A stretch of 44,446 bases of DNA from a virus. The translations under genes were made by a program, and so were the position numbers. Below the pieces are notes generated by a model that saw only the letters and a program-made list of their open reading frames with translations, was not told the origin of the DNA and searched no databases. The stretch is taken from positions 1 through 44,446 of IMG/VR virus record IMGVR_UViG_3300020172_004437. One strand, given 5' to 3'. Positions within the stretch are counted from its first letter, which is position 1, and each line of letters starts with the position of its first letter. This document shows positions 1-44,446 of this stretch, piece by piece.

Positions 1-99
1 AAATCGTTCAACATTCCAAGATTTAGAATCCTTATCGAGTATATCATACAGATACTTCTTCATTACATCCACTTGTGATTCTGTTATAATGTATTTCAT
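1..99 (-). CDS. Partial tagged small protein, array member 1
   Basis: The 33 codons present start MKYIITESQVD and run off the left edge, so the C-terminus is missing. The start ATG (97-99) shares one base with the TAA of the upstream gene (99-101), giving TAATG and likely translational coupling. The N-terminal octapeptide is the same as in the next genes, while the residues after it differ. Function unknown; it is the first visible copy of a tandem family. Inference: a virion-packaged protein whose tag could be cut after ITE. Confidence 0.75.
   Translation of the reverse strand, partial: MKYIITESQVDVMKKYLYDILDKDSKSWNVERF
77..99 (-). repeat. Conserved 5' coding repeat encoding MKYIITE(S)
   Basis: The first 21-23 nt of the array genes are nearly identical at DNA level (copies start at 99, 509, 849, 1129 and 1454, minus strand), including silent positions, while the remaining gene bodies diverge. 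This looks like a conserved cassette head rather than ordinary paralogue decay. Confidence 0.7.
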
Positions 100-509
100 T
101 AGTCTAAAGTTTTATAGTCCAATCCTGTTTTATCTTTAAACCATTGTTTAAATACGGGTTTCCATAAATCACCAAAAAAATTATTTAATTCTTCTTTGGC
201 TATTTTATCTAAAATTACAACCATAGGTGATTCTGACACCATCCCTTCATATTCAGTTTTAGTTATATAACCTTGACTATAAACAGTCTTAAAATATTCT
301 TTACCTGTCCAACTAAAAAGATATTCAGAACCTTCATCACTATAATAATTGTCATTAACAAAGTCATAAGAATCAATCAATGACCCACCATCTTCATCGA
401 TGGAGTCAAGTTTATAAATTTCAGTATTTCCATTTTTTGATGCGAATAAATTATCCATAAAATTATAGACAGAGGAGTTCAATTTTGATTCTGTTATAAT
501 GTATTTCAT
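99..509 (-). CDS. Tagged small protein, array member 2
   Basis: 136 aa. An ATG 48 nt further upstream is possible, but the start at 509 gives MKYIITESKLN, exactly matching the neighbours, and leaves the TAA-T-ATG junction seen throughout the array. After the tag come an amphipathic helix, a polar Asp/Glu/Ser-rich middle and a C-terminal segment with WKPVFKQWFKDKTGLDY. That W-F-basic/acidic-x-x-hydrophobic ending recurs in the 511, 1456 and 2264 genes, so the bodies are probably distant homologues. No known domain recognised. Confidence 0.8.
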   Translation of the reverse strand: MKYIITESKLNSSVYNFMDNLFASKNGNTEIYKLDSIDEDGGSLIDSYDFVNDNYYSDEGSEYLFSWTGKEYFKTVYSQGYITKTEYEGMVSESPMVVILDKIAKEELNNFFGDLWKPVFKQWFKDKTGLDYKTLD

Positions 510-510
510 A

Positions 511-849
511 TTAGTATGCGTATTCACTTTCTCCATTATCAAAGGTTGTAACCTCATCTACATTAATGTTCATATGTTTTTTAAACCATCTAACAAGATG
601 TTTTTGAATGTCTTCCAATCCGTTCATAGAGAATAATCTATATATGGCTCTATATACCTCTTCTAAGATATACACTTCAGTTTCAAAAGGGTTGTCACTA
701 TCAACAAATATAATGATAACGGGTTGTCCTTTACTATTAACTAATCCTAGTCTATCACCATCCATCTGATGTTCCAAACCTTCGAATTGACGTGAGATAT
801 AGTTATCAATCACGGTATCCATTTTACTTTCTGTTATAACGTATTTCAT
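511..849 (-). CDS. Tagged small protein, array member 3
   Basis: 112 aa starting MKYVITESKMD. The tag is followed by a helix, a predicted beta strand (PVIIIFVDS), a second helix and the C-terminal VRWFKKHMNINVDEV, which aligns by eye with WF-K/E-x-x-[FHY] endings of other array members. The stop is separated from the ATG of the next gene downstream (509) by a single T. Function unknown; probably small, soluble and co-expressed with the rest of the array from the TATTTAT boxes upstream of 2566. Confidence 0.8.
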   Translation of the reverse strand: MKYVITESKMDTVIDNYISRQFEGLEHQMDGDRLGLVNSKGQPVIIIFVDSDNPFETEVYILEEVYRAIYRLFSMNGLEDIQKHLVRWFKKHMNINVDEVTTFDNGESEYAY

Positions 850-850
850 A

Positions 851-1129
851 TTATTGATGTAATTTCCAAAAGTCTTTTATATGTTGATAGAAATTAGTAT
901 TAACATATTGTTTGATTTGATTTCTAAAAGTTATAAACTCATCACCTTCCAAATTGGATTCATCAGCCATTTCAATTCCGACATTATTGGCGATGGTTAG
1001 TAATAAATAGTTAAATGGGACAAACATACTATGAGTATTAAGCATTCTATCAATCTTACTTTTCATAGCGTCTTCGCGTCTAAGTAGTTTAATTCTTGTA
1101 TGTTGTTGTTCTGTTATAACGTATTTCAT
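851..1129 (-). CDS. Tagged small protein, array member 4
   Basis: 92 aa starting MKYVITEQQHT; Q rather than S follows the ITE. The body is mostly helical, has no Cys, and ends in HIKDFWKLHQ, reminiscent of the aromatic-basic C-terminus of its neighbours but shorter. TAA-T-ATG junctions on both sides. No recognised domain. Confidence 0.75.
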   Translation of the reverse strand: MKYVITEQQHTRIKLLRREDAMKSKIDRMLNTHSMFVPFNYLLLTIANNVGIEMADESNLEGDEFITFRNQIKQYVNTNFYQHIKDFWKLHQ

Positions 1130-1130
1130 A

Positions 1131-1454
1131 TTATATTTCTTTTCTTGTTACCTGATAGAAAGTTAAATCCCATTCAGAACCGTATGATTTAAAGTCAATA
1201 CCGAATAATTGTTCTAAAGAAGATGCGACACCACGTTTAATTTCTATTAGTTCACCGTAGTTCTTAGTATTCTTAATGTTATTAATATAGATTGTGATTG
1301 ATATTTGTTCTATAGAGGTTTCACCTTTTTCATTTGGACCTGAACCCAAACCAACTCTTTTAGTTCCAAACTCAACATCGGCAACATCATAATTTTTAAG
1401 GATATAATCCTTAATCATATTATTCATTTTAGATTCAGTTATAATGTATTTCAT
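1131..1454 (-). CDS. Tagged small protein, array member 5
   Basis: 107 aa starting MKYIITESKMN. A helix (NMIKDYILKNY) follows the tag, then a GTKRVGLGSG strand-turn resembling GDRLGLVNSKG in member 3, and a strand ISITIYINNIKN. These shared landmarks support one fold across the array with strongly diverged sequence. Function unknown. Confidence 0.8.
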   Translation of the reverse strand: MKYIITESKMNNMIKDYILKNYDVADVEFGTKRVGLGSGPNEKGETSIEQISITIYINNIKNTKNYGELIEIKRGVASSLEQLFGIDFKSYGSEWDLTFYQVTRKEI

Positions 1455-1455
1455 A

Positions 1456-1758
1456 TTATGTCCAATTAATTATTTCTGAAACGGGGAGTTCATATTTATT
1501 TTCAAACCATTCTCCAATATTATCCAACATTTCTTCTTCAGATATATTAAAGAAACCTGATAACGCCCACACGATATTTGTCTCTACTAATAAACGTTCA
1601 TCTTCGTAAGTATAAATAAAGTCGTGAAAGTCTTTAGTTCCTTTTTGTAGAAGGATTAACTCACCGACAAATTCACCACCAACCAAGATGTATTCGGTCT
1701 TAGATAAGTACATATCCATAAGACGAAGAAGCTGAGTATGTGATACTTGATATTTCAC
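1456..1758 (-). CDS. Tagged small protein, array member 6, GTG start
   Basis: 100 aa if initiated at GTG 1756-1758, giving MKYQVSHTQLLRLMDMYLS, which lines up with the MKYxITES starts of its neighbours; the ATG 24 nt upstream would add eight residues that match nothing. The ITE core is degenerate (QVSH), so any protease site is lost here. The C-terminus contains IGEWFENKYELPVSEI, close to FIEEWFENYFGVEVEYV of the 2264 gene, which confirms family membership. It begins 4 nt after the stop of the methyltransferase-like gene. Confidence 0.7.
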   Translation of the reverse strand: MKYQVSHTQLLRLMDMYLSKTEYILVGGEFVGELILLQKGTKDFHDFIYTYEDERLLVETNIVWALSGFFNISEEEMLDNIGEWFENKYELPVSEIINWT

Positions 1759-1762
1759 AATA

Positions 1763-2254
1763 TTAGAATTTTGTAACGTCAATAAAGTTACTCAAAAGAG
1801 TGGTTGATTTTTTAAATCTCTCGTATGTCCAAACATATTTAAATTTATCGAAGTAGGGTTGATAACCGTAGTAGTTCATTGCGTCAGTATCGTGAACAAC
1901 TAATATCTGACAATCATTCTGAAATCTTTCGATATCCACAACTCTTCTTTCCGCAGGGGCGTGGTCAATCAATACAACTCCGCAAGGTATAACAGGTACT
2001 TTACTCCAATCCTCAACCAAGTGGAATTCGTGTTTATCTGTTCTTAAGTCAGTAAAGTTCTTATGCCATTCTTCGTGGTCATCATAAGATATTAATAACC
2101 TATCTTGATACTGACATATCTCGTGTAGTATGGGGGTGGAAAAATCCCCTGTTCCGAATTCAATAATCGGTCCTTCTGTTTTTAATACGGCCATCACTAA
2201 TGGGTGTATGTGTGTTCCGTAAGACCCTTGTGGGTGTTTTCTATTTTTAATCAT
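1763..2254 (-). CDS. Class I SAM-methyltransferase-like protein
   Basis: 163 aa. Residues about 29-40 read PIIEFGTGDFST, a glycine-rich loop after a hydrophobic strand as in motif I of Rossmann-type methyltransferases, followed by LLISYDDHEEW where an acidic residue would contact the cofactor ribose, and later VVLIDHAPAERR and ILVVHDTDAM. This pattern fits FkbM/class I methyltransferases, but the substrate is unknown and the enzyme is short. It carries no N-terminal tag although it sits inside the tagged operon, so it may act in the infected cell, perhaps on DNA, glycan or a small molecule. Confidence 0.6.
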   Translation of the reverse strand: MIKNRKHPQGSYGTHIHPLVMAVLKTEGPIIEFGTGDFSTPILHEICQYQDRLLISYDDHEEWHKNFTDLRTDKHEFHLVEDWSKVPVIPCGVVLIDHAPAERRVVDIERFQNDCQILVVHDTDAMNYYGYQPYFDKFKYVWTYERFKKSTTLLSNFIDVTKF

Positions 2255-2263
2255 ATTATTTAA

Positions 2264-2566
2264 TTAACTTTCTACGTATTCTACTTCAACACCGAAATAA
2301 TTTTCAAACCACTCCTCAATAAATAACTGAGACTTACCGAAGGGGAATAACTTATCAAAGGTGTCGATAAAGGATTTATCAATATATAATCTACCATCTG
2401 AACTATCAAACTCCATAAGAACTTCGGAGTCATAATAATCATCATTCAGGTCGTGGTAATATAAAACAATAAAGGTATCTATTTCACTTATACCGCCTGA
2501 TAACTTCTCATCTAAGAATGATGTCATAAGGTTTTTTAATCTCTCTTGTGGTATTATATAATCCAT
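2264..2566 (-). CDS. Tagged small protein, array member 7 (operon head)
   Basis: 100 aa starting MDYIIPQERLKNLM, a diverged form of the tag with PQE in place of ITE. Acidic, with strands FIVLYYHDLNDD and EVLMEFDSSDG and the family ending FIEEWFENYFGVEVEYV. It is the first gene of the leftward operon; the ATG is 4 nt downstream of a TATTTAT box (minus strand, 2571-2577) and a second box lies at 2592-2599. Function unknown. Confidence 0.75.
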   Translation of the reverse strand: MDYIIPQERLKNLMTSFLDEKLSGGISEIDTFIVLYYHDLNDDYYDSEVLMEFDSSDGRLYIDKSFIDTFDKLFPFGKSQLFIEEWFENYFGVEVEYVES

Positions 2567-2570
2567 AGTA

Positions 2571-2577
2571 ATAAATA
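2571..2577 (-). promoter_or_regulatory. TATTTAT late-type box, leftward operon
   Basis: Minus strand reads TATTTAT TACT ATG: exactly 4 nt to the start codon of the 2566 gene. Confidence 0.6.
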
Positions 2578-2591
2578 TAAGGTTGTGTTCT

Positions 2592-2599
2592 TATAAATA
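2592..2599 (-). promoter_or_regulatory. Second TATTTATA box, leftward operon
   Basis: A perfect TATTTATA on the minus strand 25 nt before the start at 2566. It could be the real promoter, with the nearer copy coincidental, or the two may be tandem promoters. Confidence 0.5.
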
Positions 2600-2682
2600 C
2601 ATATTATTAGGTTTTAGACTTATAATGTGATATTGACAATGTGGGGGATATTCACTATGATTACAACATAAAAAAAGATATT

Positions 2683-3210
2683 ATGAAAAGAATGACAATT
2701 GACAACTCCCATTCAGAGATTGGGTTTAAAGTAAAACACTTAATGATTAGTACCGTTAAAGGTAACTTCGCCACATACGGTGGTGGAATCCAAGAAGACG
2801 GAACAGTATCTGTATCTGTAAACGCAGGTTCAGTTAACACGGGTAATGTAGATAGAGACAACCACCTAAAAGGTGCGGACTTCTTTAACACAGAAGAATT
2901 CCCAACAATCGAATTCAATGGTAAGATGACTGAAGATATGACTACGGTTACAGGTAACATCACAATCAAAGGTGTGACCAAAGAAATCGAACTAAACACT
3001 GAGTATAATGGAACAAGCAGAGACCCGTGGGGAAATACAAAACACGGATGGGAAATCACAGGTACAATCAATAGAAATGATTTCGGACTTGTATGGAACG
3101 CACCATTAGAAACAGGTGGTGTATTAGTAAGTGAGAACGTAACTTTATCTATGGATATTCAGATGATGGAAGAAGTTGTAGAAGAGATGGTTACAGAATC
3201 AGCAAACTAA
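2683..3210 (+). CDS. yceI: YceI family protein
   Basis: 175 aa. The start ATG at 2683 gives MKRMTIDNSHSEIGFKVKHL, the classical opening of YceI proteins, whereas an upstream GTG would add 14 unmatched residues. Other family landmarks are TVKGNFATYGGGI, DRDNHLKGADFF, FPTIEFNGK and the terminal strand VSENVTLSMDIQ. YceI proteins form a lipocalin-like barrel that binds isoprenoid or amphiphilic molecules. No signal peptide is present, so this copy should be cytoplasmic or virion-borne. A clear terminator follows. It is unusual as phage cargo and stands directly beside the candidate origin. Confidence 0.9.
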   Translation: MKRMTIDNSHSEIGFKVKHLMISTVKGNFATYGGGIQEDGTVSVSVNAGSVNTGNVDRDNHLKGADFFNTEEFPTIEFNGKMTEDMTTVTGNITIKGVTKEIELNTEYNGTSRDPWGNTKHGWEITGTINRNDFGLVWNAPLETGGVLVSENVTLSMDIQMMEEVVEEMVTESAN

Positions 3211-3234
3211 TAAAACACTATAGATAACCTAAAG

Positions 3235-3268
3235 ACCCTTACTGTAATAGTAGGGGTTTTTTATTTAT
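3235..3268 (+). terminator. Terminator of the YceI gene
   Basis: A 9-bp stem ACCCTTACT/AGTAGGGGT around GTAAT is followed by TTTTTTATTT. Confidence 0.85.
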
Positions 3269-3357
3269 AGGATAATGAAACATTCTAATCCATTCATTCC
3301 ATCCTACCGTTCGTAAACTCACTACGGATTTCATTCAGGATTAGATTCTTTCATTAT

Positions 3358-3416
3358 GTATATTTCACGTAGTATCGTATAATTTAAGTATATTTCCGTA
3401 TCATTACGTATATTTC
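3358..3416 (+). repeat. Three GTATATTTC iteron-like repeats
   Basis: Copies start at 3358, 3388 and 3408, each preceded by AT, AA or AC and followed by ACG, CG or ACC. Spacings are 30 and 20 nt. Confidence 0.55.
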
Positions 3417-3426
3417 ACCATAATCC

Positions 3427-3449
3427 TTATGTATAGAGATTATACATAA
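3427..3449. repeat. Perfect hairpin TTATGTATA/TATACATAA
   Basis: A 9-bp perfect inverted repeat with a 5-nt loop GAGAT. A second pair TGTATAGA/TCTATACA follows within 40 nt. Confidence 0.7.
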
Positions 3450-3582
3450 CAACTTACTCGTGTATAGAAAATCAAATAATCTATACATAATCATTTTATC
3501 GTAATCCACATTACTGTAATGTATATTACCGTACAGGAATATTCATAGTACAATACACTGTTTACTGTCAGTTTATTACCAT

Positions 3583-3608
3583 ACGGTAAAATCCCCCCTT
3601 TTTACCGT
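3583..3608. repeat. Perfect hairpin with C-run loop
   Basis: ACGGTAAAA and TTTTACCGT pair over 9 bp, leaving the loop TCCCCCCT. Confidence 0.7.
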
Positions 3609-3735
3609 GTCCCCCATATATGAGATGACTATGTGAGGGACAGATATAATACTCTGATTATATAATACTTCTAAACAATACCTTCGGTAATATACGAGGT
3701 ATTATAAACTATAGAGTATAGTGTATGGTGACTAA

Positions 3736-3803
3736 GGGATTATATGAGATAACATATAAAAGATACCTACGGTATAAAACTATATGTTATTAGATATAAT
3801 CCC
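3736..3803. repeat. 68-nt three-tier perfect hairpin
   Basis: Nested stems GGGATTATAT/ATATAATCCC (10 bp), ATAACATATA/TATATGTTAT (10 bp) and ATACC/GGTAT (5 bp) are separated by small asymmetric internal loops (GAG/TAG, AAAG/AAAAC). An outer GTGACTA (3728) can pair with TAGTCAC (3836). All 25 bp are perfect, which implies selection for structure. Confidence 0.8.
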
Positions 3804-4197
3804 CACTTTATACCACTAAGTTATCTGTCTATTAATAGTCACTACGAAGGGGACTAATTTATCGGTCAAACTATGGTCATATATCGGTCAGATAACACCC
3901 TCTAACGAGGGGTCGTTGAAGGATAATCCTAACACACTACGTGTTACCCACGCCTCTGTACCATAACTTCTATTATTCTCTGGAGTTCACATATACCTAA
4001 AAAAACCTTTCTAACAGTACTCTCAGAGGGGAAAAAGTGGTCTTTACTATAGCGTCAGGTACGATAGTGGTGGTAGAAAGTGGGGGAGAGTGTATAGAGA
4101 GTGGGGATTAAAACCCTGTAAAGCGATTATCCCCATCGTAAAGGGTGACTGACATTTTGACAATTCCAAATTTTTTAACACTTATTTTTAAAAAAAG

Positions 4198-4259
4198 TTA
4201 TCAACAATTCCCCCCTGACAGTGTGTCAGGACCAATGTGGATAAAAAAAGTTATTCACA
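4198..4259. promoter_or_regulatory. Cluster of DnaA-box-like sites
   Basis: TTATCAACA at 4198-4206, TGTGGATAA at 4236-4244 (exact TTATCCACA on the minus strand) and TTATTCACA at 4251-4259, with the CTGACA-GTG-TGTCAG stem (4215-4229) between. Binding by host DnaA is inferred from the consensus only. Confidence 0.6.
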
Positions 4260-4314
4260 TTTAATATGTTCATAACTATATTTTATTGTACCCTCTTTCA
4301 AGGTATATATTATT

Positions 4315-4629
4315 ATGGACAATATGACAGACAAAATCTTAGATGGATTGACTTTCAAGGTGAGTTCAATAGAGAATAACTATAGTGTAAGATACTATGG
4401 TAAGAGTGGGGGAAGAGCACTCGGAATAATAAGGTTCACAGTAAACCATAAGGTCGATGGTAGAATCCCTCAGGTAATCCCTATTATAACTTCAATGGAC
4501 CTAAATGAATTAATCGGTTATATAATGGGGATGAATAATCTCTCAGCTAATATGGGGGATTACATTGTCTATCTAATCAGGTCCCACTCCACCAAGATTG
4601 TTAAGGAAGAAGTTCCCTCCTTCTATTAA
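4315..4629 (+). CDS. Hypothetical protein beside the candidate origin
   Basis: 104 aa, moderately basic, with no tag, signal peptide or membrane segment. Strands YSVRYYGKSGG, LGIIRFTVNH and PQVIPIITS alternate with a helix LNELIGYIMGM, suggesting a small alpha/beta fold. It begins 55 nt after the last DnaA-like box, so a replication or origin-binding role is possible but rests on position only. A perfect hairpin CCTTATA/TATAAGG follows within 40 nt. Confidence 0.6.
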   Translation: MDNMTDKILDGLTFKVSSIENNYSVRYYGKSGGRALGIIRFTVNHKVDGRIPQVIPIITSMDLNELIGYIMGMNNLSANMGDYIVYLIRSHSTKIVKEEVPSFY

Positions 4630-4761
4630 AGATGGGGAACCCTTATAAAAAAATATAAGGCAGGTTGGAGTCTACCCTCTGCAACCCCACTGTTGGTTGA
4701 ACCCGTCTCGAACTTAATCACCGACACTACAAAGGTAGTGATAATATTTGACACTACCAAA

Positions 4762-5190
4762 TTATCTACGGTTAATAATCTTCGGGGTCTCAAGATAAAT
4801 TGTAGCACCATTACTATTGTAACCTCTACCAAATCCAAAGATGTTTAGGAAACCCCCAAGTTCATTACCAATCCAATCCTTATACTTTGTCATAGTATAC
4901 TTACGTACTCTCTCATCTTTATATGGGGTACGATTGGACCAAGTGTTGTCCCCACGATAGGAATGTTCCACCTTAGTAATCTCTATGTTGAGACGGTATT
5001 CATTGATATTATATTTGTATACCGCAGGAAGAACACTGACAATACGGAAGGTGATTCTCTCACACTCATTCCCCACTGTGTACTCACGGTTCTTAATCAT
5101 CTTGGTTACCTTCTTAGAATACCCCATCTGTTTGACTCTACAGGAATCACGTTGTTCGTTAGTAAGATTATATACAGGACCAAAATACAT
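4762..5190 (-). CDS. Hypothetical protein, converging on the 4315 gene
   Basis: 142 aa from MYFGPVYNLTNEQRD. A longer reading frame from 5247 exists, but it would overlap the -33/-7 promoter elements at 5217-5248, so the downstream ATG at 5190 is preferred. It is basic and Tyr/Arg-rich. The C-terminal GYNSNGATIYLETPKI resembles the YxSxGTxYMNxY ending of the 10777 and 14402 genes. No recognised domain. Confidence 0.6.
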   Translation of the reverse strand: MYFGPVYNLTNEQRDSCRVKQMGYSKKVTKMIKNREYTVGNECERITFRIVSVLPAVYKYNINEYRLNIEITKVEHSYRGDNTWSNRTPYKDERVRKYTMTKYKDWIGNELGGFLNIFGFGRGYNSNGATIYLETPKIINRR

Positions 5191-5216
5191 AAGGGAATAA
5201 TTTAAATTAAAGTCTA

Positions 5217-5248
5217 CGAAGATACAAATACTATTTGGATTAAACAAA
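5217..5248 (-). promoter_or_regulatory. Host-type promoter for the 4762-5190 gene
   Basis: Minus strand TTTG-N20-TATCTTCG (last element one mismatch from TAnnTTTG), 26 nt before the ATG at 5190. Confidence 0.6.
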
Positions 5249-5529
5249 TAAAGTTATACACAGTCAGGATGTCAGGGGGAAGTTATTAACAATACTATGT
5301 TGATAACTTTATTTGGTATTGTCATCTTGTCAGGGGTGGTGGGGGTGGCATACCCCCCTATACTCCCCCCGTATGGGGGCCCCCTCCGTATCCCCCCCGT
5401 GTATGACACTCTGTCAGGTCCCAAAAGGGGGGGTAATCCCTTAAAAAAAGTCTATACAATTTTTTTGGAAAAATGGACCCCCTTCTATAAATTAAGTCGG
5501 GATTCTAAAAAAAAATTTTTGGAAAAAAA

Positions 5530-5560
5530 TTGATAAATTCGGAATATTGTCTTATCCTTA
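5530..5560 (+). promoter_or_regulatory. Probable host-type promoter for the lipoprotein gene
   Basis: TTG-N20-TATCCTTA. The preceding AAAAAAATTG-ATAAATTCGGA resembles the blocks before the promoters at 7572 and 24928. Confidence 0.45.
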
Positions 5561-5601
5561 TACTATGGAATTAGGGGGTGGAACTTTATACTCAAAATTT
5601 C

Positions 5602-5608
5602 TATTTAT
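5602..5608 (+). promoter_or_regulatory. TATTTAT box before the lipoprotein gene
   Basis: TATTTAT with 17 nt to the ATG at 5626. Confidence 0.45.
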
Positions 5609-5625
5609 TTAAAAAACAATATAAT

Positions 5626-6324
5626 ATGAAAAAACTTATTTTAAGTATCGTTGGTGCCACTATGTTATTTAGTTGTAACACTAACACAAAAACGGAAACG
5701 GTAGAGGACATTAAGTCTGATAAAATGGTTAAGATACATCAGGGGTCTTTTGCCTTTTGTGGGGCATCGGGAGCGGTACCTACGGGAAGAAAGATTATGG
5801 TTCAAGGTAAGGAGTACGATGAAGGATGTGCAATATGTCCTGTATTAGAAGGTCCATCTATTTCTAACTTGGCAATGAAAGGTGTAAGTGGAACCTATGG
5901 TAAATTCAACGTGGGGGAAAACTTCCAAACACCTGATGGAACAAATAATACTGTATGGTCTTTATTTTGGTACTATGATTCAACTACAACTATTCCCCAA
6001 TTTAATCCTGAAACAAAGGGATGGGAATTGTTACCACCAACAAACAGGTCTTTTGTAATTAATATGGATTCTCCAAGTACAAGTGAGAGTAATATGTTTG
6101 CGATGCCAGGGGTGATTATCGATACAACATCAGAGGGGATTGTGTTGGCTAAAGTATATGGTCCACTTAATGAAGCTGCGGTTCCATTACGTAAGGCGGT
6201 ACCTGTTAAAAACGGACAGACTTCCGTAACTGCTGCTAAGATTGGATTCCCTTATCCTGTGGGAACACCAATTCCTGTTGCTGAGTACAGTAAAGAACTT
6301 CAGAAAAAAGAGAAACAAAAATAA
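5626..6324 (+). CDS. Secreted lipoprotein, unknown function
   Basis: 232 aa. The start at 5626 gives a lipoprotein signal peptide MKKLILSIVGATMLFSC with a lipobox Cys at residue 17; an upstream in-frame start would bury it. Mature residues include CGASGAV, DEGCAICPVLEG and a long beta-rich region with FPYPVGTPIPV, plus a Lys/Gln-rich tail. Four Cys after the lipobox could form disulfides. Probably anchored in the host envelope; superinfection exclusion or envelope modification are guesses. It ends at a strong terminator. Confidence 0.8.
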   Translation: MKKLILSIVGATMLFSCNTNTKTETVEDIKSDKMVKIHQGSFAFCGASGAVPTGRKIMVQGKEYDEGCAICPVLEGPSISNLAMKGVSGTYGKFNVGENFQTPDGTNNTVWSLFWYYDSTTTIPQFNPETKGWELLPPTNRSFVINMDSPSTSESNMFAMPGVIIDTTSEGIVLAKVYGPLNEAAVPLRKAVPVKNGQTSVTAAKIGFPYPVGTPIPVAEYSKELQKKEKQK

Positions 6325-6345
6325 TCAAATAAACCTATTGTGAAA

Positions 6346-6374
6346 AACCCTTCCTTCAACGGAGGGGTTTTTTG
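6346..6374 (+). terminator. Terminator of the lipoprotein gene
   Basis: AACCCTTCC/GGAGGGGTT stem, loop TTCAAC, then a T run. Confidence 0.85.
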
Positions 6375-6384
6375 TTATATAAAG

Positions 6385-6392
6385 TATTTATA
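6385..6392 (+). promoter_or_regulatory. TATTTATA box for the 6409 operon
   Basis: TATTTATA, 16 nt before the ATG at 6409. Confidence 0.6.
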
Positions 6393-6408
6393 TATAAATT
6401 AGAATACT

Positions 6409-6765
6409 ATGGGAAAATTTATAATAACTGAGGAAGAGAAAAAAGATATACTTGGATTGTATGAACAATCGTCTACGGTTCCTTTCTATTCATTCTTGAT
6501 AAGCAAGGGTTATAAACAAAGTAGTGATTGGACTGATATTGATGACCAAGAACTATATAAAGAAATTAAGGGATTGTCTTCAAAATTAAATTTGAGTCAG
6601 ACTGTATTGTTTATTAATTCTAATAAAGGGCTTGTTCCAATCAAATTGGTTACTGATGGGTCAAAAGTATATTTTATAGGGAACTTTTATCCTTCTGAAG
6701 TTGCAAATAAAATTCCAAACCCAAAAGGACCTTTTGTAATTAACGACATTAAAAAATATTTGTAA
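6409..6765 (+). CDS. Tagged protein, unknown body
   Basis: 118 aa starting MGKFIITEEEKKDILGLYEQ, the extended form of the tag: strand, ITE, helix, then LYEQ. The body (SSTVPFYSFLISKGYK onward) contains two strands, VLFINSNKG and KVYFIGNFY, and is not recognised. One T separates its TAA from the next ATG (TAATATG), so the two tagged genes are co-translated. Inferred: packaged virion protein with possible cleavage after ITE or YE. Confidence 0.75.
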   Translation: MGKFIITEEEKKDILGLYEQSSTVPFYSFLISKGYKQSSDWTDIDDQELYKEIKGLSSKLNLSQTVLFINSNKGLVPIKLVTDGSKVYFIGNFYPSEVANKIPNPKGPFVINDIKKYL

Positions 6766-6766
6766 T

Positions 6767-7279
6767 ATGAAAAAATTTATAATAACGGAATCTGAGAAAA
6801 GTAACATCTTAAATCTATATGGAAGATTAAATGAGTCTGAGGATATGGAGTTAATTCAAAATGAATTAACGGATAGTGGAGTTTCAATTCCTGTTGGGGA
6901 TATTGTTGACCCAACTGAACCATTATGTACCGCACCACAAACAGGTAATCCTGAGGAAGATGGAATATTATCCAAAGTATGGGATTGGGCACAAACTCAA
7001 AGTGTGGAAACACTACAAGATATAAAATCAAAGATTAAGGATTCTATATCTAAAGCAAAAGAATTAATTAAGAGTAAAAAGGTTAATGAACAAGTTGCCC
7101 CACTTCTTGTTATTGGAGGAGTTGGTATAACTGCGAGTACGTTGGTGGCAATTGGAGCGTTGTTATTATTCATTATAATAATTTCGATAATTGTTAAGAC
7201 GACAAAAAGAAACAGTAGTCCTTGTAAACGTAGACGTAAATTAGTTAAACGTTACGGAATGGACGGAAACTTTATGTAA
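6767..7279 (+). CDS. Tagged single-pass membrane protein with two cleavage-like motifs
   Basis: 170 aa. N-terminus MKKFIITESEKSNILNLYGR is followed by LNE-SED at about residues 21-26 and a second site VNE-QVA at about 105-110, just before a hydrophobic segment (about 110-147, LLVIGGVGITASTL...IIIISIIV). The C-terminus is strongly basic (CKRRRKLVKRYGMDGNF). The middle is acidic, with a Trp-containing amphipathic helix. The architecture suggests a pro-protein that would release a membrane-active, basic C-terminal peptide after cleavage at VNE. A role in genome delivery or membrane penetration is speculation. Confidence 0.75.
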   Translation: MKKFIITESEKSNILNLYGRLNESEDMELIQNELTDSGVSIPVGDIVDPTEPLCTAPQTGNPEEDGILSKVWDWAQTQSVETLQDIKSKIKDSISKAKELIKSKKVNEQVAPLLVIGGVGITASTLVAIGALLLFIIIISIIVKTTKRNSSPCKRRRKLVKRYGMDGNFM

Positions 7280-7302
7280 TAAGTTACCAAGATTTTAAAC
7301 AC

Positions 7303-7331
7303 ACCCCTTTCTTAACGGAAGGGGTTTTTTA
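7303..7331 (+). terminator. Terminator after the 6409 operon
   Basis: ACCCCTT/AAGGGGT stem followed by T6. Confidence 0.8.
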
Positions 7332-7353
7332 TTTTATCTAACTATATATTATA

Positions 7354-7446
7354 ATGGGAGAAACTGTTTTTTTTGTCACCGTAATAGTGATTGGAATTTT
7401 CTCTATAGGATATGTCTTAGGAAAGAGTGACCAAAAGAGAAAATGA
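7354..7446 (+). CDS. 30-aa single-pass membrane peptide
   Basis: The peptide starts MGETVFFVTVIVIG, continues through one hydrophobic span (residues 5-22) and ends with the charged tail GKSDQKRK. It stands alone between two terminators (7303-7331 and 7451-7480), which argues for a real short transcript. No TATTTAT or TAnnTTTG element is obvious immediately upstream. It could be a small holin-like or regulatory membrane peptide. Confidence 0.5.
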   Translation: MGETVFFVTVIVIGIFSIGYVLGKSDQKRK

Positions 7447-7450
7447 TTTA

Positions 7451-7480
7451 ATCCCCATCTTTATAGGTGGGGATTTTTTT
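7451..7480 (+). terminator. Terminator after the small membrane peptide
   Basis: ATCCCCATC/GGTGGGGAT stem followed by T7. Confidence 0.8.
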
Positions 7481-7571
7481 ATAATCTGTAAAGTAAAACT
7501 CTTCTATTTTGTAAAGTTGACCCCCTTTTTTAATTTACCCCCTATTTCTGAAAAAAAATTTCTGGAAAAAT

Positions 7572-7602
7572 TTTGTAAAATCCGAAACATATGGTATCTT
7601 TG
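7572..7602 (+). promoter_or_regulatory. Host-type promoter, leaderless geometry
   Basis: TTTG (7572-7575), N19, TATCTTTG (7595-7602), then TTAT and the ATG at 7607. Confidence 0.75.
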
Positions 7603-7606
7603 TTAT

Positions 7607-7768
7607 ATGAAAACGTTGTTAGTATTAGTCATTGTTTGTTGTGCTTCAGAACAGGAAGGTCAGTACGTTTATGAGGCCAAGAATTTGAACACAAATGAGG
7701 TGGGAACTTTGCACACGCAAAGTAAGTATGAAATTGGGGATACCCTTAGGATTCCCGTAACTAAGTAA
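7607..7768 (+). CDS. Small exported or lipoprotein-like protein
   Basis: 53 aa. Starting at 7607 rather than in the longer upstream frame gives MKTLLVLVIVCCASEQEGQ, a short hydrophobic segment with two Cys resembling a lipobox (VCC-A). The mature part is about 40 aa (YVYEAKNLNTNEVGTLHTQ). The ATG is 4 nt after TATCTTTG, so the message is predicted to be leaderless. It lies 3 nt from the next gene. Confidence 0.65.
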   Translation: MKTLLVLVIVCCASEQEGQYVYEAKNLNTNEVGTLHTQSKYEIGDTLRIPVTK

Positions 7769-7771
7769 ACT

Positions 7772-8050
7772 ATGGTAGATATTTTTGATGATTCTTTTGA
7801 GGAGGATGAGGTTAGTCGTTTGGAAGGTGAGGTTATTGATTTGAAGTATGAGTTGAGACTCTCTAAAGATAGGGAACTTATTTTTAAGGACCTATTGTCA
7901 GAGGTTGACAATGCACTTAATCAGATATTCGAACAAGAGAAGGAGATTGAGAGGTTTCGTTTGGATGAGAAGATTGATTACAGAGAATGTTTGGTTAATC
8001 TTAAGAAATCATTTCAGGAATGTCGTAGAGTTTATCGAGTAAATTTTTAG
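7772..8050 (+). CDS. Small acidic coiled-coil protein
   Basis: 92 aa, very rich in Glu, Asp, Leu and Arg with heptad-like spacing from EVSRLEGEVIDLKYELRL through EKEIERFRLDEKID; two Cys near the C-terminus. No tag. Co-transcribed with the 7607 gene from the host-type promoter. Coiled coils of this type are common among phage early proteins that bind host factors, but no partner can be named. Confidence 0.65.
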   Translation: MVDIFDDSFEEDEVSRLEGEVIDLKYELRLSKDRELIFKDLLSEVDNALNQIFEQEKEIERFRLDEKIDYRECLVNLKKSFQECRRVYRVNF

Positions 8051-8057
8051 ATTGTTT

Positions 8058-8090
8058 AACCCCAGGTTTATCTTGGGGTTTTTTATTTTC
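8058..8090 (+). terminator. Terminator of the 7607-8050 operon
   Basis: AACCCCA/TTGGGGTT stem followed by TTTTATTTT. Confidence 0.8.
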
Positions 8091-8095
8091 ACAGA

Positions 8096-8107
8096 TATTT
8101 ATTTATA
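8096..8107 (+). promoter_or_regulatory. Overlapping TATTTAT/TATTTATA boxes
   Basis: TATTTATTTATA contains two overlapping boxes; 12 nt from its end to the ATG at 8120. Confidence 0.6.
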
Positions 8108-8119
8108 AACAAAAATAAT

Positions 8120-9058
8120 ATGAAGCATTTATTAAATAATTTGACCGAACAAGAGAAGAACTCTATTCGTGAACAACATACGGGCGGTATGAAAGTTATG
8201 AACGAGAATTTCGATAAATTAATTAACGCCAAACTTGGAGATGTTAAAACACTTGTTGAAGCCGTTGCGGCTCCTGAACCTGTTGTTACTGGTTCTCGTA
8301 CCGCAAAAGTTTTCTTTGAACAAGAAGGAATGTATGAATTATCTGATGACACAAAAGAACGTATTAGAGAATTTATTACTCCCGCTCTTACTAAGTCTAA
8401 AAAAACTATCGAAAAGTTTTATAAAGACAAAACTTTTAAATTACCTAAATTCGTAACCATCGGAGCTAGTACCACAAGTGGTGGTAGTCCTCAGGCAAAT
8501 GATAAAGTTGCACAACGAAGAATCTCAGTTGTTAAAACAGTTGTTGAAGGTATTATGAAAGAAATCGGATATACTGATGAGATGATTAGACTATTCCTAA
8601 CAACTAACACTGATTACTATTATAATCCTACAGAATTAGACAGTAACCTATACGATAGAAATAGAGTAAAACCTTTAGACAAAGAAAGATTTGTTTACAT
8701 TACATTAAAGTCTTTAGATACTGCAGGTTTAGATAGTAAAGGTATTGATGTTGTTGAGGATATGATGAAAATTGCAAGAGGATATAACATTAATCCTGAC
8801 GAACAAGGTATCGCAGATGCGATTTGTAGATTACAAACATACTCTGACATTAAAGACTTAGATAATGAATTAAGAGATTTTGGTGGATTAGAGATGTTCA
8901 TTAACCAGACAATTACTAACGGATTTACCACTTATGATAGTGATATTGAAGAAAGAAGACAAATTGTTGACTGTTTGAATCGTGCGGCTAAAACAAGCGC
9001 GGGTGGTAGAATAATAGCCAAAAGAGTTGGCGATAAAGTAAGTATAATGTTAAACTAA
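8120..9058 (+). CDS. Tagged protein with OmpA-like domain
   Basis: 312 aa starting MKHLLNNLTEQEKNSIREQH, the NLTE variant of the tag shared with the 13990 gene, followed by MNE-NFD at about residue 28. Residues about 112-153 contain FVTIGASTTSGGSPQAND, then VAQRRISVVKTVV, resembling the strand-(T/D)-G-N-x-x-LSxxRA helix of OmpA C-terminal peptidoglycan-binding domains. The rest is helical and unrecognised. If packaged, it could engage cell-wall peptidoglycan during entry. The OmpA call is by pattern only. Confidence 0.65.
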   Translation: MKHLLNNLTEQEKNSIREQHTGGMKVMNENFDKLINAKLGDVKTLVEAVAAPEPVVTGSRTAKVFFEQEGMYELSDDTKERIREFITPALTKSKKTIEKFYKDKTFKLPKFVTIGASTTSGGSPQANDKVAQRRISVVKTVVEGIMKEIGYTDEMIRLFLTTNTDYYYNPTELDSNLYDRNRVKPLDKERFVYITLKSLDTAGLDSKGIDVVEDMMKIARGYNINPDEQGIADAICRLQTYSDIKDLDNELRDFGGLEMFINQTITNGFTTYDSDIEERRQIVDCLNRAAKTSAGGRIIAKRVGDKVSIMLN

Positions 9059-9065
9059 AAGTAAT

Positions 9066-9491
9066 ATGGAAAAATTAAACTTTAATGAAATGTTACAAAA
9101 GTGTTGGGAGACCGCACTTGGTGTAACTCCCTTAGCTAAATTCTATCAGGCATCATCACCTAACGATTTGTCTTTTATTCATTGTATTTTCCGTGGGGAT
9201 AATCAGTACGCAACCATTATGGTTAACTGTACTTGGGAAGGAAAAATAAATATACAAACTGTGGATAGTCCTTATTTGGATGACTTAGTTATTCACCCAC
9301 CTATTAAGATGAGTGAGACTGAAGCGGAACAATATTTGATTAAAGCAGGTTACACTGATAAGTGGACAAGTGTTGTTCTTAGAGCACCACTTTATAAAGT
9401 TGTTTATCCACCATTGTATATCTTTACTGTCGATGGTAAGTATATGGCAGTTGACTCTACAAACGGTGATAATGTATTTGAATTATACTAA
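9066..9491 (+). CDS. Hypothetical protein downstream of the OmpA-like gene
   Basis: 141 aa, no tag or signal. Contains strands YATIMVNCTW and SVVLRAPLYKVVYPPLYIF, a helix MSETEAEQYLIKAG and the end DSTNGDNVFELY. It follows its neighbour by 7 nt and ends at a terminator. Not recognised. Confidence 0.7.
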   Translation: MEKLNFNEMLQKCWETALGVTPLAKFYQASSPNDLSFIHCIFRGDNQYATIMVNCTWEGKINIQTVDSPYLDDLVIHPPIKMSETEAEQYLIKAGYTDKWTSVVLRAPLYKVVYPPLYIFTVDGKYMAVDSTNGDNVFELY

Positions 9492-9509
9492 CCATTAAAC
9501 TAATATTCT

Positions 9510-9539
9510 AAACCCCATCTATCGGTGGGGTTTTTTTAT
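9510..9539 (+). terminator. Terminator after 9491
   Basis: AACCCCATC/GGTGGGGTT stem followed by T7. Confidence 0.85.
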
Positions 9540-9547
9540 TTCTAAAC

Positions 9548-9554
9548 TATTTAT
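9548..9554 (+). promoter_or_regulatory. TATTTAT box, leaderless geometry
   Basis: TATTTAT CAGT ATG: 4 nt to the start at 9559. Confidence 0.65.
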
Positions 9555-9558
9555 CAGT

Positions 9559-9900
9559 ATGGATTATATTGTAACAGAAGAACAACTTGAATCTTTAAAG
9601 AAGAACATTCAGAACCTCATCGACTATTCGTTAAATTCCATCCGTGAACAATCTGAAGATTGGGGATTGGGTGAGATGGATGAACTTGATGAGATTGACT
9701 CTATTGACAAAATTGTTATTGATAGAATTGTTCCTCATTCTCGTTTGGTTGTTTATGTGAATATTCATCAGAAACAATATAGAGAAGACTATGATAACAC
9801 ATTATCTGAATTACAATATGTTATTAACGATTACTTCCCCACCATAGTTTTCCATCTAAATAATGTTATCGATAAAAACGGTGATGTTGTTGAAAACTAA
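9559..9900 (+). CDS. Tagged small acidic protein of the array type
   Basis: 113 aa starting MDYIVTEEQLESLKKN, close to the 2264 gene (MDYIIPQERLKNL). After a helix and an IREQ segment come an acidic stretch (GEMDELDEIDSIDK), a strand SRLVVYVNIHQ and a C-terminal helix-strand ending in FHLNNVIDKNG. Same layout as the leftward array, so a dispersed member of that family. Function unknown. Confidence 0.75.
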   Translation: MDYIVTEEQLESLKKNIQNLIDYSLNSIREQSEDWGLGEMDELDEIDSIDKIVIDRIVPHSRLVVYVNIHQKQYREDYDNTLSELQYVINDYFPTIVFHLNNVIDKNGDVVEN

Positions 9901-9924
9901 ATTTCATTATTGAATTTTTTTTCA

Positions 9925-9932
9925 TATATTTG
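9925..9932 (+). promoter_or_regulatory. TATATTTG promoter element
   Basis: A -7-type TATATTTG 15 nt before the ATG at 9948; only a poor TTTC match lies 20 nt further upstream. Confidence 0.5.
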
Positions 9933-9947
9933 CGTAAACTTAACTAT

Positions 9948-10532
9948 ATGAAATATACCCTTAACACTTACGGATGGAGCGCCGAGTTTATTGGCAAAAA
10001 ACTAACCACAGAACAACTCGAAAAGATTAACGTACTTATGTATGAGAATAAGGTTGATGATGTTGCATCTATACGATTTGATTTGGACGACACAGAAGAC
10101 TTTGATATTTGGGATGGTGATTTGTTACACACCACAAAACCGTTAGACAATAACACTATGTTGTTTCAGGTTTTGGATGAAGACGATAACTTGGTTTTAG
10201 AGTTTGGTATTGAGGACCTTGTGAGTATGGGTGAAGTGAATGAAGATGTTTATGACAACCTGAATAACTATGAAGTATTCCCTACCGAAAATTCTTCCGC
10301 TTATTTAAGTGTTGATGAGTTTAAAGGTGGTATATTCTCTTATGAAATTGAGTCAGAAGAAACCCCTAAAGCTAAAGACTTTAATTACTTGACAAATACT
10401 ATCGATACCCCTGATGGTGATTGGGATATTATTGACAAAGTTTATTTTAAAGGAGTAGAACTTGAGATTGTAGATTTTCTTGACAATACAGGTAAGGCTG
10501 CAACTGTGGATGTGTTTAATTGGGAAGAATAA
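9948..10532 (+). CDS. Acidic hypothetical protein
   Basis: 194 aa from ATG 9948 (MKYTLNTYGWSAEFIGKK); a TTG 18 nt upstream lies inside the promoter element and is rejected. Strongly acidic (VASIRFDLDDTEDFDIWDGD), with repeated beta segments. Lacks the ITE tag. Driven by a host-type promoter, so perhaps expressed earlier than its tagged neighbours. A DNA-mimic role is conceivable from the charge alone, with no further support. Confidence 0.7.
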   Translation: MKYTLNTYGWSAEFIGKKLTTEQLEKINVLMYENKVDDVASIRFDLDDTEDFDIWDGDLLHTTKPLDNNTMLFQVLDEDDNLVLEFGIEDLVSMGEVNEDVYDNLNNYEVFPTENSSAYLSVDEFKGGIFSYEIESEETPKAKDFNYLTNTIDTPDGDWDIIDKVYFKGVELEIVDFLDNTGKAATVDVFNWEE

Positions 10533-10566
10533 TTTCATACTTTTACTCATATAACGTAAACCGAAT

Positions 10567-10588
10567 CCCGACTTCGTCGGGTTTTTTT
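10567..10588 (+). terminator. Terminator after 10532
   Basis: CCCGAC-TTC-GTCGGG hairpin followed by T7. Confidence 0.85.
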
Positions 10589-10764
10589 CGTTTCCCCCCT
10601 ACCCCCCGTCGTCCGTCCACGGTCTCCGACCGTCCGAACCCCTTCGGGTGTTTATGGTACATATCTAAGGATTTATGTGTATCTTCACACTTTTAAGTAC
10701 GAATAAATGTGATATCTCACACTTTTAACCACTTATTATTGTCATCTAAATTAATCGGACCGAC
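10589..10764. other. GC-rich patch and CACACTTTTAA repeats
   Basis: 10590-10645 is C-rich and CG-rich (CCCCCCTACCCCCCGTCGTC, then CCACGGTCTCCGACCGTCCG) against a roughly 30% GC background. Then TATCTTCACACTTTTAA and TATCTCACACTTTTAA occur as a near-perfect direct repeat about 35 nt apart. No gene seen. Confidence 0.5.
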
Positions 10765-10772
10765 TATTTATA
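10765..10772 (+). promoter_or_regulatory. TATTTATA box for the 10777 gene
   Basis: TATTTAT followed by AACAT and the ATG at 10777. Confidence 0.6.
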
Positions 10773-10776
10773 ACAT

Positions 10777-11172
10777 ATGAAATGGTATTCAGAAGAAATT
10801 AAATCACAATATGAATTGATTAACAAGATGGTCTCTTATGCTCTTGGTCAAAAATATCCTGGTACATATTTTAAATTAGGTGAGGAAAGTTATAACGAAC
10901 TTTTTAATCCTGATAGAAACAAATATCAGTTACCTACGGTTGATATTATCTTGTGTGTTGATTTTGGAATCAATTATAAATTAGATTATAGTAATATTGG
11001 TGTTGATACTATTAAATTTATAACGAACGCATTTACTACGATAGTAACTGATTCGGATGTATTATCGTATTATGGACGTTCTTATAATAGTGATGGTACT
11101 TTTTATATGAATAAATTCTATATTAATAAAACAAAACATTGTAGAGGTCGTGTACCTTACACAGTTGAATAA
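10777..11172 (+). CDS. Hypothetical protein with YNSDGTFYMN motif
   Basis: 131 aa. The N-terminal helix MKWYSEEIKSQYELINKMV is not the classical tag. The C-terminal part contains SYNSDGTFYMNKFYI, shared in pattern with SSGTTYMNEYFVG at the end of the 14402 gene and loosely with NSNGATIYLE in the 4762 gene. A basic tail follows the motif. One nucleotide separates it from the next gene. Confidence 0.7.
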   Translation: MKWYSEEIKSQYELINKMVSYALGQKYPGTYFKLGEESYNELFNPDRNKYQLPTVDIILCVDFGINYKLDYSNIGVDTIKFITNAFTTIVTDSDVLSYYGRSYNSDGTFYMNKFYINKTKHCRGRVPYTVE

Positions 11173-11173
11173 A

Positions 11174-11557
11174 ATGAATTATAGTATTAGTGAAAGCCGT
11201 TTAGTTAAGTTAATCAAATCATTATTTGGTAGAAAAGACGTACCTAAAAGTTTGGTAGATATTATTAGAGAGAAATACATCAATTCTTATTTGTCAGGTC
11301 TTGAAAGAGTACATAATGAAAGGTTTCACGGATGGGGAAGTGCTACTATGTGGTCAGATTCTGATGATGAGAGAATGATTAGTCTAATTAAAAAAGGTAG
11401 AGAAGGAAATATAATTAATATAAACCAAAAACTTATAACTAATTTATCAGGATTATTAGGTATGACCAACCAAGAGGTAATGGATGCGATTGTTGTATAC
11501 CTCAAACCTGAAATTAAAGGTAGAATTATGAGCGTTGAACCGTTTTCATTTGGATAA
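11174..11557 (+). CDS. Tagged small protein
   Basis: 127 aa from ATG 11174 (MNYSISESRLVKLIKSLFGR); an upstream TTG would overlap the previous gene. ISE-S matches the proposed cleavage signature. The body is basic and helical, with Trp pairs (HGWGSATMWSDSDDE) and a glycine motif NLSGLLGMT. Unknown function. Confidence 0.7.
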   Translation: MNYSISESRLVKLIKSLFGRKDVPKSLVDIIREKYINSYLSGLERVHNERFHGWGSATMWSDSDDERMISLIKKGREGNIININQKLITNLSGLLGMTNQEVMDAIVVYLKPEIKGRIMSVEPFSFG

Positions 11558-11562
11558 ATAAG

Positions 11563-11569
11563 TATTTAT
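11563..11569 (+). promoter_or_regulatory. TATTTAT box, leaderless geometry
   Basis: TATTTAT TATT ATG: 4 nt to the start at 11574. Confidence 0.65.
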
Positions 11570-11573
11570 TATT

Positions 11574-12434
11574 ATGAATAAAAAAATAAAGATAACTGAG
11601 GATGATTTAATTAAAATCGTCAATATTGTCAAAGAAAACATTAATCTAAATGATTATAGTGACGAGGACTTTATTGAAGTTTTTGTTACTTTATTCAGAC
11701 CTTGGGTGAAAAAGAATCACGGAGATGAAATAGGTGAATATCCAATGTCGTTTTTGATTAAAAAACACTATGATGAATTTGCCAAGTATTATGGCATTGA
11801 TAATGATAGATATTGGGGGTCAGGAATGAGTAAATTAGTCAAAATTGGACGTGCCATAGTAGAAAAAGGTAGACATAAGTTACCTAATTTATCTAAAACT
11901 GAAAAATTTACTGAAAAATACGGAAAAGGTATTGAAATATTGGTAAAAAACTTAGATTTACCTGATTTTGTCACTATTAAAATTGAAGAAGAGAGACCTT
12001 ACGATGTTTGGGTTAGAACTTATGTTGATTTTGAAAAATATGTTAAATCTGACTTAGATAATACACAAATTCAACAAATTAAAAGAGCTGGAGATGAATT
12101 AAGGAAATCTTTTGAGAATTTTTTAGGTGTTACTTATGGAAATCCTTCTCACGGGTTATTAAAATACCACTCAAATTCAACTGCAGAGATGGTTGGTGAA
12201 GATGAATGGGTGAAAAAAGAGCTTAATAAAAAAATTAAGAAAGAAATTAAACAACTACCTGGTGGTAGTGGAATTCATATGATAAAATATGAGAGTGGTA
12301 ACAATAGAATTAAACTTAAATTAGTTTTTAGAAATTCGACTGGGTGGTCATCTCAAAGAAATGTTAAAGAAAGTACCATAAATTTACTAAGAGACCTAGG
12401 TTATAATCCAAATATAATCGAAGTAGACGCTTAA
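11574..12434 (+). CDS. Tagged protein, unknown body
   Basis: 286 aa starting MNKKIKITEDDLIKIVNIVK, a tag of the type seen in the 23724 gene (helix DLxxIVxxVxKE). The body is basic and helix-rich, with WGSGMSKLVKIGRAIVEK, a strand FVTIKIEEERPYDVWV and a C-terminal GSGIHMIKYESGNNRIKLKL. It shares a TAATATG junction with the LETM1-like gene. Not recognised; could be a DNA-binding internal head protein given its Lys/Arg content. Confidence 0.7.
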   Translation: MNKKIKITEDDLIKIVNIVKENINLNDYSDEDFIEVFVTLFRPWVKKNHGDEIGEYPMSFLIKKHYDEFAKYYGIDNDRYWGSGMSKLVKIGRAIVEKGRHKLPNLSKTEKFTEKYGKGIEILVKNLDLPDFVTIKIEEERPYDVWVRTYVDFEKYVKSDLDNTQIQQIKRAGDELRKSFENFLGVTYGNPSHGLLKYHSNSTAEMVGEDEWVKKELNKKIKKEIKQLPGGSGIHMIKYESGNNRIKLKLVFRNSTGWSSQRNVKESTINLLRDLGYNPNIIEVDA

Positions 12435-12435
12435 T

Positions 12436-12765
12436 ATGAAATTTGTAGTATTAGAATCAAAAATTAGAAAATGGGTTGAGGATTTCAAAAGAAATATCGT
12501 AAGAGAGTCTAAAGAAACCAAAATAACCTTCCAAATTCTTACAAAAATGATGTTTTTTTACCTTGGAATTGAAAAAGAAAAGGTAACTCCTGATGAAATT
12601 AGGTTTTTAAAACAACATTCTAAAGATTTAGCCAAAATATTTGGTTTATTAGCAACCCTACCTATCCCACTACCTATTTTTACCATTTTAATTGCCCTTA
12701 AAAAGTTTGGAATTGACTTTTTACCGTCAGATAAAGACTTAGATATTCCCGATAACTACAAATAA
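12436..12765 (+). CDS. LETM1-like short protein with tag-like N-terminus
   Basis: 109 aa. N-terminus MKFVVLESKIRKWVEDFKRN carries VLE-S in the tag position. Residues about 53-103 (TPDEIRFLKQHSKDLAKIFG then a Pro-rich hydrophobic segment LPIPLPIFTILIALKKFGID and LPSD) resemble the core of bacterial LETM1-like proteins (QSKD ... PxP ... LPS). Such proteins are membrane-associated; the role in a virus is unknown. The assignment is by memory of the motif, so moderate. Confidence 0.6.
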   Translation: MKFVVLESKIRKWVEDFKRNIVRESKETKITFQILTKMMFFYLGIEKEKVTPDEIRFLKQHSKDLAKIFGLLATLPIPLPIFTILIALKKFGIDFLPSDKDLDIPDNYK

Positions 12766-12790
12766 TATCGGATTATCTAACAAAATGAAA

Positions 12791-12797
12791 TATTTAT
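12791..12797 (+). promoter_or_regulatory. TATTTAT box for the holin-like gene
   Basis: AAATATTTATCTATACT, 36 nt before the ATG at 12834. Confidence 0.45.
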
Positions 12798-12833
12798 CTA
12801 TACTCGAGTAATAAACTTTTTAATTAAATAACT

Positions 12834-13007
12834 ATGAAGTTAACAAAAGAACAAGTGATAGGTATCATCAGACACGGATTAACATTTGTCGGTGGTATCT
12901 TGATAATGAAGGGGATTATTGATGAATCAACATCCCAAGAGATTATTGGTTCGGCAATATCCTTAGTTGGTCTTGTATGGTCAGTAGTTGACAAAAACAA
13001 AGCTTAA
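12834..13007 (+). CDS. Holin-like small membrane protein
   Basis: 57 aa starting MKLTKEQVIGIIRHG. Two short hydrophobic segments (about 14-29 and 38-51, separated by DESTSQE) and a charged tail VVDKNKA give a class II holin-like hairpin. Similar two-helix proteins with an IIRHxLTFVGG start occur in Bacteroidetes phages. Holins form the pores that release endolysin. It stands alone, with a TATTTAT box before and a terminator after, far from the GH19 endolysin at 41220. Confidence 0.65.
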   Translation: MKLTKEQVIGIIRHGLTFVGGILIMKGIIDESTSQEIIGSAISLVGLVWSVVDKNKA

Positions 13008-13030
13008 TTTAGAAAATAAATAATCTTTCA

Positions 13031-13058
13031 ACCCCACTCAAAAGGTGGGGTTTTTTAT
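13031..13058 (+). terminator. Terminator after the holin-like gene
   Basis: ACCCCAC/GTGGGGT stem followed by T5ATTT. Confidence 0.85.
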
Positions 13059-13067
13059 TTGTACGGA

Positions 13068-13075
13068 TATTTATA
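13068..13075 (+). promoter_or_regulatory. TATTTATA box for the 13084 gene
   Basis: TATTTATA, 8 nt before the ATG at 13084. Confidence 0.6.
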
Positions 13076-13083
13076 ATAATACT

Positions 13084-13974
13084 ATGGGAAAATTTATATT
13101 AACTGAAGAAGATAGAAAATCAATTCGTGGATTATATGGTTTGAACGAGCAATCAAGTGAGATTGTTTCTATTAAAGGAGAGCAACCATATCCAAACGGT
13201 ACTGATTGGGATTTAGTACACGGTATATTAGGTTCTAAAAGATTATCTGATGATTTGGAAAAAAGGGTTAGTGAAAAATTGAAGAGTGGAAGTTATAGAG
13301 TAACTGATGTCAAAATTTCATCTTATGTTAGTGATAATAAAGTTATTACTGATGGAACAGTTACTTTAGTTTCAGACATTAATAATCCTGATATTGCATT
13401 TACTACAAGAGGCTCCATAGGGGGTAATTATGAACAACGTCACGATAACCAAATTAATGGGTTAGTTGACAGATTATCTGCCTATTATCAAGGAATTACA
13501 AGACAATTTGGGCCATTCATTGTTAATGTAAAAGGTTCTTCTTGGAGATACAAACAATCATTTTTTGCGGTTTCAAAACAAAATACAGAACCGTCAAAAC
13601 CAAATCCAGAACCGTCAAGTGGTGAAGTTATGAAGAAATTTGTGATTTCAACAACAAATTTGGACCAATTAAATCCCAAATTTAAAAACGAGGTTTCAAC
13701 TTATATTAAAAGTAATAAAGATGTAAAATATGATGTTGATTATTTTGATGTATCATCTGAAGATGGTATAACCTCAATTGCAAAATTAGATATAGTTCCA
13801 AATGAAAATGGTTACAATCGATTTTCAATATTATTAAATCTAAAAGGAAAACCACAAGAATCATTAAACAATTCCTTAAGTAAAAATCCTGGTTCTAAAC
13901 TTATAAAAGACGGGACGATTACAATAAATAATAAAGAATATGAATACCATTTAATTGGTTTAAATGTAGAATAA
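13084..13974 (+). CDS. Tagged two-domain protein
   Basis: 296 aa starting MGKFILTEEDRKSIRGLYGL and NEQ, a full extended tag with an LNE-Q site at about residues 20-23. An upstream GTG-type extension would add 13 residues and cross the TATTTATA box. The first domain (to about 170) has GTDWDLVHGILGSK and beta strands; a Pro/Asn/Glu linker (TEPSKPNPEPSSGE) leads to a second domain of about 100 aa with VMKKFVISTTNLDQLN. Not recognised. Confidence 0.75.
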   Translation: MGKFILTEEDRKSIRGLYGLNEQSSEIVSIKGEQPYPNGTDWDLVHGILGSKRLSDDLEKRVSEKLKSGSYRVTDVKISSYVSDNKVITDGTVTLVSDINNPDIAFTTRGSIGGNYEQRHDNQINGLVDRLSAYYQGITRQFGPFIVNVKGSSWRYKQSFFAVSKQNTEPSKPNPEPSSGEVMKKFVISTTNLDQLNPKFKNEVSTYIKSNKDVKYDVDYFDVSSEDGITSIAKLDIVPNENGYNRFSILLNLKGKPQESLNNSLSKNPGSKLIKDGTITINNKEYEYHLIGLNVE

Positions 13975-13989
13975 AAAAAAACAAAAATT

Positions 13990-14319
13990 ATGAAACACAT
14001 TTTAAATAATTTAACGGAAGAAGAAAAAGACTCTATTCGTAGACAACATTCAAATAAAATTGTTAGTGAACAAACCGTAAAACCTAATACAGACCCTAAC
14101 GCAAACCTTGGTCAACCACCTAAAGGTATGTTGAAAAGTTGTAACCCTACAACACTTAAAGGAATTAAAAATATGTTTTTTGGAGAAAGCGATAACTCAA
14201 TTAAAATAGAAAACAATGTTTCTTTCGGTGAAAGAAATGGTGGTAGTGATGTGTTCTTCATTACCGCTCAAGGTGCCGCTCCTTGTTGGTGTAAAAAAGC
14301 AGACTTCCAAAAACTTTAA
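13990..14319 (+). CDS. Tagged protein, NLTE variant
   Basis: 109 aa starting MKHILNNLTEEEKDSIRRQH then IVSE-Q, almost the same tag as the 8120 gene although the bodies are unrelated. The body is short with Cys near SCNPTTLKGIK and APCWCKKADF, a possible metal or disulfide cluster. Ends at a terminator. Good example of one head on two different bodies. Confidence 0.75.
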   Translation: MKHILNNLTEEEKDSIRRQHSNKIVSEQTVKPNTDPNANLGQPPKGMLKSCNPTTLKGIKNMFFGESDNSIKIENNVSFGERNGGSDVFFITAQGAAPCWCKKADFQKL

Positions 14320-14344
14320 AATTAATATAAAATTTAATATCGAA

Positions 14345-14373
14345 AACCTCATCTTAAACGATGAGGTTTTTTT
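14345..14373 (+). terminator. Terminator after 14319
   Basis: Perfect AACCTCATC/GATGAGGTT stem followed by T5. Confidence 0.85.
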
Positions 14374-14391
14374 ATTGGTAAAAAAATATTA

Positions 14392-14398
14392 TATTTAT
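14392..14398 (+). promoter_or_regulatory. TATTTAT box, leaderless geometry
   Basis: TATTTAT CCT ATG: 3 nt to the start at 14402. Confidence 0.65.
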
Positions 14399-14401
14399 CC
14401 T

Positions 14402-14773
14402 ATGGAAACTGAAAATTCAATAAACATATTCATTAATACATTCTACCCTGAAATAGAATTTAAAATTCACGCTCAATACGATAGTCATTGGATGTGTGAT
14501 TTACCTCATAGATGGAGGTACACCATTGAAATTATTAATTTTGAAGGTAATATGATATATAACCATCAGGATTTCACTCCAATATATAAGTTAACAAACG
14601 GTCAAACGGTTGATTTAGATACAATTTATGACAAAATGGATACTTTTATCCCTCATATTAGTGATAAAATTACTTTTTTCTATATGACTGATAAAGGTTA
14701 TATTAAAAATCTTGAAAGAATCAAATACCATTCTTCAGGAACCACCTATATGAATGAATATTTTGTAGGATAA
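14402..14773 (+). CDS. Hypothetical protein with SSGTTYMNEYFVG ending
   Basis: 123 aa from ATG 14402; a longer frame would run through the terminator and promoter. No tag (METENSINIFINTFYPEIEF). Strands FKIHAQYDSHW and RYTIEIINFEG, then a helix and the C-terminal motif YHSSGTTYMNEYFVG, which matches the 10777 gene. The motif at the extreme C-terminus may be a conserved interaction peptide. Function unknown. Confidence 0.7.
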   Translation: METENSINIFINTFYPEIEFKIHAQYDSHWMCDLPHRWRYTIEIINFEGNMIYNHQDFTPIYKLTNGQTVDLDTIYDKMDTFIPHISDKITFFYMTDKGYIKNLERIKYHSSGTTYMNEYFVG

Positions 14774-14797
14774 CTTTATATTTTGTCGTTTATCAAG

Positions 14798-14804
14798 TAT
14801 TTAT
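14798..14804 (+). promoter_or_regulatory. TATTTAT box for the 14824 gene
   Basis: AAGTATTTATTAATA, 19 nt before the ATG at 14824. Confidence 0.6.
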
Positions 14805-14823
14805 TAATAAAAATAATATTAAT

Positions 14824-15573
14824 ATGGGACAAGAATTAATAAATGAAGAGTTAGAAAAGATGAAATATCTTTTTGGATATCAAAAAGGTGTTGTTATTTC
14901 TGAACAACAAAGTAGAGGAACTTCGGGAACTAGTGGTTCTTCAGGAACCGCAGGTAGTAGTGGTTCATCGGCTTCTACGGCGAATCCTGACGATGCCGAT
15001 TGGACTAAAGTAGTTAATTACTATACAGGTAATACTGACGCATCTTGGGAATTTGTAAGTGCAGGTACTTATGACAGTGGAGCAGTCATTTACGATTTTA
15101 TTGAAGTAAAAACCAAGGATACCGCAACAAATGGGACGGATTGTACAATGAAACTTTATGACGATAAAGACGCTTATAAACGTAATTGTAGAAAGGCTAA
15201 AACAATAAATGGACAGTGGTCTTGGGATGGTAATAAACCAACATTAACTTGGGAGGATAGAATAACTAAATCATCTCCTGGTTATGTATCAGATACTGAT
15301 ACTGATTGGAGTGGAGTAACCAACGATAATAGAATTATGGGAGTTGGTGCTAAAGGAAGTTTAGTAAAAAAAGTTCAAAACTTTTTAGCGTCTAACGGTT
15401 ATACTGGAGAAACATTTACTAACGATATTCAAGCTTGTGCGACAGATGAGAATAGTTGTGATGGAATTTACGGAGTAAAAACTAAAAATATGGTTAAGAA
15501 ATTCCAAGAAGATGCTGATATTAAACCTGACGGTATTTTTGGAACTCAGACTTATGATGCAATGTTTGAATAA
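14824..15573 (+). CDS. Tagged peptidoglycan-binding protein
   Basis: 249 aa. N-terminus MGQELINEELEKMKYLFGYQ with VISE-QQ at about residues 26-30, then a Gly/Ser/Thr linker (TSGTSGSSGTAGSSGSS), a central beta domain with a Cys pair (NGTDCTMKLY, YKRNCRKAK), and a C-terminal PG_binding_1-type repeat about 170-249 (VGAKGSLVKKVQNFLASNGY ... CDGIYGVKTKNMVKKFQ ... IKPDGIFGTQTY). A virion protein that binds cell wall is the simplest reading. Ends at a terminator shared with the convergent small basic gene. Confidence 0.8.
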   Translation: MGQELINEELEKMKYLFGYQKGVVISEQQSRGTSGTSGSSGTAGSSGSSASTANPDDADWTKVVNYYTGNTDASWEFVSAGTYDSGAVIYDFIEVKTKDTATNGTDCTMKLYDDKDAYKRNCRKAKTINGQWSWDGNKPTLTWEDRITKSSPGYVSDTDTDWSGVTNDNRIMGVGAKGSLVKKVQNFLASNGYTGETFTNDIQACATDENSCDGIYGVKTKNMVKKFQEDADIKPDGIFGTQTYDAMFE

Positions 15574-15594
15574 ACATAATAAAAAGATAAAAAT

Positions 15595-15624
15595 AAAACC
15601 CCATTAATTGGGGTTTTATTTTTT
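15595..15624 (+). terminator. Terminator after 15573
   Basis: AAAACCCC/GGGGTTTT with loop ATTAATT, then ATTTTTT. It overlaps the stop of the 15623 gene. Confidence 0.8.
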
Positions 15625-15766
15625 AATGACCTTGTCCTCTATTTAACTTTTTATAATTTTTAGAACTTTTTAATTTAGAGGTTTTAGATTTTGAGTGAAC
15701 ACCAGGACGACTAACCTTAGGTCTATCGATTTTGGTTGAGGTTTGAGAAGTTTTTGCCTTTGCCAT
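15623..15766 (-). CDS. 47-aa small basic protein
   Basis: Starts MAKAKTSQTSTKIDRP and ends in SSKNYKKLNRGQGH, with about one third Lys/Arg/His and no hydrophobic core. Small proteins with a KSKTSK...NYKK...RGQG pattern recur in phages of Bacteroidetes as far as I recall. Likely nucleic-acid binding or disordered. Convergent with the 14824 gene; no clear TATTTAT box, only AATATTTAATAG upstream. Confidence 0.65.
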   Translation of the reverse strand: MAKAKTSQTSTKIDRPKVSRPGVHSKSKTSKLKSSKNYKKLNRGQGH

Positions 15767-15864
15767 TTCTTTTAGTATTAGTTTTATTTACTATTAAATA
15801 TTAAACCACTAAAAAAATAAACAGATTAAGTTTCCTAATATTGATTATCAATTATATTTAAATT

Positions 15865-16050
15865 ATGACAAACGAACAAAAAGCTCAGATGTATGGTGAT
15901 TTACTAAATCAACACACAAGAATATCAAATAAAATCGCATCTATTAAAGGGGAAAGTCTCGAGATGAATCAACAACAATTAAATGAGATTCAAAAGTTAC
16001 AGAACCAACAGATTAAGATTATGAATGATATCAACAAACTATTAAGTTAA
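15865..16050 (+). CDS. Small coiled-coil protein
   Basis: 61 aa starting MTNEQKAQMYGDLL. Gln/Asn/Lys-rich, one long predicted helix with heptads (QQQLNEIQKLQNQQIKIMND). No tag. Ends directly at a bidirectional terminator. Function unknown. Confidence 0.65.
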   Translation: MTNEQKAQMYGDLLNQHTRISNKIASIKGESLEMNQQQLNEIQKLQNQQIKIMNDINKLLS

Positions 16051-16084
16051 AAAAAAAATCCTCTTTTAAGAGGATTTTTTTGTA
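16051..16084. terminator. Bidirectional terminator
   Basis: Perfect AAATCCTCTT/AAGAGGATTT stem flanked by A and T runs, between convergent genes 15865 and 16066; it overlaps the end of the latter. Confidence 0.85.
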
Positions 16085-17241
16085 AATAAAGATTCTTTCA
16101 GAATATAATTCTGAACTCCCAAGGCTTTCAACCAAAGCTCTCTATTATTAATTGATTCGTTTTTAATATCTTTAGACATTGCAAAAAGTTTAGCGATTTT
16201 TCTAATCATTTTATTTGATACAAATTTAAAGTATTTTTCTTCATATTCAAAATATTTTTTGAAATTATTATCAAATTTATTTATTTCTTTGACGTAATCG
16301 TTAAAAAACTTACCTTTTTCACCACTAAAACCTAAAATGGCTTCTATAAAATTACTAGATAACCTTCTAGACATACTCATACCTCTCCAATTTGTAATGT
16401 TGTTTAAAAATAATCTTAAACACTCGTCAATTATTTCATCGTCAGTCATATTTTTGTATGAAATATCATTTTCATCAAAAATAAATTTAAGATTTTCAAT
16501 ATCTTGATGTAGTTCATTTCTTAAACCTTCATAGGTAAAAGATTCTATTTTTTTTAACCTTTTATATGTTTCATTGTCCATTAAGAATTGGTAAAAATCT
16601 TTTTTAGTTATTTTTCCACTATCAATCAATGACGCTAATTCAGACGGCCTTACTAAATTTTCAATAGAATGTGTATAATATGTATTATGTAAGAACTCAT
16701 TTAATGGTTTAATATTTGCAAATTTGTTAGATGAAAACACATCATAATTAACTCTATCTCTAAGACTATGTTTTCTTTTCTTGAATGAATCGTAGTAATG
16801 TTTTAACTCGTGAACGATTGAACTAACTATTTTTGGTTTGTTACTGTTTAAAAAATTTTTTATATCCAAACCTTTCACTTCATCATTTTCAGGGATTGCC
16901 AAAATAAATCTAATATTAAAACTATCTTTATTAAATTTTATTTTCACTTTAAAGTTTTTAGTAACTTTTGATTCATCTGAAGTTGCCATACCAGCAATCT
17001 CGTATTCTGTGTGAGGAATAAATTCTATACTAAAATTAACGTAGTTAAAAGTTAAATCAGATATGTTAAAACCATCTTTATTGTAAAGAGTTGTTTCATA
17101 ATTCTCTGATAGGTCAATTTCTTCATTATCATCTAACTCATTAATTATTTCATCATAAATTTGATTACCCACATTTAAAATGTTTTTAGGAACACCTAAC
17201 TCTTCATCTAAGGCTTTTTTTATGTTTTCTTTTAAGTTCAT
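16066..17241 (-). CDS. HExxH metallopeptidase-like protein
   Basis: 391 aa starting MNLKENIKKALDEELGVP. Residues 141-151 read SIVHELKHYYD, a zincin HExxH site with H144, E145 and H148; a third ligand cannot be fixed by eye. A beta-rich domain precedes it (about 50-120) and a long helical domain follows. No signal peptide. The amphipathic N-terminus could be a distant tag variant. Substrate unknown: a phage peptidase could process virion proteins or host targets. A TATTTAT box lies 17 nt upstream of the start. Confidence 0.7.
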   Translation of the reverse strand: MNLKENIKKALDEELGVPKNILNVGNQIYDEIINELDDNEEIDLSENYETTLYNKDGFNISDLTFNYVNFSIEFIPHTEYEIAGMATSDESKVTKNFKVKIKFNKDSFNIRFILAIPENDEVKGLDIKNFLNSNKPKIVSSIVHELKHYYDSFKKRKHSLRDRVNYDVFSSNKFANIKPLNEFLHNTYYTHSIENLVRPSELASLIDSGKITKKDFYQFLMDNETYKRLKKIESFTYEGLRNELHQDIENLKFIFDENDISYKNMTDDEIIDECLRLFLNNITNWRGMSMSRRLSSNFIEAILGFSGEKGKFFNDYVKEINKFDNNFKKYFEYEEKYFKFVSNKMIRKIAKLFAMSKDIKNESINNRELWLKALGVQNYILKESLFTKKSS

Positions 17242-17258
17242 TTACATATGTTTTAATA

Positions 17259-17265
17259 ATAAATA
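17259..17265 (-). promoter_or_regulatory. TATTTAT box for the metallopeptidase gene
   Basis: Minus strand ACTATTTATTATT, 17 nt before the start at 17241. Confidence 0.6.
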
Positions 17266-17274
17266 GTTAATCTT

Positions 17275-17511
17275 GTGAGAATAGAAACCACTAAAAAAAT
17301 ATTTGAAAGTTTATTTAAAGACTTAGATATTGAAATTTTAAGTTACAATGTTTTACCCAGAAATAAATTAAATGAACATTTTGAATGGGTTGAGGATAGC
17401 CCTGCAATTTTTGTTGGGGTTAAATTAAAAGGTGATAAAAGAGAGACTAATAATATGAGTGACACTTTAACAAATTTAACAGGTTTCGAATATAATGTGT
17501 TCACCGAGTAA
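17275..17511 (+). CDS. Small hypothetical protein, GTG start
   Basis: 78 aa read from GTG 17275 (MRIETTKKIFESLFKDLDI); no ATG is available without losing the N-terminal helix. Strands FVGVKLKGDKRE and FEYNVFTE; ends 82 nt before the leucine-rich-repeat gene. Divergent from the metallopeptidase. Unknown. Confidence 0.55.
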   Translation: MRIETTKKIFESLFKDLDIEILSYNVLPRNKLNEHFEWVEDSPAIFVGVKLKGDKRETNNMSDTLTNLTGFEYNVFTE

Positions 17512-17530
17512 AAATTTACAAAAAAACGAA

Positions 17531-17538
17531 TATTTATA
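17531..17538 (+). promoter_or_regulatory. TATTTATA box for the LRR gene
   Basis: GAATATTTATAACTAG, 55 nt before the ATG at 17594; the CTAG array begins just after it. Confidence 0.55.
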
Positions 17539-17539
17539 A

Positions 17540-17573
17540 CTAGTTCTAGTTTCTAGAGCACTAGTTAAACTAG
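17540..17573. repeat. Five CTAG tetramers with stepping spacing
   Basis: CTAG starts at 17540, 17546, 17553, 17561 and 17570, so start-to-start distances are 6, 7, 8 and 9 nt. Overlapping ACTAGT palindromes allow several alternative hairpins in the leader. Possibly an operator. Confidence 0.6.
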
Positions 17574-17593
17574 ATTTATTTAAAATTAATATA

Positions 17594-19390
17594 ATGAAAT
17601 TATTAAATTTACTTAGTAGTAATATAATACTGGAGGTTTCTGAAAAACTTAAGAAACAACTTATTGCCAAATTTAGTGGAAGTACCACAGATACTGAAGA
17701 TGAGATAATTTCAGTAATAGATTCTTTTGATAGATACAAACAAGGATTACCTGCTGATAAGAGAGATATTATGAAATACTCATATGATGAGTTAAAAAAC
17801 GTAATCCAATCTAAAGAAAGTGTTAAAAGTATTGGTGATATTTTTACAGAATTTAAAAAGAAAGAAAAAGGTATTGAGAATAATGCCTTAAAGAGATACA
17901 TTAAGAAATTTTTAGAGATTAAATCTGAACTACCTAAAGACAAACAAAACATTCTTAAATATAGTTTTCTTTCGTTAGTCAAAATTGTAGACGATTTATA
18001 TTCTCGTTTATTGACTAAAAAAATGTTAGATAAGTTTTCGAAAGAAAACCCTAACCTAACCCAAGACCAAGTATTGTTTTATATCGATTCTTATGGGGAA
18101 AATTTCGATTTAATTCCTTTCGAGACTAAAGGTATAGACAAGATGTCTTTTAGTGAATTAGAACACCTTTTAGACGGTTTACAAGGTAAAAAAGGAGCGT
18201 CTAACGATAATAAAGAAGATTATGGGGATATTGACATAATTTATGACGAAAATAACCTTAAAATATTTTCACCATTGACTAAAGACCAATGTATCAGATT
18301 AAAGAATGGTAGAAGTTGGTGTACAAGTCGTGAAGGTAGTGGTAATATGTATTATAACTACAGATTGGGTAACGAAAGAACTCTTTATTACGTTGTTGAT
18401 GAAGATATGAATTTTGACGACTTAAATTATGCGGTTGTTATACTTGTAGACCCTAATGGTAGAATGGCAATGGCCGATAGGTCTAATTCAGGTAGATACG
18501 GGGGTTCAACTAATATTCCTTGGTCCGAAATTGTATCTAAAGTACCTAAATTAGAAGGTTTAGAGAAATTATTTGTACCAAAACCTCTAACACAAGAAGA
18601 AAGAGAACTAATCAATACTGTTAGAAATGCCAAAGTAGGTGATAATCCTATGAAATCTTTTAAAACACCACAAGAAGTTGAGATGTGGTTGGAATACAAT
18701 AGTCCTAGACTTTCTGACGAACAATACGCACATTTAACTCCTGATTTAAAGAAAAAATATATTGCTTTAGGAATGAATTTATCGTCTACTATGATAAAAT
18801 CATCAGAACCTGAAGTTATTAGATACTATGTTGGTAAAAAAATAGAAAAACTTAAACAAACCAATGTAAACAATTTAAGTACTGAAGATATTGCTCTTTT
18901 AAACACTCCTATGTTGAAAAAACTAAAAGAGGATATGAAAGAAAAATTTGTAAAAGATTTAGTAATTAACGGTACTAAAGTTGAGATAGAATATCCTAAC
19001 GGTAATGCTTCAAAATTTGTGGCCTTATACGGTTTTGACGAATTATTTGAAACTTTACCTAATAATATAACTAATTTCTTATTTAATAATAAATCTAAAG
19101 ATGATTTTAACTTATCATTACCACCTAGTATTGGAAGATTTAAAAATTTAGAAGCTTTATTATTAATGAAATGTGTTAAGAGTATACCTGAGGAGATTGG
19201 TGAATTAAAAAATCTATCTTTCTTGGCTCTACCTGATAACCCATCTTTGGTTGAGATACCTAATTCTATATTAACTTTACCTAACTTGATGTTTGTTAAT
19301 TTAAAAGGCAGTGAGAATGTTAACACTACTGAAGAATTTAAACAAAGATTCAACAATGAAGGTTCAGGGTTCTATACAAAAAAACTTTAA
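17594..19390 (+). CDS. WCT-domain protein with leucine-rich repeats
   Basis: 598 aa, start MKLLNLLSSNIILEVSEKLK. Residues 15-200 hold three repeats ending in a DI-x-KYSF-x-EL pattern (RDIMKYSYDELK, QNILKYSFLSLV, IDKMSFSELEHLL). Residues about 215-320 form a beta domain with GRSWCTSREGSGNMYYNYR (W242-C243-T244) and AVVILVDPNGRMAMADR, shared with the 27867 gene. Residues about 500-580 are leucine-rich repeats (LEALLLMKCVKSIPEEIGEL, LSFLALPDNPSLVEIP). LRRs bind proteins; the WCT domain is unassigned. The N-terminal NIILE-VSE could be a tag. A large multi-domain, possibly packaged effector. Confidence 0.75.
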   Translation: MKLLNLLSSNIILEVSEKLKKQLIAKFSGSTTDTEDEIISVIDSFDRYKQGLPADKRDIMKYSYDELKNVIQSKESVKSIGDIFTEFKKKEKGIENNALKRYIKKFLEIKSELPKDKQNILKYSFLSLVKIVDDLYSRLLTKKMLDKFSKENPNLTQDQVLFYIDSYGENFDLIPFETKGIDKMSFSELEHLLDGLQGKKGASNDNKEDYGDIDIIYDENNLKIFSPLTKDQCIRLKNGRSWCTSREGSGNMYYNYRLGNERTLYYVVDEDMNFDDLNYAVVILVDPNGRMAMADRSNSGRYGGSTNIPWSEIVSKVPKLEGLEKLFVPKPLTQEERELINTVRNAKVGDNPMKSFKTPQEVEMWLEYNSPRLSDEQYAHLTPDLKKKYIALGMNLSSTMIKSSEPEVIRYYVGKKIEKLKQTNVNNLSTEDIALLNTPMLKKLKEDMKEKFVKDLVINGTKVEIEYPNGNASKFVALYGFDELFETLPNNITNFLFNNKSKDDFNLSLPPSIGRFKNLEALLLMKCVKSIPEEIGELKNLSFLALPDNPSLVEIPNSILTLPNLMFVNLKGSENVNTTEEFKQRFNNEGSGFYTKKL

Positions 19391-19656
19391 AGAACGTCTA
19401 GCGTATTAATTAAAGTTAATTCATCTTTAAATCCTGTATATTTCCATCCTTCATTAATTAACATATTAAGACCTGTTGGAAAGACATCTAAAGAATCGTC
19501 AATTTCAGTTGCAAAAACTTTTGCGTGTACAACATACTTTTTAGTATTGGTTGAATAAGTCACGGATTCTATTTTAACTTGACACCCAGTTCCAAACATA
19601 AGTTCCATATCCTCTTTTTGGATAACGTTAATTAGATGTTCAAGCATTCTTTTCAT
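19387..19656 (-). CDS. Small hypothetical protein
   Basis: 89 aa starting MKRMLEHLINVIQKEDMEL; strands CQVKIESVTYS and KYVVHAKVFATEIDD, C-terminal helix GLNMLINEGWKYTG. Its layout (helix, strands, helix) is reminiscent of the tagged small proteins but without the tag. The 3' end overlaps the LRR gene by 4 nt, tail to tail. Unknown. Confidence 0.65.
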   Translation of the reverse strand: MKRMLEHLINVIQKEDMELMFGTGCQVKIESVTYSTNTKKYVVHAKVFATEIDDSLDVFPTGLNMLINEGWKYTGFKDELTLINTLDVL

Positions 19657-19690
19657 ATTTAATAATTATACTATAATTAAGATTAAAGTG

Positions 19691-19698
19691 TATTTATA
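19691..19698 (+). promoter_or_regulatory. TATTTATA box, leaderless geometry
   Basis: TATTTAT AGTT ATG: 4 nt to the start at 19702. Confidence 0.65.
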
Positions 19699-19701
19699 GT
19701 T

Positions 19702-20004
19702 ATGAAGTTTATTATTACAGAGGAACAGAAAAATTTGATAGATAAGTATTCGGGTAATACTGATGAAAAAGTATTATCACATCTTAAAAGACACTTCCCT
19801 ATTCAAGTACAGGAGTTTGAATGGTTTGATAAACCATTTAGAACTATTTTTATTGATGATAAAACTAGAAACTTAGACACTAATAAAAAATATTTGGTAA
19901 ACACCATCTTTTATTTATTGGAGGATATATTTCCTAATGTCGATAAGAATATTCTAAGAAGAACTATTAAGTATTATATCGATGTTAATAGGACTTTGGA
20001 TTAA
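19702..20004 (+). CDS. Tagged small protein
   Basis: 100 aa starting MKFIITEEQKNLIDKYSG. The body has a strand FRTIFIDDKTRN, a helix LVNTIFYLLEDIFP and a terminal helix ILRRTIKYYIDVNRTLD, again the helix-strand-helix plan of the leftward array. Single gene between a TATTTAT box and the next box. Unknown function. Confidence 0.75.
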   Translation: MKFIITEEQKNLIDKYSGNTDEKVLSHLKRHFPIQVQEFEWFDKPFRTIFIDDKTRNLDTNKKYLVNTIFYLLEDIFPNVDKNILRRTIKYYIDVNRTLD

Positions 20005-20018
20005 ATAAAATAATTTGA

Positions 20019-20026
20019 TATTTATA
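20019..20026 (+). promoter_or_regulatory. TATTTATA box for the 20040 gene
   Basis: TTGATATTTATAAATA, 13 nt before the ATG at 20040. Confidence 0.6.
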
Positions 20027-20039
20027 AATAAAAAACAGA

Positions 20040-20840
20040 ATGAAAAATAGTTTAGCATTGGTTATAACAGAAAATGATGTTACCCATATTAAAGATTTAT
20101 ATAGTAGAACAATTACCGAACAAACAAATGAAGATAAGCCCGAAGACGTTAAAGTCTTCCAAGATTGGTTAGATACAACCTATCCTGAATGGTTGAATGG
20201 TAAAAAGTTAAACAAAGGTAAAGGGTATGGCACTTTTGGACCTAATACCAAGAAAGCTTGGGAAGCTCATAAAGATGAGTTTAAAGGAGGTAAAAAAGAA
20301 TATCGTTTTTGGGATTCATCCACTAAGAAATGGAGTGACTTAAAAACATCTAAAGAATTAAATGATTTATATAATTCAGGTACTATTAAAGATGAAACTA
20401 TTGTTCATAAATTAGGTATGGGTAGAAATGAAACAATTACTTTAGGTCAGATTGATGTGATTAATACTCCCGCTCCTTATGCAGAACCGACTACGACAAC
20501 AACTACTGTTAAAGCGGAAGAACCTTATAGTGATTACGAAAGAAAAAATTTTGGAGACCAAGAAAGAGGGTCAAAACAAACTCCGTTTGGAAAAACAGAC
20601 GATAAGTTTAAGTTTAACGATACCGAAGAATTTAAAAGATGGTATAAGATAATTTACCAAGGAGATTTACCTACTGAGGCAACAGTAACATTTGATACTG
20701 AAAAGAATACTGCCAAAGTTGAGAATATAAATTTACAAAAGTCGTTAATATATCAATGGTCTCCTAATACAGGTACTTACGAAACTCCGACTACTGACCA
20801 GGAAGTTCAAAAATTTAATTTACCTCCAGCTAAAAAATAA
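20040..20840 (+). CDS. Tagged protein with peptidoglycan-binding-like domain
   Basis: 266 aa starting MKNSLALVITENDVTHIKDL, then SRTITE-QTNED at about residues 24-30. Residues about 37-80 (VKVFQDWLDTTYPEWLNGK, GKGYGTFGPNTKKAWEAH) follow the plan of a PG_binding_1-like repeat (FQxWL, G-x-x-G-x-x-T-x-x-A). A middle domain and a Thr-rich linker (PTTTTTTVKAEEP) precede a C-terminal region with FKRWYKIIYQGDLP. Two cleavage-like motifs (VITE-N and TITE-Q) lie in the first 30 residues. Confidence 0.75.
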   Translation: MKNSLALVITENDVTHIKDLYSRTITEQTNEDKPEDVKVFQDWLDTTYPEWLNGKKLNKGKGYGTFGPNTKKAWEAHKDEFKGGKKEYRFWDSSTKKWSDLKTSKELNDLYNSGTIKDETIVHKLGMGRNETITLGQIDVINTPAPYAEPTTTTTTVKAEEPYSDYERKNFGDQERGSKQTPFGKTDDKFKFNDTEEFKRWYKIIYQGDLPTEATVTFDTEKNTAKVENINLQKSLIYQWSPNTGTYETPTTDQEVQKFNLPPAKK

Positions 20841-20881
20841 TTGATTTATTACTTATAAAGTATTATCATTAAAATAAAAAT

Positions 20882-21085
20882 ATGTATTTAAACTTTATTT
20901 TAACGGTACTGTGTTTGATTTTATTATCATTTTTAGGTTTTGGGGTTTTTCTTTATAAAAAATTTGGTAATACTATATCAAATTTAAAACAAGGTCCTCA
21001 GATTCCACCATTAGGTGACCCTAAACATATGGAAGAGTCTATGAAGATGATTAATAATTTAATGAAAAATTTCCCTAAAAAGTAA
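20882..21085 (+). CDS. Small single-pass membrane protein
   Basis: 67 aa; residues 1-28 are hydrophobic (MYLNFILTVLCLILLSFLGF), followed by a basic turn YKKFGN and a Pro/Met-rich cytoplasmic tail ending NNLMKNFPKK. Positive-inside rule places the N-terminus outside. It ends at a bidirectional terminator. Could be an antiholin or spanin-like partner; no motif decides. Confidence 0.65.
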   Translation: MYLNFILTVLCLILLSFLGFGVFLYKKFGNTISNLKQGPQIPPLGDPKHMEESMKMINNLMKNFPKK

Positions 21086-21086
21086 C

Positions 21087-21114
21087 AAAAAACCCCCAAA
21101 TTGGGGGTTTTTTA
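21087..21114. terminator. Bidirectional terminator
   Basis: AAAAAACCCCC/GGGGGTTTTTT hairpin with loop AAATT between convergent genes 20882 and 21116. Confidence 0.9.
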
Positions 21115-21115
21115 A

Positions 21116-21712
21116 TTATTTAATGTCTGATGATTCTATCAGTGTGTAAGTAAAACTATTACCGTGAATCTCTCTTGCTTTTTTACAAATAGACATAAAA
21201 GAATCGAAGTCTTTTACATTTGCAAATACTTGACATCCTTCAGACCAGTTTTCAACAAATGTTGATGTACCTGTAGCAGAACTACGATGTATGTTAATTC
21301 CAAAAACACCTTCTTGAATAACGTTCTCATCGTATTGCATATCTTTATCTTTATCACGATAAACTTTAACGTTCTTAGCTTGTTTAAGTGCTTCGTATTT
21401 TCCTTGGTGTAAACCGATAGTGTGTGAACCACGATATTGACCTTCGACCAATCTTGCAACACCATTGGCGTTGTGGTATTCTAACATAGCTTTTTTTCCA
21501 GGGTCAGTAGTACAAGACCATTGATGAAACTTCCACACACCGTTTTCTTTGTATGATACTGTCATAGTATCGTCAAAAACGTTTGTAACTTTATCACCCG
21601 TTGCCGAGTTTCTAACTCCTACGATATTAACGTCGAAGTCCTTCGCCCCTTCAAACCAAACATAACCTTTTGATTTTATTGCGGATTCAATTTGTTCTCT
21701 TGTGTAACTCAT
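21116..21712 (-). CDS. L,D-transpeptidase-like (YkuD-type) protein
   Basis: 198 aa starting MSYTREQIESAIKSKGY. The C-terminal half has GVFGINIHRSS (H142) and, 14 residues on, ENWSEGCQVF (S157, G159, C160), matching the H-x14-17-S-x-G-C active site of YkuD L,D-transpeptidases with E in place of the usual H/R. The upstream segment EGQYRGSHTIGLHQGKYEAL and the DKDKDMQYDE acidic turn are typical of a family of phage proteins of this size. Likely acts on peptidoglycan; cross-link editing or resistance to lysis from without are possible. No signal peptide. Confidence 0.7.
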   Translation of the reverse strand: MSYTREQIESAIKSKGYVWFEGAKDFDVNIVGVRNSATGDKVTNVFDDTMTVSYKENGVWKFHQWSCTTDPGKKAMLEYHNANGVARLVEGQYRGSHTIGLHQGKYEALKQAKNVKVYRDKDKDMQYDENVIQEGVFGINIHRSSATGTSTFVENWSEGCQVFANVKDFDSFMSICKKAREIHGNSFTYTLIESSDIK

Positions 21713-21725
21713 AACTTTTTTTAAT

Positions 21726-21732
21726 ATAAATA
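21726..21732 (-). promoter_or_regulatory. TATTTAT box for the YkuD-like gene
   Basis: Minus strand CATATTTATATT, 13 nt before the start at 21712. Confidence 0.55.
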
Positions 21733-21740
21733 TGGGACAG

Positions 21741-21776
21741 TAAAAAAAAGAACCCCCACCTTTTGAGTGGGGGTTT
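21741..21776 (-). terminator. Terminator of the zinc-ribbon gene
   Basis: Minus strand AAACCCCCAC/GTGGGGGTT hairpin followed by CTTTTTTTT. Confidence 0.85.
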
Positions 21777-21797
21777 GAAACCTTGTCGTTATTTTAA

Positions 21798-22634
21798 TTA
21801 ATATTTTGTTCCGCAGGATGGACAAAATTTATGAGAATCTTTTTTTCTCTTACCTCCACATTCGGTACAGTAAACTTTTAAATCTTTTGATTCGTATGGT
21901 TTAACTGACTCAGGAAGTATTTTCCAATTAGATGTTGATACTGTATAACTATTAAAATCTTTATTTACAGTTCTAAAGGATTGTTCACTGTTACCACCCT
22001 TCTCAACTCTACCCGTTTCAATTGATTTTGATTTTTTACTTAAACTTCTACTTCTTGGTTTGTTTTCGAATTTATTTGAGTACCCTCTATCAAAACTCAT
22101 AGTATTATCACTACTATTTGAAGAGTTAAATTCAACACTTGAGGTATATGTTGATACGGTATTATTTAAACCTGTGGTTGTAAAAGTATTTACATAGTAA
22201 GGGTTTGGATTTGTTGATGGGTAATTAACTAAATGGTTCACCAACGGGTAATTAACCAAAAATGGTTGTTGGTAGGTTGGTTTAATATACTCCTCGTAGA
22301 ATTCCACATCCACATTACCATTATTAGATATTGCATTTAGTACTTCATTAGAAGTTGAGTCAACTTCGTAAGTCTCAAATTTAAATTTTTTAGCGTCGTC
22401 TAAAAATCGCTCAAGATAAATTCGTTGTCCAGGTTTAAGAACAATTCCTCCACCTGAAATATAATTTCCGTCGATTCTAATTTTTGATAAAACAGTTGAT
22501 TGTGTTGGGTTGAATAATTCTAATTCGAATTCTGACCCGTTTTTAAGATAGACGTTATGTCCAAATTGTTTAAGACGTAATTTGTCTTTTGTGATGAACG
22601 CACAAGGCGTTGCGGTTTTTGTTTGATAATACAT
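21798..22634 (-). CDS. Virion-type protein with C-terminal zinc ribbon
   Basis: 278 aa starting MYYQTKTATPCAFI. Residues about 25-95 (KNGSEFELELFNPTQSTVL, GGGIVLKPGQRIYLERFLDD, KFKFETYEVD) belong to a beta-sandwich pattern I associate with structural proteins of large phages and some eukaryotic DNA viruses. A Ser/Asn/Tyr-rich disordered middle follows (about 125-230), and the end holds a zinc ribbon CTECGGKRKKDSHKFCPSCG with CxxC-x13-CxxC. No signal. A DNA- or protein-contacting structural component is likely; the ribbon is an unusual addition. Confidence 0.65.
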   Translation of the reverse strand: MYYQTKTATPCAFITKDKLRLKQFGHNVYLKNGSEFELELFNPTQSTVLSKIRIDGNYISGGGIVLKPGQRIYLERFLDDAKKFKFETYEVDSTSNEVLNAISNNGNVDVEFYEEYIKPTYQQPFLVNYPLVNHLVNYPSTNPNPYYVNTFTTTGLNNTVSTYTSSVEFNSSNSSDNTMSFDRGYSNKFENKPRSRSLSKKSKSIETGRVEKGGNSEQSFRTVNKDFNSYTVSTSNWKILPESVKPYESKDLKVYCTECGGKRKKDSHKFCPSCGTKY

Positions 22635-22757
22635 TTTTTCCTTATTTTAATTTTTATGTTTATTGAACCCCACTTTGTTGGTGTCTCTCCAACTCAACCG
22701 TCATAAAAACGGGTGGACCTCAGTAACAAGGTTTCACTATTAAATATATTATTGTTA

Positions 22758-22764
22758 TATTTAT
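22758..22764 (+). promoter_or_regulatory. TATTTAT box for the 22826 gene
   Basis: GTTATATTTATTG, 61 nt before the GTG at 22826. Confidence 0.4.
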
Positions 22765-22825
22765 TGTAAACAACTTTTAATAAGTTCTCGAAAGAGATAA
22801 ACTTTTAGATATTACCATATGGACG

Positions 22826-23080
22826 GTGAGAGTTATAGGGAAGAAAAACATAAAGAGAAAATTGGCGGTCGTATGTCTAATACTGGCCACGTTCTTCAAT
22901 CCACTAGGGTTCGACGCTCTGTTTGCACTAATAATGAGGTGGACAGGGTCTTATTGGACTACGGATTTAATTTTCTATTGCCTTTCGGCGTTGTTCTTTG
23001 GATTGTATTTTTGGTTGTCACCAACATCTAGAAGAGGTTACTATAACCTAAAAAGGAAATTAAAGGACTTTGTTAAATAA
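22826..23080 (+). CDS. Two-helix small membrane protein, GTG start
   Basis: 84 aa read from GTG 22826 (MRVIGKKNIKRKLAVVCLIL). Two hydrophobic segments (about 13-34 and 47-63) and a basic tail SRRGYYNLKRKLKDFVK. An overlapping frame from ATG 22819 is shorter and uncharacteristic. The end overlaps the convergent 23060 gene by 21 nt. Holin-like topology, but no further evidence. Confidence 0.55.
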   Translation: MRVIGKKNIKRKLAVVCLILATFFNPLGFDALFALIMRWTGSYWTTDLIFYCLSALFFGLYFWLSPTSRRGYYNLKRKLKDFVK

Positions 23081-23641
23081 ATTTTGTAATTGAATTAACG
23101 ATTCGGTAACAGGTTCTTTACTCATTTTACTTTTCTTAATTAACTCTTCAACAGTTTCATCAGGTATAACTAAATCAGGATTATCTAATAATTTTTCTTG
23201 TTCCCAAGGAACATTCTCACCATTAATTTGTCTAACAGTTATTCTGTAATACGAGGGTACATAATCATCAACTAACCCCTCAGGTGTTGAAACTTCATAT
23301 GGAGAATCATCTTCAAGATATTCAGAAGCCCATTTACCTATAGTTAATAATTCATCATTAGTTAAATTAGGATAATCAACAATTAAATCAGCGACAATCA
23401 TAATATGTTGACCCCCATCATACTCATCGACATCAAAATCTAAGATATTAAAATCAAAATTATATCTTCTACCGTTACTTGCTTTAATGGATAACCAACC
23501 CTCGGATAAACTTTTAATAAAAGATTTTAATTCATCATTCTTTTTTGATAGTTTACGTAAATTATCCATACCCCCAAAATACTTTGCGGCGTCAAATAAA
23601 TTATCTTGTTTTTTAATGAAATCGATTATATCATTACTCAT
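23060..23641 (-). CDS. Hypothetical protein
   Basis: 193 aa starting MSNDIIDFIKKQDNLFDAAK. Beta segments FDFNILDFDVDEYDGGQHIM and YYRITVRQINGENVPWEQEK, an acidic middle and a helical tail with EPVTESLIQLQNLFNKVL. PVTE-S near residue 180 is a cleavage-like motif at the C-terminal side, unlike the other genes. The start lies 4 nt after a TATTTAT box. Unknown. Confidence 0.65.
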   Translation of the reverse strand: MSNDIIDFIKKQDNLFDAAKYFGGMDNLRKLSKKNDELKSFIKSLSEGWLSIKASNGRRYNFDFNILDFDVDEYDGGQHIMIVADLIVDYPNLTNDELLTIGKWASEYLEDDSPYEVSTPEGLVDDYVPSYYRITVRQINGENVPWEQEKLLDNPDLVIPDETVEELIKKSKMSKEPVTESLIQLQNLFNKVL

Positions 23642-23645
23642 AACA

Positions 23646-23652
23646 ATAAATA
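23646..23652 (-). promoter_or_regulatory. TATTTAT box, leaderless geometry
   Basis: Minus strand TATTTAT TGTT ATG: 4 nt to the start at 23641. Confidence 0.65.
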
Positions 23653-23699
23653 TACTAAACTTATATTATAGAAGTAATCACTATTTATTAAAATAAAGG

Positions 23700-23707
23700 T
23701 ATTTATA
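23700..23707 (+). promoter_or_regulatory. TATTTATA box for the 23724 gene
   Basis: GGTATTTATATAC, 16 nt before the ATG at 23724. Confidence 0.6.
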
Positions 23708-23723
23708 TACAAGAAACTTAATT

Positions 23724-24740
23724 ATGAAAAAAATTATAAAATTAAACGAAAGTGATTTAAGAAGAATAGTTACTAAAGTTATAAAAGAACACGACAACAA
23801 TATTGTTGAGCCAACAGGTCAATATTTTACTTTAGGTGGTTTTTACTTTTACGTTGATGGTAGTAAAATGTTTTTAGCTGACAGAACAAATGGTGAACTG
23901 TCCCCTAATTTATCTGTTGAATTCCCGTCAACTACTGAGATATCTGCCGAATGGACTCAAAAAACTCAAGAAGTCGATGACGAAAACATTAAAGGTAAAG
24001 AATTAACAGGTTTGTCATTTGACCAAAAAATGAAAAACGCAATCAATTACGGTAAGTTTATTTACACTAAGAACGAAGCTATTGTTAATTTTGGAAGTAT
24101 GATTCCTTTATTATTTTTCTCTCAAAAATTTATAGCACCAACATTAGGAGGTATTGTAGTTGGAACTGAATTCCCTGACGGAGTAGAGGGAAAAATTAAT
24201 TTAATTGACGCAAAACCAGGTAATAAAATATTCTTCCAACAATCGGCATTTAAACACGGTAAAGAATATGGTATTAGATTAGAAGTTGCAATGCACGGAC
24301 AACCAATTTCATTAAAAGATTTTGGAATTAATCAAAATATGTTAAAATTACCTAAAACTTATAATATCGGTGAATTTTTTGCCGAAAATAGTGCAACCCC
24401 ACATAACCTACATACCGCATCTTTTATTAAAACAATTAAAGATTTTATATCTAACGGTGGTAAAGTTAATAGATTAATGATTAACGCATCAACATCTAAA
24501 TTACCTGCAGGTCATATGGATAATGACACAAATAATTCTAAATGGTCTGATAATACAGAATTTAATGATTTAGTTGTTGGTAATAATGATGACGGAAGCG
24601 GTAATTTACAATTATGTAAAGCTAAAGCATATAACACTTATAATGAATTAAAAAAGGCAATTCCTGAATTGAATAGTGCCCCTTATGTTTTAAAAGCGGC
24701 GGGTCCTTTAGGTGAGTATGTTCACGTTAAATTTGAATAA
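23724..24740 (+). CDS. Tagged beta-rich protein with possible OmpA-like end
   Basis: 338 aa starting MKKIIKLNESDLRRIVTKVI then KE-HDN; LNE-S occurs at residues 7-10 and the helix DLRRIVTKVIKE is the commonest form of this head in aquatic phage proteins as I recall. The body begins with a beta domain (YFTLGGFYFYVDGSKMFLAD). The C-terminal part (VNRLMINASTSKLPAGHMDN ... NLQLCKAKAYNTYNELKK) loosely follows the OmpA-like strand / N-x-x-L-x-x-x-(R/K)A helix plan. Ends at a terminator. Inferred virion protein. Confidence 0.7.
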   Translation: MKKIIKLNESDLRRIVTKVIKEHDNNIVEPTGQYFTLGGFYFYVDGSKMFLADRTNGELSPNLSVEFPSTTEISAEWTQKTQEVDDENIKGKELTGLSFDQKMKNAINYGKFIYTKNEAIVNFGSMIPLLFFSQKFIAPTLGGIVVGTEFPDGVEGKINLIDAKPGNKIFFQQSAFKHGKEYGIRLEVAMHGQPISLKDFGINQNMLKLPKTYNIGEFFAENSATPHNLHTASFIKTIKDFISNGGKVNRLMINASTSKLPAGHMDNDTNNSKWSDNTEFNDLVVGNNDDGSGNLQLCKAKAYNTYNELKKAIPELNSAPYVLKAAGPLGEYVHVKFE

Positions 24741-24761
24741 CATATTTTTTAAAATAAAATT

Positions 24762-24792
24762 AAAAAGGAAGATTAATCTTCCTTTTTTTATT
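24762..24792 (+). terminator. Terminator after 24740
   Basis: AAAAGGAAGATT pairs with AATCTTCCTTTT, followed by a T run. Confidence 0.85.
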
Positions 24793-24822
24793 TGGTTTAT
24801 TCAAAAAAAAAGTTTATCTTTG
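24791..24822 (+). promoter_or_regulatory. Host-type promoter of the tRNA gene
   Basis: TTTG (24791-24794), N20, TATCTTTG (24815-24822), 11 nt before the tRNA 5' end. Confidence 0.75.
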
Positions 24823-24833
24823 TATTATTAAAC

Positions 24834-24907
24834 GGTAGTGGTAGCTCAGAAGGTAGAGCATTCGTTCAAAAAACGGTGTGCCATTGGTTCGATTCCAATC
24901 CCTACCA
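24834..24907 (+). tRNA. tRNA with bulged acceptor stem, anticodon uncertain (AAA by position)
   Basis: D-arm GCTC-AGAAGGTA-GAGC and T-arm ATTGG-TTCGATT-CCAAT are canonical. The acceptor pairs as GGTAG(T)GG with CCCTACC, which needs one bulged T. The anticodon arm TTCGT-TCAAAAA-ACGGT has a T-T mismatch at the top and C instead of U at position 33; counting gives anticodon AAA (Phe). A homopolymer sequencing error in the A run would change this. CCA is not fully encoded (ACA follows). A functional but diverged tRNA, or a decoy, are both possible. Confidence 0.75.
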
Positions 24908-24927
24908 CAAAAAAAGATAAAAAAAAA

Positions 24928-24959
24928 TTTGACAAATTCAGATTCAATTATTATCTTTG
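24928..24959 (+). promoter_or_regulatory. Host-type promoter of the RNA unit
   Basis: TTTG (24928-24931), N20, TATCTTTG (24952-24959). No plausible ORF starts just downstream. Confidence 0.75.
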
Positions 24960-24964
24960 AAGTA

Positions 24965-25266
24965 TTGAACAGAGGGATTTTTTTTCAAGGGTTTTCATTC
25001 ACTACACCCGCAGATTTTATCATACCTCTTTAAACTAAAAGAAAAAACGAATTCAAAGTGATAAGGTTTACAGGTTGGAAATACCTTAACTACATCCTAG
25101 TGTACACTAAAATAAGTTTAAAGTTGCCAGGGTTTTTTACTCACTTTCGTCCTACAATAAAAGTGGTGGAAGTTCAAACCACACAGGTCCAAGGAGTCCT
25201 AAGTAAAAATTCTAAAAAATTCCCGACGGGGAGTACAAGGGGAGACGACGGTCTCCCCTTTTTTAT
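24965..25266 (+). ncRNA. Candidate structured non-coding RNA, about 300 nt
   Basis: The unit is bounded by a consensus promoter (24928-24959) and a strong hairpin terminator (25239-25266). A 72-codon frame inside starts within structured sequence and has no recognisable protein features. Complementary segments include AGAGG (24971) with CCTCT (25025), a TAAGGT/ACCTTA hairpin near 25071-25087, the palindrome TAGTGTACACTA (25099-25110), GTGG/CCAC around 25165-25181, and CCCGACGGGG near 25223. I could not fit it to tmRNA, RNase P RNA or 6S RNA by eye. Probably a phage RNA of unknown type, co-located with the tRNA. Confidence 0.6.
25239..25266 (+). terminator. Terminator of the RNA unit
   Basis: GGGGAGAC-GACG-GTCTCCCC followed by TTTTTTATTT. 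Confidence 0.9.
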
Positions 25267-25276
25267 TTTATCTTGA

Positions 25277-25284
25277 TATTTATA
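25277..25284 (+). promoter_or_regulatory. TATTTATA box for the 25304 gene
   Basis: TTGATATTTATAATTATA, 19 nt before the ATG at 25304. Confidence 0.6.
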
Positions 25285-25303
25285 ATTATAAAACTACCAA
25301 GAT

Positions 25304-25570
25304 ATGAAAAAGATTATTGACTGGGTTTCAGGCCTATTTAAAGACGAGAAGGGAACTCCTTCATCAAAAAGATTCGTAGGAATCGTATGTGCGTTAACAC
25401 TTTGTGCGACAATGTATGTTAACAGTTATTCACACGGTGATATAAAACCCGCAGATTCATTAGTAAATGCGGTTGCGTTATTAGCTTTCGGATGTTTAGG
25501 TTTATCATCATTTGATAAATTTACTGCAATGAAAAAAGATGTCGCAGAAGCAACTAAAGAACAAGAGTAA
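25304..25570 (+). CDS. Holin-like two-helix membrane protein
   Basis: 88 aa: amphipathic N-terminus (MKKIIDWVSGLFKDEKGTPS), two hydrophobic segments (about 25-41 and 53-68, the latter VNAVALLAFGCLGLSS), and a charged tail (MKKDVAEATKEQE). The topology and size are those of a holin or of the small membrane proteins often found with phage lysins. Flanked by a TATTTATA box and a terminator, so a single-gene late unit. Second holin candidate after 12834. Confidence 0.65.
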   Translation: MKKIIDWVSGLFKDEKGTPSSKRFVGIVCALTLCATMYVNSYSHGDIKPADSLVNAVALLAFGCLGLSSFDKFTAMKKDVAEATKEQE

Positions 25571-25599
25571 TTTTAATTTAATTAATTAAAAAAAATTTA

Positions 25600-25630
25600 A
25601 ATCCCCTTTGTTTATGAGGGGATTTTTTTT
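25600..25630 (+). terminator. Terminator after the holin-like gene
   Basis: ATCCCCT/AGGGGAT stem followed by T8. Confidence 0.8.
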
Positions 25631-25640
25631 ATAATTGGGT

Positions 25641-26054
25641 ATGGAAATTTTAAACACACACCCAATTAAAAAATCTGACTTAGGATTTCACGGAAATTTA
25701 TTTGGTGGTAAGTTATTGGCTTGGATTGACGCTGCGGCTGCGGGATATTCTATGCAATTATGTGACTCCCCAAGAATGGTTACAGTATCTATTGATAAAT
25801 GTTTTTTTGAAAAACCTGCAAAAGAAGGTCAATTACTTAAAATTTATGGATACCCAAGCAAATTAGGAAACACTTCAGTTACTCTATATATGGAGGCGAG
25901 AGCTCACAATGTTTATACAGGTAATCAAGCGGTAGTACTTAAAACCAATATAAGATTTGTTAATATTGATGAAGAAGGTAACCCAATACCTATAGGAGAA
26001 AAAGGTAGGAGAAGAATTGAAAAATTAATAGAACAAAATAATTTGGTAGAATAA
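25641..26054 (+). CDS. Acyl-CoA thioesterase (hotdog fold, YciA/BACH-like)
   Basis: 137 aa from ATG 25641 (a TTG six nt upstream is rejected). DLGFHGNLFGGKLLAWIDAA is the hallmark hotdog helix region of YciA-type thioesterases, followed by MVTVSIDKCFFEKPAKEGQ and a final strand VVLKTNIRFVNID. The family hydrolyses acyl-CoA thioesters in the cytoplasm as a hexamer. The sequence is nearly complete compared with cellular enzymes. No promoter of either class is evident upstream. An uncommon phage-borne metabolic gene that could alter host membrane lipid supply. Confidence 0.85.
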   Translation: MEILNTHPIKKSDLGFHGNLFGGKLLAWIDAAAAGYSMQLCDSPRMVTVSIDKCFFEKPAKEGQLLKIYGYPSKLGNTSVTLYMEARAHNVYTGNQAVVLKTNIRFVNIDEEGNPIPIGEKGRRRIEKLIEQNNLVE

Positions 26055-26073
26055 AAATTTGTTCTTATATTTG
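26042..26073 (+). promoter_or_regulatory. Host-type promoter, leaderless geometry
   Basis: TTTG (26042-26045), N20, TATATTTG (26066-26073), TCCT, then the ATG at 26078. It overlaps the end of the thioesterase gene. Confidence 0.75.
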
Positions 26074-26077
26074 TCCT

Positions 26078-26224
26078 ATGATTTCAAAATTAATGAAAAT
26101 AGGATTAACATTAGTTGGTTTATGTACCATAGGGATAGTAATTGGTCTTGCTTTGGTAATTTTGATGTCTTGTGTTTACATATCAAAATGGATTTTTCTA
26201 AAAATTTGGTCAGTATTTTTTTAA
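26078..26224 (+). CDS. 48-aa membrane peptide, leaderless
   Basis: Begins MISKLMKIGLTLVGLCTIG and is almost wholly hydrophobic apart from a basic N-terminus and one central Lys (SKWIFLKIW). A Cys-containing segment LMSCVY lies mid-way. Predicted 1-2 membrane spans. The promoter spacing (ATG 4 nt after TATATTTG) and a following terminator support a real gene. Function unknown; candidate superinfection or holin-type peptide. Confidence 0.65.
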   Translation: MISKLMKIGLTLVGLCTIGIVIGLALVILMSCVYISKWIFLKIWSVFF

Positions 26225-26230
26225 AAAGTA

Positions 26231-26259
26231 AAAGGGGAGTAGCGAATTCCCCTTTTTTT
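26231..26259 (+). terminator. Terminator after the 48-aa peptide
   Basis: AAAGGGGA/TCCCCTTT stem followed by T5; a second hairpin GTTACCG/CGGTAAC follows at once. Confidence 0.85.
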
Positions 26260-26354
26260 GTTACCGAAACGGTAACGGTCCTAAAAGTCCTCAATTTTAT
26301 GAGGGGGCTTGTTTTATAATAAATAGTTTAATATAATTTAATATAGTTTAACGT

Positions 26355-26567
26355 ATGAAAAATAATTTTATAAAATTAACAAAAAAAAAGGGTAAATCAT
26401 TGAATATTAACCCTATTCTAATAGAAAGTCTTGAAGAATATGATGACGAAACAACTTTAGTTCAAATGGGTTTTGGTTCAAATAAAACTTATTATGTTAC
26501 TGAAAGTATTGATACAATTAACAAATTAATTGAGAAATCAAATTATTTTACTACCTACATCAAATAA
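26355..26567 (+). CDS. FlbD-like small protein
   Basis: 70 aa. FIKLTKKKGKSLNINPILIE followed by SLEEYDDETTLVQMG and YYVTESIDTINKLIE follows the FlbD pattern (I-x-L-T-x-x-x-G-x-x-x-x-x-N-x-x-x-I-x-x-I-E ... V-x-E-S-x-x-x-I). FlbD-like domains are small beta proteins, named from flagellar operons but common in phages. The VTE-S here lies within the domain, so I do not count it as a tag. Starts a possible four-gene operon ending with the WCT-domain protein. Confidence 0.65.
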   Translation: MKNNFIKLTKKKGKSLNINPILIESLEEYDDETTLVQMGFGSNKTYYVTESIDTINKLIEKSNYFTTYIK

Positions 26568-26576
26568 TAATTTGTT

Positions 26577-26819
26577 ATGTTAATTCATATAGATGTACAA
26601 GAGTTTGAAGAGGAGTTTAGAGTTCATTGGAAGTCAGGGTTACTTAAACATCCACATATTGATTACGCAACAAACGCTATTCACGCTTGGTTTGAAGATA
26701 GGGACTGTATAATATTTAAATTCAAAAATTACGGGTTTATAAATGATAATAGATTTAATACTTATGATTTATCATCAGGGTCTGCAGGAATAACAATTAA
26801 AATTACAAAAACAAGTTAA
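26577..26819 (+). CDS. Small hypothetical protein
   Basis: 80 aa starting MLIHIDVQEFEEEFRVHWK. Contains IHAWFEDRDCIIFKFKNYGF and ends in a strand GITIKITKTS. No tag. It lies 9 nt after the FlbD-like gene and 1 nt before the IMPDH-like gene, so probably co-transcribed. Unknown. Confidence 0.65.
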   Translation: MLIHIDVQEFEEEFRVHWKSGLLKHPHIDYATNAIHAWFEDRDCIIFKFKNYGFINDNRFNTYDLSSGSAGITIKITKTS

Positions 26820-26820
26820 G

Positions 26821-27846
26821 ATGAAAAGAAAATTCGATTTTAAAGATATTACTATAGTACCTGAAACAGTATCATCAATTAGTAGTCGTAGTGAAGTTAA
26901 TATCTTAAATGAACAGGGAGAACTACCAATTATGGTATCCCCAATGGATACCGTAGTTGATTTAAATAACTATAAACAATTTATCGATTTAAACATTCCC
27001 GTTTGTTTACCTCGAGGTGAGGATTTGGTTGACGACGCATTTTATTCGGTTTCATTAGAAGAATTTGAAACTATTGTTAATCATTATTTAGAACCAGGTT
27101 TAAATATTAAACTTAAAATATTGGTTGATATTGCCAATGGTCACATTAAAAAATTACACGATTTATGTGAAAAATTTATCAGTAAGCGAGATAAAACATT
27201 ACATACATTAATGGTCGGTAATATTGCTAATCCTAAAACTTATAAACAGTTTGGTAAAATAGGTGTTGACTATGTTAGAGTTGGAATTGGTGGTGGTTCA
27301 GGATGTCTAACTTCCGCAAATACTGGGGTACATTACCCAATGGCATCATTGATTAATGAATGTTATGAGTTTAAGAAAAAATACGATTTTGAAACCAAAA
27401 TTGTTGCGGATGGGGGTTTTAGAAATTACGATGATATTATTAAAGCTTTGATGTTAGGTGCGGATTATGTGATGTTAGGGGGAATTTTAAATAAATGTTT
27501 AGAATCTTGTTCAGAAACTAAATTATTCAATAAGATTAAACTATCTCAAAACATCTCAAATTATATTTGGATTTATTATCCTAAATTAAGACAATTTTTA
27601 TATAAATCATTTAGAGGTATGAGTACTAAAGATGTTCAAAAAAAATGGAATAAAAATATATTAAAAACATCTGAAGGTATTGTCAAAACAAATAAAGTTG
27701 AGTATACTTTAAATCAGTGGACAGATAATTTTAAAGATTACTTAAAATCGGCGATGTCGTACACCAATTCAAATACTTTAGAATCTTTCAAAGACTCCGA
27801 ATACGTTTTTATAACCGAAAATGCTCTTAAAAGATTTAATAAATAA
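26821..27846 (+). CDS. IMP dehydrogenase / GMP reductase family enzyme
   Basis: 341 aa, a TIM barrel without CBS domains. Seen: FDFKDITIVPETVSS near the start, IMVSPMDTVVD, the active-site loop GIGGGSGCLTSANTGVHYP with C162, IVADGGFRNYDD, ALMLGADYVMLGG, and a degenerate flap FRGMSTKDVQKKW. IMPDH oxidises IMP to XMP; GMPR reduces GMP to IMP; both use the same Cys. The length and lack of CBS favour a GMPR-like enzyme, but the loop GGGSGCLTSA departs from the usual GPGSxCTTR, so specificity is open. Would redirect guanine nucleotide pools during infection. Confidence 0.85.
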   Translation: MKRKFDFKDITIVPETVSSISSRSEVNILNEQGELPIMVSPMDTVVDLNNYKQFIDLNIPVCLPRGEDLVDDAFYSVSLEEFETIVNHYLEPGLNIKLKILVDIANGHIKKLHDLCEKFISKRDKTLHTLMVGNIANPKTYKQFGKIGVDYVRVGIGGGSGCLTSANTGVHYPMASLINECYEFKKKYDFETKIVADGGFRNYDDIIKALMLGADYVMLGGILNKCLESCSETKLFNKIKLSQNISNYIWIYYPKLRQFLYKSFRGMSTKDVQKKWNKNILKTSEGIVKTNKVEYTLNQWTDNFKDYLKSAMSYTNSNTLESFKDSEYVFITENALKRFNK

Positions 27847-27866
27847 AAAATAATAACATAAACAAA

Positions 27867-28913
27867 ATGAGTAAGATTGATGAACTAAAAAAACAAAATC
27901 CTGGTTTAAATTTTAATATAGTTGATTTTGTATCTAAGGTACTTCCTAAACCAAAATATGTTGAGATGGCGGTTAATTTGATTAAAAATTCTAATGAGGA
28001 AAGAGTATCAAAACAACACATAAAAGAGATTAAGGAAGAGTTAAAACATAATTGGAATCTACCTGAAGATTATATTTCTAATAAATCGGATATTGAAATT
28101 TTTAATATTTTTAGAGGTGTTGAAATGACATTTAGTAGAAATCAATTCCAATCTTTAATTAAATTTATCGAATTAAATGAACGTAAATTAATTGAAAAAT
28201 CTGACTTAACATCATATAAAAATTTTGACGAAATTGACTTACAAAATTCATTAGCCGACTTAAAACTAATTGATAAAGAATTTCAGAAACAAGTTGTCAA
28301 AATATATGAAGATGAAGAATGGTTAGTAATTAAACCATTGTCTTGGGTAGCGTCTAAAAAATATGGTGCAAATACTAAATGGTGTACCGCTTCAGAGTAT
28401 GAACACGATTATTTTTACCGATATGTTAAAAGAGGTATATTAATTTATTCTATGAATAAAAAAACAGGTAATAAAGTTGCAGCATTTAAAAACATTGATA
28501 CCTCATATGAGAGAGAAACTTCTTTTTGGGATATTAAAGACAGTAGAGTAGATTCATTAGAAGCCGATTTACCTCATCATATTATGGATGTATTCAAAGA
28601 CCAATTCTTCAACTGTAAAACCACAAATTGGAATATATTAAGTGATGAAGAAAGAAATAGTCAATTAATTTGGTTGGAATCCACACAACATAAAAAAATG
28701 AGTTTAGTAGAAGATACTATACCTACTAGAGATGGAATGGAAATAGGCGCAGAAGAACCAATGGTTTATGATATGGAGGAAGAAGTTGTTTCTGAAATAA
28801 ATCATATGATGGTGGAAGAATCTATAGTAGAACGTATTAGAGATTTATCACCTACTCCAAGAGAAGCTAGAGTAATTCAAATGTACCCTGACGGTCCAGA
28901 CCAAGCAGGATAA
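27867..28913 (+). CDS. WCT-domain protein
   Basis: 348 aa. A helical N-terminal half leads to a domain at about 145-225 with EEWLVIKPLSWVASKKYG, NTKWCTASEYEHDYFYRYV (W172-C173-T174) and GILIYSMNKKTGNKVAAFK, the same layout as the WCT domain of the 17594 gene (SWCTS, then a strand with YYVVDEDM and AVVILVDPNGR). The acidic tail ends with SPTPREARVIQMYPDGP. The family is widespread in large phages to my recollection, without an assigned activity. The conserved W-C-T suggests a nucleotide or metal pocket, which is inference. Confidence 0.7.
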   Translation: MSKIDELKKQNPGLNFNIVDFVSKVLPKPKYVEMAVNLIKNSNEERVSKQHIKEIKEELKHNWNLPEDYISNKSDIEIFNIFRGVEMTFSRNQFQSLIKFIELNERKLIEKSDLTSYKNFDEIDLQNSLADLKLIDKEFQKQVVKIYEDEEWLVIKPLSWVASKKYGANTKWCTASEYEHDYFYRYVKRGILIYSMNKKTGNKVAAFKNIDTSYERETSFWDIKDSRVDSLEADLPHHIMDVFKDQFFNCKTTNWNILSDEERNSQLIWLESTQHKKMSLVEDTIPTRDGMEIGAEEPMVYDMEEEVVSEINHMMVEESIVERIRDLSPTPREARVIQMYPDGPDQAG

Positions 28914-28916
28914 TAA

Positions 28917-28943
28917 AAAAACCCACATTATTGTGGGTTTTTT
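28917..28943. terminator. Bidirectional terminator
   Basis: AAAACCCACA-TTAT-TGTGGGTTTT between convergent genes 27867 and 28945. Confidence 0.85.
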
Positions 28944-28944
28944 G

Positions 28945-29493
28945 TTATATGAAAGTAACTTTAACTTTTAAATTACCATTTCCTTTTATGACCCTATGCC
29001 AAACACCTTCAGGGATTAAAATATTTTCACCAACTTTTAGTTCAATTGGTAATTGGTCATCTAATTGAACCATCCAATCCGTTTCGTGTAATGGAGTTAC
29101 TAATCTATCTTCATTATCTTGATGCCATTTTAATTCACTATCCCCAACAGACTCTGAAAACAGTCTAATTCTTTCATTTTTACCAACAGTTTCTTCGTAA
29201 GGTACTGATTCGTGTAGAGTGTCTAAACTTCTTTTGTCGACATATACACGAGCGTCAACTGGGTCTTCACCTAAAAATTTAATCGCCTGATAAACATAAT
29301 TTTTAATTATTTTTTCATTTTCACCTCTAACCATAGGTTCAGAATCTATAAAAACAACTAATTCTTTATATCTGTTTTTACTTACATCATAGACCTCCAA
29401 AGAAACATCAAAACCATTTATTTGTTTTAGTTTTGGTTCCGCAAATTTCTTTAAATAACCATTAATTATTTTTTTTAAAACTTTATGTGACAT
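28945..29493 (-). CDS. Cupin-domain phage protein
   Basis: 182 aa. The C-terminal 70 residues form a small cupin: ELKWHQDNEDRLVTPL, MVQLDDQLPIELKVGENILI, PEGVWHRVIKGNGNLKVKV, with the PxGxxHxx second motif present and one His in the first. The N-terminal part (MSHKVLKKIINGYLKKFAEP) is a separate helix-strand region. Similar WHxDxEDR ... GNGxLxVK proteins are common in marine T4-like phages. TAATATG couples it to the 29495 gene. Sugar or metal binding in the virion is possible. Confidence 0.75.
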   Translation of the reverse strand: MSHKVLKKIINGYLKKFAEPKLKQINGFDVSLEVYDVSKNRYKELVVFIDSEPMVRGENEKIIKNYVYQAIKFLGEDPVDARVYVDKRSLDTLHESVPYEETVGKNERIRLFSESVGDSELKWHQDNEDRLVTPLHETDWMVQLDDQLPIELKVGENILIPEGVWHRVIKGNGNLKVKVTFI

Positions 29494-29494
29494 A

Positions 29495-30121
29495 TTACCA
29501 ATTTCTTGAGGATTTTAACCCTAATTTTTTAGCGTATCTACCAACATTACAAGACCAATATCCTGCAGTGGTTCTATCTTTCTTTTGGTCACATTTATGA
29601 CGAGCTCTGAATGATTTTGCACGACCTTTATTCGCATTTTTAATTCTTAAATTAGGGTCTCCAAATGTTACTTTTTTAATAGTACCTTTTGGAGTTTTAA
29701 CATAAACTGCGAATTTTTTAGGACCACCTGGTGTTCTAAAAGGACTATTTAATTTAACATTTTTACCTCTATGTTTGGCTTCAGATAAAACTTCGTAAAG
29801 TTCATCTTCATATATTGGAGCATCTAAATAAACTAACTCACCATTAGATAATTCAGCTTGGTATCCTAAATCAGATTCAACAATCCAAGTATCTTCTTCG
29901 TTTAATTTTATTAAATTTTTTTGATATAAATCTCGAACTTCATTTATTAGTTGGAAATAAGATTCAGAATAAACTCTAAATATATTTTCACTTAAAAGTA
30001 TATTATTATCTAAATGATATTTTAAATTTTTTGAAATATTAACATCTTCCTTTAAAATCATTCTTGATGGATTGATTTCTTCTTTAAGGACTTCTTTTAT
30101 AATGTTCTTTAATGATGACAT
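29495..30121 (-). CDS. Tagged protein with phage FRTPGGPKKFAVYV domain
   Basis: 208 aa starting MSSLKNIIKEVLKEEINPSR then ILKE-DVN, a helical tag. The C-terminal 75 residues (VKLNSPFRTPGGPKKFAVYV, VTFGDPNLRIK, KSFRARHKCDQKK, AGYWSCNVGRYAKK) are a strongly conserved, basic, two-Cys phage domain that I have seen in many T4-like marine phages, often in head-associated proteins, without a settled function. The middle is acidic. Good candidate for a cleaved internal head protein. Confidence 0.75.
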   Translation of the reverse strand: MSSLKNIIKEVLKEEINPSRMILKEDVNISKNLKYHLDNNILLSENIFRVYSESYFQLINEVRDLYQKNLIKLNEEDTWIVESDLGYQAELSNGELVYLDAPIYEDELYEVLSEAKHRGKNVKLNSPFRTPGGPKKFAVYVKTPKGTIKKVTFGDPNLRIKNANKGRAKSFRARHKCDQKKDRTTAGYWSCNVGRYAKKLGLKSSRNW

Positions 30122-30136
30122 AATTCTTGTTTTAAA

Positions 30137-30143
30137 ATAAATA
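30137..30143 (-). promoter_or_regulatory. TATTTAT box for the 30121 operon
   Basis: Minus strand AAGATATTTATTTT, 15 nt before the start at 30121. Confidence 0.6.
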
Positions 30144-30153
30144 TCTTGATATG

Positions 30154-30184
30154 TTGATTGGTAAGTCTAAATACTTTATATTTG
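30154..30184 (+). promoter_or_regulatory. Host-type promoter for the kinase operon
   Basis: TTG (30154-30156), N20, TATATTTG (30177-30184); ATG 17 nt further at 30202. Confidence 0.7.
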
Positions 30185-30201
30185 CATATTAAATATAATA
30201 T

Positions 30202-30645
30202 ATGGAAAATGTTAGAAATGAATATAGTGTGTTAACAGGTACTTTGTTTTTAGTAAGAGGATTACCTGGGTCTGGTAAATCTACTTTTGCAAATCATATT
30301 TGGAATGAATATGCCATTTGTGAGGCCGATAAATTCTTTTACGATAAAGATGGTAACTACAATTTTGATTATACAAAATTAAAAGAAGCTCACGCTTGGT
30401 GTAAAAACGAGGTCGAGATAAGAATGAAAGACCATTTAGTAAACGACCAGTATTATCCTGAGATTGTAGTGTCAAACACATTTACCCAAGAGTGGGAAAT
30501 GGAATCTTATTATGAATTAGCTAAAAAATACAATTACCAAGTAGTGTCAATCATAGTTGAAAACAGACACGGTGGTGAAAATGTTCACGGAGTTCCTGAT
30601 GATAAATTAGAAATAATGCGTAATCGATTTGAAATTAAATTATAA
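30202..30645 (+). CDS. P-loop kinase / AAA-type ATPase, polynucleotide-kinase-like
   Basis: 147 aa. LFLVRGLPGSGKSTFANHIW places a Walker A at residues 20-28; CEADKFFYDKDGNYNF follows, as in NEDD4BP2-like and T4 Pnk-like kinases where D-x-(F/Y) contacts the substrate, then VVSNTFTQEWEME and VVSIIVENRHGGENVHGVPD. It lacks a phosphatase domain, being only half the length of T4 Pnk. Probably phosphorylates a nucleic acid 5' end or a small molecule. No tag; expressed from a host-type promoter. Confidence 0.8.
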   Translation: MENVRNEYSVLTGTLFLVRGLPGSGKSTFANHIWNEYAICEADKFFYDKDGNYNFDYTKLKEAHAWCKNEVEIRMKDHLVNDQYYPEIVVSNTFTQEWEMESYYELAKKYNYQVVSIIVENRHGGENVHGVPDDKLEIMRNRFEIKL

Positions 30646-30869
30646 TGAATTTATTTAAAAGTTTGATAATCTTATTAGTCATTATAGGTAGACTATACTT
30701 AGTTTTTAAAGTATTTCAGGGACTTTATTTTAATCATATTAATCCTGATTATACATTAGATAGTATACAATGGTATTTGTGTGTCTTGTTTTTAGATTTT
30801 TACATAGTTAAGATGTTCGATAATTCAAGTTCTGAGGATATTTATTCTAAAAAAGGTAATGAAGAATAA
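30645..30869 (+). CDS. Small two-helix membrane protein
   Basis: 74 aa; two hydrophobic segments (about 5-25 and 43-58) and a polar tail SSSEDIYSKKGNEE. Its ATG overlaps the TAA of the kinase gene (TAATG) and its end overlaps the next gene by 11 nt, so it is tightly coupled to a lytic transglycosylase. This suggests a lysis or entry role, but the sequence alone is not diagnostic. Confidence 0.65.
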   Translation: MNLFKSLIILLVIIGRLYLVFKVFQGLYFNHINPDYTLDSIQWYLCVLFLDFYIVKMFDNSSSEDIYSKKGNEE

Positions 30870-31587
30870 CTTAAACGAGGAAATAAATCGAATAAAAAAA
30901 TTATCTAATATTAATGAATCGGTCCTTAATGAAGGATTGTTTGATGATATTAAAAAATTAATGTCAATCGCTTCTGACGATATGAAGAGTAATGAAATAT
31001 ATAAAAAATTAATTGACTATTTTAAAGAATTAATTCCTGGTGTAGATTCACAAACTTCCGCAAGTCAACTTAGAATAAGTGAAAAAGGCCAAGAATTATT
31101 AGATAATCCTGTGTTTAAACAAAAATTAAAAGAAATTTCAGATGCAATTAATATTGATGAGCAATCAATTATAAAACTAATGAATCACGAGTCAGGATTG
31201 GACCCAACAATTAAAAATAGTATTGGTTGTGTTGGTTTAATTCAATTTTGTCCTAGTGGTGGAGGTACTAAAAAAATTAATGGTAAAAATTATTCTTTAG
31301 AAGACTTAAGAAATGATTTAGAGGTTCAAATGGAAGCTATTAAACAATTTTGGTTATCAGGATATAATTCTGGTAAAATTAAAAGTCCTGAAGATTTATA
31401 CATTTATAATTTTTTCCCTATCGCAGCTGGAAAATCTGATGACTTTGTATTACAAAGTAGTGACTTGTCTGCAGAAACCGTTGCAAATTCAAATCCAGTG
31501 TTTAATAGAACTCTTAATAGAAAAAGAAACACACCGTTAACTGTTGGTGATTTAAAAGATTATTATCAAAAAACGGGAATGGTTTAA
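30859..31587 (+). CDS. Tagged lytic-transglycosylase-like protein
   Basis: 242 aa starting MKNNLNEEINRIKKLSNINE-S and VLNE-G, two cleavage-like motifs at about residues 17-20 and 22-26. Residues about 86-215 resemble a soluble lytic transglycosylase: MNHESGLDPTIKN with catalytic-type E111, then SIGCVGLIQFCPSGG replacing the usual A-x-G-L-x-Q, and FFPIAAGKSDD where family members have the YNxG region. It would cleave the glycan strand of peptidoglycan, and the head-type tag suggests delivery within the virion. The 3' end overlaps the PPK2 gene by 4 nt. Confidence 0.75.
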   Translation: MKNNLNEEINRIKKLSNINESVLNEGLFDDIKKLMSIASDDMKSNEIYKKLIDYFKELIPGVDSQTSASQLRISEKGQELLDNPVFKQKLKEISDAINIDEQSIIKLMNHESGLDPTIKNSIGCVGLIQFCPSGGGTKKINGKNYSLEDLRNDLEVQMEAIKQFWLSGYNSGKIKSPEDLYIYNFFPIAAGKSDDFVLQSSDLSAETVANSNPVFNRTLNRKRNTPLTVGDLKDYYQKTGMV

Positions 31588-32681
31588 TTCTCAGGTTTTA
31601 ATACCGTAAGAGCTTCAGGGTATTCTTTATTTAAAAGATTTTCATTTTTACCTTCGTAAGGGATATTTTGTAATACGTATCTTATTGCATTTAAACCTGA
31701 TATTTTCTTATCTATTGCGTCCAAAATAACCCAAGGATGATTCATAGTTGAAGTTTTGTCGAATAACTTTTCTTTAAACTCAGTAAATCTATCCCATAAA
31801 TCTTGCATTCTTGAATCGTTTGGAGAATACTTCCAATATTTTAAAGGTGATTTTTGTCTCATATCAAATCTTTTTGCTTGAGTTTCTTTATCAATTGAAA
31901 ACCAAAGTTTAAATAAAAAGTCACCATCTTTAATTAATGAGTTCTCAAAGTCCTCAACACCATCCATAAACTGTTGGTATTCTTCATCAGAACCATAACC
32001 CATAACAGGCTCAACTAATCCTCTGTTATACCAACTTCTATCAAATAGATTAATTTTGCCTTTTTCTATTTGTGATTCGTATCTCTGCCACCAATTTTTT
32101 CTTTCTTCAGGTGTTGGAATTCCCATCGCAATTACTTTATAACCTCTTGGGTTCATATTTTCAATAAATTTCTTAATTGTTGAACCTTTACCAGCGCTAT
32201 CCCTTCCTTCAAAAACAATAATAACAGTTTTATTATTTTTACTTAACCATTCTTGTAACTTTAATAATTCAACCTGTAATCCAAAAAGTTCTTTACGATA
32301 TATTTTTTTAGGAACAATCGAAGGTTCCTGAGGTTCAAACGAGTAATCATCAGATTCTGGCTCAACATTATAACTGTCAGTTTCCCTATTTTTTAAAGAC
32401 TTAACAACTTTGTCAAAATAATTCTCAACGCTTTTTTTCTTATTACCTTTCTTTAATAATACTTTTTTAAGACCTCTATCTAATAATTCAAAATCAATAA
32501 TCCTTTCGTCACCCATTTTAATTATTGAACTAAGATTTTGTTCAACGTTAGGGGTTAACATATTGTTAAAAGATAAAATATCTTTAATTCTTTTAACATA
32601 ATCTTGAGTAGACCCTTCGTTAATAGGCTCCCCTGTTATTATTTTATTAATCTTATAGATTTCTTTTAGCAATTTGTCCAT
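31584..32681 (-). CDS. ppk2: Tagged polyphosphate kinase 2
   Basis: 365 aa. Residues about 130-350 are a PPK2 domain: Walker A GRDSAGKGST (159-168), FDRSWYNRGLVEPVM (Walker B region, about 213-227), lid residues QAKRFDMRQKSPLKYWKYSP and a C-terminal DAIDKK. PPK2 transfers phosphate between polyphosphate and nucleoside di/monophosphates. The 120-residue N-terminal extension begins MDKLLKEIYKINKIITGEPI with INE-G at 20-23, the same tag and cleavage-like motif as the unrelated transglycosylase next to it. This suggests a packaged enzyme that could supply NTPs from polyphosphate at entry. Fully intact by motifs. Confidence 0.9.
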   Translation of the reverse strand: MDKLLKEIYKINKIITGEPINEGSTQDYVKRIKDILSFNNMLTPNVEQNLSSIIKMGDERIIDFELLDRGLKKVLLKKGNKKKSVENYFDKVVKSLKNRETDSYNVEPESDDYSFEPQEPSIVPKKIYRKELFGLQVELLKLQEWLSKNNKTVIIVFEGRDSAGKGSTIKKFIENMNPRGYKVIAMGIPTPEERKNWWQRYESQIEKGKINLFDRSWYNRGLVEPVMGYGSDEEYQQFMDGVEDFENSLIKDGDFLFKLWFSIDKETQAKRFDMRQKSPLKYWKYSPNDSRMQDLWDRFTEFKEKLFDKTSTMNHPWVILDAIDKKISGLNAIRYVLQNIPYEGKNENLLNKEYPEALTVLKPEN

Positions 32682-32725
32682 ATCAATAATTATTTTGTCA
32701 ATCTAAATAAGTGATAAACTTTTTC

Positions 32726-32732
32726 ATAAATA
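32726..32732 (-). promoter_or_regulatory. TATTTAT box for the PPK2 gene
   Basis: Minus strand AAGATATTTATGAA, 44 nt before the start at 32681. Confidence 0.5.
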
Positions 32733-32780
32733 TCTTATTAAGAATTATTCTACATCGCGGTCATTATTTAATAATAACAA

Positions 32781-32788
32781 TATTTATA
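32781..32788 (+). promoter_or_regulatory. TATTTATA box for the exported-protein island
   Basis: AACAATATTTATAGT, 31 nt before the ATG at 32820. Confidence 0.55.
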
Positions 32789-32819
32789 GTATAATAAATT
32801 ACCAAGATATTAAACAACT

Positions 32820-34724
32820 ATGAAAAAACTTCTAGTGGCCGCCTTGTTATTGCTAACAAGTTCGGTCGGATTCTCTCAAACGTGTCCTACTCCCACGTCA
32901 TCAGGAGTATACGTCACTCTCGACACAAATTATCAATTAGGTACTGTTGCTGCAGGTTTTACAGATGTGGGTATGTGTTTTTACAATAACACAACCACAG
33001 ACATTACTGCTTTTCAGTATAGAGTTTATTACGATAATAACGCCTTTTCAGGTGTTGACACCGTAACCTCATTGAATACATCATTTTCACAATATCTTAA
33101 CTACGTTGATAACCCAACTAATGGATATGTGACAATTACTTTAACTTACACAGGTTCATTGGCGACTTTTGAAATACCAAATGGTCCTATAATTAATTTA
33201 AAGTTAAATCACGTTACAGGATTTGCTTCTTTAACCTCTGTTGCAAATATGTCATTTGGAACTGTGGTTACTTTCCCCGCAATATCGACAAAACAAGATG
33301 GTACTGATAATACATTAACACTTCAAAATTTTGGAGGTATAATGTTACCTCAAACAATGTCTTATCACGGTACGTTCACAAACGTAACAGGAACAGGGGC
33401 TAAAAATTTAACTGTAGGTCTTGAAAAAAGATTAAGACCAAGCGGTTCTTGGACATCGGTAACATCGGCATTAACCAATATTAATGGTGATTTCGCGTTT
33501 AACTCAATTGCTATCGATACTACAGGTTATGATGTTCGTTTAGCAATTGTTGGGGATACTATGAGTGTTGGTAATGTAATTTCTACCGCGGATGCTCAGA
33601 AAGTTAACGACTATGTATTGGGTACACAAACCCCGTTAGGATTTGATTATTACGCTTCAGATGTTAATGGTGATAATAGTATTTCTGTTTCAGATGCTTA
33701 CGGCGTTTTTGGTAGAATCTCAGGTAGATTCAGTCAATGGCCGAACAATGTTAAAGATGTTAAATTCTTTACTGTTTCACAATACAACACTATTAACGGG
33801 TCTTCAACAAACCACACATCTTCAATTGCTGGTGTGACTAATTTCTATCATAACATTATTGCAGGTCAACCTGATTCTGTAACATTTTATGTATTAGTTC
33901 CTGGTGATGCGAACGGTACTGGATTTCATATGGCTCGTGTAACACCAATAGAAGTTTTAATTAACCCTACTCCAGGAGTTGAATCTCAAATATATAACGT
34001 TATTGATAATAGAGTTGAGTACGATTTTCCTACAACATCTATTGAAGTTAATGTACCAAGATTATCTGTTCAAGAAGGTAATTTAGTGAACATTCCTGTT
34101 AAAGTCTTAACTAATAATACCGAATTAGGTTCATTACAATTTGGTTTAAAATATAATGATACTTTATTAGAGTTTAAAGGGATTGAATCAAAATCTTCAT
34201 CTTCAAGTTGGTTAACATATTTAAACACAAACGATAATCAAATTGATTGGGGTGGTTATGATGTTAGTAAACATTTAAAACCTTTAAGAAATAATGATGA
34301 GGTTATTACTTTAAAATTTATTGCAAAACAACCACAATCTTCTTGGGATGAAAGTCCTCTTTGGACTACTAATAAATTTGCTGGAGATAACACTTGTAAA
34401 GATTTGGAAATAACCCCAACAAATGGAATTGTCCAAGTTTACAAAATGGTTAATGGTAATTTGACGGATATTAATGGTATGATTGTATTCCCTAATCCTA
34501 CAGAAGACTTCACAACTATTAAATTTGAAGTTAAAGAATACGGTCCTGTTAAATTATCTGTTTACAGTGTAAATGGAGGTGAATGTAAGGTAATTGTAAA
34601 CGATACAATGCCTGAAGGGAATTATCAATATAGTACAAATCTTGGGTTTTTACCATCAGGAGTTTATTTTGCGGTACTTAGAAGAACCGACAAACAACTA
34701 ACAAGTAAAATAATACTTAAATAA
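32820..34724 (+). CDS. Secreted cohesin/dockerin-like protein with T9SS sorting domain
   Basis: 634 aa. Signal peptide MKKLLVAALLLLTSSVGFSQ (cut after FSQ). Residues about 25-165 and 410-525 are cohesin-like beta sandwiches (second: PRLSVQEGNLVNIPVKVLTN, FGLKYNDTLLEFKGIE). Residues about 250-300 are dockerin-like with two calcium loops, the second SDVNGDNSISVSDAYGVF. Residues about 553-634 (MIVFPNPTEDFTTIKFEV ... SGVYFAVLRRTDKQLTSKIIL) are a type A C-terminal T9SS sorting domain, typical only of Bacteroidetes. The protein should be exported by the host and attached to its surface; an adhesin or receptor-masking role is inference. Confidence 0.85.
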   Translation: MKKLLVAALLLLTSSVGFSQTCPTPTSSGVYVTLDTNYQLGTVAAGFTDVGMCFYNNTTTDITAFQYRVYYDNNAFSGVDTVTSLNTSFSQYLNYVDNPTNGYVTITLTYTGSLATFEIPNGPIINLKLNHVTGFASLTSVANMSFGTVVTFPAISTKQDGTDNTLTLQNFGGIMLPQTMSYHGTFTNVTGTGAKNLTVGLEKRLRPSGSWTSVTSALTNINGDFAFNSIAIDTTGYDVRLAIVGDTMSVGNVISTADAQKVNDYVLGTQTPLGFDYYASDVNGDNSISVSDAYGVFGRISGRFSQWPNNVKDVKFFTVSQYNTINGSSTNHTSSIAGVTNFYHNIIAGQPDSVTFYVLVPGDANGTGFHMARVTPIEVLINPTPGVESQIYNVIDNRVEYDFPTTSIEVNVPRLSVQEGNLVNIPVKVLTNNTELGSLQFGLKYNDTLLEFKGIESKSSSSSWLTYLNTNDNQIDWGGYDVSKHLKPLRNNDEVITLKFIAKQPQSSWDESPLWTTNKFAGDNTCKDLEITPTNGIVQVYKMVNGNLTDINGMIVFPNPTEDFTTIKFEVKEYGPVKLSVYSVNGGECKVIVNDTMPEGNYQYSTNLGFLPSGVYFAVLRRTDKQLTSKIILK

Positions 34725-34730
34725 AAATTG

Positions 34731-34755
34731 AGGTCACATTTTGTGACCTCTTAGC
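34731..34755 (+). terminator. Hairpin after the T9SS protein
   Basis: Perfect GAGGTCACA-TTT-TGTGACCTC, but only TTAG follows, so it may be an attenuator or RNA-stability hairpin rather than a terminator. Confidence 0.5.
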
Positions 34756-34790
34756 CTTTACAATAAACTAAAAAAACAAAAACAAATATT

Positions 34791-35120
34791 ATGTCAGAGG
34801 AAACAACAAACGAAACAAACGACGGTACTTGGTCAGGATTAAAAAAGACAATTATCGCAACATTAACAACAGTAATTGCTGGCGGAGGGGTATGGTTATC
34901 AACAATGCTATTTGGTGGTCATAGCGAAGAAAAAGAAGAAACTAAAACAGAACAAGTTGCGCCCGCTCCTGTTATTGTGAATGTACAACAAAATCAAGAA
35001 AATAAACAAAAGGTTGAAAATGGGGGTACTAATACAATCATTAAAGAAAGGGTTATTGAAAAACCTGCTCAAACACAACCTGCTCAAACACAACCTAAAA
35101 AAGAAGAGGAATCTTGGTAA
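34791..35120 (+). CDS. Single-pass membrane protein with disordered tail
   Basis: 109 aa: acidic N-terminus, one membrane segment (about 18-42, KKTIIATLTTVIAGGGVWLS), then a long Glu/Lys/Gln-rich tail with VIVNVQQNQENKQK and the duplicated PAQTQPAQTQ. Its end overlaps the start of the CsgG-like gene (TAATG), so the two are coupled. Likely a scaffold or linker within the envelope complex. Confidence 0.65.
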   Translation: MSEETTNETNDGTWSGLKKTIIATLTTVIAGGGVWLSTMLFGGHSEEKEETKTEQVAPAPVIVNVQQNQENKQKVENGGTNTIIKERVIEKPAQTQPAQTQPKKEEESW

Positions 35121-35836
35121 TGAAAAAAATATTTTATTTTTTAATAACAATTTTACTTTTGTCTTGTAAAGTTAACGGTCAGATAGGTACTGTAAAAACT
35201 GAAGAATACAAAGCGGAATTTGAAAAAAAACAATCTATGACGGTTGTTTCAGATTACACGGATACTATTGTAATACCAATACAAGTGTTACAAATCGGGA
35301 TTAATGAAAGTGTTTATGAAATGTATCCCGAACTTAAAGATAAAAGAGTTGGTTTAGGGGTTGCTAACATTGTGTTAGAGTACCTTGAGATGACCGATAG
35401 ATTTATGTTTACCGAAGAAAAAGAGGAAATCAAACAAAGAATGATTGCTCAAGATAAAGCGTCGGATAAAGGTATTTCAAAAAATAAAATTGATGTTAAA
35501 GGTAATGTTATTTTAGCTAAGTATTTTGTCTACATAGAAGTATATGATTTTTCAGTATCTGAAGACGAAGTTGTTAAACTAACCGAGGGTGCAAAGGCAA
35601 CTCAAACTACAAGATTAGGATTACAAGTAAGATTTGTTGATGCTGAAACAGGAGAAGTCATCACTGGTAGTGGTTTAGGTGAATCATCTACGGTTAAAAC
35701 TTCATCATTGTTAGATGGTGTTGATGAAATTAAATTTAATCAATCCACAATAGGTATTTCGACAAAAAAAGCTCTTGAAACGGCATCGTCAAGAGTGGTG
35801 TCAAAATTAATAAAAAAGGGTGTCTTTAAATCTTAA
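35120..35836 (+). CDS. CsgG-like lipoprotein
   Basis: 238 aa from ATG 35120; MKKIFYFLITILLLSC gives a lipobox Cys at residue 16. Residues about 80-230 fit the CsgG/HfaB plan: VGLGVANIVLEYLEMTDRFM, KGNVILAKYFVYIEVYDFSV, ATQTTRLGLQVRFVDAETGEV and a final amphipathic helix KKALETASSRVVSKLIKKG. CsgG forms the nonameric outer-membrane pore that exports curli subunits. The pore-loop strands cannot be verified by eye. Surrounded by exported proteins of unknown type, it may export a fibre-like phage product or open the envelope. Confidence 0.75.
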   Translation: MKKIFYFLITILLLSCKVNGQIGTVKTEEYKAEFEKKQSMTVVSDYTDTIVIPIQVLQIGINESVYEMYPELKDKRVGLGVANIVLEYLEMTDRFMFTEEKEEIKQRMIAQDKASDKGISKNKIDVKGNVILAKYFVYIEVYDFSVSEDEVVKLTEGAKATQTTRLGLQVRFVDAETGEVITGSGLGESSTVKTSSLLDGVDEIKFNQSTIGISTKKALETASSRVVSKLIKKGVFKS

Positions 35837-35840
35837 AAAA

Positions 35841-36200
35841 ATGGGAATAAAAAAAATGTTAACAGGTGGTAATGAGTATGTTAAAGTTGAAGATAAAAAT
35901 AGATTCTATTATATGTTACAACAAATGCAGTCAAACAGATGGAGAATCACTGCAATTGTTTTAGGTTTATTTTTCTTCATTATTTTAGGTATAAATTCTG
36001 CAGTATTCTTTGGAATTAGTATCCAAGAGTCTTGGAAAGAAATGTTATTAATTTTATTAGGAGCCTTTGTTGGTAACTTAAATAAAGTTGTAGACTATTG
36101 GTTTAATTCTGAAGATAGAGATAAAATGTTAATCCAAAAAGTTGACGAAGAAGACGGTACTTCTTTATCTAACACTATGGATGTTAATGGTGGTCTTTAA
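35841..36200 (+). CDS. Two-helix membrane protein between CsgG-like and barrel genes
   Basis: 119 aa from ATG 35841 (MGIKKMLTGGNEYVKVEDKN); an upstream GTG would overlap the CsgG-like gene. Two hydrophobic segments (about 35-57 and 66-82, ITAIVLGLFFFIILGIN and LLILLGAFVGNLNKVV), then VVDYWFNSEDRDKMLIQKVD and an acidic end. Holin-like or an inner-membrane partner of the exported complex. Not recognised. Confidence 0.65.
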   Translation: MGIKKMLTGGNEYVKVEDKNRFYYMLQQMQSNRWRITAIVLGLFFFIILGINSAVFFGISIQESWKEMLLILLGAFVGNLNKVVDYWFNSEDRDKMLIQKVDEEDGTSLSNTMDVNGGL

Positions 36201-36202
36201 TA

Positions 36203-37801
36203 ATGAACTTTAAAAAAATATTATTAACACTAACACTTCTATTTTCAACTATGATAGTTTTAGGACAGGGGTTTTCGTATACATTTACGGACCCCTGTAC
36301 CTTTAAAACTAAAGAAATTTTCATTAATAACCCTAATGGAAATGTTGCCTTAATTTATAATGGACAAATACAAAGTTTTACTCAAACACAACTTTTGTCA
36401 GGTGCATTAGAACAATGGATTACCCAAGTTAATTCATCAAACCCTGCAGGTCCTTGTAGTGGAGTTGGTTTATATCAAAATACAACAATAAATGCCGTGA
36501 TAACTCAAAATAATATTGCGGTTTTAACTAATGTTTTATCCGCATTAAATGATATATCATCAATAGGTGGTTCAAATATTGGAGGTATTATCGAGGCTAA
36601 GGAAAAATCAAATTCTGAAGATAATAAAAAAAACAATAAAGGACAAACTCAAGGACAAAATGTCTCAGGGGGAAATACAACAGTTAATGGAGCTCCTCAA
36701 GGACAACCCACTAACGGTCAAAACAACCCAAATTCTGGGTCATCGACCATTAACAATCAAACAAATAGTAATGGTACCACAAATAACAATGGAGGAAGTA
36801 CAACTACTTCTGGAGGAAATCAAGCGAACTCGCAATCACAAACAAATAATGGAAATAACCAAAACACTGGAGGAGGTAATACAAATCAAGGAACTACAAC
36901 GCAAACAACAGGAGGAAACACTACAAATACAAGTAACACAACTCAAGGAGGAAATCAAACGAATCAATCACCTGTAACAACATCAGGAGGGAACACGAAT
37001 CAAGGAACTACAACATCAACGACAGGGGGGAACACGAATCAAGGAACTACAACATCAACGACAGGGGGGAACACCAATAATAATGGTAATGAAAAATCTA
37101 ACGAAGATAAAATGGGCGAAATGAATAAAACGTCATCATCAAATTCGGCTCAAGTCAAATCTAAAACCGCGAATGCTAAACAAGGAGGTATTTTACTAAC
37201 AGGGGATATTGTAGCAATTAGTAGTGCGTCAGGAGAAGAACCACAACAATTTAGAATTAATATGAGTGTAACTAAGTCAAATACTGACAATACTTTTGTT
37301 AAGGGGGCTCTATTAAATTTTACAAGTTCAATTAACAATTCTAATTTAACTGTTTTTGCTGGATATAGAAGAAAAAATTTTACATCAATTATTGCTAATT
37401 CATCAATGTTAAATTTTGAAAAAGACTATTTTAATACCACTTCATTTATGGAGTCTTACAAATATAAAAAATATACTGCAACTCTTGGTATTAATTTCAC
37501 AACAGGTAATTTAGGTAGGTCAAAATTTCAAAGTTTGTCCGCATTAGGGGGTGTTATCGGTACTTTTAAAATAACTCCTAAAATTAATAATACTACTATG
37601 CTTGTAGTAGTCTACTCTCCTTTCATATATTACTATGAAGGTATATGGTATCAATCTGGTTGGTTGGCAGTTCCGTTCACCGCATTTGATTATAAAATAA
37701 CTCAAAAATTTAAGTTAAACTTAAGTTTTAGTGGGGTCCAACAAGTTAAAGACGCCACATTAAATTACCAAGTATTACTTGGTGCTAAAGCATTGTTATG
37801 A
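36203..37801 (+). CDS. Secreted protein with Asn/Thr/Gly/Gln repeats and barrel-like end
   Basis: 532 aa. Signal peptide MNFKKILLTLTLLFSTMIVLG (cut after about residue 21). Residues about 22-135 form a domain with IFINNPNGNVALIYNGQ and three Cys. Residues about 145-300 are low complexity with GGNTNQGTTTSTT-type repeats (two perfect 39-bp copies). Residues about 330-532 alternate amphipathic strands (FVKGALLNFTSSINNSNLTV, YTATLGINFTTGN, YQVLLGAKALL), suggesting an outer-membrane barrel. The plan (repeat passenger plus barrel) with a CsgG-like neighbour suggests a surface assembly. Confidence 0.7.
   Translation: MNFKKILLTLTLLFSTMIVLGQGFSYTFTDPCTFKTKEIFINNPNGNVALIYNGQIQSFTQTQLLSGALEQWITQVNSSNPAGPCSGVGLYQNTTINAVITQNNIAVLTNVLSALNDISSIGGSNIGGIIEAKEKSNSEDNKKNNKGQTQGQNVSGGNTTVNGAPQGQPTNGQNNPNSGSSTINNQTNSNGTTNNNGGSTTTSGGNQANSQSQTNNGNNQNTGGGNTNQGTTTQTTGGNTTNTSNTTQGGNQTNQSPVTTSGGNTNQGTTTSTTGGNTNQGTTTSTTGGNTNNNGNEKSNEDKMGEMNKTSSSNSAQVKSKTANAKQGGILLTGDIVAISSASGEEPQQFRINMSVTKSNTDNTFVKGALLNFTSSINNSNLTVFAGYRRKNFTSIIANSSMLNFEKDYFNTTSFMESYKYKKYTATLGINFTTGNLGRSKFQSLSALGGVIGTFKITPKINNTTMLVVVYSPFIYYYEGIWYQSGWLAVPFTAFDYKITQKFKLNLSFSGVQQVKDATLNYQVLLGAKALL
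36991..37073 (+). repeat. 39-bp tandem repeat in the 36203 gene
   Basis: Two adjacent, identical 39-bp units start near 36991 and 37030 and encode GNTNQGTTTSTTG; diverged partial copies flank them. Recent slippage or expansion. Confidence 0.8.
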
Positions 37802-38586
37802 GAAAATTGTTATTAATTGTATTATTATTTGTTGGTAATTTAGTTTACTCACAAACACCGCCACCTCCAGCCGCTCCACCTCCACCGTCGGCTAACGAGG
37901 AATTCAACTCAACTCAAAATAATATTATAGGTGCTCAGTCAAAATCATTTGGTGGTGGGTCTATAATAAAACCAAACCCTATGTTAACATCTGCAGATTT
38001 TGTGTTGATACAAAATCCAACATTTGAATCTGGATGGAGATATGGAACAAGTTTATGTTTTAGTAAAATAAATGATAAGAAAGGTTTTGGAGTTAACGCG
38101 GTACTTAGTTTTGACTTAACACAACAGTCCTATTCATCGTATTATAGAAATAATAATTGGTATTATCATTTAAATTTTGGAAGAATGGGAACTGCTTCAA
38201 ATATAGGTGGTAGTGTTACTAATATGAAATTGAATAAAAAACTTAATTATGGGTATCAGATTGGGGTTTCCGTTGTTGAAGATAGTAAAAATATTTACTT
38301 TATTTTAGTACCTTACGCGGTTCTTTTGGCTAATAAAGAAATTGTTTTAAATTCTAAAATTAGGTGGACCCCAGAAATATTTATAACATTATGTTCTCCG
38401 TATTATGATTTAGGTTTGAAAAAAAATGATGTCTCAAACACATTTAATTCTGTTGTAGGTAATAATATTTCTTTTAATGTGTCTAAATCTTTTAAGTTAA
38501 ATATTAATTGGAGAATGAACATAAACACAACACCAAAATTCGGTATAATGAATAATATACTGATTGGTGGAAATTTAGATTTTTAA
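37798..38586 (+). CDS. Secreted barrel-like outer-membrane protein
   Basis: 262 aa; ATGA overlap with the previous stop. Signal peptide MRKLLLIVLLFVGNLVYSQ, then a Pro-rich segment TPPPPAAPPPPSANEE. From residue about 75 on, alternating strands with aromatic girdles (GWRYGTSLCFSKIN, GFGVNAVLSFDLTQQSY, WYYHLNFGRMG, SFKLNINWRMNINT) suggest an 8-12 strand outer-membrane barrel. Similar ending to the 36203 gene in style. Probably forms part of the same surface complex. Confidence 0.7.
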   Translation: MRKLLLIVLLFVGNLVYSQTPPPPAAPPPPSANEEFNSTQNNIIGAQSKSFGGGSIIKPNPMLTSADFVLIQNPTFESGWRYGTSLCFSKINDKKGFGVNAVLSFDLTQQSYSSYYRNNNWYYHLNFGRMGTASNIGGSVTNMKLNKKLNYGYQIGVSVVEDSKNIYFILVPYAVLLANKEIVLNSKIRWTPEIFITLCSPYYDLGLKKNDVSNTFNSVVGNNISFNVSKSFKLNINWRMNINTTPKFGIMNNILIGGNLDF

Positions 38587-38591
38587 AAAAA

Positions 38592-39044
38592 ATGAAAACA
38601 TTACTATTAATTACATTAACTACTTTAATGTCAATAACATCTTACTCTCAGTCGTGTTTCACTGTTAAAAGTGTTCAAACTAAAGACAGTATTCAAGGGA
38701 TTAATCCTAAAAGATTTACTTTAGGTGTTAAACAAATAACCGAAGAAATTATTTCTGAGAAATATAAAATATGTGAAGATGGTGATTCAGTCTCTGTAGT
38801 TATTCAAAGTATTGAAGCTCCTACCACAGGAATATCTATAGGTCCTTTTGAGAAAAAAAGAAAAGTTACAATAGTAACAGTTAAACTAATTATTAATAAT
38901 AAAGAATACATTGGTGTTGGAGAAAGTAAGACTGACGTTAAGTCAACGTTCATTGAATTACAAGACGAAAACATCCCATTTGAAAAATCCGCATTTTCAG
39001 CGGCACTGAAAAAATCGTTACAAGATGCGGTAAATAAATTTTAA
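38592..39044 (+). CDS. Secreted periplasmic protein of the CsgG-like island
   Basis: 150 aa. Signal peptide MKTLLLITLTTLMSITSYSQ. The mature part has an early Cys (CFTVKSVQ), strands VSVVIQSIEAP and VTIVTVKLIINNKEYIGVGE, and a C-terminal helix FSAALKKSLQDAVNKF similar in style to the last helix of CsgG-like proteins. Could be a small accessory (CsgE/F-like in role, not in recognisable sequence). TAATATG joins it to the lectin gene. Confidence 0.65.
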   Translation: MKTLLLITLTTLMSITSYSQSCFTVKSVQTKDSIQGINPKRFTLGVKQITEEIISEKYKICEDGDSVSVVIQSIEAPTTGISIGPFEKKRKVTIVTVKLIINNKEYIGVGESKTDVKSTFIELQDENIPFEKSAFSAALKKSLQDAVNKF

Positions 39045-39045
39045 T

Positions 39046-40725
39046 ATGAAATTTTTATTTATTACATTATTTTTACTGTTATCTAATATAGTATTAGGTC
39101 AGAATTTTACGTATAGTGGTTACATCTATAACGCAGGAGGTTTACCTGCTTCAAACGTACCTGTTAAATTATATAAAAGAACAACACCTTCGTTAGTTGG
39201 GTTTACTTCCCAAACAAATTATAACGGACATTCATATTATCGCTCAACAGGTTCAATGTTTTGGTTAGACGCTAAAGCCGCCTGTGAAAATATGAACGGA
39301 CATTTGGCAACAATATCAAACGTTGCTGAGAAAAATTTTCTTTTTAATACTTGGCCATCAGGATGGATTGGGTATTATCAAGATAAGACAGGTTCGTTTT
39401 ACTCAGAACCTTTAGGAGGATGGAGATGGACTGAAAACTATGTTACTACAACACAAACCAATAACTATGATGTTGCTAGTTATACATCAGGTAATAGTCT
39501 AACAGATTTAAAAAACTCAAAAAACATTACATTATATAACTCACCAGTTCTAACTACAAGTGGTGGGAAATATCTAACATTTAATGGTGTTAACAACTAT
39601 GGTATAACACCAAGTCTTACAAGTCATTTTAGTAATTCAAATGTTATTACACTAATACTATGGGTATATCCTACAGGTAATGGTGTAATATTGGACGAAT
39701 TAGGTACACCTTCAACTTCTTCAGGTTGGCACGAGTCGGTAGTTGAGATAACAGGAGGTAACACCTTAAGATGCGGATTTTGGAATGGTACTGGTATTAC
39801 ACAAATCTCGACTAGTATAACCTTAAATCAATGGTGTATGGTTGCGTTAACCTATGATGGGTCAACAATGACAGGATATAAGAATGGAGTGTCTTTTGGT
39901 AGTACAACCTTTAATAGATTAGCACCTCATTTAAATGGTGGCGGAGACCAAGTATTTGCGTTAGGATTAGCCGATGGAACTCATATGGGTCACGGTGGGT
40001 ATGGGTCTTTCAGATTAGGTGCATTCCAAATTTATAACACTTCTTTAACTTTGGACGAGATAAATAGAAATTATATGTCACTATCTTATAGGTTTGGATT
40101 AAATCCTTATCTATCGTGGAATGGCGGAGAGCCAAATAATTCGAATAGTGAAGATTATGCTCAATTTGTTGGTTCTGGATTATGGAATGATTTACCTAAT
40201 AATGTTTCATTACCTTATGTGATTGAATTTGATTATATTGTTACCTTTACACCTTGGGTATTACATCAGACTGTTTTTACAAATTCAAATGGGTATTATA
40301 GTTTTAATCAATCAACAAATCCTGCAACAGAATGGTATATACAGATAGATGTGCCAAATGGGCCTGTAACAACACTTCAAAATAATGATTTATATAATGC
40401 GAATTTTAAAGTTTTAAACAGAAATTTTACATCAATAGATTATTACCGATATGATGTAAATAATGACAATAAAATAACAATTTCAGATGTATACTATATT
40501 CATATGAAAAAATCAGGTTTATTCTTAAATTGGACTTCACCTTTACCAAAAACAAGATTATTTACACAGTCTGTGTATAATACAATTATGTCATCAACAA
40601 ATGATATAAGAGCAACATATAGTGGAACTAATAATATAGTTATTATGTCCCCAACCAATGGAGGTAGTTCAAATTATTATTTGATTAATACAGGGTATTC
40701 TAATAGTATTAGTTTAAGCTATTAA
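39046..40725 (+). CDS. Secreted C-type lectin interrupted by a LamG domain, dockerin-like end
   Basis: 559 aa. Signal peptide MKFLFITLFLLLSNIVLG. The first lectin half lies at about 60-132 (SYYRSTGSMFWLDAKAACEN, GHLATISNVAEKNFL, GGWRWTE). Residues about 150-350 are a LamG-type sandwich (YLTFNGVNNYG, VITLILWVYPTG, WCMVALTYDGS, GAFQIYNTSLTLDEINR). The second lectin half resumes at 356-397 (LSWNGGEPNNSNSEDYAQF, LWND). Near 465-490, YDVNNDNKITISDVYYI is dockerin-like, followed by FTQSVYNTIMSSTN as in the 32820 protein. A carbohydrate-binding surface protein or fibre component. No T9SS tail. Confidence 0.8.
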   Translation: MKFLFITLFLLLSNIVLGQNFTYSGYIYNAGGLPASNVPVKLYKRTTPSLVGFTSQTNYNGHSYYRSTGSMFWLDAKAACENMNGHLATISNVAEKNFLFNTWPSGWIGYYQDKTGSFYSEPLGGWRWTENYVTTTQTNNYDVASYTSGNSLTDLKNSKNITLYNSPVLTTSGGKYLTFNGVNNYGITPSLTSHFSNSNVITLILWVYPTGNGVILDELGTPSTSSGWHESVVEITGGNTLRCGFWNGTGITQISTSITLNQWCMVALTYDGSTMTGYKNGVSFGSTTFNRLAPHLNGGGDQVFALGLADGTHMGHGGYGSFRLGAFQIYNTSLTLDEINRNYMSLSYRFGLNPYLSWNGGEPNNSNSEDYAQFVGSGLWNDLPNNVSLPYVIEFDYIVTFTPWVLHQTVFTNSNGYYSFNQSTNPATEWYIQIDVPNGPVTTLQNNDLYNANFKVLNRNFTSIDYYRYDVNNDNKITISDVYYIHMKKSGLFLNWTSPLPKTRLFTQSVYNTIMSSTNDIRATYSGTNNIVIMSPTNGGSSNYYLINTGYSNSISLSY

Positions 40726-40733
40726 TAAGTTTT

Positions 40734-40765
40734 TTTGGTTTTTTGTCCAAATTTTCGTATCTTTG
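40734..40765 (+). promoter_or_regulatory. Host-type promoter, leaderless geometry
   Basis: TTTG (40734-40737), N20, TATCTTTG (40758-40765), TAAT, then the ATG at 40770. Confidence 0.75.
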
Positions 40766-40769
40766 TAAT

Positions 40770-41159
40770 ATGATGATGGATAAAAAACGAGCCAAAATTA
40801 TTGCGTCAGAAACTTTTAATTGGTGTATTAAAAAATTTGGAAACCCATTAAAAACCCAAAAACCTTCTTTAAAAGTTTCGTTTATTAAATCTAATAAACA
40901 TAATTACGGTTTATATTATTCAAGAGTTATTTCGGTTTTTCCTTTGGTTTGTGAAACTGAAAGATTAATCATTAAAACCGTAATACACGAATATAGACAT
41001 TTTTTACAAATGCCTAAATTAAGTAATATGTCTCAATATTCTAAATTATGTGAAGAATATGATTATGAAAATCACCCTTTAGAGATTGATGCCAGAGAAT
41101 TTGAAAAATGTCATTATAAATCTTGTAGGGCTTTTTTAAAAAGAAAAGGTATTATCTAA
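40770..41159 (+). CDS. HEYRH metallopeptidase-like protein
   Basis: 129 aa starting MMMDKKRAKIIASETFNWC; a longer frame from 40743 would begin upstream of the predicted transcription start. TVIHEYRHFLQ gives H73-E74-x-x-H77, with HPLEIDAREFEKCHY downstream providing a possible third ligand. It resembles SprT-type or other small cytosolic zincins found in phages. The promoter makes the ATG sit 4 nt after TATCTTTG. Substrate unknown. Confidence 0.75.
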   Translation: MMMDKKRAKIIASETFNWCIKKFGNPLKTQKPSLKVSFIKSNKHNYGLYYSRVISVFPLVCETERLIIKTVIHEYRHFLQMPKLSNMSQYSKLCEEYDYENHPLEIDAREFEKCHYKSCRAFLKRKGII

Positions 41160-41178
41160 TAACTACATTGTTTTGAAG

Positions 41179-41185
41179 TATTTAT
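41179..41185 (+). promoter_or_regulatory. TATTTAT box for the endolysin gene
   Basis: GAAGTATTTATTG, 34 nt before the ATG at 41220. Confidence 0.6.
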
Positions 41186-41219
41186 TGTTAAATAAACTAC
41201 AATTAAATACAATAAAACA

Positions 41220-42056
41220 ATGTTATTAAAAAACGGTTCAAAAGGAGAAGAAGTAAAACAACTCCAAACTTTATTAGGATTAACTGCTGACGGTATATTT
41301 GGTACTGGTACCGAAACTAAAGTAAAAGCTTGGCAAGCTGCAAATGGTTTAACCGCTGACGGTATTGTTGGTGATGGTACTTGGGGTAAAATGTTTGGTT
41401 CAACAACCCAAGAGTCTAAAGTGATAAAAGAAGATGTTGTAATACCTTCAGGAGGTTCTCTTAATCTTGATAAACTTAAAGGTCATATTCCTGATTCAGT
41501 AATTGCTCAAATACCAGATACTGCAAAAAAATTCAATATAACTAATCCATTGAGATTGGCTCACTTTTTAGCGCAATGTGGTCACGAGTCAGGAGGTTTT
41601 AAAGCAGTTCAAGAAAATTTAAATTACTCTGCTGATGGATTGAAAAAAATCTTCCCTAAGTATTTCCCTGGTAATCTTGCTGAGTCATACGCAAGAAACC
41701 CTGAGAAAATTGCTTCCAAAGTATATGGAGGTAGAATGGGTAATGGTGATGAAACAACAAAAGAAGGTTTCAAATTTAGAGGTAGAGGTTATATCCAATT
41801 AACAGGTAAAGCAAATTACACAAACTTTGCTAAGTTTATCGGTGAAGATACTGTGGCTAATCCTGATTTAGTTGCAACAAAATACCCATTAGCATCTGCG
41901 GCATTCTTCTTTGATTCAAATAAGTTATGGTCAATTTGTGATAAAGGAGCTGATGACGCAACGGTAACTGCGGTTACAAAAAGAGTAAACGGTGGGACTA
42001 TTGGATTACCTGATAGAATCAAACATTTTAAGGAATATTATAATTTATTAAAATAA
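41220..42056 (+). CDS. Endolysin: peptidoglycan-binding domain plus GH19
   Basis: 278 aa. Residues 1-60 are a PG_binding_1 repeat (LLKNGSKGEEVKQLQTLLGL, TADGIFGTGTETKVKAWQ, GIVGDGTWGKMF). Residues about 88-278 are a GH19 chitinase/lysozyme-type domain: RLAHFLAQCGHESGGF with E123, ENLNYSADGL with E132, FKFRGRGYIQLTGKANY, and ASAAFFFDSNKLW. GH19 phage enzymes cleave the MurNAc-GlcNAc glycan at lysis. No signal peptide, so a holin is needed. A TATTTAT box precedes it. Confidence 0.9.
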   Translation: MLLKNGSKGEEVKQLQTLLGLTADGIFGTGTETKVKAWQAANGLTADGIVGDGTWGKMFGSTTQESKVIKEDVVIPSGGSLNLDKLKGHIPDSVIAQIPDTAKKFNITNPLRLAHFLAQCGHESGGFKAVQENLNYSADGLKKIFPKYFPGNLAESYARNPEKIASKVYGGRMGNGDETTKEGFKFRGRGYIQLTGKANYTNFAKFIGEDTVANPDLVATKYPLASAAFFFDSNKLWSICDKGADDATVTAVTKRVNGGTIGLPDRIKHFKEYYNLLK

Positions 42057-42065
42057 AAAATTATT

Positions 42066-42488
42066 ATGGACGAAACACAAATAGAATATAAAAGTGAATT
42101 TTTACCTGACATAACAATAGTTGTTGTGTTTAAAGAAGACCCATTATATCCACAAGTTAATGAATATTTTGACGAATATGGTTATGGATTTATGGTTCCA
42201 GGTAAAAATTTAGTGATAATTGATGGTGAAATTTTAGAAGAAATTGAAGATACAAGTATTATTAAATTCATAGAAGCTCACGAGATTTCACACATATTAT
42301 TAAATCATTCGGGACCTAGAGATAATAGAGAAGAATTAGAAGCTGATTTAGGTGCTTATTTGTTGTTAAGTCAAAATGGTTATAATAATGCTATAGAATT
42401 ATTGTTAAAACACTTTGAGGATAGACACGGAATTAAGTTTTCTGAAGAATTATTACCTGAGATATCAAAAAAATTAGGTTTTGATTAA
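42066..42488 (+). CDS. HExxH metallopeptidase-like protein (ImmA-like)
   Basis: 140 aa. KFIEAHEISHILLNHSGPRD contains H72-E73-x-x-H76 and EELEADLGAYLLL supplies the Glu-rich third-ligand helix, the pattern of ImmA/IrrE-type zincins. N-terminal strands IVVVFKEDPLYP and GKNLVIIDGEIL. No tag or signal. Located 9 nt after the endolysin gene and probably co-transcribed with it. ImmA-type proteases cleave repressors in mobile elements; in this context it might inactivate a host regulator. Confidence 0.75.
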   Translation: MDETQIEYKSEFLPDITIVVVFKEDPLYPQVNEYFDEYGYGFMVPGKNLVIIDGEILEEIEDTSIIKFIEAHEISHILLNHSGPRDNREELEADLGAYLLLSQNGYNNAIELLLKHFEDRHGIKFSEELLPEISKKLGFD

Positions 42489-42519
42489 TGTCAGACTTGA
42501 TTTTTTGAATATTATGTAG

Positions 42520-42602
42520 TATTTATTTATACGTCCGCCCTCCTTTGGGTGTTTATATATATCCTGTACTAAAAGACCTGAGAAAATTTTCTTGGGTCTT
42601 TT
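42520..42602 (+). ncRNA. Possible short late RNA or leader with terminator
   Basis: A TATTTATTTATA box (42520-42531) is followed, with no ORF, by ACGTCCGCCCTCCTTTGGGT and a 16-nt imperfect stem terminator (42571-42602). This would give a transcript of about 65 nt. It may simply be the terminator of the 42066 gene plus a stray box. Confidence 0.35.
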
Positions 42603-42605
42603 TAT
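42571..42605 (+). terminator. Terminator after the ImmA-like gene
   Basis: AAAAGACCTGAGAAAA pairs with TTTTCTTGGGTCTTTT, followed by TATTTT. Confidence 0.8.
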
Positions 42606-42621
42606 TTTAAAAAAAAATTAT

Positions 42622-42629
42622 TATCTTTG
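42622..42629 (+). promoter_or_regulatory. TATCTTTG promoter element
   Basis: TATCTTTG 15 nt before the ATG at 42645; the -33 region is poor. Confidence 0.55.
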
Positions 42630-42644
42630 TAAAAAATTAAAGTT

Positions 42645-43271
42645 ATGAAAATAAAATTTGCAGATAGTTTTGGAGATAGTATTGAAAGATTAATACGTCA
42701 TCAAACTTGGTGGTATAAAACATATGAGTTATTTCGATACGATTTACCTAGATTCTTTAAGAATGTTTGGACATTTAGAAAGGCGCTATGGAGTCATTAC
42801 TGGTTTGACCATCACGGAACTTTAAAATTCCTTGAGATTGGGTTAACTAACATCTCTGACACTGTTGAGAAATATGGTAATGAGGTTGATGGCCCTCGTT
42901 TAAAGAAAGTTGCCGCAATGCGTAGAGCAATTGAACTAATCAAGAACTATAATGAGGACAACTACATTGAAATGGCCGAATCTGAATTAGGAGAACTCAT
43001 ACTTCGCGATTGGGAATTTGAAGAAACTGGCGAAACAACTAATAATCCATTAGGTGAAGATAATGAAAAATTATACAGGTTAGTTGATAAGGATACTCCT
43101 GAAGAAAAAGAACACAATCGTAAAGTGTTTGATAGGGCTCGTGAGATTGAAAAACAGGAATGGGACGAATTGTTTAAAATATTAAAAGGTCAGGATTACA
43201 CAACTTTTGATAAAGATAAAGATTGGGATGAACAATTTGATGGTTCAGGTATAAAAGGTTGGTGGGACTAA
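42645..43271 (+). CDS. Conserved phage-type protein, unknown function
   Basis: 208 aa starting MKIKFADSFGDSIERLIRHQ, Trp/Tyr-rich in the first 60 residues (TWWYKTYELFRYDLPRFF, LWSHYWFDHHGT), then helical and acidic (LKFLEIGLTNISDTVEKYG, EHNRKVFDRAREIEKQEWDE). Proteins opening with FADSF...TWWYK are familiar from large phages with no assigned role. Promoter of host type. Joined by TAATATG to the next gene. Confidence 0.75.
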   Translation: MKIKFADSFGDSIERLIRHQTWWYKTYELFRYDLPRFFKNVWTFRKALWSHYWFDHHGTLKFLEIGLTNISDTVEKYGNEVDGPRLKKVAAMRRAIELIKNYNEDNYIEMAESELGELILRDWEFEETGETTNNPLGEDNEKLYRLVDKDTPEEKEHNRKVFDRAREIEKQEWDELFKILKGQDYTTFDKDKDWDEQFDGSGIKGWWD

Positions 43272-43272
43272 T

Positions 43273-43485
43273 ATGATGTTGCAATTAAATCCAATGATTC
43301 CTATTTTAAGGGTCTCTGACGGTATGGAAGGATATGCGTTTTTGGTTATAGATTATTCCCAAGAACATAATTTACTTTTTACTTGTGCAATGGATGATGG
43401 AGAAATATGGACACTTAACAATAAAGAAATAAGATTTTGTAAAAATATTTCTATGGATAGATTAGAAATTAAAAAAAATGATTAA
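43273..43485 (+). CDS. Small hypothetical protein
   Basis: 70 aa starting MMLQLNPMIPILRVSDGMEG. A short beta protein (YAFLVIDYSQEHNLLFTCAM, EIWTLNNKEIRF), likely an SH3-like barrel given its size and strand spacing, but not recognised. Ends 9 nt before the metallophosphoesterase. Confidence 0.65.
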   Translation: MMLQLNPMIPILRVSDGMEGYAFLVIDYSQEHNLLFTCAMDDGEIWTLNNKEIRFCKNISMDRLEIKKND

Positions 43486-43490
43486 CTTTG
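43483..43490 (+). promoter_or_regulatory. TAACTTTG element, leaderless geometry
   Basis: TAACTTTG followed by TACT and the ATG at 43495; no -33 TTG seen. It overlaps the stop of the 43273 gene. Confidence 0.45.
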
Positions 43491-43494
43491 TACT

Positions 43495-44193
43495 ATGAAA
43501 ATTACACTTATATCAGATACTCACACAAAACACAAACACATTACTCAGGATTTACCTGGTGGTGATTTGTTAATCCACGCAGGAGATATGTCTTCTATGG
43601 GTTATGAGCACGAGATTACCGAATTCTGTAAATGGTTCGATAAAATCGCTAACTAAGACCACAAAATCTCTATTGCGGGTAATCACGATTGGGGGTTTCA
43701 AAACAACACTGAGAAAGCGATGCAGATTGTTAACTCTTACAAAACCATTAATTACTTACAAGATGATTGGTTAAAAGTTGGTGATGACAAACAAATGGTT
43801 AAAGTTTACGGTAGTCCTTGGCAACCTGAATTTTATCAATGGGCGTTCAACTTACAAAAAAATGGTGATGAGTTGAAATCCAAATGGAATGCAATTCCTG
43901 AAGATACCGACATCTTAATCACTCACGGTCCTGCTTGGGGATTCTTGGATGACGTTGAAGGTCGCAGAGGAGAACATTTAGGTTGTGAATTATTAGCTGA
44001 GAGAATTAAAACTATCAAACCAAAGATTCACGTTTGTGGTCATATCCACACTGGGTACGGTCACTACTTTGATGGACACACTCACTATTTCAACGCGTCA
44101 GTATTGAACGAAAGATATCTTTACGCTCATACTCCTTGGAATATCGATTGGGACCCAATCACAAATAAAGTTACTTTTTTGGGTAACGATTAA
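43495..44193 (+). pseudogene. Metallophosphoesterase interrupted by an in-frame TAA
   Basis: One frame encodes every calcineurin-like motif: ISDTHTKHKHI (metal site D8-x-H10), GGDLLIHAGDMSSMG, SIAGNHDWGF, DILITHGPAWG and HVCGHIHTGYG. The reading is stopped once by TAA at 43654-43656 (codon 54), between KIAN and DHKISIAGNHD. A Tyr codon (TAT/TAC) would restore it with one base change. No frameshift and no other decay. It may be a sequencing error, a very recent mutation, or two polypeptides (re-initiation is possible at ATG 43720, which would lack GNHD). Resembles MPPED2-like phosphoesterases. Confidence 0.8.
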
Positions 44194-44196
44194 AGG

Positions 44197-44220
44197 AACC
44201 ACCTTCGGGTGGTTTTTTTA
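44197..44220 (+). terminator. Terminator of the phosphoesterase gene
   Basis: AACCACC-TTCG-GGTGGTT hairpin followed by T5. Confidence 0.9.
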
Positions 44221-44229
44221 TTTATAAAG

Positions 44230-44236
44230 TATTTAT
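44230..44236 (+). promoter_or_regulatory. TATTTAT box, leaderless geometry
   Basis: TATTTAT TAAT ATG: 4 nt to the start at 44241. Confidence 0.65.
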
Positions 44237-44240
44237 TAAT

Positions 44241-44446
44241 ATGCAAAGATTTGAAAACGAATTACCTGTATCGGTTTTAAAAATGATTATCAAAGAAATT
44301 GATAAAGAAGCGTCTGAACAAAGAATCGATTGGACCGACGACTCGGTATATGAGAGTCGAATTTTGGATTTAATTGATAACTCTTTAAAAAAATTTGGTA
44401 TAACAAATATTGATTACGAGTCTTACGGATTTTTTTGGAAATTGTA
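44241..44446 (+). CDS. Partial hypothetical protein at the right edge
   Basis: 68 codons, open at the window end. Starts MQRFENELPVSVLKMIIKEI, then DWTDDSVYESRILDLIDNS and FGITNIDYESYGFFWKL. No ITE tag, but size and composition resemble the tagged small proteins. The start is fixed by the TATTTAT-N4-ATG arrangement. Confidence 0.65.
   Translation, partial: MQRFENELPVSVLKMIIKEIDKEASEQRIDWTDDSVYESRILDLIDNSLKKFGITNIDYESYGFFWKL

Follow-up and report, generated by a model that had tools for sequence, protein, structure and literature searches.

A tandem array of small genes with a common N-terminal tag in a huge-phage fragment: a probable enlarged T4-type internal-protein locus

How does a row of small phage genes come to be nearly identical over the first 21 bases and dissimilar thereafter? 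The question is raised by one end of a 44,446-nucleotide stretch of viral DNA (IMGVR_UViG_3300020172_004437; here, the window), which is a piece of a huge-phage genome. An earlier note on this DNA described an array of cassettes and suggested that their shared head acts as a recombination anchor or is under strong separate selection. The array comprises the following genes, L023 being a relative of the window.

1..99 (-), gene 0: class I head MKYIITESQ; cut off by the window end; complete orthologue at L023:3441-3770
99..509 (-), gene A: MKYIITESKL, 136 aa, 101-protein family, WFKDKTG ending
511..849 (-), gene B: MKYVITESKM, 112 aa, predicted alpha/beta fold, residues 1-6 outside the fold
851..1129 (-), gene C: MKYVITEQQH, 92 aa, predicted all-helical, residues 1-5 with pLDDT <50
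1131..1454 (-), gene D: MKYIITESKM, 107 aa, family of A and B
1456..1758 (-), gene E: worn head VKYQVSH, GTG start, WFENKY ending; family assigned by eye
1763..2254 (-), gene F: tag-less gene within the array; no Pfam match
2264..2566 (-), gene G: worn head MDYIIPQE, WFENYF ending; family assigned by eye

RESULTS

Shared head and divergent bodies

Five consecutive minus-strand genes at the 5' end of the stretch, with heads starting at 99, 509, 849, 1129, and 1454, have the common N-terminus MKY[IV]ITE, encoded by the consensus ATGAAATAC[AG]TTATAAC[AT]GAA. In the four complete genes, the heads agreed pairwise at 19 to 21 of 21 bases, and identity dropped downstream to 5 to 20 of 30 and 16 to 28 of 60 bases, which bears out the earlier description of near-identical 5' ends on divergent genes. 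The junctions were also as described, TAAT preceding four of the five heads (TAATATG) and the head at 99 overlapping the preceding stop (TAATG), and the two worn tags are real: that at 1758 reads MRYQVSH with an ATG start in L023. Synonymous codon agreement of the five heads was 0.93, versus 0.54 expected from window codon usage, a value reached in 1 of 20,000 simulations (product estimate, 1.3e-5); the minority codons TAC (0.30) and ATA (0.29) were used in all five.

The bodies of A, B, and D can be placed, as distant relatives, in a single 101-member family, which has conserved F and W and is acidic (median pI, 4.97). The predicted structure of B consists of a helix (residues 7-23), four strands, two helices, a strand, and a short C-terminal helix, while C is predicted to be all-helical, unlike the A/B/D family; a single fold for every body was therefore rejected. 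The common layout proposed earlier thus stands for A, B, and D and fails for C, there being at least two predicted folds, and the proposed WF ending is found in A, B, and, by eye, the genes at 1456 and 2264, but D ends in EWDLTF and C has no such ending. In both predicted folds (B and C), residues 1-6 form a low-confidence coil outside the domain. A PDB fold search with the predicted structure of B gave no match at E<=0.001, one against BFVD gave seven, every one an unnamed protein of uncultured phages, and Pfam and PHROGs searches of the array genes returned no credible function. In L023, the orthologue of C lies at another place (L023:9858-10157), the position equivalent to F is occupied by a PPK2 gene, and the DNA of G is 96.8% identical.

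Cassette turnover and the level of constraint

Single cassettes have been gained or lost, as the earlier note had anticipated: the window order D-C-B-A corresponds to D-A in the relative G015, and there are further cases. Between records, similarity broke at 62 of 111 class I starts versus 131 of 590 other starts, with a peak just past the head (+20 to +29), in counts that excluded same-contig record comparisons and HSPs of <75% identity or <150 bases, were not phylogenetically independent, and came from loci fetched by their head. Seven junction pairs were chosen from the list of between-record similarity comparisons; in four recent ones, the preceding 100 bases were 91 to 100% identical, the head 19 to 20 of 21, and the body at random level.

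These breaks and junctions, together with the codon agreement of the array heads, favor the view that the head is kept mainly at the DNA level for body shuffling, whatever the role of the peptide. Between-genome sharing of head codons (0.57 to 0.76 versus 0.53 to 0.56 expected; six pairs, one barely above) points the same way. Since similarity blocks span any conserved stretch, however, a stop right after the head is also expected from plain gene turnover. In 196 orthologous pairs, codons of identical residues showed much the same conservation in the head as in the body (0.71/0.63, 0.72/0.71, 0.79/0.76, and 0.90/0.90), so DNA-level constraint on the heads was not seen among orthologues. Other genomes use differing codons or residues (MKIIITE and MKYLITE), and the other tag classes, though scattered, are also kept as peptides. 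A genome-specific homogenization of head codons was likewise unsupported, within-genome agreement (0.61 to 0.80) overlapping that between genomes. The nearly equal conservation of head and body codons indicates that the general constraint acts on the peptide; any role as a recombination anchor would then be secondary, and we consider the DNA-level explanation unlikely. Of the two roles suggested for the head, separate selection thus holds as constraint on the peptide rather than on the DNA, while that of anchor has the breaks in its favor and the orthologue codons against it.

Tag classes across the phage clade

The array head represents one class of N-terminal tag out of at least four that are interchangeable, and tagged genes recur throughout the window.

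6409..6765 (+), class III tag MGKFIITEEEKKDILGLYEQ
6767..7279 (+), class III tag MKKFIITESEKSNILNLYGRLNE
8120..9058 (+), class III tag MKHLLNNLTEQEKNSIREQ
11174..11557 (+), class II tag MNYSISESRLVKLIKS
11574..12434 (+), class II tag MNKKIKITEDDLIKIVNIVKE
13084..13974 (+), class III tag MGKFILTEEDRKSIRGLYGLNE
13990..14319 (+), class III tag MKHILNNLTEEEKDSIRRQ
14824..15573 (+), class IV tag with a peptidoglycan-binding domain
19702..20004 (+), class I tag MKFIITEEQ, beyond the array
23724..24740 (+), class II tag MKKIIKLNESDLRRIVTKVIKE
30859..31587 (+), class IV tag MKNNLNEEINRIKKLSNINE on a transglycosylase (SLT) domain
31584..32681 (-), PPK2 with a tag-like N-terminus failing the regexes; its relative lies within the L023 array

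Genes were called with a purpose-made, ATG-only caller. Large relatives carry 23 to 32 tagged proteins each, 6 to 12% of called genes: 23/196 in G015, 32/365 in G028, and 25/401 in G004, with 14/65 in the window. The patterns for the four classes were drawn up by eye on the first genomes; in the only two out-of-sample genomes, G032 and G033, the counts were 30/362 and 25/310. Control phages gave 0/213 (immuto), 1/145 (RM378), and 0/531 (LR745206, first 400 kb), and the patterns matched at 3 of 6776 internal methionines. Class I accounts for 231 of the 340 tagged ORFs, whose bodies form 163 clusters; protein set A2 (n = 75) comprised the 72 cluster representatives of >=150 aa, the window gene at 30859, and two hand-added PPK2 proteins. 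Tagged enzymes include lysozymes, PPK2, thioredoxin, and an accessory sigma factor, and none of 20 core genes or enzymes tested had a tag. The tags are modular: within one genome, a tag is present or absent on a body 92.1% identical, and the same body follows differing N-termini that end in INE|A or IKE|A.

Among 10 further records with a capsid gene, 9 lacked the exact MK[FY]-type DNA pattern; two of these 9 (whole sequences searched) have the MKIIITE form. In tblastn searches of phage records with tag peptides, a weak test with queries of 20 to 24 residues, class II had no match and class I matched only at E ~10. No report of the tag, motif strings included, was found in open-licence papers.

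Cleavage motif, protease, and capsid

T4 gp21 cleaves after L/I-X-E, and the Alt propeptide has 7 residues (PMC9026906), the length of MKYIITE. Class I tags end in ITE by definition (motif [ILV]xE). An [ILV].E with its E at residue 13 to 24 was found in 36/47 class II, 19/25 class III, and 17/21 class IV clusters, figures slightly inflated by patterns that demand hydrophobic residues near this second site, versus 34/73 in class I and 179/726 among the untagged; as about half of the class I clusters lack the second motif, the cut position in class I is a guess.

Protease and capsid data come from relatives because the window holds no recognized head genes. The S77 protease family PF03420 matched 13 of the 35 records searched, 10 of them above cut-off, and the records with a match include G015, syntenic with the window; a prohead protease of this family is present in G015, G004, and G028. 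In G015, PHROGs assign names to the protease, portal, terminase, and capsid protein, and the T4-like head module of the relatives has its genes in the T4 order 20-67-68-21-22-23. By tblastn, the protease accompanied 58 of 80 capsid-protein loci and all 38 where upstream DNA suffices. Every one of the 77 loci that could be parsed (three of the 80 could not) has INE|A as the predicted capsid cleavage site. Tags adjoin the capsid gene in 22 of 48 loci of >=10 kb.

A modular N-terminal tag, outside the fold and on diverse proteins, could also address a site other than the head interior (tail, membrane, or a structure of the infected cell) or be a stability signal. We regard this as improbable, since the motif at the end of the tag is that of the prohead protease of the clade itself and matches the capsid motif, tags lie beside the capsid gene, and the 20 core enzymes tested go without. 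Least credible of all are ordinary tandem paralogues with an N-terminus conserved as part of the fold: A, B, and D are indeed one family with conserved F and W, but the head is a low-confidence coil in two different folds, occurs on unrelated bodies, and is missing from near-identical ones.

DISCUSSION

The array is probably an enlarged T4-type internal-protein (ip) locus in which the heads are capsid-targeting propeptides. The head peptide would carry a wide variety of small proteins into the prohead core, where the S77 (gp21-type) prohead protease would cut after I-T-E during head maturation; the freed bodies would travel in the head and reach the host along with the DNA. Packaging, cleavage, and injection of the tagged proteins are what we infer from the tag, its motif, and the relatives' protease. 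By analogy with T4 Ip1-3, the bodies may be host takeover or counter-defense proteins. They would diversify, with cassettes arriving and disappearing, and the peptide recognized by core and protease would stay fixed; because tandem genes share the head stretch, head-to-head recombination would swap bodies and keep the tag. Several points speak against propeptides: the recognition of head genes in relatives but not in the window; the class I clusters that have no second motif; the by-eye definition of the classes; the nine pattern-less capsid-bearing records; the two worn heads, which a strict signal should forbid unless those genes have lost their use; and the acidity of the 101-member family, T4 internal proteins being basic.

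A broader reading is more tentative. An abundant huge-phage clade, probably of Bacteroidota, may have a genome-wide capsid address system, in which at least four propeptide tags load tens of proteins (lysozymes, a polyphosphate kinase, and an accessory sigma factor among them) for delivery and the tag DNA serves as a plug-in handle for new cargo genes. The earlier note could not see several genome-wide tags with a prohead-protease propeptide sequence. Such a tag flags, by sequence alone, which of the hundreds of uncharacterized genes of a huge phage probably have products that enter the host at infection, and so turns hypothetical proteins into ranked candidates for counter-defense and takeover. 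The tags may also provide naturally occurring leaders with which very large phage heads could be loaded with proteins, and the tagged arrays are a large natural data set on cargo exchange with the address label retained.

Among known systems, the cultured Flavobacterium phage immuto has a related capsid protein with the motif IVSE|A and annotated gp20, prohead core serine protease, and gp23, but none of the four tag classes in its 213 called genes. The ejection proteins of Salmonella phage SPN3US and phiKZ-like giants resemble what is proposed for the clade, being a large load of internal proteins with N-terminal propeptides cut by a prohead protease; in the portion of the source available, two SPN3US propeptides have 20 and 24 residues, most are long, the protease (gp245) is different, and small-cassette arrays are not described (PMC10052503).

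The closest likeness is to T4, whose IPI-IPIII and Alt carry capsid-targeting sequences cut by gp21. There, too, tandem genes are alike only in the leader DNA (ipII and ipIII share 30 of the leading 30 bases, then 10, 9, and 10 of 30), the leader ends in L/I-x-E, and the bodies are unrelated and variable, as far as the available parts of two reports tell (PMC12373910, PMC3012670); the S77 protease and head-gene order recur in the relatives of the window. The capsid site is LTE|A in T4 and, as predicted, INE|A here. T4 internal proteins are basic (PMC9026906), whereas the bodies here are acidic, and the leader peptide is unlike that of T4. Where T4 has three internal proteins and Alt, each large genome of this clade has 23 to 32 tagged proteins in at least four tag classes, and these putative packaging tags are also found on enzymes: lysozymes, PPK2, thioredoxin, and the accessory sigma factor.

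Head sequence of the array

The sequence ATGAAATAC[AG]TTATAAC[AT]GAA, encoding MKY[IV]ITE (the head, or class I tag), opens five successive minus-strand genes in window 1-1454, sitting behind TAAT or overlapping the preceding stop. Beyond the head, the four complete genes were identical at only 5 to 20 of 30 bases and then at 16 to 28 of 60, which bears out the shared head and divergent bodies described in an earlier note. The two further genes with a worn tag that it listed were also recovered, with starts at 1758 and 2566, and the gene at 1763-2254, within the array, carries no tag. As to the proposal that the head is kept at the DNA level, synonymous codon agreement among the array heads exceeded codon usage (1 of 20,000 simulations), and to that extent it held. 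Across 196 orthologous pairs, however, conservation was not clearly higher for codons of the head than for those of the body, so outside the array this part of the idea is weak.

Cassette turnover in related records

A DNA scan found the head in 85 IMG/VR stretches, from records of 4 to 309 kb; for the IMPDH-like protein of the window, itself an IMG/VR virus record of 44,446 bases, the nearest proteins among phage records were from uncultured phages of 462-642 kb. Synteny with the array, whose genes we letter 0 and A to G, is seen in one such stretch, L023 of the related record G015 (158,622 bases), where the order is G, PPK2, E, D, A, gene 0. PPK2 takes the place of F there, C and B are absent between D and A, and the orthologue of C sits at a distance of about 7 kb. 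Similarity to the window spans D plus the following head and ends directly behind that head. Over all loci, one or more comparisons placed a break at 62 of 111 class I starts versus 131 of the 590 remaining starts (an odds ratio of 4.4; starts with alignable upstream flank, counts not phylogenetically independent). In four recent junction pairs, the 100 bases upstream of the head were 91-100% identical and the head matched at 19-20 of 21 bases, while body identity was 0.57-0.60, against 0.60 for random pairs; upstream identity in three older pairs of the same table was 0.60-0.81. From the gene order, the break counts, and the junction pairs, we conclude that single cassettes are gained and lost, the outcome for which comparison of syntenic arrays had been suggested, and that the seams lie at the head.

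The head and the folds behind it

By linkage, A, B, and D belong to one family of 101 proteins, with F and W conserved. AlphaFold2 predicted for B (45 sequences; mean pLDDT, 85) a coil at residues 1-6 followed by a compact alpha/beta domain, with a pLDDT of 65 for residues 1-10, whereas C was predicted to be all-helical (6 sequences; mean pLDDT, 83.5), with pLDDT below 50 at residues 1-5. The single layout once supposed for all bodies is thus not borne out. Since the head residues of both are coil or of low pLDDT, the best-conserved part is the least structured, on two folds, and in these models the head is a tag lying outside the fold. Record G032 contains a gene with the tag and one without it that are 92.1% identical over 416 bases, the alignment beginning right after the tag.

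Tag classes and their spread

Four tag patterns were written by eye from the window and the related records G015, G028, and G004.

Class I: MK[YFHILV][IVL][IVL][TSN]E
Class II: type MKKIIRLTESDLTRIVKRVIKE
Class III: type MGKFIITEEEKK.I..LYE
Class IV: type M..L.E...IK.LMG

Tags were genome-wide, occurring in 14/65 genes of the window, 23/196 of G015, 32/365 of G028, and 25/401 of G004, and in 30/362 and 25/310 genes of two genomes not used for writing the patterns. The controls gave 1/145 for RM378, 3/6,776 for internal methionines, 0/213 for Flavobacterium phage immuto, and 0/531 for the first 400 kb of LR745206; none of 20 PolB, DnaB, main sigma factor, and AAA proteins was tagged. Genomes differ in dialect: at the third residue, Y predominates in the window, G015, G004, and G028, and I in G032 and G033. 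The class I pattern in its exact DNA form was absent from 9 of 10 further capsid-bearing records, two of these 9 having the MKIIITE dialect. In the first 400 kb of LR745206 (L166-L185), [ILV][TSN]E had a peak of its own at residues 11-16, with 24 genes versus about 11 per residue window; a separate clade of huge phages may thus have a further tag dialect.

Head module and predicted cleavage

In G015, G028, and G004, the portal, protease, scaffold-like acidic protein, and capsid protein follow the T4 order, and T4 gp23 can be aligned with the clade's capsid protein (E about 1e-24). Of the 35 records searched, many of them fragments, 13 had an S77 protease (10 above the cut-off), as did each of the 38 capsid loci whose upstream DNA was long enough. 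In IMG/VR, the capsid clade (L188-L267) is highly abundant, with at least 594 confirmed relatives.

A cleavage site, LINE|[AS], is predicted at the capsid protein N-terminus, INE|A being present in 77/77 parsed loci. T4 gp21 is described as cutting after L/I-X-E, and the Alt propeptide as 7 residues long (PMC9026906). Among body clusters, an [ILV].E whose E falls at residue 13-24 occurred in 36/47 of class II, 19/25 of class III, 17/21 of class IV, and 34/73 of class I, and in 179/726 untagged proteins. One head-module protein has three N-termini, MKTYKKRINE|AP, MGNLTEKELDRIVNKIINE|AP, and MAKYRTIKE|AP, ahead of one conserved body, which suggests a processing boundary at the INE/IKE|AP junction; in a head-module neighbor, the RYMFFSNLEQ protein, class II tags alternate with shorter N-termini. 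On sequence grounds, the tag resembles a prohead-protease propeptide.

Proteins behind the tag

We scanned 75 longer proteins against Pfam, comprising 72 cluster representatives to which two PPK2 and a protein of the window were added manually. Most bodies had no match; the matches comprised PPK2, Phage_lysozyme2, SLT, peptidoglycan binding, thioredoxin, sigma-70, UPF0227 hydrolase, and others, with ART-PolyVal under its cut-off. In the UPF0227 protein, the tag is followed directly by the domain, whose first residue is 27. A sigma-70-like protein with a class I tag (L077:5830-6753) is distinct from its relatives' untagged main sigma factor; a prepackaged sigma factor, if true, would be notable.

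Other features of the window

Adjoining the array, window 3240-4310 is about 1 kb of gene-free, inverted-repeat-rich DNA with boxes TTATCAACA and TTATTCACA near 4200 and 4250. Five other loci (L064, L076, L018, L009, and L084) match parts of this DNA at 67-80% identity, and it could be an origin or control region. The protein at 32820-34724 combines a C-terminal sorting domain of type IX secretion with a cohesin domain, which suggests that the host is one of the Bacteroidota and that the phage encodes an exported protein. Among a run of probably exported proteins, that at 39046-40725 has Lectin C-type and concanavalin-like domains and a signal-like N-terminus. Host-like metabolic genes encode IMPDH/GMP reductase (26821-27846), a thioesterase (25635-26054), and YceI (2683-3210). 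The single tRNA-Phe (24834-24908) has the anticodon AAA, the usual one being GAA.

Comparison with T4 internal proteins

The array is a real feature; the reading that accounts for it best, and is probably right, is that of an enlarged locus for internal proteins of the T4 type that carry capsid-targeting propeptides. The T4 neighbors ipIII and ipII show the same pattern of an identical leader followed by divergence, with 30 of 30 leading bases identical and then 10, 9, and 10 of 30. T4 Ip1-3 are described as having the leader alone in common, each blocking a different GmrSD restriction enzyme (PMC12373910), and T-even internal proteins as a diverse set in which only the targeting sequence is conserved (PMC3012670). 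Two results speak against this reading, namely the acidic character of the 101-member family, in which it differs from T4 internal proteins, and the absence of the exact class I DNA pattern from 9 of 10 further capsid-bearing records. Systems of this kind are already known; what is new is the scale, the clade, and the existence of a set of interchangeable tags.

Follow-up and report, generated by a model that had tools for sequence, protein, structure and literature searches.

GOLLD, ROOL and OLE are among the few RNAs of their size and complexity described in phages or bacteria, and their functions are unsolved; in cryo-EM such RNAs appear as homo-oligomers (cages or dimers). OLE is a large ornate RNA whose gene lies almost always in tandem with oapA, the OapA protein occurring only with the RNA (PMC9723947). 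GOLLD is a large phage-borne structured RNA with a conserved 3′ region and a less conserved 5′ region, and ROOL, an RNA of phages and prophages, shows complex folding and a length similar to that of the element described here (PMC12286853).

The window analysed here is the whole of a virus record, 44,446 bases long. Its positions 3211–4314 had been proposed in an initial annotation as a candidate DnaA-dependent replication origin, given their hairpins, repeats and DnaA-like 9-mers. P1 oriR is an example of a DnaA-dependent phage or plasmid origin; in plasmid ColE1, a structured transcript (RNA II) heads into the origin and serves as pre-primer and in copy control. The stretch examined here is non-coding, recurs in large phages, contains helices with compensatory changes, is strictly linked to one gene and has a conserved box at its junction with that gene. 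The reading we favour, and consider probable with some reserve, is that it encodes, in the rightward direction, a large structured RNA of ∼560–600 nt, passed on in tandem with the gene of a ∼100-aa protein, the two likely forming a ribonucleoprotein, with a box module that would control the gene.

Relatives of the window and distribution of the element

All sequence data were metagenomic contigs, some of which may be incomplete. The nearest relative of the window was G001, a 158-kb contig that encodes portal, major head, terminase and tail-sheath proteins, to which positions 3495–5526 correspond at 79% in the alignment. A Bacteroidota host is suggested by the Por secretion sorting domain of one window protein. 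Elsewhere in the window, a ∼36-nt element is repeated near minus-strand gene starts (478–513, 820–855, 1109–1134 and 1421–1459), and also in G001 (97% identical); it is perhaps a shared promoter or leader. An IMP dehydrogenase/GMP reductase-like gene (26821–27846) has relatives in phages of 460–640 kb. The 248-aa protein encoded at 5578–6324 gave 127 matching stretches in viral contigs of up to 373 kb (80 loci kept); it matched nothing in PHROG, Pfam or isolated phages.

BLAST of 34 phage records plus a profile search provided eight further homologs of the RNA element. A pattern taken from the best-conserved part of its 3′ domain matched 36 viral and 56 cellular contigs; a 250-nt profile then confirmed 34 of the 36 viral matches (E ≤ 1e-23) and rejected all 56 cellular ones (best E = 3e-4), the element being found in none of 84,980 cellular genomes. 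L121 and L124, matched by the pattern and not by the profile, were left out. The comparison set comprised 31 distinct sequences. Searching first for the downstream protein added ∼12 contigs with the element, which is present in more than 40 large phage contigs of up to 308 kb, and in exactly one copy in each of seven long contigs. DNA and protein searches of isolated phages gave no match, and none of 50,697 isolated-phage records has the element.

Hairpins and repeats upstream of position 4315

The left part of the region contains the following features:

3234–3263, plus strand: terminator-like hairpin and T run closing the YceI gene and bounding the non-coding region on the left (from the sequence)
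3272–3357, unstranded: imperfect inverted repeat with 20-nt arms, ahead of the RNA core (from the sequence)
3358–3416, plus strand: three copies of GTATATTTC (from the sequence and relatives)

The terminator-like hairpin recurs in G001 with altered letters, and elements of the form CATTC...CTACGG, like the 3272–3357 repeat, occupy the equivalent place in several relatives. The gene ending at this border (2641–3210) is a phage-borne YceI-like gene. Transcription had been said to diverge just to the left of the region; a minus-strand gene does begin at 2566, facing away from the plus-strand YceI gene (start 2641), which places the divergence ∼0.6 kb to the left with one plus-strand gene between. 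Two 14-bp palindromes (GTAATNNNNATTAC) lie in tandem at 3501–3529, and similar repeats precede the RNA in L101, L103 and L122.

Against the at least six perfect stems originally reported for 3211–4314, eight were counted (7–9 bp, loops of 3–15 nt), compared with 1.8 ± 1.3 in dinucleotide shuffles. The density is thus above that of shuffled DNA, but the word ‘extraordinary’ used for it is too strong within this genome, because 13.5–15.7 kb and 24.6 kb of the window are equally stem-dense. The first of these (13524–15732) reaches 11 perfect stems of at least 7 bp per 1.1 kb, mostly inside predicted genes. The upper length of 10 bp given earlier applies, as an uninterrupted stem with a loop of up to 15 nt, only to the lower tier of the long hairpin. 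This 68-nt, three-tier hairpin lies exactly at 3736–3803, and its predicted fold has 26 pairs (25 had been claimed). The repeats were found as described, GTATATTTC starting at 3358, 3388 and 3408, and ATCGGTCA at 3861 and 3883. A 9-mer in triplicate is not clearly rare on its own (P = 0.10, shuffles), and the GTATATTTC repeats are found in L131 and missing from most relatives.

A probable large structured RNA

No ORF of 60 aa or longer lies between the YceI terminator (3234–3263) and the gene at 4315. Comparison with relatives led to a partial, hand-guided model of RNA secondary structure, with these components:

∼3583–4146, plus strand: core of the large structured RNA, ∼560–600 nt, ends approximate (conserved, non-coding, covarying helices in relatives)
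3609–3614, plus strand: PC2 helix, 5′ arm GTCCCC, pairing with 3849–3854 (relatives, arm-swap)
3849–3854, plus strand: PC2 helix, 3′ arm GGGGAC (relatives, arm-swap)
3626–3632, plus strand: P1a helix, 5′ arm, pairing with 3835–3841 (sequence, relatives, arm-swap)
3835–3841, plus strand: P1a helix, 3′ arm (sequence, relatives, arm-swap)
3638–3646, plus strand: P1b helix, 5′ arm GGACAGATA, pairing with 3822–3830 (relatives, arm-swap)
3822–3830, plus strand: P1b helix, 3′ arm TATCTGTCT (relatives, arm-swap)
3649–3719, plus strand: P2/P3 stem-loop with a UUCG tetraloop at 3683–3686 (sequence, G001)
3736–3803, plus strand: P4 three-tier hairpin with a UACG tetraloop at 3768–3771 (compensatory changes in relatives)
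3801–3816, plus strand: P5, 5′ arm CCAC-N6-CCAC, complementary to 4070–4085, possible pseudoknot (sequence)
4070–4085, plus strand: P5, 3′ arm GTGG-N6-GTGG (sequence)
3913–4166, plus strand: conserved 3′ domain, source of the profile (34 of 36 viral and no cellular pattern matches)
3934–3944, plus strand: H2 hairpin, ACAC-UAC-GUGU (varied arms across loci)

UUCG and UACG tetraloops thus cap helices in the window. The 3′ domain is alignable in the 31 loci, and the 5′ parts vary in length and letters. The helices persist through changes of sequence: PC2 arms appear among relatives as GTCCCC/GGGGAC, GACCCC/GGGGTC and TTCCCC/GGGGAA, P1b arms as AGAGACACGA/TTGTGTCTCT, AGTAGACGA/TCGTCTATT and AAGATTATA/TATAATCTT, and H2 arms as ACAC/GUGU, GUCC/GGAC, GACA/UGUC, ACCC/GGGU and CACA/UGUG. 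In G001 all letters of P2/P3 are replaced and the hairpin is kept; P4 is letter-identical there and recurs in most loci with replaced letters.

Covariation of P4 was assessed in 14 sequences, where 87% of the cells were paired and two-sided changes occupied 25 cells, versus 11.6 when shuffled (0/500); slid controls scored ∼0.05 versus 0.24. In an arm-swap test, in which the 5′ arm of each locus was paired with the 3′ arms of other loci, the own partner was favoured for P4 (z = −6.6), for the long-range helices PC2/P1 (z = −5.5) and for H2 (z = −5.1, distinct arms only), with 0/20,000 permutations in each case; since related sequences are not independent, these statistics are inflated and are not exact probabilities. 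The P5 long-range pairing (3801–3816 with 4070–4085) was set aside: its letters are conserved, and covariation was unsupportive (arm-swap z = −0.3).

All 31 loci folded better than shuffles (mean z = −3.3; z = −5.0 for the window). Folding energy was discarded as a strand test, since the raw preference for the plus strand (27 of 31 loci) was gone after composition correction. The RNA is read on the plus strand because of its constant orientation to the downstream gene and a slight excess of G-U over A-C in P4 (15 versus 10). A covariance model of P4 recovered its training set only and missed the window's own P4. When ten full-length sequences were aligned with plain MAFFT, RNAalifold recovered hardly any structure, owing to misalignment of the variable 5′ parts.

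The stems noted initially are therefore conserved in relatives, as covarying RNA helices with arms in some cases 180–240 nt apart, and most of the reported hairpins appear better explained as helices of a large structured RNA than as a bare origin. A plain DnaA-dependent origin with the hairpins acting as DNA, the earlier reading, is very improbable: the density of stems and boxes does exceed that of shuffles, but local DNA cruciforms would not need helices so far apart to covary, the GTATATTTC repeats are absent from most relatives, and five relatives have no skew switch (see below). On the evidence of the helices, the element would be transcribed and act as an RNA.

The companion protein gene

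The next same-strand ORF after the RNA belongs to a single divergent family of ∼100 aa, represented in the window by:

4315–4629, plus strand: companion protein gene, 104 aa (profile match, synteny)

A profile built without the window and G001 proteins found the window protein at E = 1.2e-10, far ahead of other window ORFs; the G001 counterpart was its top match there, but an insignificant one (E = 0.12). For the scan of the collection a closer subset of companion proteins was used, alignment A6 being too divergent. Among loci found through the protein and having enough upstream DNA, the RNA was present in 22 of 22. Searches of Pfam, PHROG and PDB sequences gave no convincing relative of the protein, the closest Pfam matches being insignificant. 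An AlphaFold model of the L099 companion (pLDDT 94) has four strands followed by two helices, and fold searches with it found no convincing relative (the best VIA-align Z, 4.8, is typical of unrelated folds).

The RNA always lies upstream of the same gene and on the same strand, with only ∼40 nt from the 3′ domain to the start codon in many loci. Such an arrangement could also suit a very long cis-acting leader (a riboregulator or attenuator) controlling the downstream small gene and nothing else. We regard this as distinctly unlikely, since a promoter-like motif stands between RNA and gene, 600 nt is long for a leader, and no alternative terminator or pairing that sequesters the start site was identified. 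Moreover, an HNH gene parts the RNA from the companion gene in L278 (and the near-identical L279 and L280) and in L293 (the contig of L127), yet both parts persist. These HNH endonuclease-like genes (L278:1884–2504 and L293:1438–2058) are inserted exactly between RNA and companion gene, and are perhaps homing elements aimed at the conserved junction. By analogy with the ole-oapA arrangement, the RNA most likely works as a ribonucleoprotein with the downstream protein, or is helped by it; element and protein may be a viral RNA-protein machine.

DnaA-like boxes at the 3′ end of the RNA

Between the RNA and the companion gene, and ∼1 kb further downstream, lie:

4149–4189, plus strand: CTGACATTTTGACA motif followed by an A/T tract, promoter-like (by consensus resemblance only)
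4198–4276, unstranded: cluster of DnaA-like boxes at 4198 (+), 4236 (−), 4251 (+) and 4267 (−) (sequence, relatives)
4214–4230: CCTGACAGTGTGTCAGG palindrome within the box cluster
5253–5307, unstranded: second box cluster, at 5253 (+), 5282 (+) and 5298 (−)

The promoter-like stretch probably serves the downstream small gene. In most loci the boxes come after a T[TC]TG[AT]CA motif and its following A/T tract, a candidate promoter for that gene. The three DnaA-like 9-mers reported earlier were all found, namely TTATCAACA at 4198 (+), an exact TTATCCACA at 4236 (−) and TTATTCACA at 4251 (+), and are joined by a fourth, TTATGAACA, at 4267 (−). Sites with at most one mismatch from TTATCCACA number five versus 0.5 expected (P = 0.003, shuffles), and 3211–4314 is the only 1.1-kb stretch of the window with such a box density. 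The second cluster falls in a non-coding segment (5247–5577) conserved with G001, which besides its three DnaA-like boxes has CCCTGACA motifs and C or G runs of up to 8.

Of the 31 loci, 24 have a TTATN[AC]ACA no more than 65 nt from the RNA 3′ end, versus 0.76 expected from the flanks. Most boxes are TTATNAACA, not TTATNCACA; they preserve TTAT..ACA, with most variation at position 5, which is free in the DnaA consensus, and at position 6. The class of 9-mer is thus conserved, but the exact TTATCCACA is not kept at the equivalent place in G001, the nearest relative. Exact TTATCCACA pairs in opposite orientation were found in L117 and L144. Clusters of at least two GTTATN[AC]ACA in 70 nt lie at the RNA 3′ end in the window, G001, G008, G045 and G049, the only others in these five genomes being ∼1 kb downstream of the RNA in the window, G001 and G045; no cluster was seen in G035 or G040. 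Among the boxes of a cyanobacterial origin footprinted with DnaA is TTATCAACA (PMC4674748). In the phages, the boxes may be either genuine DnaA boxes or an operator belonging to the small-gene promoter. Under the ribonucleoprotein reading, the promoter-like and box module at the RNA 3′ end would control the small gene; a box cluster confined to the RNA locus in several genomes exceeds what an RNA gene needs, which counts against that reading.

A possible origin at this locus

In the window and G001, cumulative GC skew reaches a minimum ∼1 kb beyond the element. This was not accepted as proof of an origin, since a minimum near the element occurs only in these two, where genes also switch strand; after fitting gene strand, the side-of-element term was not significant (t = 0.5 and 0.3, respectively). 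In G008, G035, G040, G045 and G049 the skew continues unchanged across the element. A search of 12 phage records found a DnaA domain in none and a DnaB-type helicase in six. The initial origin proposal is therefore supported in part, through conservation of the stems and of the 9-mer class, and is weakened by the skew and DnaA results, obtained on contigs that may be incomplete. An origin retains some probability because the box clusters, in genomes having them, sit at this locus.

The main rival of the RNA-protein reading is accordingly a replication origin with an RNA component, in which the transcript would enter the A/T tract and DnaA boxes as pre-primer or for copy control, like ColE1 RNA II, with the protein as regulator. 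The A/T tract adjoining the boxes, the proximity of a box to the RNA in most loci, the confinement of clusters to the locus in five genomes, the TTATCCACA pairs, the variation at position 5 (and 6) and the occurrence of TTATCAACA in a footprinted origin are all consistent with it. We nevertheless take it to be unlikely, if worth serious attention, as five of the seven contigs lack a skew switch at the element, two of these genomes have no box cluster, no phage DnaA was found in the 12 records, and the boxes overlap a promoter-like stretch before the gene, where an operator would also account for them. It is doubtful that the ∼600-nt RNA acts jointly with its small protein partner to drive or control a DnaA-box origin in very large phages, which would be unlike any phage origin described. 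If the boxes are true DnaA sites, they bear on how replication starts in very large phages. The tandem protein offers a concrete handle, as it may bind the RNA, the boxes or neither.

Comparison with known systems

No Rfam 15 model matched the window at gathering score. The GOLLD, ROOL and OLE models gave nothing at E ≤ 5 in 3200–5600 or at E ≤ 0.5 in 12 relatives, and self-splicing introns, tmRNA, RNase P and other Rfam RNAs were without match in the window or the loci of the 12 relatives. The only tRNA of the window (24834–24908) lies 20 kb from the element, whereas GOLLD and ROOL are often near tRNA islands; it is a phage tRNA-Phe with anticodon AAA rather than the usual GAA.

Compared with origins, the element resembles ColE1 RNA II in transcript size and in the A/T tract of an origin-like region, and differs in its much larger genomes, its box cluster and a small protein without assigned fold, priming being here a candidate role only. 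As in P1 oriR, DnaA-like boxes lie near a small gene, and in the window, G001 and G045 they form two clusters separated by ∼1 kb; unlike P1 oriR, the locus lacks a recognisable initiator and, in most relatives, a skew switch, and is preceded by a large conserved RNA. Among RNAs, it shares with GOLLD a phage location, a length of several hundred nt and a conserved 3′ and variable 5′ region, and with ROOL a similar length and complex folding, but differs from both in its tandem protein gene and in lacking an adjacent tRNA island and an Rfam match. Judged by the Rfam models, which place it outside GOLLD, ROOL and OLE, the element is best regarded as a new family among large ornate RNAs, with a tandem protein. 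OLE is carried on Bacillota chromosomes and OapA is a transmembrane protein of 21 kDa, while the element is phage-borne and its companion is a small, predicted alpha/beta protein; the arrangement is comparable in kind, with a different protein, the RNA lying upstream in all of the testable loci found through the protein.

Follow-up and report, generated by a model that had tools for sequence, protein, structure and literature searches.

The DNA analyzed here, a stretch of 44,446 nucleotides from IMG/VR virus record IMGVR_UViG_3300020172_004437 (the window), appears to carry a new, lineage-restricted RNA gene of a large Flavobacterium-type phage, an independent gene that would act in trans; we assign this reading a probability of roughly 0.7. 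The putative gene extends from its predicted start into a T tract (24964 to 25262), corresponding to a predicted transcript of ~299 to 303 nt, and lies on the plus strand, as do its promoter and terminator, the neighboring tRNA, and the next gene downstream. Homologues were found at three other viral loci, namely, L002 (contig 3300042402_003388), L003 (contig 3300021962_000028; 158.6 kb), and L104 (3300042564_004473), and the window and these three loci are the four members compared below. An initial annotation had noticed a gene-free stretch of about 300 nt between a promoter and a terminator. This stretch was borne out, and the sequence data support its reading as a promoter-to-terminator RNA unit.

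Promoter and terminator

A predicted sigma-A promoter of the Bacteroidota type spans positions 24928 to 24959 and consists of TTTG (24928 to 24931) and, after 20 nt, the -7 box TATCTTTG (24952 to 24959). A passage of PMC9723704 places the TAnnTTTG box of F. psychrophilum at -12 to -5, and from this position the start of the RNA is predicted at 24964. The consensus promoter of the initial annotation is present as TTGACA-17-TATCTT (24929 to 24957; 10/12), the best sigma-70-type match between 24000 and 26500. Taken alone, the promoter match is a weak one, since it occurs at near chance frequency: 7 suitably spaced pairs of TTTG and a -7 box were found on both strands of the whole window, versus 3.2 ± 1.9 expected. 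Its conservation in the relatives weighs more than the match itself. The promoter aligns in all four members, TTTGAC is invariant, and the -7 boxes read TATCTTTG, TATCTTTG, TATCATTT, and TATATTTG, of which the degenerate TATCATTT belongs to L003.

At the other end, an intrinsic terminator (25237 to 25266) is formed by GGGGAGAC-GACG-GTCTCCCC and a T tract. What had been described as a perfect 8-bp terminator is indeed a strong one, but the stem of its hairpin (25237 to 25260; 4-nt loop) comprises 10 pairs, 6 of them G-C, and the 8 bp are the GGGGAGAC/GTCTCCCC portion.

Sequence conservation

The RNA is 86.6 to 90.3% identical in all six pairs of members. Between the window and each relative, third-position identity in genes 23724, 25304, and 25635 is 57.3 to 61.3%, and 38 to 53% of the four-fold sites in the same genes are identical (42/82, 11/27, and 20/38, among others). 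These values indicate that the RNA is under purifying selection at the nucleotide level, stricter than that on the flanking synonymous sites. Conserved to this degree, the compact RNA gene very probably has an important job. A contrary detail is provided by gene 23060, the third positions of which are 85% identical between the window and L003 but 56.5 to 60.5% identical with L104 and L002; this segment was probably exchanged recently, and the three genes nearest the RNA lack such a signal. In segments of 40 nt, conservation rises from 0.60 (24920 to 24959) to 0.92 (24960 to 24999), a step at the predicted start, and is down to 0.72 past the terminator (25260 to 25299), with dips at 25020 to 25059 and at 25120 to 25179, the latter around the loop of the first arm, which is variable.

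RNA structure

The four sequences were aligned (92% mean column identity) and realigned for the consensus-fold test. A number of observations can be derived from this alignment and from the window itself. (i) The single-sequence fold has a z score of -1.5, and 10 of 100 shuffles were equally good. Perfect 5-nt inverted repeats outside the terminator number 87, versus 70.9 in shuffles (a count reached by 47/500), and those with at least 3 G/C number 2, versus 6.4. The many complementary segments of the initial annotation thus exist but are unremarkable as a set, with little or no excess over shuffles; it is the conservation in homologues and the consensus fold that are above chance, not the single-sequence fold or the repeats. 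(ii) The consensus fold of the whole RNA has a z score of -4.21, and values of -6.57, -3.80, and -5.41 were obtained for the 3' half (columns 163 to 302), the same half without the terminal hairpins (columns 163 to 255), and columns 256 to 302, respectively, with 0/300 column shuffles as good in each case. (iii) A conserved fold in the 5' half (columns 1 to 162) is unsupported (z score of -1.07; 39/300 column shuffles as good), so that the claim of a structured RNA holds for the 3' half but not for the 5' half. Within the latter, a possible alternative helix of columns 49 to 60 with 95 to 106 shows compatible G-U changes, but L003 has two mismatches in it and L104 has one; the possible alternative helices TAAGGT/ACCTTA and TAGT/ACTA are without variation.

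The 5' domain (24964 to 25125) has a mean column identity of 94%, with an invariant ATTGAAC start, CTACACCCGCAGATTTT, and the TAGTGTACACTA palindrome in all four members. It is followed by a predicted four-way junction (25134 to 25209), which the consensus fold (z score of -3.80) closes with a helix of 25134 to 25141 and 25202 to 25209 and furnishes with three arms (25142-25147/25160-25165, 25166-25169/25179-25182, and 25185-25187/25198-25200). The first of these arms contains a compensatory pair, C-G in two sequences and A-U in two. Directly before the terminator lies a hairpin with a GACG loop (25221 to 25232), in which a compensatory U-A/C-G exchange divides the members two versus two.

In total, 3 of 50 pairs were changed on both sides, namely, C-G/A-U at columns 179 and 202, U-A/C-G at columns 259 and 270, and G-C/A-U at columns 279 and 298. 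In a hand-built structure, 98.0% of the cells pair and four do not. An alignment of homologous regions had been proposed at the outset as a means of finding covarying pairs; it yielded a covariation score reached by 4/500 shuffles, but the count of three pairs changed on both sides was reached by 100/500. Evidence of covariation from four sequences is thin. More speculative is a possible long-range pseudoknot (24965 to 25177) between TTGAAC at 24965 to 24970 and GTTCAA at 25172 to 25177 in the loop of the second arm, a complementarity that is not improbable by chance; both segments are invariant in all four members and hence beyond test by covariation.

Neighboring tRNA and downstream gene

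The initial annotation placed the unit just after a tRNA. This is tRNA-Phe, at 24834 to 24908, with its own promoter-like TTTATCTTTG box upstream; it is a neighbor but not a part of the unit, since L104 lacks it. Its anticodon is AAA in the window and GAA in L002 and L003, and by eye the base before the anticodon is C for U in the window and in L002. The tRNA of the window is possibly decaying or recoded. In L104, the place of the tRNA is occupied by a gene that ends in a long Thr/Pro/Asn repeat (4140 to 4702 of that locus) and by another terminator-like stretch.

The gene next after the RNA in all four members encodes 88 amino acids (25304 to 25570), has a TATTTATA motif at 25277, 27 nt upstream, and gave no Pfam or PHROG match. 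Of 66 ORF starts, 24 are preceded by TATTTAT at a distance of at most 100 nt, versus 3.8% of random intragenic windows (examples are at 25277, 23700, and 32781), and the motif is probably a promoter or leader element of the phage. In contrast to the TATTTAT often found before genes of this phage, the boxes of the RNA and the tRNA are of the host type.

Distribution

A search of viral contigs for relatives of the downstream gene returned 497 stretches, from which 80 loci were kept. The RNA was found at two of them (L002 and L003) and not at the other 78. L104 was added by a pattern scan across all viral contigs; it has the same 338-aa upstream gene, and its downstream gene is related to that of the other members. 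One exact pattern gave no match in the wider search, and further patterns led only to the contigs behind L082/L002 and L083/L003 and to L104. A looser 16-mer scan returned 20 stretches, 3 of them real, and no further members; the other 17 scored at most 7.2 bits or were not reported by the profile. Two stretches from a pattern scan of bacterial genomes, both in deltaproteobacterial-type genomes (11.0 and 7.5 bits), were rejected.

Models of the 3' half (R1) and the 5' half (R2) were then run over 47 whole records, comprising 41 from the 80 loci, 4 more viral contigs, and 2 cultured phages, with 65 to 73 first-look candidates scored in large records (R1, 73/214 in G031). Besides the window, 3 of the 47 records contain true copies (G001, G002, and G042). 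Among the weak matches, that at L072 is a gene end plus terminator, those at L147 and in the two cultured phages (two matches) lie in or over coding sequence, and the remaining R1 and R2 matches are all below 16 bits. Absence is unproven in the large records, where candidates were scored in part, and in the two cultured phages, for which R1 gave no candidates. BLAST of 41 of these records showed nothing above noise beyond two known copies, and a search of cultured phages and plasmids gave tRNA matches (among the best 20 of 46) or chance matches and no copy of the RNA.

A lectin-domain structural protein of the window is 80 to 81% identical to that of the L002 and L003 records, 63% identical at the amino acid level to that of L104, 63% to that of G031, and 61% to those of G006 to G008; R1 and R2, with candidates partly scored in large records, detected no copy of the RNA in G031 or G006 to G008. 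Judged by two structural proteins, Flavobacterium phage immuto is the closest relative in culture; it has a laboratory host, though no RNA copy was found there with the two models (R1 gave no candidates) and sequence search. The RNA thus appears to be lineage-restricted, or lost and gained, and highly conserved wherever it is present. The 338-aa upstream gene was dismissed as a tied partner, being present without the RNA in G043 and G044.

Comparison with known RNA families

A covariance-model search against Rfam, recommended in the initial annotation, was run on the whole window, and tRNA alone reached its gathering threshold. Up to an E value of 5, 16 other matches were obtained between 24750 and 25350, all far under their own thresholds. 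The earlier impression by eye that the unit is not a tmRNA, RNase P RNA, or 6S RNA was confirmed with ARAGORN and Rfam, which gave no match to any of them. GOLLD and ROOL are described in PMC12286853 as large ornate RNAs of phages and prophages, often near tRNA islands. Like the unit, they are phage encoded, noncoding, and structured, with a function not established, and some members adjoin a tRNA; they differ in being much larger, with many GOLLD members exceeding 800 nt (PMC12286853). Neither GOLLD nor ROOL was matched in the unit by Rfam at the gathering score or up to an E value of 5.

Other systems share single traits with the unit. The stable RNAs C and D of phage T4 are small RNAs of unclear function that lie in a tRNA cluster and are made and processed within the tRNA transcript; the unit is likewise a small phage RNA encoded beside a tRNA, but a promoter and a terminator of its own are predicted for it, and in L104 it is free of a tRNA. 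What links the unit to 6S RNA, including its flavobacterial form, is the possibility of a small RNA binding the RNA polymerase of the host, and we take it as a lead only, since there was no 6S match in Rfam up to an E value of 5 and the 5' half has no significant conserved rod-like fold. Type III toxin-antitoxin systems have the same order of promoter, RNA, terminator, and small gene; however, the unit lacks tandem repeats of a short pseudoknot unit, and the gene that follows matched no toxin family and is mostly found at loci lacking the RNA. Among the traits of a phage structured noncoding RNA, nucleotide-level conservation, a noncoding sequence, and conserved structure in the 3' half were found, and a discrete transcript is predicted from the promoter and terminator; the unit would belong to this broad kind, together with GOLLD and ROOL, but to no tested family. 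In open-access full texts we found no report of such an RNA in Flavobacterium phages, and as judged from this literature, phages of Bacteroidota seem to have been little explored for structured RNAs.

Possible function and alternative explanations

Since its promoter boxes are of the host type, the RNA would be made by the sigma-A RNA polymerase of the host, probably early, and gene 25304 would be transcribed separately. The RNA may then act in trans, its structured 3' half stabilizing it or serving as a scaffold and its nearly invariant 5' half contacting a partner. This partner is probably slow to evolve, because the 5' half is near-constant while one structural protein is only 63% identical; candidates are a conserved protein of the phage and a machine of its host (RNA polymerase, the ribosome, or a nuclease), and a fast-changing set of mRNAs is less likely. 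We tentatively suggest, as one possible form, an early phage effector RNA that binds and alters a conserved host machine, such as RNA polymerase, the ribosome, or an RNA-guided defence, in which case an unchanging host partner would account for the near-invariant 5' half. Such an effector would represent a new factor by which Bacteroidota phages use RNA for host takeover or counter-defence, and action on a host machine would give direct access to RNA-based takeover in a phylum whose promoters and translation initiation are unusual. An exact antisense match of at least 10 nt was not found in the 16S-23S-5S rRNA of E. coli, used as a stand-in. A sub-case of the same explanation with another partner, possible but doubtful, is an antisense small RNA acting on specific mRNAs of the phage or the host: sequence conservation without a significant fold, as seen in the 5' half, would be expected of pairing regions, yet the 44-kb window, which covers phage sequence only, contains no exact antisense match of at least 13 nt and three of 12 nt, which are A/T-rich.

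The main rival of a trans-acting RNA gene is a cis-acting leader or attenuator, in which the RNA senses something and the terminator decides on the transcription of gene 25304. The same gene does stand close behind the terminator in all four members, even in L104, where another gene replaces the tRNA, and by eye the CCC of the hairpin at 25221 could pair with the GGGG of the terminator instead. We nevertheless consider such a leader unlikely, given a strong and conserved terminator, a TATTTATA motif belonging to gene 25304 itself, and the absence of the RNA from 78/80 fetched loci with relatives of this gene; general consensus folding of the alignment showed no antiterminator alternative. A cis duplex with the start of the downstream gene was no better than shuffles (94/100 as good). 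The near-invariant noncoding stretch and its 12-nt palindrome would also suit a DNA-level element (a replication origin or a packaging or recombination site) located between promoter and terminator by coincidence. That is very unlikely, since the borders of conservation match the predicted transcript ends, compensatory changes occur in the terminator and hairpin stems, and a better origin candidate lies at 3211 to 4314. Least plausible is a short conserved coding region under ordinary protein selection, an explanation that we regard as extremely improbable. The sole ORF of more than 60 aa in the unit, a 72-aa frame with a GTG start at 25058, is uninterrupted in the window, and translations of the region are partly alike in the relatives. 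However, in-frame stops or frame shifts disrupt it in all three relatives, so that a protein from this frame is rejected for the four sequences compared; no frame of similar extent is free of interruption in every one of the four members, and in the alignment, read by eye, substitutions in the 5' half hit all three codon positions. Conservation of a codon pattern in the 25058 frame, which the initial annotation had named as evidence against a noncoding RNA, did not appear in the homologues. An independent RNA gene acting in trans thus remains our preferred reading.

Other features of the window

The stretch from 3211 to 4314 comprises 1.1 kb without a credible ORF, with many short inverted repeats (by eye) and a DnaA-box-like TTATTCACA near its end, and is a candidate replication origin. 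An IMP dehydrogenase/GMP reductase-like gene (26821 to 27846) and a 4HBT thioesterase-like gene (25635 to 26054) are possible auxiliary metabolic genes. A gene of the Polyphosphate kinase 2 family (PF03976; E value of 5e-72) is located on the minus strand at 31584 to 32681, and the phage protein encoded at 32820 to 34724 combines a cohesin domain with a C-terminal Por secretion (type IX) sorting domain. The first 23 to 29 residues of the product of 23724 to 24740 (MKKIIKLNESDLRRIV...) recur at the opening of otherwise unmatched proteins in G003, G004, and G008, and this shared N-terminal tag is perhaps a capsid-targeting signal.

Follow-up and report, generated by a model that had tools for sequence, protein, structure and literature searches.

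A class I polyphosphate kinase 2 behind a putative head-loading leader in a large T4-related virus of Bacteroidota

A gene for a class I polyphosphate kinase 2 (PPK2) is carried by the virus described here, a large T4-related one of Bacteroidota. In the reading we favour on the strength of sequence comparisons, and to which we assign a probability of roughly 0.68, the enzyme would be loaded into the phage head via a short N-terminal leader, cut, injected and used in the new host to make nucleoside triphosphates. Drawing on phosphate stored by the host, such an enzyme could do this as soon as infection begins, and its injection together with the viral DNA is probable because its leader resembles the removable head-loading leaders of T4-type phages. 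The reading of the leader as a virion tag is supported by its presence on unrelated proteins, by its match to the capsid cut site predicted for sister phages, by the IPIII-like heads of the PPK2s of certain megaphages, by an upstream element that the gene has in common with virion genes and by the absence of the extension from cellular PPK2s. The DNA analysed, termed the window, comes as a virus record of 44.4 kb (IMG/VR IMGVR_UViG_3300020172_004437), a fragment without a capsid or protease gene.

The capsid-targeting strategy of phage T4 is already known; what is new is the leader family and the PPK2 cargo. Full-text literature searches found neither a phage nor a virion-borne PPK2, in keeping with the first-pass annotation, which knew of no described virion-borne case. 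Among papers on related phages, polyphosphate is not mentioned in the main text of PMC9723584 and PMC7162821, and the metabolic-gene section of the former names no packaged enzymes.

The enzyme and its N-terminal extension

The PPK2 gene (P0001; 31584..32681, minus strand), delineated from its open reading frame, a Pfam domain and matches to solved structures, encodes 365 amino acids; its coordinates are those of the first-pass annotation, to which only the strand has been added. The complete catalytic domain claimed there is indeed present, PF03976 (PPK2) matching residues 125-346 with E=5e-72 and over positions 4-227 of the 229 in the profile, and we place the class I domain at residues 123-349 (31635..32315, minus strand). 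It contains the Walker A motif GRDSAGKG (residues 159-166; 32184..32207, minus strand) and, at residues 213-219 (32025..32045, minus strand), the Walker B motif with the class signature, FDRSWYN; both GRDSAGKG and FDRSWYNR are invariant in an alignment of 30 phage PPK2s. The signature residue after Walker B is Asn in class I, Gly in class II and Glu in class III (PMC8776046), and N219 is thus the class I residue, the equivalent position in the class II structure 3czp being Gly. A sequence search returned class I structures (Francisella tularensis) among the closest solved relatives, and the best fold match of the domain in a structure search is class I 5ll0 (E=1.7e-21). Judged by its sequence, the product is a class I PPK2 with intact motifs and predicted enzyme activity. 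In its catalytic domain, Walker motifs, Asn signature and fold it resembles the cellular class I enzymes of Francisella tularensis (4YEG/5LL0) and Sinorhizobium meliloti (SMc02148, 3CZQ/6DZG), from which it differs in being phage-encoded and in possessing an added leader and a four-helix domain.

The 122 residues ahead of the PPK2 domain, described earlier as about 120, comprise several distinct parts. In the AlphaFold2 model (mean pLDDT 74) a helix at residues 2-16 is followed by a low-confidence break at 16-22 containing INE|G (20-23), by four helices at 23-98 predicted mostly with good confidence, by a stretch of very low confidence at 100-118 and then by the PPK2 fold. The leader proper occupies residues 1-22 (MDKLLKEIYKINKIITGEPINE; 32616..32681, minus strand), with a predicted prohead-protease cut after E22. 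Its helix has a hydrophobic moment at the 99.6th percentile of internal 15-mers, a value reached by 1.1% of shuffles; the amphipathic helix and the INE-G that had been noticed in this head thus both hold. Residues 23-98 (32388..32615, minus strand) form a four-helix bundle in the AlphaFold2 models, again giving four helices when residues 23-122 are predicted alone from the single sequence, and a search of solved structures with the bundle yielded no match at E<=0.001 and no known fold. Residues 99-122 (32316..32387, minus strand), where pLDDT falls below 50 at 100-118, are probably a flexible linker. That all 122 extra residues might constitute the tag was rejected, since residues 23-98 fold as a separate domain: we predict that these form a conserved helical domain of the mature PPK2, at its N-terminus and distinct from the tag. 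The 'virion-type tag' originally proposed keeps the support of several independent lines of evidence, and is confined to about the first 22 residues because what follows is domain and linker.

The N-terminal extension is, by comparison of sequences, phage-specific. Its conservation was assessed in the best 80 of 135 candidate IMG/VR stretches which, together with the window, provide 54 distinct PPK2 sequences. These retain a leader of the form M-x(1-2)-LLNE-I-x-RIKxVMG, followed by a variable stretch, while synonymous codons vary freely at the conserved positions (six codons at L5, four at R10, three at I11 and four at G16), which argues for selection on the peptide and puts the head far beyond chance. 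A [LIVMF]xE site occurs in 52 of the 52 scorable heads, compared with a mean of 39 and a maximum of 48 of 52 in shuffled heads; the residue following the predicted cut is not confined to A or G, and may be Q, E, G, D, S, A or T. None of the best 80 bacterial relatives exceeds about 50% identity, and the majority align from near residue 110-130 onward, the distance from the first Met to the P-loop in single-domain cellular PPK2s having a median of 84 residues (range 38-151) as against 158 here. A hidden Markov model of the extension (residues 28-120) matched 0 of the 80 best cellular relatives, bearing out the absence from cellular PPK2s that the first-pass annotation had asked to be checked; the same model weakly matches the PPK2 of a 735-kb phage (E=0.0026). 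An extension common to bacterial PPK2s was accordingly rejected, on the model result and the positions at which the alignments start.

Several other features of the window deserve mention in their own right. An IMPDH/GMP reductase-like protein, another possible enzyme of purine nucleotides, is encoded near PPK2 at 26821-27846, and a tRNA-Phe with anticodon AAA, in place of the usual GAA, is predicted at 24834-24908 (ARAGORN; 40 bits with the Rfam tRNA model). Two apparently secreted proteins lie at 32820-34724 and 39046-40725, one with a cohesin and a type IX secretion sorting domain and the other with C-type lectin and laminin-G domains; in Flavobacterium phage immuto cohesin and lectin proteins are annotated near its copy of the window gene at 35114-35836.

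The leader on unrelated genes and the element upstream

The neighbouring gene, which is tail-to-tail with PPK2 and overlaps it by 4 nt, encodes an SLT transglycosylase (30859..31587, plus strand; PF01464, E=1.5e-5) whose leader (residues 1-25; 30859..30933, plus strand) reads MKNNLNEEINRIKKLSNINESVLNE followed by G, the LNE|G being retained in orthologues of this protein. With a leader profile built from PPK2 heads alone its N-terminus scores 14.4. We used this profile to scan 712 non-PPK2 genes of the window and of two sister contigs, G001 (321 kb) and G003 (269 kb), and found 14 with the leader at the N-terminus at a score of at least 11. Such scores are about 60 times commoner in N-terminal windows than at other positions, and at a score of at least 15 there are 10 N-terminal windows as opposed to 0 of 172,168 elsewhere; the likeness to the transglycosylase head that had been remarked upon is in this way placed on a quantitative footing. 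The domains behind the leader include, besides the SLT transglycosylase of the window, a glucosaminidase, a weak GH19 match and a P-loop kinase-like protein. A related leader (MGQELINEELEKMKYLFGYQKGVVISE before Q) begins a PG_binding_1 protein of the window (14824..15573, plus strand).

A motif-free test for shared heads, applied to the window and to megaphage stretches with signal peptides excluded, detected in the window 20 genes with shared heads on unrelated bodies, whereas each of two control positions gave 4. The majority of these 20 belong to other leader classes, for example MKYIITE and MKKIIKLNESDL. Over all genes the density of [LIVMF]xE, a coarse measure, is higher near N-termini. 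We also observed a second, larger head family (MKYIITES/E, MGKFIITEE and MKKIIKLNESDLRRIV types) on about 16 window proteins with unrelated bodies, among them those at 511-1454, 6409-7279, 9559-12765, 13084-13974, 19702-20840 and 23724-24740, which on sequence grounds is probably another leader class of like kind. Short-peptide searches of an isolate phage collection gave no match for leader peptides of the PPK2 and RLTESDL types, and the matches of an immuto-type leader peptide were confined to records of Flavobacterium phage immuto. This isolate, which also encodes a gp21/gp23 pair, has its own leader family, FDLKKFLVENKLTxNSKxLKE, in four places, including its stretch 7631-8632 and 8632-8931, and its gene annotated as cobalamin adenosyltransferase PduO begins with that leader, the annotation being probably wrong.

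The PPK2 start is preceded at 28-22 nt by TATTTAG (32703..32709, minus strand), a variant of TATTTAT. The latter stands 10-30 nt ahead of the starts of 93 genes in G001 and 87 in G003, where about 2-3 would be expected, including the portal, protease, tail sheath and baseplate genes, and was not found at the replication genes examined (ribonucleotide reductase, exonuclease, recombinase, SSB and primase). It accompanies 31 of the 32 leader genes that have an intergenic gap of their own, and TATTTAN precedes 44 of 54 phage PPK2 genes in the set drawn from the best 80 of 135 stretches. The G001 capsid gene is without TATTTAT. From this distribution the element is probably a late promoter of this phage group, for which we regard it as a candidate.

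Cut sites, prohead proteases and known systems

A gp21-type protease is encoded in 8 of 10 sister contigs and a gp23-type capsid protein in 6 of 10, the PPK2s of these contigs being 66-71% identical to that of the window. The capsid proteins of G001 and G003 have a propeptide-like N-terminus with a predicted cut at LINE|A near residue 60. In G003 the gp21 protease and the gp23 capsid protein were further observed to occur twice each, in different types, at 31270-34976 and 233341-237947; either the phage has two capsid modules or the contig is a joined one.

Comparison with three megaphage genomes of 635, 642 and 735 kb is particularly instructive. PMC7162821 predicts Bacteroidetes hosts for those of its genomes that exceed 634 kb. 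The PPK2 catalytic domains of the three are about 50-56% identical to that of the window, with different heads that resemble T4 IPIII: KFINE|E in LR745206 and in LR756502, and NFMNE|S in LR756501, the heads of T4 IPII and IPIII being MKTYQEFIAE|A (from NC_000866). Near the N-termini of the capsid proteins of these same phages the predicted cut sites are, respectively, SINE|N, QINE|N and QMNE|N, such that a capsid INE goes with an INE in the PPK2 head and a capsid MNE with an MNE, each leader fitting its own phage. In a 31-kb stretch around the PPK2 of the 735-kb phage eight genes, PPK2 among them, share the IPIII-like head. By the predicted sites, then, one enzyme is found behind two different leaders, each suited to the cut site of its own phage. 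As an aside, the match to the S77 prohead protease in the three megaphages falls within an open reading frame of about 640-660 amino acids (699-811 by search), far above the length of T4 gp21, possibly a protease-scaffold fusion.

The nearest functional parallel is the capsid targeting sequence (CTS) of T4, whose mechanism is treated in the review PMC9026906. As in T4 IPII, IPIII and Alt, a short amphipathic N-terminal peptide ends here in hydrophobic-x-Glu, at a predicted site; gp21 and gp23 homologues are encoded, here in the sister genomes, and the leader is common to unrelated cargo. The differences are that the T4 CTS is MKTYQEFIAE whereas the leader here has 22-30 residues and the motif LLNE-I-x-RIKxVMG, that the cargo includes a metabolic enzyme, that the position following the cut varies more and that candidate cargo genes are many more. 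The window leader differs in sequence from that of IPIII, which only the megaphage PPK2 heads resemble, and we therefore class it as CTS-like in its working and not as a homologue of IPIII; by analogy it would act as the T4 CTS does. In phiKZ, SPN3US (gp245) and 201phi2-1 many head proteins likewise have N-terminal propeptides cut after Glu, as predicted here, and the head holds a large protein load (the parts of PMC9026906 and PMC10052503 considered); these giant phages are of another lineage, and in those parts their propeptides are not described as this leader and no PPK2 cargo is reported. The freshwater Bacteroidetes phages encoding bS21 (Chen et al. 2022, PMC9723584) are similar in size and predicted hosts, and like them G001 and G003 possess, next to the protease and portal genes and on the other strand, a short S21-like gene. 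These S21-like genes, identified by eye (L106 8711-8896; G003 232583-232771), would group the contigs with the phages of that study.

Proposed packaging and its alternatives

We propose that PPK2 would be expressed late and that its leader, residues 1-22, would attach to the prohead core in the manner of the T4 IPIII CTS; as the head matures, a gp21-type protease would cleave behind INE (E22), freeing inside the head a mature enzyme consisting of the helical bundle and the PPK2 domain. This would enter the cell along with the DNA and phosphorylate NDPs (ADP, GDP) to NTPs with host polyphosphate, ahead of phage gene expression. The mechanism up to prohead targeting is supported by sequence; cleavage, packaging and role we infer. 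That PPK2 is packaged in the head seems to us quite probable and that its leader is cleaved after E22 somewhat less so, though still probable, while for NTP supply after injection as its main role the chances appear about even.

A different possibility is that PPK2 acts late in the cytosol of the dying cell, providing the NTPs that replication, late transcription or the packaging motor require, with the leader serving to localise it to proheads or the assembly site and no delivery to the next host. The upstream element common to PPK2 and virion genes implies late expression, as this explanation would have it, and filling large heads with DNA costs much ATP. However, it leaves unexplained both the head with its capsid-like cut site on unrelated proteins, including peptidoglycan hydrolases, and the IPIII-like head on megaphage PPK2, and we consider it unlikely. 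Rather less likely still is that a packaged PPK2 serves chiefly to remove or remodel the polyphosphate of the host, or to counter defences that deplete nucleotides, instead of supplying synthesis. The anatomy of the protein would be identical, and class I PPK2s consume polyphosphate, some working in either direction (PMC8776046); yet the locus lends it no specific support, no defence-related neighbour was identified, and sequence does not separate this role from NTP supply.

The co-occurrence of the head with the upstream TATTTAT could also be taken to mean that the shared head is a gene-expression cassette, in the form of start-region codons or a copied promoter-linked element, and not a targeting peptide. 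We hold this to be very improbable, given that leader residues are kept while their codons change freely and that TATTTAT precedes many virion genes lacking the leader. As to the extension being an ordinary bacterial PPK2 N-terminus, the variable tail length of cellular PPK2s is in its favour, but with none of the best 80 cellular relatives recognised by the extension model, and most aligning only from residue 110-130, it is scarcely credible.

Head loading by the leader, with delivery of PPK2 to the next host, thus continues to be the reading we prefer. The tens of shared-head genes per genome are more than any packaged set known to us, and some leaders may therefore serve something other than packaging. 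We would advance only tentatively, at somewhat less than even odds, the wider view that large T4-related Bacteroidota phages load dozens of enzymes and other proteins via a few leader families, among them a PPK2 that draws on host polyphosphate to power infection in its first minutes. If the proposal is true, PPK2 would be the first example, so far as the literature searches show, of a virion bringing in an energy enzyme that uses polyphosphate, and the earliest minutes of infection would be linked to the polyphosphate reserves of the host. This leader would then amount to a readable rule for predicting packaged and injected proteins among the unknowns of huge Bacteroidota phages, so that much of their dark gene content would become testable by a single proteomics experiment.
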